NCBI GenBank assembly: GCA_009936995.1
Contig: JAACDH010000514.1
Location: 1-41,732, forward strand
Direction of reading: 5' to 3'
Origin: Rhodobacterales bacterium
GTDB taxonomy: Bacteria > Myxococcota_A > UBA796 > GCA-2862545
DNA: 41,732 bases
In this document: in pieces, positions 1-41,732 of the stretch
How the letters are laid out: each line of letters begins with the position of its first letter
Position numbering within the stretch: the stretch's first letter is position 1
Program-made: the position numbers and the translations under genes
The notes under the pieces: generated by a model
What the model was told of the DNA's origin: nothing
The model's database searches: none
Seen by the model: only the letters and a program-made list of their open reading frames with translations

Positions 1-327
1 CCCGTCGTAGTTATCCCGCCAAACCAGCCTCGCAGTGTGGACATAACTTCTGTAAAAGCAACCGCGAAAGCACCGGTAACCACCATTGCCCAGCCAGCAG
101 CACCCGCAAAACGGCGAGTCGCAGGTCAGCTCCTCGAAGACCTGATTAACGCACTGGTTCAAGCCGAAGAAAATGCGGGTCGACCCGTCGCCTCCAGCGA
201 AATCCGAGCCGAACTCGACAACTCTCCAAACCGGCAACGCGTCTTTGCCGTCTTGGTCCAACTCGAGAACATGGGCTGTGTCAGCCGAACCGGTAAAAAC
301 CGAGGTACACGCTGGCGGTTAGCATAG
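1..327 (+). CDS. Winged-helix DNA-binding protein, C-terminal part (possibly 5'-partial)
   Basis: The frame is open from the first base of the window to a TAG at 325-327. The first usable start inside the window is a GTG at 37 with no visible ribosome binding site, so the gene may well begin upstream. The visible N-terminal part is a Pro/Ala/Lys-rich linker. The last 70 or so residues look like a winged helix: a helix (LLEDLINALVQAEE), a short recognition-like segment (SSEIRAELDNSPNRQRVFAVL), then a Gly-turn wing ending RGTRW. That suggests a DNA-binding or regulatory C-terminal domain, but no specific family is recognised and no target can be inferred. The alternative is a self-contained 96-residue protein starting at the GTG. 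Confidence 0.55.
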   Translation, partial: PVVVIPPNQPRSVDITSVKATAKAPVTTIAQPAAPAKRRVAGQLLEDLINALVQAEENAGRPVASSEIRAELDNSPNRQRVFAVLVQLENMGCVSRTGKNRGTRWRLA

Positions 328-849
328 AATAGCGCCGGCAGCTTGCACGATTAAATGGGGCTTTCAGACCCCTAAACGGCTCTCTTGACGCCAAGCGCCT
401 TTCAAAGAGAGGCCAACATGTATATGCGCCACAGCGCGCTCACCGTCCACTTCCGGTCCGCGGAGCTTGACCTTGGAGAAGGCCTGGAGGGAGGACACAA
501 GCAATTGCGAGCGTTCTTCGAACCCTCTATTGACCAAAAGTAAGGCCAATGCCGAGAGGTTCCGCAGCAATGGCGTGAACCTTGGTGACCTCTTCGCGCC
601 GTACAAAACCGTAGGCCTTCTTCAACGCCCCAATTGCGTAGGTGCACCCATTCGGATTCTTGGCGCCCGGCCCTTGGCTAGGTTAAAGATGAAATTCGTA
701 ATAGCCTAGGGAAAGACTCCTATCCTGAATGGTAAGACGATTTTCCATCCCCAAAAATTTCGACAATTCCATAGCCGGCCGCATCAAACCGCGACTGGGA
801 ACATGTACCTCCCCTATACTCCTGGTCTATCTGCCACCCAGAGGTCTAA
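328..849. other. Intergenic stretch without a recognisable gene
   Basis: About 520 bp between the winged-helix gene and the lipoxygenase. Short overlapping frames of about 80 codons exist on both strands, but none has a recognisable domain, a good ribosome binding site or the codon pattern of the neighbours. A weak GGGG/CCCC hairpin lies near 357-373 without a T tract, so no terminator is called. The lipoxygenase promoter is presumably in the right half, but no -35/-10 pair is convincing. Decayed coding sequence is possible and not demonstrable by eye. Confidence 0.4.
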
Positions 850-2427
850 ATGGGGCCGGTTCTGCCTCAAAATGCCAGCGCTTCACAGCGACTTTCTCGT
901 TCTCGCTCGCTGTTTTCTCAGCGTCAGGCGTACGAGTGGGTACACGCACCGGGGCAGCCGCCCTACGTCAAAGACGTGCCTCCCGCCGAGCTCTTCAACA
1001 AGAAGAAGAGCGACCTGTGGAAGCTCGACGTCGAAGAGAGCGTGGCCGACATGGCCCTGGCGGCCGTTCTTCGCCTCCGCGGCCACACCAATACCATCGC
1101 CAGCTTCAATCGCTACTACCCCCTGCGCAAGATACCCAGCACCGCAGAACGCTGGTCGCACGACGCCGAGTTCGCCCGCCAGCGCCTAGACGGTATCAAC
1201 CCCACCATGATCCACCGGATCACCGAGCTGCCCGGTAACTTCCCCCTCACCAACGAGCACCTCGGTAAACTCATAGACGGCCACACCCTCAACGACTTGC
1301 TCGCCGAGGGCCGCCTGTTTGTGTGCGACTACGTCGCCCTCGACGGCATTCCCTTGGTGTACGGCCGCTTCCTCACCGCGCCCATCGCGCTGTTTTGGCT
1401 CGATAACCGGCGTCGACTGATGCCGTTGGCCATTCAACTCGGCCAAGACCCCACCGAAGCCAAGCACATCTTCACGCCTAACGATCCCAAGTGGACCTGG
1501 CTCCTCGCTCGTGCTCATATGCAGGCAGCAGACGCCAGCTATCACGAAACCGTGGCTCACCTTACCCGCACTCACCTGGTCATGGAGACCTTCTGGGTCG
1601 CAGCCTGCCGCAGCCTCCCCGCCGAGCACCCGCTACACGTGCTGCTCCAGCCCCACTTCACCGACACCCTCGAGATCAACCACGAGGCGCGCACGGTGCT
1701 CATTGCGCCCGGGGGACCCATCGACAAGGCCATCGCCGTCGGGTCCAACGGCGGACTCGACTTAGTCGCCAACGAGTACGCCAACTGGTCCTTTGAATAC
1801 TGGGAGTTTGAGGCCGACCTCACCCGCCGCGGCGTCTCCACAAACGACGACATGCCCAACTACCACTACCGCGACGACGCCCGGGCCTATCACCAGGCGA
1901 TCAGCGCCTACGTGAACGACATGCTCCGCGTCTTCTACAAGACCCCCAATGACCTCACCGCCGACACCGAGCTGCAGGCGTGGGTCCAAGAGCTGCTCGG
2001 CACCTCGCTCAAGGGGCTTCCATTTAAGGGCGGTAAGATCACTAGCTTCAAGCAGCTGCATCGGATGATCACCCAGATCATCTTCACCGTCAGCGTCGAA
2101 CACTCTGCCGTAAACAACGGCCAGTACGATGTCTTCGGCTGGATTCCCAACGCGCCAGGTGCGCTCTACCTGCCACCGCCCACCGACAACTCGCCTCGCA
2201 GCGAGGCCAACTTCGTCTACGCACTTCCACCGATTACCGAGGTTGGCCAGCAGCTCACCCTAGTCCACTTGCTCAGCAACCAGACCCAGTTCCCGTTGGG
2301 CACCTACGACGACGACTTCTTCGCCGAATGTCAGCCCGCTCGCGCAGCCGTCGACCGGTTCCGAGCCACGATCGCCAAAGTTGGTAAAGACATTAACGAT
2401 CGAAACAATACATTAGACGTTCCCTAG
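850..2427 (+). CDS. Bacterial lipoxygenase catalytic domain, C-terminus cut by an in-frame TAG
   Basis: Non-haem iron dioxygenase that would add O2 to polyunsaturated fatty acids to give fatty-acid hydroperoxides. The 525 residues form the helical catalytic domain only, with no PLAT domain and no signal peptide. The iron-binding signature HETVAHLTRTHLVME places ligands at H232 and H237 with conserved H242. A second block, EHSAVNNGQYD, gives H418 and N422, followed by the family block WIPNAP. The start ATG has AGAGG 5 nt upstream. The protein stops after TLDVP. Family members normally continue about 15 residues (VPYxYLxPxxIPNSxxI) and end in an Ile whose carboxylate is the fifth iron ligand. 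Here TAG sits exactly where Tyr is expected. The frame continues collinearly (WYLQPKRV...SID) to a TGA at 2479, overlapping the next gene, and the final Ile is not conserved. Activity without the terminal ligand is doubtful. Family assignment is very secure. Confidence 0.93.
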   Translation: MGPVLPQNASASQRLSRSRSLFSQRQAYEWVHAPGQPPYVKDVPPAELFNKKKSDLWKLDVEESVADMALAAVLRLRGHTNTIASFNRYYPLRKIPSTAERWSHDAEFARQRLDGINPTMIHRITELPGNFPLTNEHLGKLIDGHTLNDLLAEGRLFVCDYVALDGIPLVYGRFLTAPIALFWLDNRRRLMPLAIQLGQDPTEAKHIFTPNDPKWTWLLARAHMQAADASYHETVAHLTRTHLVMETFWVAACRSLPAEHPLHVLLQPHFTDTLEINHEARTVLIAPGGPIDKAIAVGSNGGLDLVANEYANWSFEYWEFEADLTRRGVSTNDDMPNYHYRDDARAYHQAISAYVNDMLRVFYKTPNDLTADTELQAWVQELLGTSLKGLPFKGGKITSFKQLHRMITQIIFTVSVEHSAVNNGQYDVFGWIPNAPGALYLPPPTDNSPRSEANFVYALPPITEVGQQLTLVHLLSNQTQFPLGTYDDDFFAECQPARAAVDRFRATIAKVGKDINDRNNTLDVP

Positions 2428-2481
2428 TGGTATTTACAGCCCAAGCGGGTGGGCCGTAGCATTGATATGTGGCGCCAATGA
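2428..2481 (+). pseudogene. Read-through remnant of the lipoxygenase C-terminus
   Basis: In frame after the TAG at 2425-2427 the codons read WYLQPKRVGRSIDMWRQ before a TGA at 2479-2481. Against the family C-terminus VPYxYLxPxxIPNSxxI, the Tyr-Leu, the Pro, a Val for Ile and a Ser are in register without gaps. The Pro-Asn pair is replaced by Gly-Arg, the terminal Ile position is Met, and three extra residues follow. This points to a former coding tail that has begun to drift. It also overlaps the TTG start of the following kinase gene. Confidence 0.6.
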
Positions 2482-5400
2482 AGATCTCGCTCCCGAGCTG
2501 CCTGGCTATACCCTCACTGAACTCATCTATCGCTCACCGCGGAGTCGTGTATGGCGCGGCCTGAACGCCGAAAAGCGTCCGGTGATCGTAAAGTTTTCCG
2601 CCGATGACTACCCGTCCGAACGGCAGCTCGCTGGTATGCAACGGGCGCTCCGCCTCGGTCAGCTTCTTCAGGGCGACTTTGTCGTACCGCACCTCTGTCT
2701 CGAGGTTCATGGGCAACAAATGGCCTTGGTCACCGAAGACTACGGCGCCCAGAGCCTCGATCACCGTCCCAAGCCGTTGGAGTTGGCCTCCTTCCTACAC
2801 ATTAGCGGCCAGATTGCTCTTGCCCTAGCCCATCTTCATAGCCACGAAATCACTCACAAAGACATCAAGCCCGCCAACATCGTCCAAAATCCCCAAAGCG
2901 GTTTGGTCAAGCTCATCGACCTAGAGATCGCCTCCCAGCTCAGCCAAGAGACCGCCACCACGACCGATGTACCCCTCATCGAAGGCACCCTCATCTATAT
3001 TGCGCCCGAGCAGACAGGGCGCATGAACCGCAGCGTCGACCACCGGTCCGACCTGTACGCCATGGGCGCCACTCTGTACGAGCTGCTCACAGGCCGGACG
3101 CCCTTTCCCGAGACCAACCCCCGGGCTCTGCTACATGCACACCTGGCGCGCGACCCGGCCCCTATCCGCCAGATCGTCCCCCAGGTGCCCCAAGTGGTGG
3201 CCGATATTGTTCACCGGCTACTCCGAAAAGAGCCTGCCCAACGCTATCAAACCGCTTTAGGGGTCGCCGACGACCTCGAGCGCTGCCTCGTTGATCTGCA
3301 GGTGGATCAACTGAAGCCGTTTCCGCTGGCCACCCGCGACATTCCCACCCAGTTCCGGCTCCCGGACACTCTTTTCGGACGCAGCCAAGACAAGCAGATC
3401 CTGCTCGACGCTTATCAACGCGTAAAGGTCGGCAACACCGAGTCCCTGTGGATTTCTGGTGCCCCTGGTATTGGGAAGTCGGCGTTAATCCAAGAAGTAC
3501 ATCGACCTATCTCTAAAGACAAAGGCTGGCTTTGCGAGGGCAAGTTCGACCAGTTCCGCCGCGACCTACCCTACCACGCGTGGATCGGCGTCCTCAACGC
3601 CATAGTTCAGCAGCAACTCACCGAGCCAGACGCGGTTTTAGATCCTCTCCGCCGGTCTCTCGCCAACGCTCTGGCCCGAAACGCCGCGCTGCTCACCGAG
3701 GTGGTGCCCGAGCTCATCTTTCTTTTGGGCGAACAAGAGCCCCCGCCACCCGTCAGCCCGTCCGAGGCGAAGCACCGCTTTAACCAATCTTTCCGCACAT
3801 TTCTCCGAGTCATCGCCACCCCCGAACACCCCTTGGTGCTCACCCTCGACGACCTTCAGTGGGCCGACCTCGCCTCGTTACAGCTCCTCGAGTCCCTGCT
3901 CATCGACCGCGAGCTGGCCCACATCCTATTCATCGGCGCCTTCCGCGACGCAGAAGTCGGGCCGGATCACGCTCTTCGCGCTCTGCGGTCTCGCCTCAAA
4001 GACCGCGCCCTCGCAGGCACCACGATTGTGCTCGACCGACTCTCTGAAGGCCACACCGCCGAGCTCATCGCAGCGACAGTGCACCAAGAGGCCGAGGCCG
4101 TGGGCCTCCTCGCCACCACCGTTCACAAACGCACCGATGGCAACCCGTTCTTCGTGCGCCAGTTTCTTGAGACACTGCATCGCAAGTCGCTGCTCTACTT
4201 CGACATCCAGCGGAGATCGTGGACCTGGGAGATCAGCGACATCCAGCAGGAACAGATCACTGACAACGTCGCCACACTGATGAGTAAGCGCGTCCAAGAT
4301 CTCGTCCCGAACACGCGCGACATCCTCGAGCTGGCCAGCTGCATGGGCGCGCAGTTCGACCTCGGAGGACTCGCCGCTATTCGCCGCACCTCGTGGGCCC
4401 AATCCGCCCTCGAACTCAGGCCCGCCCTCGACGATGGGCTAGTCGTTCCCCTGGACCAACACTACAAGTTCATTCTCGATGACGACAGTCGAGAAACGAA
4501 CGTCAGCCGCGTCAATCCTCGCTATCGCTTCCTCCACGACCGGGTCCAGCAGGCCGCCCACGAGGGCCTCTCCAACGAGCGCCGGGCCCAGCTTCACCAC
4601 CAGATTGGCCAGCGGCTGTGGGGCCAAAGGGGCGAAGACGCCATCATCGACATCGCCGACCACTTGGCACACGGCCTCGGCCTTATTGATCCTGCGCAGT
4701 CCGTAGCCGCCGCACAGCTCTTTCTAGACGCTACCCAGCGGGCCAAGCGCTCCATGGCCACCGCTCCAGGACGAAAGTACGCCAGCGCTGGTCTACAGCT
4801 CCTGGGCGAGCAGCCGTGGACCGAACACCGCGAACTGGCCCTCGCCCTACACACCGCAGCCGCCGATCTGGCGTACATCGAGGGCGACTTCGCCGCGGTT
4901 AAGCCGCACAACAAGGCCGTCCTCGACCACGCCATCGACCGATTCGCCAAGGTGCCGATCCACAACATCCGCATCGGCATGGGAGTCGCCAGCGAGGCCT
5001 ACGTCGAAGCCACTCAGTTGGCGGTCGAGGTGCTGGCCCGCGACTTCGACGTCGATCTCCCACGAAATCCCCTGCCTCTACACGTGTTGGCCGGTGTGGT
5101 CCGCATACGATGGACTCTGTACGGCCAAGCAGATGTCGATCTCCTCAACCGCCCCGAGATGACCGACCGTGGCGCATTAGCGTCTATGAACCTGCTGATG
5201 AAGACCAGCACCAACGCCTATTGGGGCATGCCCAACTTGGTCCCGCTCATCGCCTTCGAAATGCTGCACAGCTCGGCCAAGCACGGCAACACCGACCTCA
5301 CCGCCTACGGATACGCCCTGTACGGCATGATCCTGGCCGCGGCATTGGGCGATGTGGACGGTGGATACCGGTATGGCGGCCTAGCCATGCGCCTGCTCGA

Positions 5401-7768
5401 ACAACGCAAGGCGGTGCACCTGCGCGGTAAAACCGGGCTGCTGTGGCACGGCTTTATCCGCCACGCAAAGGACCCGCTCCACGAGTGCGCTACCGCGACG
5501 CTGGCGCACTACCATCCCGCCTTAGACGCCGGTGATGTCGAGAACGCGGTGTACTGCGGAACCGTGGCCTACTCCACCGATCTGATGGCCGGACACAGCC
5601 TGGACTGGGTAGAGAATCGGTACAAGGACTATCTACCGGCGCTCCTCGAGTCGGGCCAAGACCAGACGGTCTACGCCCTCAAGGTTTGGCTACAGGCCAT
5701 CGAGAACCTGCGGAACCCAGGGGACGTCCGAAGTCAATTATCAGGCGAAATTCTAAACTTTCCCGAGCTGCTGCCCCAGCTCGAAGCCGAGTCCAAGCTG
5801 ATGGCCATCGCCAGCGGCGTCTGTGCCGCGGGTTGGTTGGCCTTCCTACTCGAGGACGAAGAGACCGCGGTCACCATGTGGGGTCGACTGTACGAGCTCG
5901 AAGACAAAGCACCCGGCCAAGCCCACCTCAAGCCATGTTTGGCCCTGTACGCCGCGCTGCTAAGTCGAAAGCGCGCCCTGGGAACCCTCGGCGTCAGGGA
6001 GCGCATACGACTCGGCGTACTCCAGATTCGCACCGGCGTCTGGTCTCGTCAAAACGCGCACGATTACCTGCCCTATAAGCACTTCCTCGACGCCGAGTGC
6101 GCCTTGGCTGCCGGCCGTAATGGCCAGGCCCAGGCGGCCTTCCACAATGCCATCAGCACTGCTCGCGCTGCAGGAAATGGCTTCCTCGAAGCCTCCGCCT
6201 GCACTCGAGCCGCGGGCATCCACGGAGACCTCGGTCACCTCGAATTCGCACGTCATCTCACCGTCCGTTCCCAACGACTGTGGCATCGTTATGGCGCGAG
6301 CGCCCGATTCGTCAGCCAGTCGGGTCCCAGCGCCTCTAACGCCAATGGCATCTCGTCGGTCACATACGGAAGCAGCATCTCTACGCAGCAGATAGACCTT
6401 GAACCCATCCTCGAAATAGTCCGGTCGGTGGCCCAAGAGATCAAGATCGACATGCTGGCCACCAAGGTGGCCGAGCTTGCGTTGCTCCATGCCGGGGCCC
6501 GGGTGGGCGTCCTGCTGGTCCGCGAAGGCCGAAACTTTGTACCCCAAGCCCGGGTCGCCATAAACCAGGCCGGCGAAGTGACCGCCACCCACACCGCCGA
6601 CGCCTCCATCCCCACCTCGGTCGTCGACTACGTGTCACGCACCCAACAGCCCCTCATCGTGGACGACGCCAGCAGCCACGCCCTGTTCGCCAAGGACGCC
6701 CATGTGCGAAGCGAAAACAGCCTGTCCATCTTGGTGACGCCGCTCATGCACCACGGCGAGATCGTCGGTCAGGTCGTCCTCGAGAACAACAAAGGACGCG
6801 GCGTATTCACCTCGGTCCACGCACAGATCTTAGAGACCATCGCAGGCCAGGCCGTCGTAAGCCTGATCAACGCCCGTCAGTACGAGGCCCAGCGCCTTCA
6901 AGCCGAGGCCTTTTCGCGCTTCGTCCCGCGTCAATTTCTCGAACATCTGGGGGTGGAGAAGATCGAGGAAGCTCGCCTTGGCCACGGTATCGAGCGCTCG
7001 GTGTCTATCTTGTTCAGCGATCTCCGAGGATTTACAGAGCTCTCGGAGTCCATGAGCCCCGAGGACAACTTCGCCTTCATCAACGGTTACTTGGCACGAA
7101 TGACCTCCGCAATCCAGGTCAACGGCGGCTTCGTCGACGCCTACATAGGCGACGCCATCATGGCCTTATTCGTCGATAACCCCGATGGCGCCGTCCGAGC
7201 CGGAATCGCCATGCAAAAGGCACTCGAAGCGTATAATATCGACCGAGTTAAGGCGGGACGAGCCTCGCTGAACATGGGCATCGGTGTACACACGGGCGAT
7301 GTGCTGCTGGGCATCATTGGCTCCCCCGATCGCATACAGGCCAACGTCACCGGCGACGCCGTGAACGCCGCCTCACGCCTTGAAGGCCTCACCAAACCCT
7401 ACCAAACCCCCTTCCTGATTAGCGAACGCACCCGGTCTGGCCTGGCCGATCCCACCACCTTTCGCATGCGGAGCATAGGAAAAGTAAAGGTAGAAGGTAG
7501 AAAATCCATCATTGAGGTACACGAAATTCTCGACGCTCGCAACGACGCCGACCGAGATGCCCTGCAAACGACCGCCGTTGCTTTCGGGGAGGCCCTAGAG
7601 GCCTTCATGAACCGTGAATTCAAACGGGCCAAGAAGGGCTTTGAACAATGCGCCAAGGTAGCCCAGGCCGACCACTTAGCCACCATCTACGCAGAACGGG
7701 CGACGAGGAACGCGGCCGACGGTGTACCCGAGGACTGGGAGGGCGTGGACGTGCGCACCGGCAAGTAG
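2462..7768 (+). CDS. Multidomain signalling protein: Ser/Thr kinase, AAA/STAND ATPase, helical repeats, GAF, class III nucleotide cyclase
   Basis: A 1768-residue cytoplasmic sensor of the trifunctional kinase/ATPase/cyclase type. The kinase lobe (about 15-275) has K44, HKD at 132-134, APEQ at 181-184 and DLE instead of DFG at 153-155; its glycine loop is degenerate. The ATPase (about 300-700) has an intact Walker A, GAPGIGKS (333-340), and Walker B LDDLQWAD around 462-469. A long helical TPR-like region follows, then a GAF domain (about 1313-1476) and a class III cyclase (about 1512-1680). The cyclase keeps both metal aspartates (D1520, D1564) and the transition-state pair N1635 and R1639. 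The Lys that reads the purine base is Ala1560 and its partner position is Gln1626. The start is a TTG with a weak ribosome binding site, 34 nt after the lipoxygenase TAG, and no ATG is available in frame nearby. The two genes are probably co-transcribed, making this a candidate regulator or partner of the lipoxygenase; that role is inference. Confidence 0.93.
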   Translation: MICGANEDLAPELPGYTLTELIYRSPRSRVWRGLNAEKRPVIVKFSADDYPSERQLAGMQRALRLGQLLQGDFVVPHLCLEVHGQQMALVTEDYGAQSLDHRPKPLELASFLHISGQIALALAHLHSHEITHKDIKPANIVQNPQSGLVKLIDLEIASQLSQETATTTDVPLIEGTLIYIAPEQTGRMNRSVDHRSDLYAMGATLYELLTGRTPFPETNPRALLHAHLARDPAPIRQIVPQVPQVVADIVHRLLRKEPAQRYQTALGVADDLERCLVDLQVDQLKPFPLATRDIPTQFRLPDTLFGRSQDKQILLDAYQRVKVGNTESLWISGAPGIGKSALIQEVHRPISKDKGWLCEGKFDQFRRDLPYHAWIGVLNAIVQQQLTEPDAVLDPLRRSLANALARNAALLTEVVPELIFLLGEQEPPPPVSPSEAKHRFNQSFRTFLRVIATPEHPLVLTLDDLQWADLASLQLLESLLIDRELAHILFIGAFRDAEVGPDHALRALRSRLKDRALAGTTIVLDRLSEGHTAELIAATVHQEAEAVGLLATTVHKRTDGNPFFVRQFLETLHRKSLLYFDIQRRSWTWEISDIQQEQITDNVATLMSKRVQDLVPNTRDILELASCMGAQFDLGGLAAIRRTSWAQSALELRPALDDGLVVPLDQHYKFILDDDSRETNVSRVNPRYRFLHDRVQQAAHEGLSNERRAQLHHQIGQRLWGQRGEDAIIDIADHLAHGLGLIDPAQSVAAAQLFLDATQRAKRSMATAPGRKYASAGLQLLGEQPWTEHRELALALHTAAADLAYIEGDFAAVKPHNKAVLDHAIDRFAKVPIHNIRIGMGVASEAYVEATQLAVEVLARDFDVDLPRNPLPLHVLAGVVRIRWTLYGQADVDLLNRPEMTDRGALASMNLLMKTSTNAYWGMPNLVPLIAFEMLHSSAKHGNTDLTAYGYALYGMILAAALGDVDGGYRYGGLAMRLLEQRKAVHLRGKTGLLWHGFIRHAKDPLHECATATLAHYHPALDAGDVENAVYCGTVAYSTDLMAGHSLDWVENRYKDYLPALLESGQDQTVYALKVWLQAIENLRNPGDVRSQLSGEILNFPELLPQLEAESKLMAIASGVCAAGWLAFLLEDEETAVTMWGRLYELEDKAPGQAHLKPCLALYAALLSRKRALGTLGVRERIRLGVLQIRTGVWSRQNAHDYLPYKHFLDAECALAAGRNGQAQAAFHNAISTARAAGNGFLEASACTRAAGIHGDLGHLEFARHLTVRSQRLWHRYGASARFVSQSGPSASNANGISSVTYGSSISTQQIDLEPILEIVRSVAQEIKIDMLATKVAELALLHAGARVGVLLVREGRNFVPQARVAINQAGEVTATHTADASIPTSVVDYVSRTQQPLIVDDASSHALFAKDAHVRSENSLSILVTPLMHHGEIVGQVVLENNKGRGVFTSVHAQILETIAGQAVVSLINARQYEAQRLQAEAFSRFVPRQFLEHLGVEKIEEARLGHGIERSVSILFSDLRGFTELSESMSPEDNFAFINGYLARMTSAIQVNGGFVDAYIGDAIMALFVDNPDGAVRAGIAMQKALEAYNIDRVKAGRASLNMGIGVHTGDVLLGIIGSPDRIQANVTGDAVNAASRLEGLTKPYQTPFLISERTRSGLADPTTFRMRSIGKVKVEGRKSIIEVHEILDARNDADRDALQTTAVAFGEALEAFMNREFKRAKKGFEQCAKVAQADHLATIYAERATRNAADGVPEDWEGVDVRTGK

Positions 7769-7841
7769 GGCGAATCAAACGACGCACTCGACCCCACCGA
7801 TCCCCGCAAAACGCGGTTGGCTGTGGCTTCAGGAGATGGCC

Positions 7842-8966
7842 CTAAAGCGAATCTCCAGGGGGATCTTTCAGGGGTGGAACCCCTAGCCAGTCGGCGTCTT
7901 TTCGCGAGTCACCAAAGGCCGCCGGTATGCCCCAGATCCGATAGGAAAACAGCCGCGCATGACGCGCCCAGACAGAGGCCAAACGCAGATGGTTTAGCGA
8001 GTGCGGATCGTCGATCGACACCGCCTTGGGAACCGGTAGACTGTCGGGGTGATTACCCATGTCGAACCAGGTCAACATGCTGCGCTCGTAGTTCAGCGCG
8101 CGGACCATTTGGATCTCGGCCACCGAATGCCAAGGCGTCTCGGTCGCGTCCCAGGGCACCGCGCAGGACAGCCACTGAGGCTCGAGCGCTTCGACCGGCT
8201 TCTCGCGCAGCTGCATCATCAGCATGTAATGCAGGGGCTCTTGGTCAAGGTTTAGACGCTGACGAAGCTGCTCTTTCAAGTAGTTCCGGTTTCGTTTTTC
8301 GTTGCGATAGGGGTTCTGCAACCAGGGGTGATTGCGGTCGAAGTCGTCGGGTAGGCCGCCCTCGGGTTGTTCGAAACCCAGGGGTTCAATCTTGTAGCGG
8401 ACATACCGAAACACACCGTCCATCCCCACGAAGCCTAGGGCCGTCTTGGTCTGATAGACCATGTCGCCAAAGCTGTCGGGGTTGCGTCGAACGGCACTGC
8501 CGCCGCCCACTTGGGCCACCGGATACTTCTTGAGGTAGCTGACAAACTGCTTGCCGCGCCCACGGAGAGTGACCCACATGAACTCCACGAAAGTTCGGGC
8601 GTTCCAGAACAATGGCATGTCGCCGCTGTTCATCATCAAGTCAAAGGGCGAGTCAAAGTGGTCGTCTTGGAACTTGAGCGAGGCCGAGCGAACCACCAGC
8701 TTGGCATCGTCTTTGAACGAGGCCGAACCATGGCGCATGCGGCAGCTGAACTCCAGCCCAGGACGAAAGAAGTTGTGCGCAGGAAACGTTGGATTATCGA
8801 CGACTTTCAGCCGCCCCGACAGCGCTATTCCGTTCTCGTGAGACATGCGCTGCTGACCAAAGAAGCTCTGGCCTGTCACCGCAAGGGTCACAAAGAAGGT
8901 GTACACGGCCAGCACCAACCGGTCGTACACGCGCCACATCCAAGTCCACCACGGGTGCCGAATCAT
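7842..8966 (-). CDS. Catalase-related haem protein resembling allene oxide synthase
   Basis: 374 residues with the reduced catalase fold of the coral allene oxide synthase/y4iL-like group, which act on fatty-acid hydroperoxides rather than H2O2. Visible matches to the coral enzyme are a distal R40-M-S-H43 (coral R-A-T-H), VVDNPTFPAHNFF, MNSGDMPLFWN with the distal N113, WDATETPW and SLNHLRLAS. A Thr or Ser before the distal His, in place of the catalase Val, fits a non-catalase role. At the usual proximal position R-x-x-x-Y this protein has R328-L-A-S-V332, so the expected Tyr is absent in an ungapped alignment. Ten residues later R338-L-F-S-Y342 matches the catalase haem-ligand motif. An N-terminal hydrophobic segment (about 17-31) suggests membrane anchoring. 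The ATG has AGGAGG 4 nt upstream. The gene is convergent with the kinase/cyclase and divergent from the SDR. The proximity to a lipoxygenase supports an oxylipin role, which is untested. Confidence 0.85.
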   Translation of the reverse strand: MIRHPWWTWMWRVYDRLVLAVYTFFVTLAVTGQSFFGQQRMSHENGIALSGRLKVVDNPTFPAHNFFRPGLEFSCRMRHGSASFKDDAKLVVRSASLKFQDDHFDSPFDLMMNSGDMPLFWNARTFVEFMWVTLRGRGKQFVSYLKKYPVAQVGGGSAVRRNPDSFGDMVYQTKTALGFVGMDGVFRYVRYKIEPLGFEQPEGGLPDDFDRNHPWLQNPYRNEKRNRNYLKEQLRQRLNLDQEPLHYMLMMQLREKPVEALEPQWLSCAVPWDATETPWHSVAEIQMVRALNYERSMLTWFDMGNHPDSLPVPKAVSIDDPHSLNHLRLASVWARHARLFSYRIWGIPAAFGDSRKDADWLGVPPLKDPPGDSL

Positions 8967-9095
8967 CGGACCTCCTAAGCGGCTACCCTACCCCGAACGG
9001 TCGGTTGGAGCGGCGCCAATCCATCGGAATCCGCGCGTTCGCCTTGCCGAAACACACGCGGTGCCCAATCTAACAGCCAACAACAGGAGCGCGAG

Positions 9096-9938
9096 ATGAG
9101 CTACGACCAGATCGGCATGAAGGGCAAGACGGTGATTGTCACTGGCGCAAACACTGGAATCGGTGAAGTCACCGCCCGTGAGCTCGCCGCCATGGGCGCC
9201 AAGGTGTACCTGGCCTGTCGCAGCAAAGAGAAGGCCGAGCCCGTGGTCGCCGACATCCGCAGCCTCACCGGAAACGCCGAGGTCCACTTCTTGGCGCTCG
9301 ACCTGTCGAGCCTTCACTCGGTTCGCGACGCCGCCAAGACCTTTCTAGCCCTCGACCTCCCCCTAGACCTGCTGGTCAACAACGCCGGACTCGCCGCCGC
9401 GAAGGGCCTCACCGCCGACGGGTTCGAACTCACCTTCGGGGTAAATCACCTGGGTCACTTTCTGTTCACCCAGCTACTGGTCGATCGGGTGGTCGATGGA
9501 GGGCGCATCGTAAACGTAGCCAGCAAGGCCCACTACGAAGCCAAGTCCATCGACTGGGATGCCCAGCGTCAGCCGACCACGGGCCTCACGGGCCTCAAGG
9601 AATACGGCGTGTCTAAGCTGGCCAATGTTCTGTTCACCAAAGAGCTCGCCAAGCGCCTGGCCGACCGCAACATCACGACATACAGCCTTCACCCCGGCGT
9701 GGTCGCATCCGATGTGTGGCGCCAAGTACCCTGGCCGTTCGAGTCGTTGATCAAGCGGTTCATGCTCACTGTAGAAGACGGCGCCCTGACCACGCTGTAC
9801 TGCGCCACCTCGGTCGAAGCCGGCAAAGAGACCGGCCTGTACTATGACGAGAGCAAGGTGAAGAAGCCCAGCCGACTGGCCCGAGACGAAGCGCTAGCGA
9901 CCGAGCTGTGGAAGCGGTCCGAAGCCTGGGTAGCCTAA
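9096..9938 (+). CDS. Short-chain dehydrogenase, retinol-dehydrogenase-like
   Basis: 280-residue NAD(P)-dependent oxidoreductase of the RDH/WWOX-like SDR group. The nucleotide-binding motif is TGANTGIG (16-23) and the structural motif NNAG is at 95-98. N118 lies in FGVNHLGHF, and the catalytic set is S143 in NVASKAH, Y170 and K174 in YGVSK. Arg42 in the loop after beta-2 (ACRSKEKA) is compatible with NADP(H). The ATG has an AGGAG-like site about 7 nt upstream. The gene is divergent from the catalase-related gene, sharing a 129-bp promoter interval. The family commonly acts on hydrophobic alcohols or aldehydes, so reduction or oxidation of a lipoxygenase-derived oxylipin is a reasonable guess, but the substrate is unknown. 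Confidence 0.9.
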   Translation: MSYDQIGMKGKTVIVTGANTGIGEVTARELAAMGAKVYLACRSKEKAEPVVADIRSLTGNAEVHFLALDLSSLHSVRDAAKTFLALDLPLDLLVNNAGLAAAKGLTADGFELTFGVNHLGHFLFTQLLVDRVVDGGRIVNVASKAHYEAKSIDWDAQRQPTTGLTGLKEYGVSKLANVLFTKELAKRLADRNITTYSLHPGVVASDVWRQVPWPFESLIKRFMLTVEDGALTTLYCATSVEAGKETGLYYDESKVKKPSRLARDEALATELWKRSEAWVA

Positions 9939-10057
9939 GCTCCGCGACCAGCCGTTTACGCTGGCCTCCGTCTGCCCATCTTAACGGCCAAGCCGTCAGG
10001 CGTACCTCCACAGATAACCATCGCTCGTCTAGACTGGCAGGGAGCTGGCCCTAGCCT

Positions 10058-10870
10058 CTAATTCGACTTGGGGCGAGCCTCGACCAGCGTAATTTCGTAC
10101 ATCACCGTGGCATGTTCGGGGATGCTCTCGTGGTCTTTGCCGTGACCGAGCTCGGGCGGAACGCGAACCTGACGCACGCCGCCTTCCTTCATTTTACGAA
10201 CTGCCAGGTAGAGACCATCGATCACCTTGCCCTCTTCGTATCGGAACCACTGACAGCTCTCGCGGGCGTAGGTGTGTTCGACCAGCTGACCATCCATCCA
10301 ACCGTGGTAGTCGACGCACACCCGCTCGCCCTCGACGGGCTTGCGTCCATCACCCACCTGCAGGTCGTGAAGCAGCAGGCCGGTCTTGTCGGACCTGAAG
10401 TCGCCCGGGTCGCTGTCCGCCATCTGGGTGGGCGCCCGACGAGGCAGCACAATACCCAGCACCTCGATCTCGAAGTACAGGGTAGACCCCGGGGGAATCG
10501 GTCCGGTAGCTCGATCGCCATACCCCTGGCTGGCGGGGATAATTAGCCGGCGCTTGGTTCCGACCGAGGCCCCGACCACGCCATCTTCCCAGCCGCGGAT
10601 CACCTGATGGTCGCCGATGCGGAACTCGAAGGGGACCCCGCGGTCGACCGAGCTGTCGAACACGGTTCCATCGGAGAGCATGCCCGTGTAGTGCACCGAC
10701 ACCCGCGCGCCGACCTCGGCCGGCGGACCGCTGCCCTCGGAGAGGTCGACAAGCGCGACGCCTTGCTCCAGCTTCTTCCAGGAGCCGGTTTCTTCGGTGT
10801 CTCCAGGCCAGATACCCGCGTAGGCGGAGGTGGAGAGCAGCAGGGCGATTGCGAGCGTAAGGGTCTTCAT
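10058..10870 (-). CDS. Exported tandem FKBP-type peptidyl-prolyl isomerase
   Basis: 270 residues from the ATG at 10870, chosen because it begins a clean signal peptide (MKTLTLAIALLLSTSAYA, cleavage after residue 18); the frame is open upstream but unlikely to be used. The first FKBP domain (about 50-141) is canonical, with VSVHYTGMLSDGTVFDSS, VIRGWEDGV and IPASQGYGD. A second FKBP-like domain (about 175-264) has the fold pattern (VCVDYHGWMDGQLVEHT, VIDGLYLAVRKMKEG) but lacks most active-site aromatics, and it carries C185 and C206, which could form a disulfide. It likely assists folding of secreted proteins. It starts 16 nt after the yihY-like gene, so the two probably form an operon. Confidence 0.9.
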   Translation of the reverse strand: MKTLTLAIALLLSTSAYAGIWPGDTEETGSWKKLEQGVALVDLSEGSGPPAEVGARVSVHYTGMLSDGTVFDSSVDRGVPFEFRIGDHQVIRGWEDGVVGASVGTKRRLIIPASQGYGDRATGPIPPGSTLYFEIEVLGIVLPRRAPTQMADSDPGDFRSDKTGLLLHDLQVGDGRKPVEGERVCVDYHGWMDGQLVEHTYARESCQWFRYEEGKVIDGLYLAVRKMKEGGVRQVRVPPELGHGKDHESIPEHATVMYEITLVEARPKSN

Positions 10871-10886
10871 GGCGTCGTCATAACCC

Positions 10887-11789
10887 CTAAGTCTCCAAAG
10901 CCAATCCCTCGTGTCGTACCCGTTCAACGCGCACCGCCCCCGGGCCGGGGAGAATGGGGTCACCGCAGGCCGCGGCATACTCGCAGGTAAATGCAGCCCC
11001 CAGCAGCAACATCTGTGCCGCGTAGTAGGCGAAGAGCATCAAAGCGATGATCGAGCTGGCGGCGCCAAACGCCAGGGCCCGGCTACTATTTAACAAGTAC
11101 GCCGTGACCACAAATCGGCCGAAGACCAACAGGCTGGTGGTCGCGAACGACCCCACCAACACCGTTTTCCAGCGGATCTCGACGTCGGGCAAGGTCTTGA
11201 ACACCGCCACCACACAAAGGAAGAGCAAGGTGGTCGCACCCGTACCATCCGTCGCAAAAAGAACCCATCCCGGCAGGTCCCAAAGGCCCTCGGCGCGGTT
11301 CGCCACCGTCAACCACAGCCCATTGAGGACCAAGGTGCCCGAGATCAGCGCAAAGGTGCTGCCCACCGATAACATCGCCCAGCCCTTTCGCCGGAGCATA
11401 TTCAATGGCCCCGGACCGCGAACCGCCAGCACACCCCACATCTGATTTAGGGTTCCTTGGAGCTGTAGAAACCCACGCGTGGGCGCATAGATCAGGGCAA
11501 ACAGGGCCAAAACGACCGAGCTTTTTTTGCCCACATCGTCGGTGTTGTCAACCAGAATCTCGGTAGAAGCCACCAATGCATCCGGCATCATCGCGCCCAA
11601 TTGAGCGGACCGAAGGTCGACCAACGCCAGGTCGCCTAAAAACGGATCCATCGCCCACGTCCACAGCAGCAGCATGGGTGCGAGCGCGAACATCCCGTAG
11701 AAGGCCAACGCCGCCCCTTGACGAGACGATTGCTCGTCGCGCCACTTACGCCACGTCTTTCGCAGGAGCGGAGCCCAGAAATCAGTCAT
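10887..11789 (-). CDS. YihY/BrkB-family inner membrane protein
   Basis: 300-residue polytopic membrane protein of the YihY/virulence factor BrkB family (once mis-called RNase BN). It has the characteristic start with a cytoplasmic amphipathic helix (WRKWRDEQSSRQGAALAFY), then about six membrane segments, including ALAFYGMFALAPMLLLW near the N-terminus, VLALFALIYAPTRGFLQL in the middle and SSIIALMLFAYYAAQMLLLG near the end. The family ALAFY motif and the closing YxxAQxxLLGAAFT block are present. The molecular function of the family is not settled. It is followed after 16 nt by the FKBP gene. Confidence 0.9.
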   Translation of the reverse strand: MTDFWAPLLRKTWRKWRDEQSSRQGAALAFYGMFALAPMLLLWTWAMDPFLGDLALVDLRSAQLGAMMPDALVASTEILVDNTDDVGKKSSVVLALFALIYAPTRGFLQLQGTLNQMWGVLAVRGPGPLNMLRRKGWAMLSVGSTFALISGTLVLNGLWLTVANRAEGLWDLPGWVLFATDGTGATTLLFLCVVAVFKTLPDVEIRWKTVLVGSFATTSLLVFGRFVVTAYLLNSSRALAFGAASSIIALMLFAYYAAQMLLLGAAFTCEYAAACGDPILPGPGAVRVERVRHEGLALET

Positions 11790-11863
11790 GAGATGACCTA
11801 ACCGGGTTGGGAGCGTCCTACGCTTCGCCGTTCTACAAATCGAGCGACTCGTCAGCGGTTCCC

Positions 11864-12672
11864 CTAGTGAACCACCATCTTTGGGTCGACCTGGCTGACC
11901 TCAAGCTGCTGCACGCCGCCGTCGGGCCAGCGGAGCTCTACCAAGCGAATCTGGGTCGCTCGCCCGAGTCCTACGATCAGCTCGGGACCATTTCACCAGC
12001 GGCCGGGCCGCCGGTGACGTACCGCAGTTCGGGGCGACTATCACCGTCGTAATCGGCGATGCAGGCACCATGGGTCATGGGTGCGATAGGGGTACGGCGT
12101 CGCCTCGGTGCCGACCACGGGCGTCCAAATCAGGCAGCTCTTGTCTTCGTAGATGGGGATGGTCACGATGCCTAGATTGACGTCCATCACGTCTTGCAGG
12201 CCCGCGGAAATCCACAGCTCGTTCTCATTGCCGCTGGGGGGCCGCCGGTGCCCACGAACACGTCCGGAATACCGTCTAGATTGAGGTCGCCTTCCTGGCT
12301 GCCCATCGCCCCAGGCTATCCATTTCCAACCACTCTCGATTGGCGTTGATTCCTGTGGTCGCGGCCATGTCAACAAAGCCCAGGTCTGGAACCATGATCC
12401 AGACCCAATGACCTTTGCGTGAAGCGCCTTCGAGATCGGGGCCCCTATTCCACACGACCCTGTCCATGTGGCCATGTTGATTGAAATCGGCCGCGGCGCT
12501 GGTAAAGCTCCCCCCGGGTGGACTCGCTAAGGTGCGCTACGTTCGGTGTCGCGCTGGAGCGGTCTGTGATGTCGGCAAAATCGGGGTTATCGGCGGAAAT
12601 CTGGGCTGCACCCCAGCGCCACGAGGGGTGTGGCCTCGAGATCGTGGCCCCCAGGGCGCGCGTGAAACCCAA
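11864..12672 (-). pseudogene. Decayed FG-GAP/VCBS repeat protein with ASPIC/UnbV C-terminus
   Basis: Recognisable pieces of one protein lie in successive different frames. In order they are PDFADITDRSS, AAADFNQHGHMDRVVWN, GDLNLDGIPDVFVGTG, NENELWISAG, ADYDGDSRPELRYVTGG, and finally ELIVGLGRATQIRLVELRWPDG ending in TAG at 11864-11866. The last piece is an ASPIC/UnbV domain, and the middle ones are FG-GAP calcium-binding-like repeats (DxNxDGxxD). At least four frameshifts separate them in about 800 bp, several at runs of C or G such as the C6 run near 12508-12514 and the C-rich run near 12230-12245. The intact ancestor would have been a secreted CRTAC1/UnbV-like repeat protein. No single start is defensible, and the upstream limit is approximate. 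Confidence 0.75.
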
Positions 12673-12738
12673 AGACCCATCGTACGAATGTACGTGCAGG
12701 TCTGAAGGGCCAAGTCTTGGACCTTCTGCCGAGTACGC

Positions 12739-12966
12739 CTACTTGTGGCGGAAGACGATTCGACCCTTAGTCAGGTCGTAGGGCGACACCGCTACGGTGA
12801 CGCGATCACCCAGCACAACGCGGATGCGGTAGCGACGAAGCTTACCGGCCAAGTGTGCGTGCACCTTGGTGTTCGCTTGGGTTTCAACAAGGAAGTGGCC
12901 ACCAGGAAAGACTTCCTGCACCACACCTTCGATTTCGATCAGGTCATCAGAAGCCAAGTTTGACAT
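12739..12966 (-). CDS. infA: Translation initiation factor IF-1
   Basis: 75 residues, full length for IF-1 (usually 71-75), covering the whole S1/OB fold: DDLIEIEGVVQEVFPGGHF, AHLAGKLRRYRIRV, LGDRVTVAVSPYDLTKGRI, ending VFRHK. IF-1 binds the ribosomal A site of the 30S subunit during initiation. The gene begins 15 nt after tgt and is probably its operon partner; it is not next to ribosomal protein genes here. It ends with TAG. Confidence 0.97.
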   Translation of the reverse strand: MSNLASDDLIEIEGVVQEVFPGGHFLVETQANTKVHAHLAGKLRRYRIRVVLGDRVTVAVSPYDLTKGRIVFRHK

Positions 12967-12981
12967 TCCTCCGCCCGCGTT

Positions 12982-14175
12982 CTAACGCTTTTTGCCACCA
13001 CGTCCACGCTTGCTGCGCGACTTTTGACCGCCTTGGGCCTCGGAAGCGGGTTTGGAGTTGGACTGGCCAGGGCTTCCAGGGGGGTACAGCTCGTGCACTT
13101 CGCGGCGAAAGGCCTCGAATCGCTTCTCGAGAATGGATTGCCGCATCCGAGCCATGAACTGATGGAACCACGCGATATTGTGGATGGAGCACAGGGTTGC
13201 CGACAGCACCTCGCCCACGCGCAGCAGGTGATTCAAGTACGCCCGGCTGTAGTTCTGACAGGTGTAGCAAGTACACTCGGTATCCACCGGATAAAAGTCG
13301 TTTCGGAAGCGACGATCGGACATCCGCAGGCGACCGCGACCGGTGTACACCACGCCACTGCGCGCGTGACGGGTCTGTAGGACGCAGTCGAACATGTCGA
13401 CACCTCGAGCCACCGCTTCGACCAGGTCGAGAGGACGGCCGACGCCCATCAGGTAGCGGGGCGCGTTGACCGGCATATGCGGCGTGGTCCACTCGAGGAC
13501 CTCGCACATCACCTCATAGCCCTCGCCCACCGACAGGCCGCCGATGGCGTAACCGTCGAAGCCGATGTCGCAAATCTCTTGGGCGGAACGTTTACGTAAG
13601 TCGGGCCAAAAGCCACCTTGAACAATGCCAAATAGCGATTGGTCGGGCCGCTTGTGCACGTCTTTACAGCGTTGCTCCCAGCGGGTGGTGCGAGCGACAG
13701 ACTGTTCGGCGTAGGACTTCTCGGTTCCAAAGGCCAGGCACTCATCGAAGACCATGGCGATGTCGGCGCCGAGCTTCTCTTGAATCTCCATCGAACGCTC
13801 GGGGGACAAGAACGTGCGCTTGCCATCCACCTCGTACTGGAAGGTGACCCCCTTCTCGTCGACCTCCTTGTCCAGCGAGAACACCTGGAAGCCACCGGAG
13901 TCGGTGAGCATCGGCAACTCGCTGCCCATAAATTTATGCAGACCCCCCGCCTTGGCGATCAGATCTTCGCCCGGTCGCTGGGACAGGTGGTACGTATTCG
14001 CCAGCAAGATCTGCGTTCCTGTATCGGCCATATGCAGAGAACTCACCGAGCGAACCGCCCCCTGAGTGCCCACAGGCATATACAGAGGCGTTTGCACTTC
14101 GCCGCGAGGAAGCTGGAAAGTTGTGGCCCGGGCGCCGCCGTCGGTCCCGTTTAGCCTAAAGTTCACCGAGTTCAT
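12982..14175 (-). CDS. tgt: Queuine tRNA-guanine transglycosylase (bacterial Tgt)
   Basis: 397 residues. It exchanges guanine-34 for preQ1 in tRNAs with GUN anticodons. TDSGGFQ holds the general base D92. RGVDMFDCV holds the nucleophile D260, and GGLSVGEG matches the substrate-binding loop. The zinc site is C301, C303, C306 and H332 (CTCYTCQN...IHN). The usual PTRNARNG segment is QTRHARSG (267-274), a variant that keeps the TR-x-(A/G)-R-x-G frame. A basic, glycine-rich tail (KSRSKRGRGGKKR) extends past the catalytic domain and is likely RNA-binding. The start ATG overlaps the stop of the upstream gene as ATGA, giving translational coupling, and infA follows 15 nt downstream. Confidence 0.96.
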   Translation of the reverse strand: MNSVNFRLNGTDGGARATTFQLPRGEVQTPLYMPVGTQGAVRSVSSLHMADTGTQILLANTYHLSQRPGEDLIAKAGGLHKFMGSELPMLTDSGGFQVFSLDKEVDEKGVTFQYEVDGKRTFLSPERSMEIQEKLGADIAMVFDECLAFGTEKSYAEQSVARTTRWEQRCKDVHKRPDQSLFGIVQGGFWPDLRKRSAQEICDIGFDGYAIGGLSVGEGYEVMCEVLEWTTPHMPVNAPRYLMGVGRPLDLVEAVARGVDMFDCVLQTRHARSGVVYTGRGRLRMSDRRFRNDFYPVDTECTCYTCQNYSRAYLNHLLRVGEVLSATLCSIHNIAWFHQFMARMRQSILEKRFEAFRREVHELYPPGSPGQSNSKPASEAQGGQKSRSKRGRGGKKR

Positions 14176-15641
14176 GTGCTCGTCCGTCGAACCGACCGAA
14201 GATCTTCATCGGCGCGGGTGACCAGTCCGGTCAGGCCCACCTCGGTATCCGCTAGACCGAAGAGACACAACACCTCTCGTAAACGATGGTCGCCGTGAAG
14301 GCGCAACTGGATGCCTCGGGAGACGTTGACCATGCGGCTCCGAGCCACCCGTTCTGAACAGCCCTGAAAGCCGATCAAGAAGGTGTCTCCGTCCACCTGT
14401 CCCACCAAGTCTTTTAGGCGAAGACCGGCGTTTAGGCCATCGGCCACCATACGCAGAGCCATGTTGCTTGCCGCCTTACCCCAACGAGCGCGGGCCACTT
14501 GGGTGCCTTCGATCAAGAAGATGCACACGCTCATGGGCTCTCCGCTGCGCTGGGTGTTGCCCAACATTCGATCGAGGGCGCGGAGGGTGGCCGTGCGATC
14601 AAGCAGGTTGCTCACCGGATGGCAACCCTGCCGGATGGCGAGGATGCGCTGGTAGCGAAGTCGAACGCGCTCACAGAGCTTCGCCGGACTGATTGTCTCG
14701 CCAAAAACATCGTCGGCACCCGCTTCGCGGAGGGCAGCTTCGTTGTCTTTGGCGCCGAGAATGAGCACCGGTACGTGATTCCGACGGGCGTGTGTTCGCA
14801 CGGCGCGCAGCAGAATCTCGGCGGACACGCCGCCGACCTCGGCACCGAGGAGCAGCACATCGGGGCAAACCAAATCGAGGGCGGGCGCGATCTCGGCGGG
14901 GGCCCCGCTGACCACCACTACAAACCCCGCCCCTTCGAGGAAGGTGACTTGGGCGTCGCGTTCGGGGGTCTCGGCCGCCAGAAAGAAAACCTCCGCCGGC
15001 CCGACCCGGCCGCGGACGTGGGCCCGGACGCGATCGAGAAGGTCGGGAACAGCCACCGGGTGGGGCACGAACCCGTCGGCGCCGGCCTTGACCACCGCGA
15101 GACGGGTGTCCCAGTCGCGCCCCTCTCCCCAAACCAACACGGGCGCGTTGTGTTCTGCGGCGATTTCACGGGCGGTCTCAACCTGATCCATAGGCACCAA
15201 CAGCGCCGCCCAAGGCACCACCGATAAGGGGTCTTCGAGCTCGTCGAGGGTCTCGGCAACCACGATCGGCTCCGATGTGACGGGGGCCGCCTTGCGGAGC
15301 CGTTGCGCCAACACCGCATCTCCGACGACTCCGATGGGGCCAAAAAGCGTGTGCGAACCCGATCGGATGGCGCGCGCGATAGCTACCAAGCCCACCGCTC
15401 CCTGTCCCTTCGAGACCGCCACAGAGGCCTCTTCGCTGGCCGCGCAGAGCACTTCGAGGCCCAAAGCACTAGACGTTCGGGCGATACGATTCAGCTCTGC
15501 AACGACAGATTCTGATGCCTCATCGCCATCTTCTGACAGAAGAACCGCGTACTCCTGCAGCTGCGGCCCCACTTGACAGAGGAAGCTACCTCGAAGCCGT
15601 TCTTGCGCAGCGCTGCGTTTTGACTGTCGGTCCACCGACAC
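14172..15641 (-). CDS. Degenerate Hpt / double receiver / GGDEF-like protein
   Basis: 489 residues starting at a GTG with GGGAG 5 nt upstream. Order: an Hpt-like helical domain (about 12-105) with Asn51 where the phospho-accepting His belongs (ELNRIARTSSALGL). A receiver-like domain (about 125-210) follows, ending VKAGADGFVPHPV, with no acceptor Asp. A second receiver (about 216-333) has PDVLLLGAEVGG with Gly266 at the Asp position. Last is a GGDEF-family domain (about 345-487) whose signature is DGDTF (417-421). The architecture is that of a phosphorelay diguanylate cyclase, but every catalytic or phosphorylated position visible is lost, so it is more likely a scaffold or ligand sensor. It is first in an apparent operon with tgt and infA (ATGA overlap). 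Confidence 0.8.
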   Translation of the reverse strand: MSVDRQSKRSAAQERLRGSFLCQVGPQLQEYAVLLSEDGDEASESVVAELNRIARTSSALGLEVLCAASEEASVAVSKGQGAVGLVAIARAIRSGSHTLFGPIGVVGDAVLAQRLRKAAPVTSEPIVVAETLDELEDPLSVVPWAALLVPMDQVETAREIAAEHNAPVLVWGEGRDWDTRLAVVKAGADGFVPHPVAVPDLLDRVRAHVRGRVGPAEVFFLAAETPERDAQVTFLEGAGFVVVVSGAPAEIAPALDLVCPDVLLLGAEVGGVSAEILLRAVRTHARRNHVPVLILGAKDNEAALREAGADDVFGETISPAKLCERVRLRYQRILAIRQGCHPVSNLLDRTATLRALDRMLGNTQRSGEPMSVCIFLIEGTQVARARWGKAASNMALRMVADGLNAGLRLKDLVGQVDGDTFLIGFQGCSERVARSRMVNVSRGIQLRLHGDHRLREVLCLFGLADTEVGLTGLVTRADEDLRSVRRTST

Positions 15642-16144
15642 ACTTCTCCCTAGGGACGCCGACTGTACAGGAGGTCGGTGCCGGGGTCCAGCCTAGTCGT
15701 AGAGCTACATGCAGCACGAAACGTGGCCTGAAGACAGCTTGGTGACCCCCAATTTCCAGGCAAAGCATCTGCAGCTATTTGCGGAATTTCAATCCAGGGG
15801 TTGGCGATGGGGCTACCACAATTGGGCCGCACCGATCTCATCTTCACCGCCAACCCCCCCGCGACGTCCACGCGAAGTTCCTCGGCCTCGATCCAGGCGA
15901 CAAAACCGCGAGCGGCATGTAGCGATTCGGCCACGCCACGGTTGTCGGCGATATTACTTTCTAGTCCGCGGGGACACGCCCCGTGACTGCGGTCGGGGCG
16001 CTCCCCAACCTTGACGCAAAGTCGATTCGATCTCATGGAGGTGTTGTAAGCAGGGCCCGCACTGGCGATACTCGACGACATCGACACCCCGGGATGCGGA
16101 AACCTGCGCACTCACTCCGGGCCGCCCCCGGACTGGAGCCCTAC
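15642..16144. other. Intergenic region upstream of clpB and the degenerate GGDEF gene
   Basis: About 500 bp between two divergent genes, expected to carry both promoters. A minus-strand frame spans most of it (15650-16111), but its product has no recognisable domain, its start lacks a ribosome binding site and its composition is patchy, so it is not called. No CIRCE inverted repeat and no clear sigma-32-like -35/-10 pair was found upstream of clpB. Eroded coding sequence cannot be excluded. Confidence 0.4.
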
Positions 16145-18784
<2,640 letters not shown>

Positions 18785-18867
18785 CGCAGTCCCCTCTACG
18801 GGCGATTGAGGCAAACGTGGTGCTAAAACCGGCTCCGTCTGAACGCAACTACATGCTAAACTAATCC

Positions 18868-20385
18868 ATGTCCGAACAATCAACTCCAGCGAATGCGGTC
18901 TTACCCGGTTTTCCAGCCGAACGGTACGAACTGAACGCGCCGTTGGGAGAAGGTTCGATGTCCTTGGTGTATCGCGCGCTAGACCGCGAGACCCAAGAGT
19001 GGGGCGCGATCAAGTTGTTGCTGCCCAAGTACATCGACAAGCCTGAGATCCGCCATCGATTTGCCACCGAAGCCAAAGCGATGATGAGTTTGCGCCACCG
19101 CAATGTAATTCACGTCTTCGACGTCAACAACACCACGGTTCAGCCCTTCTTCGCCATGGAAATGGCCGAGGGTGGCTGCGTGCTCGACTGGTTGGCCCAG
19201 TATGGCGCCATGCCGCCCCGGATGGCCGTCGACATCGCCATCCAGGTCTGTAAGGGCCTGGGCGCCGCTCACCGTCATGGGGTGGTCCACCGTGACGTCA
19301 AACCACACAACATCCTGATTAACCGGTGGGGCGTGTGCAAAATCACCGACTTCGGAATCGCCCCAACAAGGGACACCGCGGCCTCCCTCCTCCGTACAGG
19401 CAGCATCATGGGTACGCTGGGCTACATCGCCCCCGAACAACGGGCCAACGCCAAGGTCGTCGACGAACGCTGCGACATCTACGCTGTTGGCGCAACGCTA
19501 TTCACCATGGTCACCGGCCGCACCACCATGGACCTCTTCTTCGCCGACCAAGAGCCCGACATCCTCGAAGGCGTGCAGGAGATCCTCAAGCCACTGATCA
19601 TCGAGGCCACCCGTTACCGCCGCGAAGACCGCCACCAAACCATGCGTGACCTGACCAAAGCGCTGTACGTCGTCATGGATATTCTCCCCGAAGACCCATC
19701 TGATACACCGCCTCTCGTCCTATTCAACCCCGTCGAGCACAGCGAACATCTCATTCGCCTCGCCAGCAGCGAAAGCACGAAAAACCCATTAGGAAATCCA
19801 AACACGGCCAACTCCGATCACTTCGAGACCTGGAACGACACCGCGCAACCCAGCGCTCCTAACATTCCGCGACAAACGCTACTCCGCGATCGCCCACAGC
19901 AGCCCAACAGGCGCTACAAAAAATTAGGCAAACAGATGCTCAAGGTGCTGTTCGGAACCTCGCCTCTGCTCGTTTTGGTGTTGCTTGCCGTGGGTATCGC
20001 CGTCAGCGGTCGCAAAACCGTCCAGCGCGCGCAGGCCTCCTTCGTGGAGACCAATCTCGCTTTCGACGAAATGCTCGAATCCGAATCCGTCATCGTCGAC
20101 GAACTGATCAGGCTGGGCGCCAACCAGGCCGTAACCCAACGTGTGTGGACCGAAGGCATCAATACCCCAGAGCGCATTCCAGACATGACCCAAAACTTAC
20201 GGGAAACACTGGATAGTCATGAACCAAACCCGAGTTCCCCCTTGATGCACCACGCGCGCACAGCGCAAAACCGCCTCGAGCGCATCGACGTCTCGTACGC
20301 GGAGTGGACGCAGACACGCCGTTCCCTCCAACAGATCGAGGCCTCAACGCCGGCTCAAATGGCCACCAAGCTGGGACTACTCTGA
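18868..20385 (+). CDS. Membrane-anchored Hanks-type Ser/Thr protein kinase
   Basis: 505 residues. The kinase domain (about 20-275) is complete: GEGSMSLVY glycine loop, catalytic K49, HRDVKPHN at 141-148, DFG at 161-163 and APEQ at 188-191, so it should be active. A Ser/Pro/Asn-rich juxtamembrane stretch (about 300-355) leads to one membrane segment (about 361-380, FGTSPLLVLVLLAVGIAVSG). A C-terminal helical domain of about 120 residues then lies outside the cytoplasm and resembles a small sensor, with no named family. The start ATG fits the homologous N-terminus. It lies 83 nt after clpB on the same strand, which might couple it to proteostasis; that is inference. Its last 9 nt overlap the end of the convergent SDR gene. 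Confidence 0.92.
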   Translation: MSEQSTPANAVLPGFPAERYELNAPLGEGSMSLVYRALDRETQEWGAIKLLLPKYIDKPEIRHRFATEAKAMMSLRHRNVIHVFDVNNTTVQPFFAMEMAEGGCVLDWLAQYGAMPPRMAVDIAIQVCKGLGAAHRHGVVHRDVKPHNILINRWGVCKITDFGIAPTRDTAASLLRTGSIMGTLGYIAPEQRANAKVVDERCDIYAVGATLFTMVTGRTTMDLFFADQEPDILEGVQEILKPLIIEATRYRREDRHQTMRDLTKALYVVMDILPEDPSDTPPLVLFNPVEHSEHLIRLASSESTKNPLGNPNTANSDHFETWNDTAQPSAPNIPRQTLLRDRPQQPNRRYKKLGKQMLKVLFGTSPLLVLVLLAVGIAVSGRKTVQRAQASFVETNLAFDEMLESESVIVDELIRLGANQAVTQRVWTEGINTPERIPDMTQNLRETLDSHEPNPSSPLMHHARTAQNRLERIDVSYAEWTQTRRSLQQIEASTPAQMATKLGLL

Positions 20386-21222
20386 AGCGGTAAACCGACT
20401 TCGATACGCATGCCGCGCCGAAGCATCCGCATGGGAGAACATCTTGTCGACGCCCAGAAGTCTCCCGATCGCTTCGTAGGCACGACGGGGCAAGAGCGCT
20501 GGTAAAATCTTGGAAATCCGCAAGAACCTCGGTACAAAGAGGTCGACTTTACCCGTCTTTAGGGCCAGGACTACGGCGCCGGCGACCTCTTCGGGACGGG
20601 CGGTGGGCGGGAAACGGGGCCGTCCAGTTCCGGCGATTAGCTCGGTGTCGACCAATCCCGGACACACGTACGAAAATCGCAGACCGCGATCCATATATTC
20701 GTGCCGCGTAGCTTCAGTGATGCCAATGACCGCGTGCTTCGACCCCGAGTACACCGCGGCGAAGGGCGTCCCGAGAACACCGGCCACGCTGGCGATGTTT
20801 ACGATGTGTCCAGACGCTCGCCGAACCATGCCGGGCATCACCGCGCGCATGCCATTGAGCACCCCATTCACGTTAATGTCGAGCTGAAGTTGATCCGCCG
20901 CCGGCGCATGTTCGAGCGTCGCTCCCAGGAGCATGATGCCGGCATTGTTCACCAATATCGTCACCGAACCCAGCTGCGCCTCGACCGCGGTGATCGTCTT
21001 AGAGAAGGCATCCGCATCCCGGACGTCGACGGTCCAGGCCGCCACTCGCCCACGCGCCTGTAGGGCGGCCGCAGTCGATTGGGCGAGCTCCCCATCGCGG
21101 TCGAGAATGGCCACCGCGCACCCCTCGTCCAGAAGCGCCTCGACCGTCGCTCGTCCGATGCCACGGGCGCCTCCGGTGACCACCGCGACGCCTCCCCGAA
21201 TCACAAACCGATCCCGTCCCAT
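20377..21222 (-). CDS. Short-chain dehydrogenase/reductase (classical SDR)
   Basis: 281 residues with the classical SDR set: TGGARGIG at 16-23, NNAG at 92-95, S145 in NIASVAG, and Y158/K162 in YSGSK. Asp41 after beta-2 (AILDRDGE) favours NAD(H). The C-terminal 60 residues, with a hydrophobic patch (PRFLRISKILPALLPRRAY), resemble the membrane-associated acyl or sterol-type SDRs, which suggests a lipophilic substrate. It is convergent with the kinase gene, overlapping it by 9 nt, and divergent from the next gene. The specific reaction cannot be read from the sequence. Confidence 0.9.
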   Translation of the reverse strand: MGRDRFVIRGGVAVVTGGARGIGRATVEALLDEGCAVAILDRDGELAQSTAAALQARGRVAAWTVDVRDADAFSKTITAVEAQLGSVTILVNNAGIMLLGATLEHAPAADQLQLDINVNGVLNGMRAVMPGMVRRASGHIVNIASVAGVLGTPFAAVYSGSKHAVIGITEATRHEYMDRGLRFSYVCPGLVDTELIAGTGRPRFPPTARPEEVAGAVVLALKTGKVDLFVPRFLRISKILPALLPRRAYEAIGRLLGVDKMFSHADASARHAYRSRFTASE

Positions 21223-21303
21223 GTTCCGCTCCTTTGACCACCGAGGTGCATTGTGGCATGGCAGGCCCTTGCAGTGCGACCGTCGCTCGCATAGCCATGG
21301 CCC

Positions 21304-22020
21304 ATGGCCACTCCCAAACTGTCTGACGAAGAATATGAACGCATCCGCCCCCGAGGTGGCTGCCTGCTACTGGCAGCACCCCTGTTTGCGGTTCCAGCGG
21401 TCATAATGGCGTATCTGTACCTCTTCTACAGCGGCTATCAAGGCGTCGCCCCGTCTGGAAACACTGTTCAGATGCAGTTTCACAGCTGCGACGAGGCCGG
21501 CCAGATGGTGCTCGCACGGGCCGAAGATATGGGTCTTGGAAACACCATCCTCACCGCTACCGACAATGGTTTTGTCCTCGCCAGCGTGCTGCCCGACCGC
21601 GAGGACGCCGCCGCCGAGATCGCCACGACCTTCGGCAGCGTTGGCCTGTTCGCCCTTCGCGCCGGTGACATCGAGCTCGCCAACCAAGACGACGTCGTCG
21701 ATGCCAGTGTTCGTCTCGACATCACCATGACGCCTTCCACCCTCATCAACCTCAACGAAGAGGCCCGCAAGCGCATCTATAGGCACATCAAAGACGTGCC
21801 GGAGGGAAAGATGGAGGTCTGGCTCGAGGGCGAGATGGTCTGGGACTACGGGAACCAGCGACCCATGATCAACGGCGAGATCGAAGTTCCACCCAGCGCC
21901 GCAGACGACCAGGCCCGCATGAAGCTCGCCGCCCACCGGGCGATCGTCCTCAACAACGGTCCACTACCCTGCGCCATAGAGCTCCAGGGCGTCACCACGG
22001 TTTCTCGTATACGCCCGTAG
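21304..22020 (+). CDS. Single-pass membrane protein with an orphan SecD periplasmic (P1)-like domain
   Basis: 238 residues with one N-terminal membrane segment (about 19-43) and an extracytoplasmic remainder. Its order of motifs follows the SecD P1 head. A segment like LPDREDAAAEIATTFGSVGLF with ALRAGD corresponds to the SecD LPGv.D...Ak..lG..a.LeFR block. Next comes DASVRLD, then a substrate-loop-like stretch with NEEARKRIYRHI and VWLEGEMVW. It closes with INGEIEV and LNNGPLPC, resembling SecD GALPaPl. The SecD transmembrane export domain is absent. This similarity is judged by eye and is remote. No function is assigned; it might be a stand-alone accessory domain for protein export or lipoprotein handling. 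Confidence 0.6.
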   Translation: MATPKLSDEEYERIRPRGGCLLLAAPLFAVPAVIMAYLYLFYSGYQGVAPSGNTVQMQFHSCDEAGQMVLARAEDMGLGNTILTATDNGFVLASVLPDREDAAAEIATTFGSVGLFALRAGDIELANQDDVVDASVRLDITMTPSTLINLNEEARKRIYRHIKDVPEGKMEVWLEGEMVWDYGNQRPMINGEIEVPPSAADDQARMKLAAHRAIVLNNGPLPCAIELQGVTTVSRIRP

Positions 22021-22059
22021 TTTCCGGCTATGATGCGCCAACCCACCGGAGAGTCCTCC

Positions 22060-22673
22060 ATGCGCATCGCCCTCATTGTTCCCTTGGCGCTCGCCCTCAT
22101 CGCCTGCGGAGACAAAGACTCCGGCCCCACCGCTGACCCACGTCCAGCACCACCACGGGGTCAAACACTACGAGTACCACCACCACCCGTACCTCTACGA
22201 CGGGAACCACCACCGAGACCACGGGAACGGGCACGGCGACCGGTTCGGGTACAGGCACAACCGGCACAGGGGGCACCACCCCAACCGGCACGCGAAATGG
22301 CACCTACATTGGCAGCATCACCGTCACCATCGAAGACATCGGCTTTATCGTCAACACCGACACCTGCGCGGCTCCCCTCACTATCGAACTCGACGAAGCC
22401 CTCGTTCCGCAATTGACCAGCCTCCAAGCAAGCTGCACCATGACCGGTTCACTCAGCGGCCAGACGGTAGAGATGAGTCTCCAAGGCGACCTGCTCAACC
22501 CCACCGCGTTCGGCGACGTGAATATCAGCGTCGGCGCCATCAGCCCCACGGACACCTGGAACGGCACCTTCGTCACCCTAGACACCCTAGAAGGTCGTTT
22601 TGAAGGCGACGAAATGATGCCTGGCGGCACCGCTGGCACCACCTGGGACGCGACGTTCACAGCCACGCGATAG
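22060..22673 (+). pseudogene. Thr/Gly-rich lipoprotein, frameshifted after the lipobox region
   Basis: The ATG at 22060 begins a lipoprotein signal (MRIALIVPLALALIAC, lipidated Cys at residue 16) followed by GDKDSGPTAD. That frame then runs into a Pro/Arg-rich nonsense translation. From 22140 a different frame gives the expected continuation: a Thr/Ser/Gly linker (TSSTTTGSNTTSTTTT...), then NGTYIGSITVTIED and a beta-rich domain to the TAG at 22671, including CTMTGSLSGQTVEMSL. Adding one C to the CCC run at 22137-22139 would join the two parts exactly. Possible explanations are a one-base deletion in the genome, a sequencing error or programmed slippage; the run is short for a phase-variable tract. 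The domain resembles secreted proteins of unknown function. The gene is convergent with another Thr/Gly-rich lipoprotein. Confidence 0.7.
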
Positions 22674-22780
22674 TCCGCCCTCACGCATCCCATCGTTCTT
22701 TTCGCGCCGACGACCACGAGCTGTCTCCATCCATCGCGGCGCCACAGCCGGACCATCGTCTGACGGCCTCCAAGGTGCCG

Positions 22781-23434
22781 TTAGATGGGCGCGCAGCCGA
22801 GCGCGCCGTAGTAGCTGACGTCGTGGCCCCAAACGTAGCAGTCCGACCCGTGGGTGACCATATAGGTGAGGTTCATGCCTGGCCAGAACAGGGTGGTGGA
22901 GCCCTCGACGATGGCGGTCAGGTCGGACTCTTGGTCGAGGGTCAAGCTGGTACCTGACACTGGGTGACAGTACTGCCAGCTGCCCGTTCCAACGTAACAA
23001 TCCTCGCCGTACCAGCCCACGGCACCGGCCTCGGTCTCGGCCATGGCGAACTCCCAACCAATGCGTCCTTGGGGGTCGGTGATGGTGACGTCGACGCTAC
23101 CAGATGGTGAGCTACCGAACCAGCTGACGGCCACCAAGGGAGGCGCGGACGTGCCTGTCCCCGACGTACCCGTTCCCGTAGCGGTGGTCCCCGACGTACC
23201 CGTTCCCGTAGCGGTGGTGCCCGACGTGCCTGTCGCGGTGGTACCCGACGTACCCGTTCCCGTCGCGGTGGTGCCCGCCGTGCCTGTCGTGGTGGTGCCC
23301 GACGTGCCTGTCGCGGTGCTGGACTGCGTGTTTGGCGCGGACGTGTCGCCGGTGGTGTCGACGAGGTTGGTTCCGACCCCCTTGCCGTCGCAAGCGCCGA
23401 GGAGAAGGGTGGCTAAGATAGTCATTGAACGCAC
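22781..23434 (-). CDS. Lipoprotein with Thr/Gly tandem-repeat linker
   Basis: 217 residues from the GTG at 23434, chosen because it gives the signal MRSMTILATLLLGAC with a basic residue and a lipobox, lipidated at Cys15. The longer open frame upstream adds nothing signal-like. Residues about 40-96 are a low-complexity linker built from variants of TGTGTSGTTA. The C-terminal domain (about 100-217) is small, Cys-containing (CYVGTGSWQYC, DCYVWG) and Trp/Tyr-rich, with a DVTITDPQG start, and is probably beta-rich and surface exposed. No family is recognised. It shares its linker style with the frameshifted lipoprotein to its left. Confidence 0.8.
   Translation of the reverse strand: MRSMTILATLLLGACDGKGVGTNLVDTTGDTSAPNTQSSTATGTSGTTTTGTAGTTATGTGTSGTTATGTSGTTATGTGTSGTTATGTGTSGTGTSAPPLVAVSWFGSSPSGSVDVTITDPQGRIGWEFAMAETEAGAVGWYGEDCYVGTGSWQYCHPVSGTSLTLDQESDLTAIVEGSTTLFWPGMNLTYMVTHGSDCYVWGHDVSYYGALGCAPI
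23147..23317 (-). repeat. Imperfect tandem repeat encoding Thr/Gly linker
   Basis: About 170 bp inside the lipoprotein gene consist of imperfect repeats of roughly 30 bp and shorter sub-units. On the plus strand the recurring blocks are CCCGACGTACCCGTTCCCGT and AGCGGTGGT, with 1-3 base variants. Copies remain in frame, so unit gain or loss would change linker length without breaking the protein. Confidence 0.8.
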
Positions 23435-23724
23435 GATATCGCTCCACGCAGGATGAGTCTGGGCCATGGATAACCGATGCGGAGCGCCGGCGTTGTCAAG
23501 CACTACGCCAGACACCGACACACCGGGATCGAGGGGCACCGTCACCTGCCCTGAATTCGGGAGCAGCGCCTAGGCAATCCCGGTGCGAAACACCGAACCA
23601 TACCCCCTGCTCTGACGCGCGCCACTCGCTCACAAAAGAACCAGGTGGCGCACTCAAATATTGGACAACCTCGGCCAACAATAGAGCCAGGGCAAGCGCA
23701 AGGGGCCCGTTCCGACGTTGCTGG

Positions 23725-23979
23725 TTATTGAAGCTTGAGTACCACCTGCTCCACCTTGTTTCCAGGCCGGGGCAGACCGATCTGCACAAAGGTGCCCCGG
23801 TGGTCCGACTGACAGCGAACCAGCGGACTCTCCACCCCACGAGCCCGAAGCACGTCGATGCAAGCGCGCTGAACCCGCGTAGCTAGGGCTGCGCTGGGAG
23901 AGTCACCGCGGATGGCGTCTAGACAGGCAATCTCCAGGTCGTCCAGGAGGTCGGGGTCTTCGGGATCAAGGTCTTTCAT
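23725..23979 (-). CDS. Small conserved-looking protein downstream of ydbT (unknown function)
   Basis: 84 residues from the ATG at 23979, which overlaps the ydbT-like stop codon as ATGA; this coupling supports the start over the longer frame. It begins with an acidic stretch (MKDLDPEDPDLLDD), then an amphipathic helix (IACLDAIRGD), and a small alpha/beta part ending VEQVVLKLQ, with two Cys. It has no signal peptide or membrane segment. It is probably the last gene of the kinase B/kinase A/ydbS/ydbT operon. No family recognised. Confidence 0.65.
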   Translation of the reverse strand: MKDLDPEDPDLLDDLEIACLDAIRGDSPSAALATRVQRACIDVLRARGVESPLVRCQSDHRGTFVQIGLPRPGNKVEQVVLKLQ

Positions 23980-25406
23980 GGGGCCTCTCTCACGGGGTCC
24001 AGCAGCATCGTCTGCACACCTAGGGCCCTGTCCCAATCGATAATCGGTAACGCCACCATTGACCCGGCCGCTCGAACACCCACCAATCCCAGTCCATAAC
24101 CACGCAGCAAGGGCCCCTGGCTAACCACCAAGGACTGGATCTTGCGCCGATCCATGATCTGGGTGACCCGATTGAGCCACCCATGACGGATAACCACCAC
24201 GTGTTCAGTGATCAGCCAGCCCTGATGCCGGTGATCTTGCCACGTAAGGTACAGAAACAGCGGTATCGCCAAGAAGCCCACCGCGCCGCTGATGCCGAAC
24301 CAACCCATGAGCGCCGCTCCCACAAACAGCCCTTGGAAGGTGACCCGAATGGCGCTGCGCACCAGCGCCTTGGGATGGGGAAGCTGCCAATCCGCCTGGT
24401 CGAGCTCGATGTCTATGGCGGGGAGGGCCTCCCGCAACACGCTGGCGAAGGCCGCACGCGACACGACAGGCACCATGGCCTCGGCATGCGCTACACCACT
24501 TCCCTCGACTCGGCCGGCTGCCGTCTCGATGTGCATGGAGCCGAATCCGGCGAGCCGACGCAACAACGGCTCGGTGATGGTGACTTGCTGAACCTTAGAC
24601 AGCGGCAACTCGACCTGTCGAGTGGTAAACAACCCCTCGGTGGCCACGAGTGCGCCGGGCCGCTTCATCAGCTTGAAACGATAATGTCGAAGAATTGCCG
24701 CGGAGATGCCAAGGAACCAGCTTCCGGTCGCGGCGCCGACAACCAAGGCGACGGCACCGACGGTACCCAGCAAGTCGCCTAAGCTCGCGAGCCGCTCGGG
24801 GTCGGAATACTGCAGATACTCGACGCCTACACCGAACATCACCGCCATGGCTCCAGCCCGCCCGGCCGTGACGCCAAAGCGCAGCAGATCGGTGAACCCG
24901 TTGGCCACCACCACCGGCAAAGATTCTTCGGCTTCCTGGGTGGGACGCGCCTTTCCAAGCTGCTCGATCAGCGCACTGGCATCTTCGACGGAGAGCGCCG
25001 ACAGCAGCCCTTCGACCTCGGTACCCGACGCCGTCTCGATGCGAAGTTCGACCAAACCGGCCACGCGATGGAAGATATTCCGGACCATCTCGACATTCTG
25101 GATGCGATCGGGAGACACCACCCTCACCTGCTTTTGCAGCAGCCCAGTGCGAATCTCTAACCGGCCATCGTGCACGCGATAACGAAGGGTTGCCCAATGA
25201 ATGAACGTACTCCATGCGGCCATTCCAAAGAACAGAAACACGAAGGAGAGGTCGCCGAGATTCAGCCCGCCCGCGCCACCGCCAAACGCCACAGCCAGCA
25301 TGAACGGCCACAGCGAACGCACCAGACTGTAGGCTCGCGGCACCAAGTTGACGGCCATCGAGCCGGAGTGTAGCCGCTTCCAAGGGGCCTCAAACGCCGT
25401 CGTCAC
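23976..25406 (-). CDS. YdbT-like membrane protein with three bacterial PH (bPH2/DUF304) domains
   Basis: 476 residues from a GTG at 25406 that overlaps the end of the ydbS-like gene by 17 nt. The longer frame to 25475 lies entirely within ydbS and is not preferred. Three bPH2 units each follow paired membrane segments. Typical blocks are RYRVHDGRLEIRTGLLQKQVRVV with PDRIQNVEM, RFKLMKRPGALVATEGLFTTRQ with LPLSKVQQVTI, and TEHVVVIRHGWLNRVTQIM with RRKIQSLVV. Proteins of this type occur as YdbS/YdbT pairs. In Bacillus such a pair has been linked to resistance against bacteriocin-like peptides, but the biochemical role is open. Here the pair is encoded directly behind two large kinases. Confidence 0.88.
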   Translation of the reverse strand: MTTAFEAPWKRLHSGSMAVNLVPRAYSLVRSLWPFMLAVAFGGGAGGLNLGDLSFVFLFFGMAAWSTFIHWATLRYRVHDGRLEIRTGLLQKQVRVVSPDRIQNVEMVRNIFHRVAGLVELRIETASGTEVEGLLSALSVEDASALIEQLGKARPTQEAEESLPVVVANGFTDLLRFGVTAGRAGAMAVMFGVGVEYLQYSDPERLASLGDLLGTVGAVALVVGAATGSWFLGISAAILRHYRFKLMKRPGALVATEGLFTTRQVELPLSKVQQVTITEPLLRRLAGFGSMHIETAAGRVEGSGVAHAEAMVPVVSRAAFASVLREALPAIDIELDQADWQLPHPKALVRSAIRVTFQGLFVGAALMGWFGISGAVGFLAIPLFLYLTWQDHRHQGWLITEHVVVIRHGWLNRVTQIMDRRKIQSLVVSQGPLLRGYGLGLVGVRAAGSMVALPIIDWDRALGVQTMLLDPVREAP

Positions 25407-25866
25407 CGCCCACCTCGACAAGCTCATCGCGCAAGGCCTCGGCCACATCGAAGGCCAGCCCCGGGATGACGCCATCTGAACCTACACCGCTGGCAGTGTG
25501 CACCTGCAGCCTGGCCAAGCCCATCCACTGCTCAAGTGGCCCTTGGCGGGTATCGACGTGCTGAATTCGGTTGGTTGGAATGGCCACCACGCTGCGAATG
25601 AGCACGCCTCGCGCCACGATCAGCTCGCTCTCGGTGAGCGTGTACCCGTATCGAGCGAACACCAGCGCTGGAAACCATACGGCCATCAGGAACATCAGGA
25701 ACAACCACGCCAACGCGATCATTGGCGCGTACACCCCGCTCCAGAAAATCGAACCCGCGACCGCGCCACCGATACACACCGGCACCCAAAACAGCACCAG
25801 ACGAGTGGACGACTGCAAGTAGAACAGCAACCGCGCGCGAGGATCAAGACGAATCAATTCGGTCAT
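25390..25866 (-). CDS. YdbS-like membrane protein with one bacterial PH (bPH2/DUF304) domain
   Basis: 158 residues: two membrane segments (about 22-42 and 46-68) followed by one bPH2 domain with ARYGYTLTESELIVARGVL, PTNRIQHVDTRQGPLE and LQVHTASG, the standard YdbS layout. The ATG is 2 nt after the TAG of kinase A, so translation is likely coupled. It overlaps the ydbT-like gene by 17 nt. It probably forms a membrane complex with YdbT. Confidence 0.9.
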   Translation of the reverse strand: MTELIRLDPRARLLFYLQSSTRLVLFWVPVCIGGAVAGSIFWSGVYAPMIALAWLFLMFLMAVWFPALVFARYGYTLTESELIVARGVLIRSVVAIPTNRIQHVDTRQGPLEQWMGLARLQVHTASGVGSDGVIPGLAFDVAEALRDELVEVGGDDGV

Positions 25867-25868
25867 TT

Positions 25869-28800
25869 CTACGTTGTCCGGCGCATTTCGCGAGACCAGG
25901 GATGCAGCCGGAGCGCAGCGCGGTCAGTGTCGTTGAGGCCTTTCGAGATTTGGGTCAGCAATCGGACAGTCTCCAGGGTGTATTCACTCTTATCACAGCC
26001 ATTTGCGTCGGCATATCGGGCCTGAGCGAGCGCGCGTTCGACGTGCACAACCACACAGGGTTGGTGTTCCATATAGTCGCTTACAGGCGAGAATATGGAC
26101 ACGGGGTCGACGGCATGACCCATGGCGCGGGCCTGTGCCATGCAGGCCATGGCGGTGGCTGGCACATGACCCGAGCGCTTGAGGCCAGCGACGGCATGGA
26201 GACAGGCGGCGAGCGCACCGTCATGGTCGCCCAGACCCCACAGCGTTTCGCCGAGGAGCGCATGGCTCAGATAGGCGATGATTCCCAAGCCAGCACTCTG
26301 GGCCCGGTCACGGACGAACTGGAGCCGGCGTTGGGCATCTGAGAACTGCCCCGAGGCGAGTAAAATACGACCCCACACCAGGTCGGACTCGAGGCGGAGA
26401 TCGAGGTGCTCGCCCTTGCGTAGGGTAGCCGCAAGCTCGTCGACGCACTCTTGGGCACGCCCCAAGCGACAGACGTCGACCTCGGCCCAAGCGGTAGAGA
26501 GCAACATGCGGACATACAAGGACGGCGACTCGCTCTGACGCATGTTGGGTGTTTGTCGGTACAGGACTTCTAGCACTTCGCTAAATCGCCCCTGCTCGCG
26601 GAGGGCGCTGGCCCAAACGGGAACGACCATTGACAGCCCGCGCATGTCGCCCACTTGGTCGAACACGCCGATGGCGGCCACCGAGATGCCCTCGGACTCG
26701 ACCAACTTCCCCCGGGCGAACTGCCAGCCGGAAACACCCACATCTGCGTGGGCCCGAACCACCTCAACGCCCACTGTTACGGCGATACGCCGAGCCCGAC
26801 CATGCCACGTGGCGGCGGCGGCGATATGACCGGCGGCGCGATTAGACCACCCAAGCAGGCCGGCCACATTGGCCCCAAGGGCGCTCGGCTGACCGTGCTC
26901 GATGAGGTACCAAGCCTTCATCAGGTGATCACGAAAGTTGGGATAGTGCCCAATGACCCGCTGAATACGCGCCCGCAGCAGATGAATCTCGGCTCGGAAG
27001 TGGTCGGGCTCGTCATGCCCCAATTGGGTGGCATTAGCGAGGGACTTGCTGGTGTTAGGGTCGGTGGGCCGCGCCATCAACAAGGCAGCCACATGCAGCA
27101 GGAACAACCTGGATTTATCGCCTTTGCTAATGGGCGCTTGCAGAACGTGCGGCATGACCTCATCAAGCACCTGAAGCGCTGATTCCGGGGCGTTCTTAGA
27201 CAAGTGGTGCAGGCCCCAATCGGCGGCACCGTGCATGGCCTCTTCGTACCAACCCACCTGCATAAGCAGCCGAATTTGTGCAGCAAACGCCGGTTCTTCG
27301 GCTACCTGCTCGATCAGTCGACGCTCGAGTACCCGGCGGCGGCAGAGGTGCATCTGGTCTTTGACCACTTTTTCGGCGATGACATGACGCCACCGGGCGT
27401 GGACCGCGCCTTCGTCGTGATAGACCGCGATCCAACCTTCGCGCTGGAGATCGTCGAGGGCGGGCGTGAGCTCGATCACACGGCACTGGAGCGCGCCAGC
27501 AAGCACCTGCGCCGAGGACTGCCCATCGAGCAGTGATAGCGCTTCGAGCACCCGGCGACGATCGGCAGGCAAGCTGGCCAAGGAGTCCTTCACTCGCTGG
27601 CGGGCCCGCTTTGGAATCGGAATATCGAGGTCTTGGCGGGCCCATTCCAAACGGTTGGCGTCGCGGCCCTGCACCCGAAGAATGCCCTGGTCCACCATGC
27701 CGCGGACCACGGCTTCGACGTACTCGGGGAGGCCGCCGGACGCTTCGTAGATACGACGAGCAACCACACCTGGGGGCGGACGTCGGTTGAGCAGAGAGCC
27801 CACCAATAGCGCAACGTGCCGTGGACTCAAGGGCGGCAGGTGAACCCGCAGCGCGTCGCCCATCCGTCTGCGAGCGGGGGAATCCGGGTCGTCGGCGCGC
27901 TCGACACAATCGGCGGCAATAACCACCCGGGTTTCGCGCGATCGAATGTGCTTGCGGAGCCGAATCAGCGCCTCCATGCCCAAGGGGCCGGCGTGATGCA
28001 GCCCGCGAACAACCAGCAAGATGGGTTCGCCGTCGGCGGCGGCTCTCTGAGCAAACAAGACATCGGCGGCGCGAACCAGGGCCGAGATGCGGTCGGAGGC
28101 GGACTGCGCCGTGACCCGACTCACTTGGGCCAACGCAGTTTTTGCCGCGCGAACTTCGATAGAACCGCTCCCCTCGAAGGACCGCGAGAGCTCGCCCAGC
28201 AACCCCGCTAGACCATCGAGGGGATCGCCATCACGGTGAAAGAACCAACTGAAGACCCGCCAATTGCGCTTGCGTACGTCGGTTTCAACCGCGTTGATCA
28301 CCTTCTGTCGACCACTGCCCTGAAGCCCGACAATGAACACACTGGCACCGGGCTCGGGGCCGGTCGAGGTGGGACCGTCGAGGAAGCGCCACAGTTGAGC
28401 GATCTGCTCTTCACGACCCACCAATGAACCCTTGGACAAGTTGACGTCGAGGGTTCCGGGCAGCACCAGGGGATGGCCGGCCACGGCTTCGAGGGCTTTT
28501 GCAACATCGGCACCACTTTGGGGGCGGTTCTCGGGCTTTTTCTCGAGTAACGCAAGGATGATGTCTTCCAGACCCAGGGGCAGCGATTTTGTCAATTCGC
28601 GGGGTGGACGGGGAATCTCTTTGACATGCTGTCGCGCCAGGGCATGTAGCTCTTTCGCGTTAAACGGGCGCTTTCCCGTCGCCATGCGGTACAGAAGCAC
28701 CCCTAGGCTGTACAGGTCGGACCGACTATCGGCCGGCTTCTGGGTGAGCTGCTCGGGCGATGCATACGCAAACGTGCCGATGAACTCGCCTTCTCGGGTG

Positions 28801-29300
28801 ATATCTTCGACGGCATCGGACACGCGAGCGGTACCAAAGTCGATGAGCTTGACCCGGCCATCGGGCAAAACGAGTACGTTGGCCGACTTGAGATCGCGAT
28901 GCACCAAGCCGCGGCGATGAATGTGGTCGATGGCCAACGCTAAGTCGTGCGCCGTGCGGATCACCTCGGCAGTTCGACGCGCCGTGCCCGCCGTGCCGCA
29001 GCGCTTGGCGTACGCTTGGATGGGCGTACCGTCGACCAATTCCATGGTCAACCACGGCAATTTCCCGAACATACCGTAGTGAAATACCCGGACAATATTG
29101 GGGTGATTCAGGCGAATCATCGCCTCGTATTCACGATTAAAGCGGGGAAGAGCACCGCCAGTCTCGAGCAGGAACTTGAGCGCTAGATGCTCGCCACTCG
29201 CCAGGTCCTCGACCTCATACACCTCGGCCATGCCGCCCCGCGCAATGGGTCGGAGCAGCCCGTAGGGCCCGATTTGTTCTGGCAGCGCAGCGTTCGTCAT
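25869..29300 (-). CDS. Kinase A: Ser/Thr kinase with degenerate STAND ATPase and TPR-like C-terminus
   Basis: 1143 residues. The kinase domain (about 11-275) is complete and should be active: ARGGMAEVY loop, K42, HRDLKSAN at 134-141, DFG at 154-156 and SPEQ at 181-184. A STAND/AAA-like region follows (about 290-700). Its P-loop is GLQGSGRQ (325-332), lacking the Lys and the Ser/Thr, and its Walker B is LLVVRGLHHAG with Arg-Gly for the acidic pair, so ATP hydrolysis is unlikely. The last 440 residues are TPR-like helical repeats and end with LNDTDRAALRLHPWSR, a block shared with kinase B. It is a soluble signalling protein, positioned 25 nt after kinase B and 2 nt before ydbS. Confidence 0.92.
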   Translation of the reverse strand: MTNAALPEQIGPYGLLRPIARGGMAEVYEVEDLASGEHLALKFLLETGGALPRFNREYEAMIRLNHPNIVRVFHYGMFGKLPWLTMELVDGTPIQAYAKRCGTAGTARRTAEVIRTAHDLALAIDHIHRRGLVHRDLKSANVLVLPDGRVKLIDFGTARVSDAVEDITREGEFIGTFAYASPEQLTQKPADSRSDLYSLGVLLYRMATGKRPFNAKELHALARQHVKEIPRPPRELTKSLPLGLEDIILALLEKKPENRPQSGADVAKALEAVAGHPLVLPGTLDVNLSKGSLVGREEQIAQLWRFLDGPTSTGPEPGASVFIVGLQGSGRQKVINAVETDVRKRNWRVFSWFFHRDGDPLDGLAGLLGELSRSFEGSGSIEVRAAKTALAQVSRVTAQSASDRISALVRAADVLFAQRAAADGEPILLVVRGLHHAGPLGMEALIRLRKHIRSRETRVVIAADCVERADDPDSPARRRMGDALRVHLPPLSPRHVALLVGSLLNRRPPPGVVARRIYEASGGLPEYVEAVVRGMVDQGILRVQGRDANRLEWARQDLDIPIPKRARQRVKDSLASLPADRRRVLEALSLLDGQSSAQVLAGALQCRVIELTPALDDLQREGWIAVYHDEGAVHARWRHVIAEKVVKDQMHLCRRRVLERRLIEQVAEEPAFAAQIRLLMQVGWYEEAMHGAADWGLHHLSKNAPESALQVLDEVMPHVLQAPISKGDKSRLFLLHVAALLMARPTDPNTSKSLANATQLGHDEPDHFRAEIHLLRARIQRVIGHYPNFRDHLMKAWYLIEHGQPSALGANVAGLLGWSNRAAGHIAAAATWHGRARRIAVTVGVEVVRAHADVGVSGWQFARGKLVESEGISVAAIGVFDQVGDMRGLSMVVPVWASALREQGRFSEVLEVLYRQTPNMRQSESPSLYVRMLLSTAWAEVDVCRLGRAQECVDELAATLRKGEHLDLRLESDLVWGRILLASGQFSDAQRRLQFVRDRAQSAGLGIIAYLSHALLGETLWGLGDHDGALAACLHAVAGLKRSGHVPATAMACMAQARAMGHAVDPVSIFSPVSDYMEHQPCVVVHVERALAQARYADANGCDKSEYTLETVRLLTQISKGLNDTDRAALRLHPWSREMRRTT

Positions 29301-29325
29301 CAGCGAACCGATAACCTAATCAAGT

Positions 29326-29667
29326 TCATCGGAGTCCCCTGCGAATTCGTCGCGACCAACTGTGTACACGCAAAGCTGCCCGGTCGGTGTCGTTCAATCC
29401 GGTGGCCAACCGATTCATCACCATCGCCGCTTCTCGGTAGGCCTGCTTGCTGCCTTGTCGGTCGCCGCGACGGCGCGCGCGGACGCCAATGGTCAGCAAT
29501 CGCTCGAGGGCCAAGGCCGGTGGAGGACCGTCGTCGAGCCAGCGTCGAACCGGCCGAAACAGCAGATCAACGCCGTAGTCGCGCGACAGGGCTCGCGCCC
29601 GAGAGATGCAGGCATCGGCCAACGCCGTTTGGACCCCAAGACCCATCAACCCCAGCACCGCCGACTA
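29326..29667 (-). pseudogene. Kinase B C-terminal segment beyond an in-frame TAG
   Basis: Directly in frame with kinase B, starting at its TAG (29667-29665), the reading frame continues about 113 codons to a TGA. It aligns with the end of kinase A without a gap around the stop (GDHDGALAACLHAV in A; GDRVGAADLY, stop, SAV in B). It ends with LNDTDRAALRVHSWSR, nearly identical to the kinase A terminus. The stop corresponds to a Leu in kinase A. This is the natural C-terminus of kinase B, separated by one nonsense codon. Independent translation from a GTG at 29658 is possible but has no clear ribosome binding site. Confidence 0.75.
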
Positions 29668-32600
29668 ATATAGGTCGGCAGCGCCGACGCGATCACCTGT
29701 CATCCAGTGACTCTCGGCCAATAGCGACCGGCCCTGTTCCGCCAAGACCATCAGATCGGCCAGCCGCGCTTTGTCGGCCACCTCTTGGAAATGGTAGGCC
29801 GCCTCACGGGGTTGACCAGACGACAGCATGATTCGACCCTGCAAAAGTCGGCGCTGTAAACGCAGGTGCAGGTGCTCGCCTCGCCCCAAGGACGCCGCCA
29901 TCTCGTCGACACACTCCTGGGCTCGCCCCAAGCGCTCTAGATCGATTTCACACCACGCAATCGATAGTAACAACCGATGGTATGCACTGGGATCTTCGTG
30001 ATGTCGTGCCTCGGGAGCCCGCTGGTAGAGTACCGACAGCGCCTCGGAGTAGCGGCCCTGTCGACGGACCGCTTCGCCCCATTGCGCCAAGGCCATCCAA
30101 AAACCCTGGACGTCGCCCATCCGCTGGAGCTGTGCCATGGCACGTGAGAGTTGTCGCTCGCCTTCTTCCAGTTGCCCTTGATTGACCCAACAAGCGCCAC
30201 TTCCCACCGTCGCATGAGCCAATAAGCGCATCTTTCGGTGGGCGCGGGCGATGGTCTCTGCCTCTACATATGCGTTATCCGCCATGGCATTTGCCCCACG
30301 AAAACGCAGACTATCGCCCTTTTCCATCAACATCCAACCCCGGAGCTCGGGCTCGGCACCTCGGGGCAGCACCCGCAAGGCAGTCGCGACACCCTTGGCG
30401 TAGGATTTGTAGTGTCCAATGGCGCGGAGTAACGTGGCTTGGCCCCAGGAGATTCGCGCCGTTAGAGCCGGGGACAAATCATTGATTTGTGATGCCAAAC
30501 CTAGGGTTTTCGCGGTGTCTGGGTCGGCGGGCTGCACCGCCTGCAGACACAGGCTGTACAGAAGAAAGACCTCGGCCATCGCCTGTGTTCGGCCTGATTT
30601 GAGATGTATAAGCTCTTGAACCAAGGTCTGAAGTACCGAATGGGCGGTGCGCACCTTACGTTGTTCGACCAGCTCTCGACAGATGACCACGGCGGCCAAG
30701 GAGGCCTCTGCCAATCGTCCCACCCGGGTGAGCGCAGCGACTTGAACTTCGGAGGACTTCCGACCGGCGACGGCTTGAGCCGCCCTGATCTGCCAAAGCG
30801 AGCGACGCACTGGGCTGACAACACCTCGAACCACTCGATGAACCGCCGGATGCGACCAGACAGGATCGGGTTGGTCGACAGGATGCCAACGGACCACACC
30901 CCGCCGGGTGAGATCGGAAACCAGGGGGATCACTTCTTGGATTTTCCAGCCCATTACCGCGGCCAAGATTCCCAAATCCGCCTTGGGAACCACCTCCATC
31001 ACCTGCAGCAGCCGTCCGTGCGCCACAGGTAGGCCTTGTAGAATTCCCTCTGCATCTGCCATGGCGCTGGCGGGCGGGCCGGCGATGCCCTTGGCGTTCG
31101 CCCACTCCAGCTGGTTGCCCTCTGCCTCGACCTCTCCGGTAAGCACCGCCCAAGCGATCGCCTCCTCGATATACAAGGGATGACCGCCGGTGTACCGATG
31201 AATATGCCGACACACATCGGCGGGCGGCGGGCGGCGGCCAAGCATCAGACCGGGGGCATTGGCAAGCGCTGACGGAGACAATGGCTGTAAAACCACTGGG
31301 GTTTCGGTTTCCAGAAATCGAATCAAGAGCGATGAGCGACGCACCGCCGAGGACACCGCTCCCACGAGGAACAACGCGCGAATATGTCGCCGCTGTAGTT
31401 CCTTTCTCACGCCCGCTATCAGTTCTAGGCCAATAACACCGGTCCCATGCACTTCTTGGAGAATAATAACCACTGGACGACCATCGGCCTTGCTGCGCGC
31501 CGCCACCAAGTCGGCGGCCGCTACCCGGATAGCCACCCGCGCCTTAGGCTGGCTCCGCATCTCGAGACGGGAGCTACTTCGAAGCGTCTGGACGGCCTCG
31601 ATGACCTCGGCGTGGTCTTCAAGGCCCTTACCCAAGTTCACAAAGAGCCGCACCAAGCAGGTGACATCGCGGTGGGGTCGCATCATCGCAGAGATCGCCG
31701 TCCAGCCTTTATCTTTTGCACCTGAATCCACATCCGAGAGCACCCGAACCCGGTCGGAACCCGCTTCGCCGAGCAACAGCACCAGGTCGCCCGGTCGCCC
31801 TCGGCCAAGACGCTCCCAAATCTCGTGCTGCTCGGGGATACGAGAAGTAGAGCGTGAGCGGTGAAGGGCCACCTGACTACGACTCGACAGCGGACGCCCC
31901 GCCAGACGCTCGAGGGCGGCGGCCACCAAGCCGGCGTTCGCGGGCCGATCGGAGGGCGCCTTGGCCAGCAGTTGCAGGATCAGCTCGACCAGAGGCGCGG
32001 CGAGTGACGGCACATAACCACGAGGGTCGGGCGGTTCCTCATTGATGTGCTGCCAGGCCAGCTCTGCCGGTTCTCTAGCGTTGAACGGTCGGCGGCCGAC
32101 CGCCAGTCGGTACAGCAGCACGCCCAGGCTGTACAGGTCGGACTTATAAGTGATCGCGACGCCTTGCATCTGCTCGGGAGAGGCATAGGCAAAGGTGCCC
32201 ACAAACTCACCTTCTGAGGTGATGCGCTCGGCGGCGTCAGACAGGTAGGCGGTACCAAAGTCGACCAGCTTCACCCGGCCATCGGGCAGCACCATCACAT
32301 TCGCACTTTTAAGGTCGCGGTGGACCAAGCCCCGGTCGTGCACGTAGTGCAACGCGCGCGAAAGGAAGAAACCCAGCCGCAGAACTTCATCGTCGCGCTC
32401 GAGCGCGCCGGGCGGACCAAAGCCCCGCAACCACTGCTCCACGGTGGCACCTTGGAGAAGCTCCATGGTCAGCCAGGGCTGTCCGTAGTGCAGACCGTAG
32501 TGATACACCCGAACCACGCCACTGTGATTCAGTCGGGCCATAGCCTCATATTCGCGATTAAATCGCTTCAGCGCTACCCGTGAATTGACCAACAGTTTGA

Positions 32601-32715
32601 GGGCAAGGTGTTGACCACTCGCGGGATCTTCCACCTCAAAAACTTCGGCGAAGCCCCCCCGGGCAAGTGGCCGCAGGACCCGGTAGGGCCCGATATGCTC
32701 GGGAATTACTGACAC
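29665..32715 (-). CDS. Kinase B: paralogue of kinase A, truncated by an in-frame TAG
   Basis: 1016 residues from a GTG at 32715, chosen because it aligns with the kinase A start (IPEHIGPYRVLRPLARGG versus LPEQIGPYGLLRPIARGG); a longer frame from a TTG at 32802 is less likely. The kinase domain is complete: K40, HRDLKSAN at 132-139, DFG at 152-154 and SPEQ at 179-182. The ATPase-like region is even more degenerate than in A: GEAGSDRV (316-323) at the P-loop and ILQEVHGTG at Walker B. TPR-like repeats follow. The frame stops at a TAG about 110 codons before the natural end. The protein may function truncated, since the kinase and most repeats remain. First gene of the operon leading to kinase A and ydbS/ydbT. 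Confidence 0.88.
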   Translation of the reverse strand: MSVIPEHIGPYRVLRPLARGGFAEVFEVEDPASGQHLALKLLVNSRVALKRFNREYEAMARLNHSGVVRVYHYGLHYGQPWLTMELLQGATVEQWLRGFGPPGALERDDEVLRLGFFLSRALHYVHDRGLVHRDLKSANVMVLPDGRVKLVDFGTAYLSDAAERITSEGEFVGTFAYASPEQMQGVAITYKSDLYSLGVLLYRLAVGRRPFNAREPAELAWQHINEEPPDPRGYVPSLAAPLVELILQLLAKAPSDRPANAGLVAAALERLAGRPLSSRSQVALHRSRSTSRIPEQHEIWERLGRGRPGDLVLLLGEAGSDRVRVLSDVDSGAKDKGWTAISAMMRPHRDVTCLVRLFVNLGKGLEDHAEVIEAVQTLRSSSRLEMRSQPKARVAIRVAAADLVAARSKADGRPVVIILQEVHGTGVIGLELIAGVRKELQRRHIRALFLVGAVSSAVRRSSLLIRFLETETPVVLQPLSPSALANAPGLMLGRRPPPADVCRHIHRYTGGHPLYIEEAIAWAVLTGEVEAEGNQLEWANAKGIAGPPASAMADAEGILQGLPVAHGRLLQVMEVVPKADLGILAAVMGWKIQEVIPLVSDLTRRGVVRWHPVDQPDPVWSHPAVHRVVRGVVSPVRRSLWQIRAAQAVAGRKSSEVQVAALTRVGRLAEASLAAVVICRELVEQRKVRTAHSVLQTLVQELIHLKSGRTQAMAEVFLLYSLCLQAVQPADPDTAKTLGLASQINDLSPALTARISWGQATLLRAIGHYKSYAKGVATALRVLPRGAEPELRGWMLMEKGDSLRFRGANAMADNAYVEAETIARAHRKMRLLAHATVGSGACWVNQGQLEEGERQLSRAMAQLQRMGDVQGFWMALAQWGEAVRRQGRYSEALSVLYQRAPEARHHEDPSAYHRLLLSIAWCEIDLERLGRAQECVDEMAASLGRGEHLHLRLQRRLLQGRIMLSSGQPREAAYHFQEVADKARLADLMVLAEQGRSLLAESHWMTGDRVGAADLY

Positions 32716-32892
32716 CGGGACAGGGTACCTCAGACCAACACCGCACCGCACTGCACTGCCCTCCTGCCTTGATTCAAGTTCGATTCCCCGGGCAAGACAC
32801 AATCCGAACCTCCGGATCGTCCTGGCGCATTCTGGGGTAGTCTTTGGTCGCGGTCCCTCCGCCAGCCCCTTCTCCTACCCGCTTGGTCCCCC

Positions 32893-34164
32893 ATGAATCG
32901 TATCTTCTTCGCCATGGTCGCAGTGGCCTTCTGCGTCGCCGGCTACCACCAGATTCTGTGGGATCCAACTGTCCATCCCAACCCCAGCCAAGCGCCCATG
33001 GAGCTGCTGTCGGCGAGCGCCCTCGACGCCGCCAGGCTCGCCGTCACGATCGTGCTCGAACTCATCGGCTATATGGCGCTTTTCCTAGGATTAATGAAGG
33101 TCGCCGAGGCCAGCGGATTGCTCGACATTATCGCGAAGCTGCTGCGACCTCTAATGGTGCGTTTGTTTCCCGATGTGCCGGCCAACCACCCCGCAATGGG
33201 CGCCATGATCATGAATATGTCGGCGAACGCGCTAGGCCTGGGCAACGCCGCCACCCCGTTCGGCATCAAAGCCATGCAAGAGCTCGACAAGCTCAACACT
33301 GAAAAGGGAACCGCCACCAACGCCATGGCCCTGTTCCTGGCCATCAACACGTCGGGCGTCACGCTAGTACCCACCACTGTCATCGCCTTTCGCGCCTCCT
33401 TCGGCAGCCAAAATGCCGCCGGAATCATCGGGACCACCCTGATGGCCACTTTGCTCTCAACGTCGGTAGCGGTCGTCGCCTGCAAGCTATACCAGCGCTT
33501 CTCGCCCCTCGAAGTAGACCCCGCTCCGGTGGAAGAAGTACCGCCGGAATCATCGGGATACCCGTTTTGGGTGTCCCTCGTCGCCTTGGCGTCGCTCTTC
33601 GCCTTGGCACCCGCGGCCATCACCTACGGAGACGTGGTCTCTCCGTGGATCATTCCGGGTTTAATCACCGGTATGCTCGGCTACGGATTCGCCCGTGGTG
33701 TGCCCGTCTACGAAGTGTTTGTGGAGGGCGCAAAGGAAGGGTTCAAGGTGACCATCCAGATCATCCCCTACCTGGTCGCCATCCTGGTCGCCATCGGCAT
33801 GTTGCGCAGCTCTGGCTCGGTCGACCTGTTTGTACACGCCGTCGGTCCCTTCTCCGAGATGCTCGGCATGCCCGCCGAAGCACTGCCCATGGCCGCGCTT
33901 CGCCCCTTCTCCGGTTCGGGCGCCACCGGCCTCATGACCGCAACCCTCGAAACCCAAGGTCCCGACAGCTTCATCGGCTATTTGGTGTCCACCTTACACG
34001 GTTCCACCGAGACCACGTTCTACGTCATCGCGGTGTACTTCGGGGCCGTTCAGGTGAAGAGAGTACGGCACACCATGGCCGCCGCGCTCACCGCAGATTT
34101 TGCAGGGGTGATCGGCGCAGTTGCCGCTGTACATTTGTACTGGTGGTTCCACGGAATGGCATAG
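32893..34164 (+). CDS. Fused SpmA-SpmB-type membrane protein (nucleoside-recognition/Gate domains)
   Basis: 423 residues, polytopic. The N-terminal half carries the SpmA-type Gate domain (MGAMIMNMSANALGLGNAATPFG, with the conserved N-x-x-G-x-x-A-A-T-P). The C-terminal half carries the SpmB-type copy (FVEGAKEGFKVTIQIIPYLVA, PMAALRPFSGSGATGLM, STETTFYVIAVYFG). In endospore formers SpmA and SpmB are separate and act in spore core dehydration. In Gram-negative bacteria the fused form is common and its substrate unknown. A linker of about 20 residues rich in Glu/Pro/Ser joins the halves. It is not obviously in an operon; the start ATG has only a weak ribosome binding site. Confidence 0.9.
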   Translation: MNRIFFAMVAVAFCVAGYHQILWDPTVHPNPSQAPMELLSASALDAARLAVTIVLELIGYMALFLGLMKVAEASGLLDIIAKLLRPLMVRLFPDVPANHPAMGAMIMNMSANALGLGNAATPFGIKAMQELDKLNTEKGTATNAMALFLAINTSGVTLVPTTVIAFRASFGSQNAAGIIGTTLMATLLSTSVAVVACKLYQRFSPLEVDPAPVEEVPPESSGYPFWVSLVALASLFALAPAAITYGDVVSPWIIPGLITGMLGYGFARGVPVYEVFVEGAKEGFKVTIQIIPYLVAILVAIGMLRSSGSVDLFVHAVGPFSEMLGMPAEALPMAALRPFSGSGATGLMTATLETQGPDSFIGYLVSTLHGSTETTFYVIAVYFGAVQVKRVRHTMAAALTADFAGVIGAVAAVHLYWWFHGMA

Positions 34165-34480
34165 TCAAAGCGCCGCAGCGTTGAACGTCTGACCTGCGCC
34201 TGTCGGGAAGCCCATGCCGTCCGGTACGACCTAATCTTGCCGGCGCGCGCCGGCGAACGTCGATGTCCGAGTCCCGAAAAGGGATCACAAAAGCCAAAAG
34301 ACCCTAGGTACTCACGGGCGCGCCGTCTAATTGGTCAGCACGCAATCGAGGCAGCGCACCGGATGTGGTCGCCGCGAAAGGGGAGCGGTCCTGGTGGAAA
34401 CAGGGCCAATATATTGTTCAACCTACCGTTTGTCGATGCGTGTTCTCGCGTGTTAATCTCTCTCATCTTTAGGTGTTCCA
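34165..34480. other. Intergenic stretch between the SpmAB gene and the amidase
   Basis: About 315 bp with no supportable gene. It contains one perfect GC palindrome (34239-34254). An AT-richer segment (about 34408-34480) sits immediately before the amidase and presumably holds its promoter. Composition changes noticeably at the right end compared with the flanking genes. No tRNA or riboswitch pattern was seen. Confidence 0.45.
34239..34254. repeat. Perfect 16-bp GC palindrome
   Basis: GCCGGCGCGCGCCGGC reads identically on both strands. It lies 75 nt after the SpmA-SpmB stop codon. It could be part of a terminator stem, but no loop or T tract follows; it may also be a chance GC palindrome or a methylation/recombination motif. 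Confidence 0.6.
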
Positions 34481-35158
34481 ATGTCATTTCAAACACGTCG
34501 TGGCCGTCGTCTCGCGCCCAAAACGCCCGGTCATCGGAAGGCAAGCCAGACCCAGTCAACGCCCACGGACGCCGCCGTAGCCGAGCACTTCGCACCCCAG
34601 GGTCTCGGGCCAGCGGGCCTCTACGATGGCCTCAATATCGTAGACGAGACCGGCACCTTCGGGGACCTGGCCTATGCCGACCGCACTGCTCCGGTCAGCG
34701 AGGTGATTCTGCACCAGACCGACAGCAGCACTGCCGATTCCACCCGCGACGCCTACAACAGCCGCATACAGGCCGGTAAACACATTGGCGCGCACTACCT
34801 CATCGACGAGGATGGCAACACCAGCCTGACTGTTCCCACAGATCGAATAGTGGGGCACACCGTCGACCACAACAACGCTGCTGTGGGCATCGAGACCGTG
34901 GGACTTCACACCAACCTCTCTGGGTCTACCGATCTACACAGTGACGTGGGTGCTTTGGATCTCGCACCCGACCTGAGAGCCCGTTTGCTGGGCTTGTCTC
35001 CCGAAGAACTTCGGAGGGAGATGGCGGACAATGGAAACAACATCTACGAGGACATCACGGGTCCCCAAAAACGAGCCAACTGGAATTTGCTCAGCGCGCT
35101 GGGTTCAGACCATGGGCTCGACCTGACCACGGCCGTCGACAGCCACGAGCATGTCTAG
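34481..35158 (+). CDS. Leaderless N-acetylmuramoyl-L-alanine amidase (Amidase_2/PGRP type), cut by in-frame TAG
   Basis: 225 residues before the TAG. A basic, Ser/Thr/Pro-rich N-terminus (1-30) has no signal peptide. The amidase fold follows: EVILHQTD (zinc ligand H78), GAHYLIDEDGNTSL, GHTVDHNNAAVGIETVG with E138, and DSHEHV with candidate second ligand H222. The family pattern H-x-x-V-x-x-K-T-x-G-E-G is interrupted: SHEHV, TAG, AKTLGEG, so the TAG occupies one of the two free positions and the catalytic Lys lies beyond it. It would cleave the MurNAc-L-Ala bond of peptidoglycan. The ATG has AGGTG 5 nt upstream. The lack of a leader and the basic tail suggest delivery by a dedicated secretion or contractile injection system, or lysis; this is inference. 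Confidence 0.82.
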   Translation: MSFQTRRGRRLAPKTPGHRKASQTQSTPTDAAVAEHFAPQGLGPAGLYDGLNIVDETGTFGDLAYADRTAPVSEVILHQTDSSTADSTRDAYNSRIQAGKHIGAHYLIDEDGNTSLTVPTDRIVGHTVDHNNAAVGIETVGLHTNLSGSTDLHSDVGALDLAPDLRARLLGLSPEELRREMADNGNNIYEDITGPQKRANWNLLSALGSDHGLDLTTAVDSHEHV

Positions 35159-35563
35159 GCCAAGACGCTAGGCGAAGGCGAGAACACCGAGGAGATGGTG
35201 ACGGATATGTTGGCCTGGCCGGAGAAAATCGCCGAGCTAGAACTGCAGCTTGCCGCCGCCCCATCTCACCGAGACATCATGGTCATCAACGGTGTCGATT
35301 ACCTCGACGACCTCGCGCCTATGGAAGCCTTATTGGAAAGCGAAAAGGCGAAGGCTGACGCAGTCAATCGCGACGGTACCGCAGCCGAGAACAACGCCCT
35401 CGAAGCGGAGACTATCCTAGGCGAGGGCGGCCCGGCGACCGATCGCGAGGCGCTACGGGTGTCTTTCTGGGACAATTCCCACCCCAATATGGCCGAACTG
35501 GATGATGCGTTATCTTCGGACCGAGTGGCCAACATTGGCCCGCTGGACGACGGGTTTTCGTAG
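35159..35563 (+). pseudogene. Amidase C-terminal segment beyond an in-frame TAG
   Basis: In frame with the amidase, directly after its TAG, the codons give AKTLGEGENTEEMV, which completes the conserved K-T-x-G-E-G block, and run 134 codons to a TAG at 35561. The rest is acidic and helical (EKIAELELQLAAAPSH, EALLESEKAKADAVNRD) with no named domain. A GTG at 35195 and an ATG at 35207 could start a separate protein, but the conserved block ahead of them shows that it was part of the amidase. Confidence 0.7.
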
Positions 35564-35665
35564 GCCGAACCCAGGTACCTAAGCTGGCCTGGCGCTGTTC
35601 GATACCGGAGACAAAGCAATCCCATCATCTATCGAAACCAGATACCACCCTGCGGGCCTCGCGGA

Positions 35666-36112
35666 ATGAGCGGCGAACTTCCAACGGTGGCCCCCATTAC
35701 TCTCCGCGAGGTAACGGTTCTCGGGTGCACACAGTGGGTGGCCGCTGGTGTCGGGGTATGGCTCATCACTGCACTCACTGGGGCCGTCTCGGCAGCGGTG
35801 CCGGCTTTGATGGTCCTGGGAACGGCGGCTGCGTGGACGGCACTGCGGGGTCAACGACGCGGCTGGTTGACCCCTGTTCAGGTGCGCGCAGTGTCTCGGA
35901 ACATCGCGCTCGGCCACGGACTGTTTTCCCTGCTTGGGGTGGGCGCCGCGGCTGTGTTGCGTCCGGGCTGGTTCGAGGGTGCGGTACCGCTCGCGACGAC
36001 GATCGCCTGCGGTCTCCTGGCTTCTATAGCTGGTGCTGGACTGACCTTGTGCGGGATCAACCTTGTGAACGAGAGCTGGGGATCGTTTGATGACCGTGGG
36101 GCGTCTAGATGA
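35666..36112 (+). CDS. Small membrane protein, about four transmembrane segments
   Basis: 148 residues. Hydrophobic segments lie at about 18-37, 41-58, 86-104 and 108-130, with a basic cytoplasmic-type loop (RGQRRGWLTPVQVRAVSRN) between pairs and an acidic tail (NESWGSFDDRG). No family recognised. It follows the amidase reading frame by about 100 nt on the same strand, a position and size compatible with an immunity or lysis-helper protein, but nothing in the sequence proves this. The ribosome binding site is weak. Confidence 0.6.
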   Translation: MSGELPTVAPITLREVTVLGCTQWVAAGVGVWLITALTGAVSAAVPALMVLGTAAAWTALRGQRRGWLTPVQVRAVSRNIALGHGLFSLLGVGAAAVLRPGWFEGAVPLATTIACGLLASIAGAGLTLCGINLVNESWGSFDDRGASR

Positions 36113-36132
36113 GCTGTGGAGGTCGCCCCCTG

Positions 36133-36384
36133 TCATCCCCCAACAAAGCGCGCAGCGTTCATACTTAATCCCGCTCTATGTCCGGAGGCGCGCTGAGCAT
36201 CAACCCAGTCCGCAGCCGCACATCTCTCGTCGTCGTCCGCCATTTGGGCGACCATAAGCGTCGCCTGCGACAGGGCGAGTCGCCCACAGCGCGGACAGGA
36301 CAGAAGATGTTGGTCGGGCAAGTCCGTGACTTTCATCTCGAAGTGGCCTTTAAGCGTGGAATCACACACAGGACATTGTTTCAT
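36133..36384 (-). CDS. Small zinc-ribbon protein
   Basis: 83 residues with a CxxC/CxxC ribbon at its N-terminus: C4-P-V-C7 and C30-P-R-C33, the second followed by GRLALS. The C-terminal half is helical (ADDDERCAAADWVDAQRA) and ends without features. Ribosome binding site GGAGG sits 5 nt before the ATG, in the 10-nt gap after the annexin-like gene, so the two are an operon. It could be a zinc-binding adaptor or chaperone for its partner; function unknown. Confidence 0.75.
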   Translation of the reverse strand: MKQCPVCDSTLKGHFEMKVTDLPDQHLLSCPRCGRLALSQATLMVAQMADDDERCAAADWVDAQRASGHRAGLSMNAARFVGG

Positions 36385-36394
36385 GAACGCCTCC

Positions 36395-37882
36395 TTATCC
36401 GTAAATCGAGAGGACCTGACCGGTCTTATATTTGAGGTCTACCAAGTTTCCCTCCATGGACATTTCTTCCAGGAACTTCAAAGATACGCTGGTTTTACCA
36501 TTCTTTATCTTGATGGGAATCTCAACCTTCGACTTGAGCTTGACCTGTGGCAACAGCTCGCTCGTACCCGTCAGCTCGTTCACGTCGATGTCGCTATTCG
36601 CACTGATCTTGGTGAACTCCTTTCCTCCACGATGCAGCCCCGAGTAGAAGTGCGTGAAGATGGCGGCCTGAAACGCCTCATCGATCTCAGGGGGGGCACC
36701 TGAGTGCTTCTGGACGAGCCAGGTGGCAGCAGCGATGCCACTGACGACGGCCTGTTGACACATTCCCGCGATGAGATCAGCGTCTCCCATAGGCAGATCA
36801 AATTTGGGCGTGATCGTCAGCTGTGGCGGCCCGCTGTCGCGGTCGAGCGGAATACTCCCCTTGATGCTTACGGCGAAGCCATTCAACGAGGTTTCATTAC
36901 TGATGGACACCACACTCTTGGTCTTGACGTCTAGTTCGCCATCCGCCTTTTTACCGATGGTCTTCTCTGTGGAAAGACCCACATCGCCGCCGCTCTTCAG
37001 ACCAAGCTTCTTGATATCCAATCCGCCGCCTACCGCAGCCGTCAAGCTGAGGCTCAACGTGTCTGCTTCGTCGCCCGAATTTTCATCGTCCATATGAGCG
37101 ATAATCCCGTCTACGGTGGTGCCGTCCATGAACGCCTCCGCCGCACGACCGCTCATCTTTTCGATGCCCATCCTTAGGCCCAGACCTAAGATCTCTAGAC
37201 ACTCTGTCGCACTATCCCCGGTCCCGACGGCGTCGGCGGATAAGGTCCAACCCACCTCGGCTTCGATAACATCTTTCCAGTACTGGCTCTTCCAGCCGAG
37301 GAAGAGCTCGACGCCCACACCCAGCGAAAAGCCCTCTCCGGTCTTCTCGCCTGACAAAATAAAGCTGAGGTCGAAGCCCAGACCCGTCGGGTGGTACACC
37401 TTGATTTTGATCGAACCCTCGAACAGCGTGTTCTCGATGGGAGCTTGCCCCTGGATGAAGACACCCACAACCGTGGCGAGGCTGGAGTAGTCGCTAACGA
37501 CCCCCAAGTCCGAAGCGAATTTCTGGACGTCCTTGGTCGCCGTCGTATTGAGAATACCGTTGGCCTTCTCCAGCTCGGACTCGGACAGGTCGTACGTGAG
37601 CCAGTCCATAATGATGGCGTCTTTGGCTGCGGCCTTCTTTCCCTCGGGGGAGAGCCCGGTTAGCGTTGAGAAGACCAATGCCTCGTCCGTACCCATCCCC
37701 CGACATGCGGTGATGATCTGATTTCGGGCCGCTTCGACTTCTTCCGCTAGAGACGCTGGCTGAACGTTCAGCCCCGCCAGGATTGCGGAATTCCCCTGTA
37801 GATCTTGGTCGCCCTGGCGCGGAGCTTGGCGTCTCTCCGTTAAAGTGGGCGTCTCCATCGGGGAATGGTGCGCGAAGTCCAT
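36395..37882 (-). CDS. Annexin-repeat protein with a beta-rich body
   Basis: 495 residues, no signal peptide. After a polar N-terminus, residues about 48-113 form one annexin-type repeat: ACRGMGTDEALVFSTLTGL, then YDLSESELEKANGIL. GMGT at 62-65 with acidic residues E102/E104 about 38 residues later fits the type II calcium site of annexins. The remaining 380 residues are mostly alternating polar/hydrophobic strands (IKIKVYHPTGLGFDLSFILSG, VGVELFLGW, LSLSLTAAVGGGLDI, PIKIKNGKTSVSLKFLEEM), suggesting a beta-sheet or barrel-like body of no recognised family. GTDE-type repeats occur in bacterial annexins and in some proteins associated with contractile injection systems. It probably acts at membranes; its role is unknown. 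It is followed after 10 nt by a zinc-ribbon gene. Confidence 0.72.
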   Translation of the reverse strand: MDFAHHSPMETPTLTERRQAPRQGDQDLQGNSAILAGLNVQPASLAEEVEAARNQIITACRGMGTDEALVFSTLTGLSPEGKKAAAKDAIIMDWLTYDLSESELEKANGILNTTATKDVQKFASDLGVVSDYSSLATVVGVFIQGQAPIENTLFEGSIKIKVYHPTGLGFDLSFILSGEKTGEGFSLGVGVELFLGWKSQYWKDVIEAEVGWTLSADAVGTGDSATECLEILGLGLRMGIEKMSGRAAEAFMDGTTVDGIIAHMDDENSGDEADTLSLSLTAAVGGGLDIKKLGLKSGGDVGLSTEKTIGKKADGELDVKTKSVVSISNETSLNGFAVSIKGSIPLDRDSGPPQLTITPKFDLPMGDADLIAGMCQQAVVSGIAAATWLVQKHSGAPPEIDEAFQAAIFTHFYSGLHRGGKEFTKISANSDIDVNELTGTSELLPQVKLKSKVEIPIKIKNGKTSVSLKFLEEMSMEGNLVDLKYKTGQVLSIYG

Positions 37883-38131
37883 ACGGCCTCCAGTATCAGT
37901 GGGAGGTCGGCGAGCCTTTCTTGTTCTCGTACATACAGCTTAGTAAAGGACATCCTCGGCGCCATCTATCACCGATCTCACGCGCTGCTGAAACGTAGGC
38001 CTTCGGTACATAATAGGCGGGACGAGAGTGAAGCCGTCGCGATTGCACGCGGTGACGCGAACGCCGGCTGGCCACGCACCCGCATCGATCACAGCGCTAA
38101 TTTCGACCACGTGAACGACCCGTGGGTGCCC

Positions 38132-39604
38132 TCAACCCGAGAACCTAAACGGCGCCGCGTCAAAGTCCTTCATTCGGGTCCAGTAGCTGCGCGCCGTGCC
38201 CGGCCAGATCCCGATGTTCTTGCCATCGATGTCCAAGTAAAACGACGTGCAGCCGGTACCCCAAACGGTGCCCTCTAGACTCGCCTGCATCTCTTCGGAG
38301 AAGGCCACGGCCGCCTCGCGCCGCACCTCCATCACCCCATCACTTTCGCGGTACGCCGCTAATGCACCCTTGAGGTACTTCAGCTGGGCCTCGAGCAGGT
38401 AGAGGATGGAGTTGTGACCCAGGCCGGTGTGCGGACCGGTGATCATCAGGAACAGGTTGGGGAAGTCGGGCACGGTCATGCCTAAGTAGGCCCCACAGCC
38501 ACCACGCATGTGGTCGGCTAACGTTTCGCCGGAGCGACCGATGATGCTCTTGGGAACCGGATGCTCGGCGACGTCGAAGCCGGTGCACAGCAGGATGATG
38601 TCGGCCTCGCGGAAGGTGCCGGTGGCGTCGACAATGCCCGTCTCAGTGATGGTGGCGGCGCGCTGGTTGACCAAGGTGGCGTTAGGTGCCTCCAACGCCG
38701 GATAGTATTCATCCGAGAGCAGCACCCGCTTGCAGCCCAGCCGGTACTTGGGGGTGAGCGTCTCTCGTGTCTTGAGGTTAGAGACCTGGTCGTTTAGGTG
38801 GCCCTTCGCCAAGGAGAGGCCGCGCTGATAGGCCCACTCGTTGCCCATGAACGCGACGGCGTTCAGGTCGAGTCGGCCGAACCTAAATGCGCGCAGGGTC
38901 TTTTGGACGGCGGGCACCTTTCGGAACACGTTGCGACGCCAAGCGCTCATCTTACGGTCGCCGCGGGGGATGACGTACGGCGCGTTGCGCTGATAGACCG
39001 TCAGCGTATCGACGACGGGCTGGATCTGCGGGATGATCTGAATCGCCGACGCCCCGGTGCCGACGATGGCCACCCGCTTGCCCTTGAGCTCGGCGTCGGC
39101 CGGCCACTCAGCGGAGTGGAAGAGGCGTCCCTTGAACGTCTCGAAACCTGGGATATTCGGTTTCTTTGGCGCGCTTAGGGCGCCGTGGGCGGTGATCAGC
39201 ACGTCGGCGGTGAACAGGCCGGCCGACGTCTGCACGGTCCAGCGCTTGGCGTCGTCGTCCCACACCGAAGACAGCATGCGGGTGTTGAAGCGCACGTGGG
39301 GCCGAATGCCATAGCGATCGGTAAGATCGGCCAGGTAGCGCTGGATCTCAGCGCCCGAGGAGTAGGTGTGACTCCAGTCCGGGTTGGGCGCGAAGGAGAA
39401 CGAGTACAGCACCGACGGGATGTCGCAGCACACACCGGGATAGCGGTTGGCCTGCCAGCAGCCGCCCACATCTGGGGCGCGCTCGATGATCACAAAGTCG
39501 GCGTCGCGGTCTTCGAGAAGGTTGATGGCCACCCCAAGACCGCCAAATCCGGCGCCAATAATCAGGTACTTATGGTGTTCTGAAGCGGTTTTTTCGGGAC
39601 CCAT
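38132..39604 (-). CDS. Baeyer-Villiger-type flavin monooxygenase
   Basis: 490-residue FAD/NADPH monooxygenase. The FAD fingerprint is GAGFGG (17-22), and the second Rossmann motif is GTGASA (182-187) for NADPH. The type I Baeyer-Villiger signature FxGxxxHxxxW(P/D) appears as FKGRLFHSAEWP (157-168). A conserved DVGGCWQANRYPGVCCD block follows the first motif. It would insert oxygen into ketones to form esters or lactones; the substrate is not predictable. The length is typical of the shorter type I enzymes. It is divergent from a tetR gene, and the interval holds an inverted repeat, so TetR repression relieved by a ketone or another small molecule is likely. Confidence 0.93.
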   Translation of the reverse strand: MGPEKTASEHHKYLIIGAGFGGLGVAINLLEDRDADFVIIERAPDVGGCWQANRYPGVCCDIPSVLYSFSFAPNPDWSHTYSSGAEIQRYLADLTDRYGIRPHVRFNTRMLSSVWDDDAKRWTVQTSAGLFTADVLITAHGALSAPKKPNIPGFETFKGRLFHSAEWPADAELKGKRVAIVGTGASAIQIIPQIQPVVDTLTVYQRNAPYVIPRGDRKMSAWRRNVFRKVPAVQKTLRAFRFGRLDLNAVAFMGNEWAYQRGLSLAKGHLNDQVSNLKTRETLTPKYRLGCKRVLLSDEYYPALEAPNATLVNQRAATITETGIVDATGTFREADIILLCTGFDVAEHPVPKSIIGRSGETLADHMRGGCGAYLGMTVPDFPNLFLMITGPHTGLGHNSILYLLEAQLKYLKGALAAYRESDGVMEVRREAAVAFSEEMQASLEGTVWGTGCTSFYLDIDGKNIGIWPGTARSYWTRMKDFDAAPFRFSG

Positions 39605-39620
39605 TCGAACGCACTCCGGC

Positions 39621-39657
39621 TTGACCTACTCAAAGTAACCTACTATGAGTAGGTCAA
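39621..39657. promoter_or_regulatory. Inverted-repeat operator between monooxygenase and tetR
   Basis: TTGACCTACTCA (39621-39632) and its exact reverse complement TGAGTAGGTCAA (39646-39657) flank a 13-nt spacer that contains a further ACCTACT copy (39638-39644). The element lies 17 nt before the monooxygenase start and 20 nt before the tetR start, where a bound dimer (or two dimers) would block both promoters. The left arm begins with TTGACC, which could also be a -35 element. Perfect 12-bp symmetry in this position makes a TetR operator very likely. Confidence 0.82.
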
Positions 39658-39676
39658 GCAAATTCGCAGGGACGCC

Positions 39677-40336
39677 ATGAGCATCGAACGCCTCGCCACC
39701 GAAATCGCCACCTTTCCCAAGGGCCGGGTCCCCGGCGCGCTCCGCCGCGAGCACATCCTGGCCCTGGCATTGCCCCTGTTCATCGAGCGTGGTTTCGGCG
39801 GCACCTCCATGGACGAGCTGGCTCGACGGGCGGCAGTGTCCAAGCCGGTCATCTACGATTCGGTGGGTTCCAAGCTCGAACTGTTCGAATCGGTGATGAC
39901 CACCGTGGGTCTGCGGCTGTACGACTGCGTAGCCCAAGCCGTGGTCGACGAGCCCTGCGAAGACCAGCGGCTGTACGTCGGCGTCCTCGCGTTTCTAACC
40001 TTCGTCCACGCAAACCAGGGCGCCTGGAACGCCCTGCTCACCGCCGAGTCCAGCCTGGCGAACACCCTGCTCGACGCCGTTCGCAAACGTCAGGCCCAGA
40101 TGGTGGGCGGGTTGTTATTCGCCGGCGCCGAACAAGCCGGTCATCCCGTGTCAATCCAGTCGGCCGAGCTGCTGGCCTACACCCTCAACGGTTCCGCCGA
40201 GGCCGGCGCCATCTGGTGGCGCGACAATCCCCACGTGCCCGCCCCCACCCTTGCCCGCATCATCACCGGCGCCTTCAACACCGACTGGTCGGCGCTGTCG
40301 GCCGGCGTCTCGGGGTTGACGACCACGCCCTCGTAG
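39677..40336 (+). CDS. TetR-family transcriptional regulator
   Basis: 219 residues. The N-terminal TetR helix-turn-helix is clear: REHILALALPLFIERGFGGTSMDELARRAAVSKPVIY, with the recognition helix around 55-64, followed by the SKLELF segment. The C-terminal ligand/dimer domain (about 75-215) is helical and variable. AGGGA lies 6 nt before the ATG. It is divergent from the monooxygenase and sits next to a perfect inverted repeat, so it most likely represses both genes and responds to a hydrophobic ligand. Confidence 0.93.
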   Translation: MSIERLATEIATFPKGRVPGALRREHILALALPLFIERGFGGTSMDELARRAAVSKPVIYDSVGSKLELFESVMTTVGLRLYDCVAQAVVDEPCEDQRLYVGVLAFLTFVHANQGAWNALLTAESSLANTLLDAVRKRQAQMVGGLLFAGAEQAGHPVSIQSAELLAYTLNGSAEAGAIWWRDNPHVPAPTLARIITGAFNTDWSALSAGVSGLTTTPS

Positions 40337-40372
40337 AGCCGCCTTGGCAGAAGCTGAACCTGTTTGGCGCCC

Positions 40373-41732
40373 TTACGGCACGAAGACCACGTCGCCCAGC
40401 GAGTTCATCGAGTAGGTCATCGCCCCGGAGATGGTGGCCACCACAGCGTTCTGGTAGATCCCCCACCTGCTCGAGTTTTGCACAGTCGAGTTGGAGATGA
40501 AGCCGGCACATTCGTCGAAGAGCACCGCACCATCGCCATTACCTCCGCCAAACTCCACAACCGCAAAGTCCAGGCTCACCATTCCAGGGACGCAAGACGC
40601 ACCCAACGTGATGCCGCTCCAAGCCCCGTTCAAGGGCAAGACGTCACTGGACGTGAACACCACCTCCTCGCTGAGAAGGCCCAACGCGCTCATACTGCCA
40701 GGATTGTTTGTGCCCACTTCTAGGCCCATGCCGACATCGAACTCAAGGCGCACGCCCGCCTGGATCTCCAGGTGGGGAGAGGCGCTACCTGCAACCAGCA
40801 CATCGCCAACGACGTGCAGCGGCACACCGAGGTTCTGCCAGGTCGCGTCCGCGACCACCGTTCCCGCCGACACCTCCACGCGATCATCGCCGTTGCCCAA
40901 GTAGTCGCTGGTGATGTCCAGCTGACTCACCGAGGCGGGCGGCAGTCCCACGGGATAACCACCGTTTCCGATAACCAGGTTGTTGGCAAAAGAGGGTGCA
41001 TTAGCAGTGTCGAGCGCGGCACCAGAGACGAGCTCGATTCCGTAATCGTTGTTGTCCTGGAGGGTAGAGTCGTGCACCCAGACCGCGCTATTTCTGGCGT
41101 ATAGGCCCGCCGAAGAGCTCAGTTGCGAGGTGACCCCAGAGACCTCTACAACGGTGCCGTCGATGTTGAGTCCATTAAAGTACAGATTGCCGAAGGTGTT
41201 GCTGCCGCCGTACTCGATGGTCAGCTCAGACAGTCTGGAGTCCAGCTGATGGACGCCAAAGGTGACGCCGCGCCAGTCGCCCACATTCGGCGACACGTTG
41301 GCCGAGGTCATCTGAACCCCTGCCGTCACCCCGTCTACCACCAGGCCACCGTCATCCAACACGCCCACGCCGAGCTCCGTGGCCTCGGCCAGGAAAAGGG
41401 TCACACCATCCGCAAGCGTCAGGATGGGGTCCTGGACGCCCTCCACGTATACACCGGCGGTTATCCAGTAGTCCTCGTCCAGCAGCAGCCAGGTGCCCGA
41501 GGTGGAGACCACCCCCCCAGAGACTTCGATGCGCTCACCATTGCCCGAGTAGAAAGAGGTGGCGGCGAGCTGCCGTACCGAGTTGGCCGGAAGCGCAATA
41601 CCGCTGCCAGTGTTTCCACTCAGCGTGTTGCCCACGGACGTCGGAGGCGCGACCTCGTTGAGCCCTGCCGTATCGGCAATGAACACCCCATCCGCATAAT
41701 TCACGCTGAACGTAGAGTTGGCGATCAGCGGA
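40373..41732 (-). CDS. Right-handed beta-helix surface/secreted protein, 3' part (5' end outside the window)
   Basis: The frame is open to the window edge and ends with TAA at 40373; at least 452 residues are visible. It shows parallel beta-helix turns (GLYARNSAVWVHDSTLQDNNDYGIELVSG, VLFDECAGFISNSTVQNSSRWGIY) with many Asn, Ser, Gly and Val. A longer unit of roughly 200-220 residues occurs twice: NTLSGNTGSGIALPANSV...LAATSFYSGNG and NLVIGNGGYPVGLPPASV...LDITSDYLGNG, each followed by VEVS-type strands and a LxxxxGVxLxF turn. Such proteins are usually secreted adhesins or polysaccharide-active surface proteins; no catalytic motif is visible here. A GTG at 41704 is an internal codon rather than a likely start, since the helix pattern continues upstream (IANSTFSV). 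Confidence 0.8.
   Translation of the reverse strand, partial: PLIANSTFSVNYADGVFIADTAGLNEVAPPTSVGNTLSGNTGSGIALPANSVRQLAATSFYSGNGERIEVSGGVVSTSGTWLLLDEDYWITAGVYVEGVQDPILTLADGVTLFLAEATELGVGVLDDGGLVVDGVTAGVQMTSANVSPNVGDWRGVTFGVHQLDSRLSELTIEYGGSNTFGNLYFNGLNIDGTVVEVSGVTSQLSSSAGLYARNSAVWVHDSTLQDNNDYGIELVSGAALDTANAPSFANNLVIGNGGYPVGLPPASVSQLDITSDYLGNGDDRVEVSAGTVVADATWQNLGVPLHVVGDVLVAGSASPHLEIQAGVRLEFDVGMGLEVGTNNPGSMSALGLLSEEVVFTSSDVLPLNGAWSGITLGASCVPGMVSLDFAVVEFGGGNGDGAVLFDECAGFISNSTVQNSSRWGIYQNAVVATISGAMTYSMNSLGDVVFVP

Follow-up and report, generated by a model that had tools for sequence, protein, structure and literature searches.

Among the closest described systems are the AOS-LOX and HPL-LOX fusion proteins of corals, known from Plexaura homomalla and Capnella imbricata, in which a haem domain of the coral allene oxide synthase (cAOS) type lies N-terminal to a lipoxygenase (LOX). 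There is no settled view of what bacterial lipoxygenases do for the cell, and we know of no bacterial receptor for their products. Catalase-LOX fusions, in which a bacterial catalase-related haem domain is likewise joined to a LOX, are described from the cyanobacteria Anabaena and Acaryochloris marina; the Anabaena protein turns 9R-HpODE into an allylic epoxide, and the sections of that source drawn on here, by whose description alone these fusions are compared with our proteins, describe no cyclase receptor alongside (PMC11719350). The 12S-LOX of Myxococcus fulvus, a bacterial arachidonate LOX of S specificity, was characterised alone, the title and abstract of that report naming no catalase-related or cyclase partner (PMC6612559). 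In the open-access literature, we found no earlier description of a module uniting a LOX, a cAOS-like haem protein and a cyclase receptor.

We analysed a single window, the whole stretch of 41,732 nucleotides, in which open reading frames and domain matches agree with a preliminary description that had placed there genes for a LOX, a kinase/cyclase protein (KIN), a cAOS-type haem protein (CAT) and an SDR (an adh_short profile match). KIN has a TTG start codon and begins 34 nt past the LOX stop on the same strand (Table 1); a promoter and terminator scan returned no more sites than shuffled sequences did. With the coral fusions, this locus shares the fold and distal haem residues of the haem protein, its LOX and CAT genes being separate but adjacent, and four related loci (L039–L042) share the order of a cAOS-type domain N-terminal to LOX in one chain. 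Unlike in the coral proteins, LOX has no PLAT domain, CAT has Ser for Thr66 and no Tyr at position 353, and a cyclase receptor gene lies alongside. The Coffa position is Ala (S-type) in every bacterial member compared, Ala280 in the window, whereas the coral LOX gives 8R products.

Table 1. Positions of the LOX, KIN and CAT genes and their internal features within the window.
Feature	Position	Strand	Remarks
LOX, lipoxygenase	850..2427	+	525 aa; consists of the catalytic domain, without PLAT
In-frame TAG of LOX	2425..2427	+	replaces Tyr codon of ..LDVP-Y-xYLxP..GRSxxI
LOX C-terminus remnant past stop (WYLQPKRVGRSIDMWRQ*)	2428..2481	+	overlaps KIN start
KIN, 1768 aa: Pkinase - AAA_16/STAND - TPR-like superhelix - GAF - class III nucleotide cyclase	2462..7768	+	
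Ser/Thr kinase-like domain of KIN	2546..3250	+	Lys44, HKDIKPAN intact; DLE instead of DFG
AAA_16 NTPase of KIN	3371..3934	+	Walker A GAPGIGKS, Walker B LTLDD
TPR-like superhelix of KIN, predicted sensor, helical throughout	4538..6319	+	residues about 693-1286; AlphaFold2 model
GAF domain of KIN	6455..6862	+	profile match
Class III nucleotide cyclase of KIN	6998..7513	+	two metal Asp + Asn/Arg present; substrate Lys -> Ala
CAT, cAOS-type haem protein	7842..8966	-	374 aa; hydrophobic helix at N-terminus

LOX matches PF00305 (E 2e-72; 245 bits against a cut-off of 23.6), and its best solved relatives are human ALOX15B and the coral LOX. The preliminary description had credited it with its iron ligands, and this holds for His232, His237, His418 and Asn422, which are common to all relatives compared, but not for the C-terminal carboxylate ligand, which is missing because the TAG removes the last 15 residues of the C-terminus found in all relatives. 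The terminal ligand position is Ile in most relatives and Ala/Thr in L041/L042; past the TAG, a Met stands at this position and the frame continues three codons further. TAG also ends 11 of 18 other window genes checked, and stop-codon reassignment at this site was rejected, TAG being an ordinary stop here. Past the stop, the original codons can still be made out, so the loss would be either a recent event or an artefact of assembly, the MAG being fragmented. With its C-terminal iron ligand lacking, this copy may have been disabled not long ago, be supplied with hydroperoxides from another source, or contain a sequencing error. For this copy only, and compatibly with the main reading given below, we put the chances about even that LOX is a decaying gene and that the locus has no hydroperoxide source of its own. 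Two lesions, a stop (TAG) where a Tyr codon is conserved and the loss of the terminal Ile position, argue for decay, as does the complete C-terminus in 28/28 other LOX proteins compared; against it stand the recognisable codons past the stop and the remainder of LOX, which, along with KIN and CAT, is open with catalytic motifs kept.

The likeness of CAT to cAOS over its length, claimed earlier, stands in both sequence and fold: residues 25–340 align with coral cAOS (1u5u) at E 3.4e-47 in phmmer, no other solved protein being matched by sequence at E<=10, and the predicted fold is nearest 1u5u in Foldseek (TM 0.81, rmsd 2.1 A), by a wide margin over catalases. The cAOS distal His67 and Asn137 and haem Arg64 and Arg102 have conserved counterparts in CAT, whose distal Ser42-His43, Arg40, Arg78 and Asn113 include four invariant residues (H43, N113, R40 and R78); Ser replaces cAOS Thr66, beside the distal His, throughout the CAT clade, a conservative change. 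Where the likeness fails is the axial ligand: with the register set by CAT R328-L329-A330 = cAOS R349-V350-A351, no Tyr was found at the Tyr353 position of the cyclase-linked CATs, which have V, I, S or other residues there. Ten residues past this register lies an invariant Arg338-x3-Tyr342 (Tyr342 codon 7943-7941), whose Tyr might serve as substitute axial ligand; in the haem-free AF2 model a single continuous helix (323–345) bears both R328 and Y342. From the cAOS fold, the distal His/Asn and the fusion of CAT to LOX, we infer a hydroperoxide-converting activity.

KIN gives profile matches to Pkinase, AAA_16, GAF and Guanylate_cyc. Residues 300–1320 were modelled with AlphaFold2 (pLDDT 85.8), and the nearest solved folds are the STAND-TPR protein 6mfv (best PDB match, E 1.9e-8) and MalT, in a loose global superposition (TMt 0.44); on this model, the core resembles a STAND NTPase with a winged helix and a helical-repeat (TPR) sensor. 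The cyclase matches PF00211 (65.8 bits against a cut-off of 21.9) with motifs FSD, IGD and VNAASR, and its substrate-specifying residues, expected to be Lys and Asp/Thr, are Ala and Asn. Across loci these positions hold Ala, Glu, Lys, Ser or Asn, with the substrate Lys kept only in L035 and L037; given this variation, the product may be cAMP or cGMP, and some copies may be inactive. Walker A and B were found in all loci compared. In four loci the kinase motifs have degenerated, and in four the cyclase-bearing neighbour has no kinase domain, so the cyclase and STAND parts emerge as the shared element of the module; the kinase as key output is not supported. KIN shares with the TOMM kinase/cyclase (TIGR03903) a kinase, AAA/STAND, helical repeats and a cyclase in one chain. 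This match is partial, scoring 122 bits where the cut-off is 705.75, and membership was rejected; KIN differs in having a GAF domain and in being linked to oxylipin enzymes rather than a TOMM peptide cluster. A subfamily exclusive to LOX neighbourhoods was likewise rejected: linked KINs do not form one clade in a tree from which the positions of L082/L083 were disregarded as wrong-frame sequences, and since some genomes have paralogues without LOX or CAT (L079 and L081), the receptor family also occurs outside the module.

LOX, KIN and CAT are a conserved unit. In G015/G003, of the same family, the trio has identical order and strands with different flanks (identity to the window: CAT 50%, KIN 45%, LOX 52%). 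These belong to 13 named loci which, with the window, make up the 14 loci of the CAT clade. This clade spans several phyla, the named loci being drawn from records, mostly MAGs, of Gamma-, Beta- and Alphaproteobacteria and of Acidimicrobiia. LOX adjoins CAT in 13/14 (the exception, L033, has a contig that ends within KIN), and a protein with a class III cyclase and AAA_16 (STAND) is adjacent in all 14. Ten of these neighbours have the Pkinase-AAA_16-GAF-cyclase architecture of KIN (architecture A), loci that share descent and are not independent draws; four (L030, L039, L040 and, without a SAM hit, L036) have a SAM-cyclase-AAA_16-TPR type (architecture B) which shares the class III cyclase, STAND ATPase and TPR with KIN and adjoins CAT-LOX, but has reversed domain order, no kinase, no GAF and local identity of only 23-29%. 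CAT-LOX fusions of 907-967 aa occur in L039-L042, among them those of Thiocapsa marina and Thiohalocapsa halophila, both of them isolates; in Thiocapsa marina and its relatives, KIN and the fusion gene overlap by 4 bases. Cyclases are rare: all but one of the genomes encode 1-9, and in a Thiohalocapsa MAG the sole cyclase is the linked one. Distances among CAT, LOX and KIN correlate (r 0.82-0.89; 0/5000 permutations). Further assemblies involve other LOX or CAT lineages (L058/L059, L064/L066), and L074 has LOX-KIN without CAT. In L058 a kinase gene with a cNMP-binding domain comes next, in keeping with cyclic-nucleotide signalling.

The linkage is thus kept far beyond the taxonomic order, in proteobacteria and Acidimicrobiia and with CAT-LOX fusions beside the same receptor; the refuting case named in the preliminary description, linkage not conserved among relatives, is not borne out, and the linkage supports the preliminary description's pairing of hydroperoxide-processing enzymes with a signalling protein. 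The SDR, which that description had counted in the pathway, is no member: no related locus has a homologue at >60 bits. The cassette is patchy in distribution and clearly horizontally spread; plasmid carriage was rejected, 72,556 plasmid records yielding no CAT match.

With moderate confidence, we read the locus as a copy of a bacterial module that has spread horizontally and couples oxylipin chemistry to cyclic-nucleotide signalling. At the level of genome organisation, the predicted coupling of the oxylipin pair to a STAND/cyclase receptor is strongly supported, whereas the signalling direction, the lipid and the nucleotide are what we infer. In intact copies, LOX would, judging by its family and iron ligands, oxygenate a polyunsaturated fatty acid to a hydroperoxide, which CAT, separate or LOX-fused, would turn on its haem into a reactive product, for example an allene oxide, epoxide or aldehyde. 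The STAND-type receptor next door would bind the signal through its TPR-like and/or GAF part, the oxylipin or a precursor of it being the simplest candidate, and would control the class III cyclase, and hence a cyclic nucleotide, by its ATPase switch. The window copy retains receptor and CAT intact beside a LOX without its C-terminal iron ligand. A more specific version, to which we give somewhat less than even weight, is a mobile cassette that makes its own oxylipin and reads it by a cyclic-nucleotide-producing STAND receptor, the CAT haem being held by a relocated axial Tyr or by none.

The same neighbourhoods also fit the opposite direction, in which the STAND/cyclase protein senses another cue (nutrient, redox state or cell contact) and its cNMP or kinase turns the oxylipin enzymes on, the lipid being the output. 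The cNMP-binding kinase of the L058 operon would suit this too, as would the further Ser/Thr kinases that LOX adjoins at L068 and L073; but no finding singles it out, LOX and CAT have no known phosphorylation or cNMP-binding site, and we consider it unlikely. The catalase fold and conserved distal His/Asn of CAT would also accommodate damage control, with CAT clearing lipid hydroperoxides in a catalase- or peroxidase-like manner, the receptor acting as a lipid-peroxide stress sensor, and no deliberate signal lipid. Across nearly all of the clade, CAT has a hydroperoxide-making LOX as linked gene or fusion partner, which makes this improbable, and cAOS itself is no H2O2 scavenger (PMC5617202).

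NTP-dependent conflict systems are known from multicellular bacteria (PMC7159879), and a patchy, horizontally spread module with a STAND switch could be another, its effector being lipid peroxidation by LOX that harms infected cells or competitors at their membrane. We regard this as very improbable: lipoxygenase is not mentioned in that paper, and PADLOC matched generic kinase and cyclase domains only, with none for LOX or CAT. Horizontal spread would equally suit unrelated genes co-kept by shared transfer and without functional coupling, but this we find scarcely credible given the CAT-LOX fusion, the retention of content while gene order and strand change, the replacement of the receptor in place by a non-orthologous cyclase/AAA_16 protein, and a chance expectation of ~10^-5.8 for three non-orthologous placements.

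That a LOX, a coral-type haem enzyme and a cyclase receptor move together between unrelated bacteria suggests an undescribed bacterial lipid-signal system. An axial Tyr missing from its cAOS position in the cyclase-linked CATs would also bring something new to the haem chemistry of the catalase fold. The module's presence in the cultured Thiocapsa marina 5811 and Thiohalocapsa halophila DSM 6210 makes bacterial oxylipin signalling directly testable; if the proposed reading is true, it would be a bacterial counterpart of lipid-mediator signalling.

An ORF check recovered all four reading frames proposed in the preliminary description, encoding a lipoxygenase (LOX), a kinase/cyclase protein (KIN), a haem protein (CAT) and an SDR, at the positions originally assigned to them. 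LOX and KIN lie on one strand with a spacing of 34 nt, and KIN and CAT are convergent, 73 nt apart. The window is one contig of 41,732 bases among the 724 that make up its source genome, a MAG of 5.6 Mb that is 78% complete. Elsewhere in the window, two large Ser/Thr kinase proteins are encoded in tandem (25869-29300 and 29665-32802, both on the minus strand), the former also carrying AAA_16 in a KIN-like layout without the cyclase, and a 495-aa protein (36395-37882, minus strand), whose N-terminal part (ACRGMGTDEALVFSTL) resembles an annexin repeat, had neither a Pfam match nor a relative among solved structures.

Genes around the lipoxygenase in the window
Gene	Position	Strand	Match
LOX	850-2427	+	Pfam Lipoxygenase, 2e-72
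KIN (1768 residues)	2462-7768	+	Pfam Pkinase, AAA_16, GAF, Guanylate_cyc
CAT (haem protein)	7842-8966	-	phmmer match to coral allene oxide synthase (cAOS)
SDR	9096-9938	+	

Two further genomes from this family (G015 and G003) have CAT, KIN and LOX in the order and strands seen in the window, with different flanking genes and identities to the window proteins of 50%, 45% and 52%, respectively. A CAT profile scan of GTDB-representative genomes recovered 13 loci, including these two again; the others were labelled Xanthomonadales, Granulosicoccaceae, Lamprocystis, Competibacteraceae, Acidimicrobiaceae/Acidimicrobiales, a beta-proteobacterium, Thiohalocapsa (two), Rhodobacteraceae and Thiocapsa marina 5811. 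LOX adjoins CAT or lies one gene off in every scan locus except L033, whose contig stops within KIN. In L039–L042, LOX and CAT form a single protein of 907–967 aa; in Thiocapsa marina the fusion gene and KIN overlap by 4 bases, an arrangement that recurs in four related genomes (L101–L104). The proposed linkage is thus conserved for the trio; the SDR, put forward as a pathway partner, has no homologue above 60 bits in any related locus and falls away. Distances computed pairwise for CAT, LOX and KIN are correlated with one another (r 0.82–0.89). In the order that includes Thiocapsa marina, 8 of 210 genomes gave a high-scoring match; the class to which the Acidimicrobiales MAG belongs had 1 positive genome of 198, and the order of the Rhodobacteraceae one 1 of 246. 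This patchy distribution indicates that the module spread horizontally. The loci come mostly from MAGs, the strongest cases being isolates; for L034, the taxon in the record name and the isolate name disagree, and its KIN is frameshifted. L030 (6805-7260) and L031 (3938-4378) encode related small hydrophobic proteins of ~150 aa, without a Pfam match, in the interval separating LOX from the gene for the cyclase protein.

KIN is absent from four loci (L030, L036, L039 and L040), where the neighbor is a protein of 1103–1162 aa combining a class III cyclase with AAA_16, with SAM in three of the four and TPR-type matches in L030, L039 and L040; local identity to KIN is just 23–29%. A cyclase/AAA_16 protein accordingly stands beside CAT-LOX in all 14 loci of the clade (the window and the 13 scan loci), in two architectures and with changed orientation, and the common element is a cyclase with a STAND ATPase. 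In the CAT tree, L030 and L036 group with L031, and L039 and L040 with L041 and L042; the KIN-less loci thus occupy two places, and receptor type must have switched at least twice. Cyclases are few in the genomes that hold these loci, with one in the Thiohalocapsa MAG, two in T. marina, 2–9 in most and 33 in a single case. The chance of three non-orthologous cyclases each being placed within ~20 kb is about 10^-5.8 if other forms of clustering are ignored. Walker motifs are kept, as are the cyclase metal-binding Asp residues wherever the region is present; four loci (L032, L034, L035 and L041) have degenerate kinase motifs, and KIN paralogues without LOX exist. The KIN core is predicted to be STAND-like, with helical repeats forming a long sensor (pLDDT 85.8 for the model), its nearest solved folds being the STAND-TPR structure 6mfv and MalT. 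The substrate-choosing residues of the cyclase vary among loci, so its product may be either cAMP or cGMP.

CAT has no Pfam match, and a phmmer search of all solved structures returned only cAOS (1u5u and 3dy5; E 3.4e-47, residues 25–340); its predicted fold is closest to 1u5u (TM 0.81, rmsd 2.1 Å). It keeps equivalents of cAOS Arg64, His67, Arg102 and Asn137, the residues listed in PMC5617202, with Ser at the Thr66 position. The full-length resemblance to cAOS initially claimed holds for match, fold and distal residues, but not for the axial Tyr. Profile-profile alignment equates R328-L329-A330 with cAOS R349-V350-A351, so the counterpart of axial Tyr353 should be position 332; all cyclase-linked CATs compared (window, L030–L042, L058, L059, L064 and L066) have Val, Ile, Ser or another residue there. 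R-x3-Y is retained in CATs without a cyclase neighbor (L028, L029, L060–L063, L065 and L067). Common descent may explain why the loss of Tyr goes with linkage to a cyclase. Arg338-x3-Tyr342, recalling the RLFSY signature of catalases, is invariant in all 14 clade CATs; Tyr342 lies 10 residues beyond the cAOS axial-Tyr position, within one helix (323–345) predicted by AlphaFold2. CAT likely binds haem, and Tyr342 might serve as its axial ligand. In L029 (1-3084, minus strand) and L067 (1944-7394, plus strand), a CAT-type domain is fused behind an acyl-AMP ligase, followed in the 1816-aa L067 protein by amine oxidase, carrier and acyltransferase domains; such fusions suggest haem chemistry on activated fatty acids.

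Related LOX chains terminate in P-Y-x-[YF]-L-x-P-x-x-[IV]-x-x-S-x-x-I or something very similar. TAG (2425-2427) replaces the Tyr codon of this tail in the window LOX, and the tail persists downstream in frame as WYLQPKRVGRSIDMWRQ-stop, with Met where the chain would terminate and three codons added. Of the iron ligands first ascribed to it, His232, His237, His418 and Asn422 are all kept, but the fifth, the C-terminal carboxylate, is lost through the TAG. The passage of PMC10653942 citing murine 12-lipoxygenase mutagenesis treats the terminal Ile/Val as a defining LOX trait whose deletion threatens activity. All 28 other LOX proteins compared have a complete C-terminus; the last residue is Ala or Thr rather than Ile/Val in L041, L042, L060 and L070, the first two being LOX parts of CAT-LOX fusions. 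TAG serves as an ordinary stop codon in this genome. The stop may be a MAG error; the presence of two separate lesions speaks for genuine decay.

In the wider phylum, CAT, LOX and KIN also co-occur in L058 and L059 with a LOX of different lineage, and in L064 and L066 with both CAT and LOX of different lineages, while L074 lacks CAT but combines KIN with two LOX genes. Next after LOX-CAT-KIN in the L058 operon comes a gene (13588-15141; G076:C140) for a Ser/Thr kinase that also carries a cyclic-nucleotide-binding domain (PF00027, 6.8e-14); this kinase is a candidate effector of the cyclase. LOX-kinase linkage may extend beyond this module, since CAT-less LOX genes adjoin other large Ser/Thr kinases, namely a kinase-WD40 protein in L068 (11466-14657) and a double kinase-AAA_16 protein in L073 (9392-13810). 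In L077 (4043-6589), LOX is fused to C2 and a polyketide-cyclase/lipid-transport domain in place of PLAT.

Because LOX carries Ala at the Coffa position, which we take to mark S-type enzymes, it would form an S-type fatty-acid hydroperoxide; CAT would rearrange this product on its haem, and the STAND receptor would sense the lipid or its precursor and then set the cyclase. Signaling may run in reverse, with the receptor controlling the oxylipin enzymes, and this is the foremost rival. As a circumstantial observation, the expression of a myxobacterial gene annotated as a TOMM kinase/cyclase is altered under methyl jasmonate (PMC6997564). Catalase-LOX fusions are already known from corals and cyanobacteria (PMC5617202, PMC11719350); our search, largely confined to the open-access literature, turned up no account of their linkage to a cyclase.
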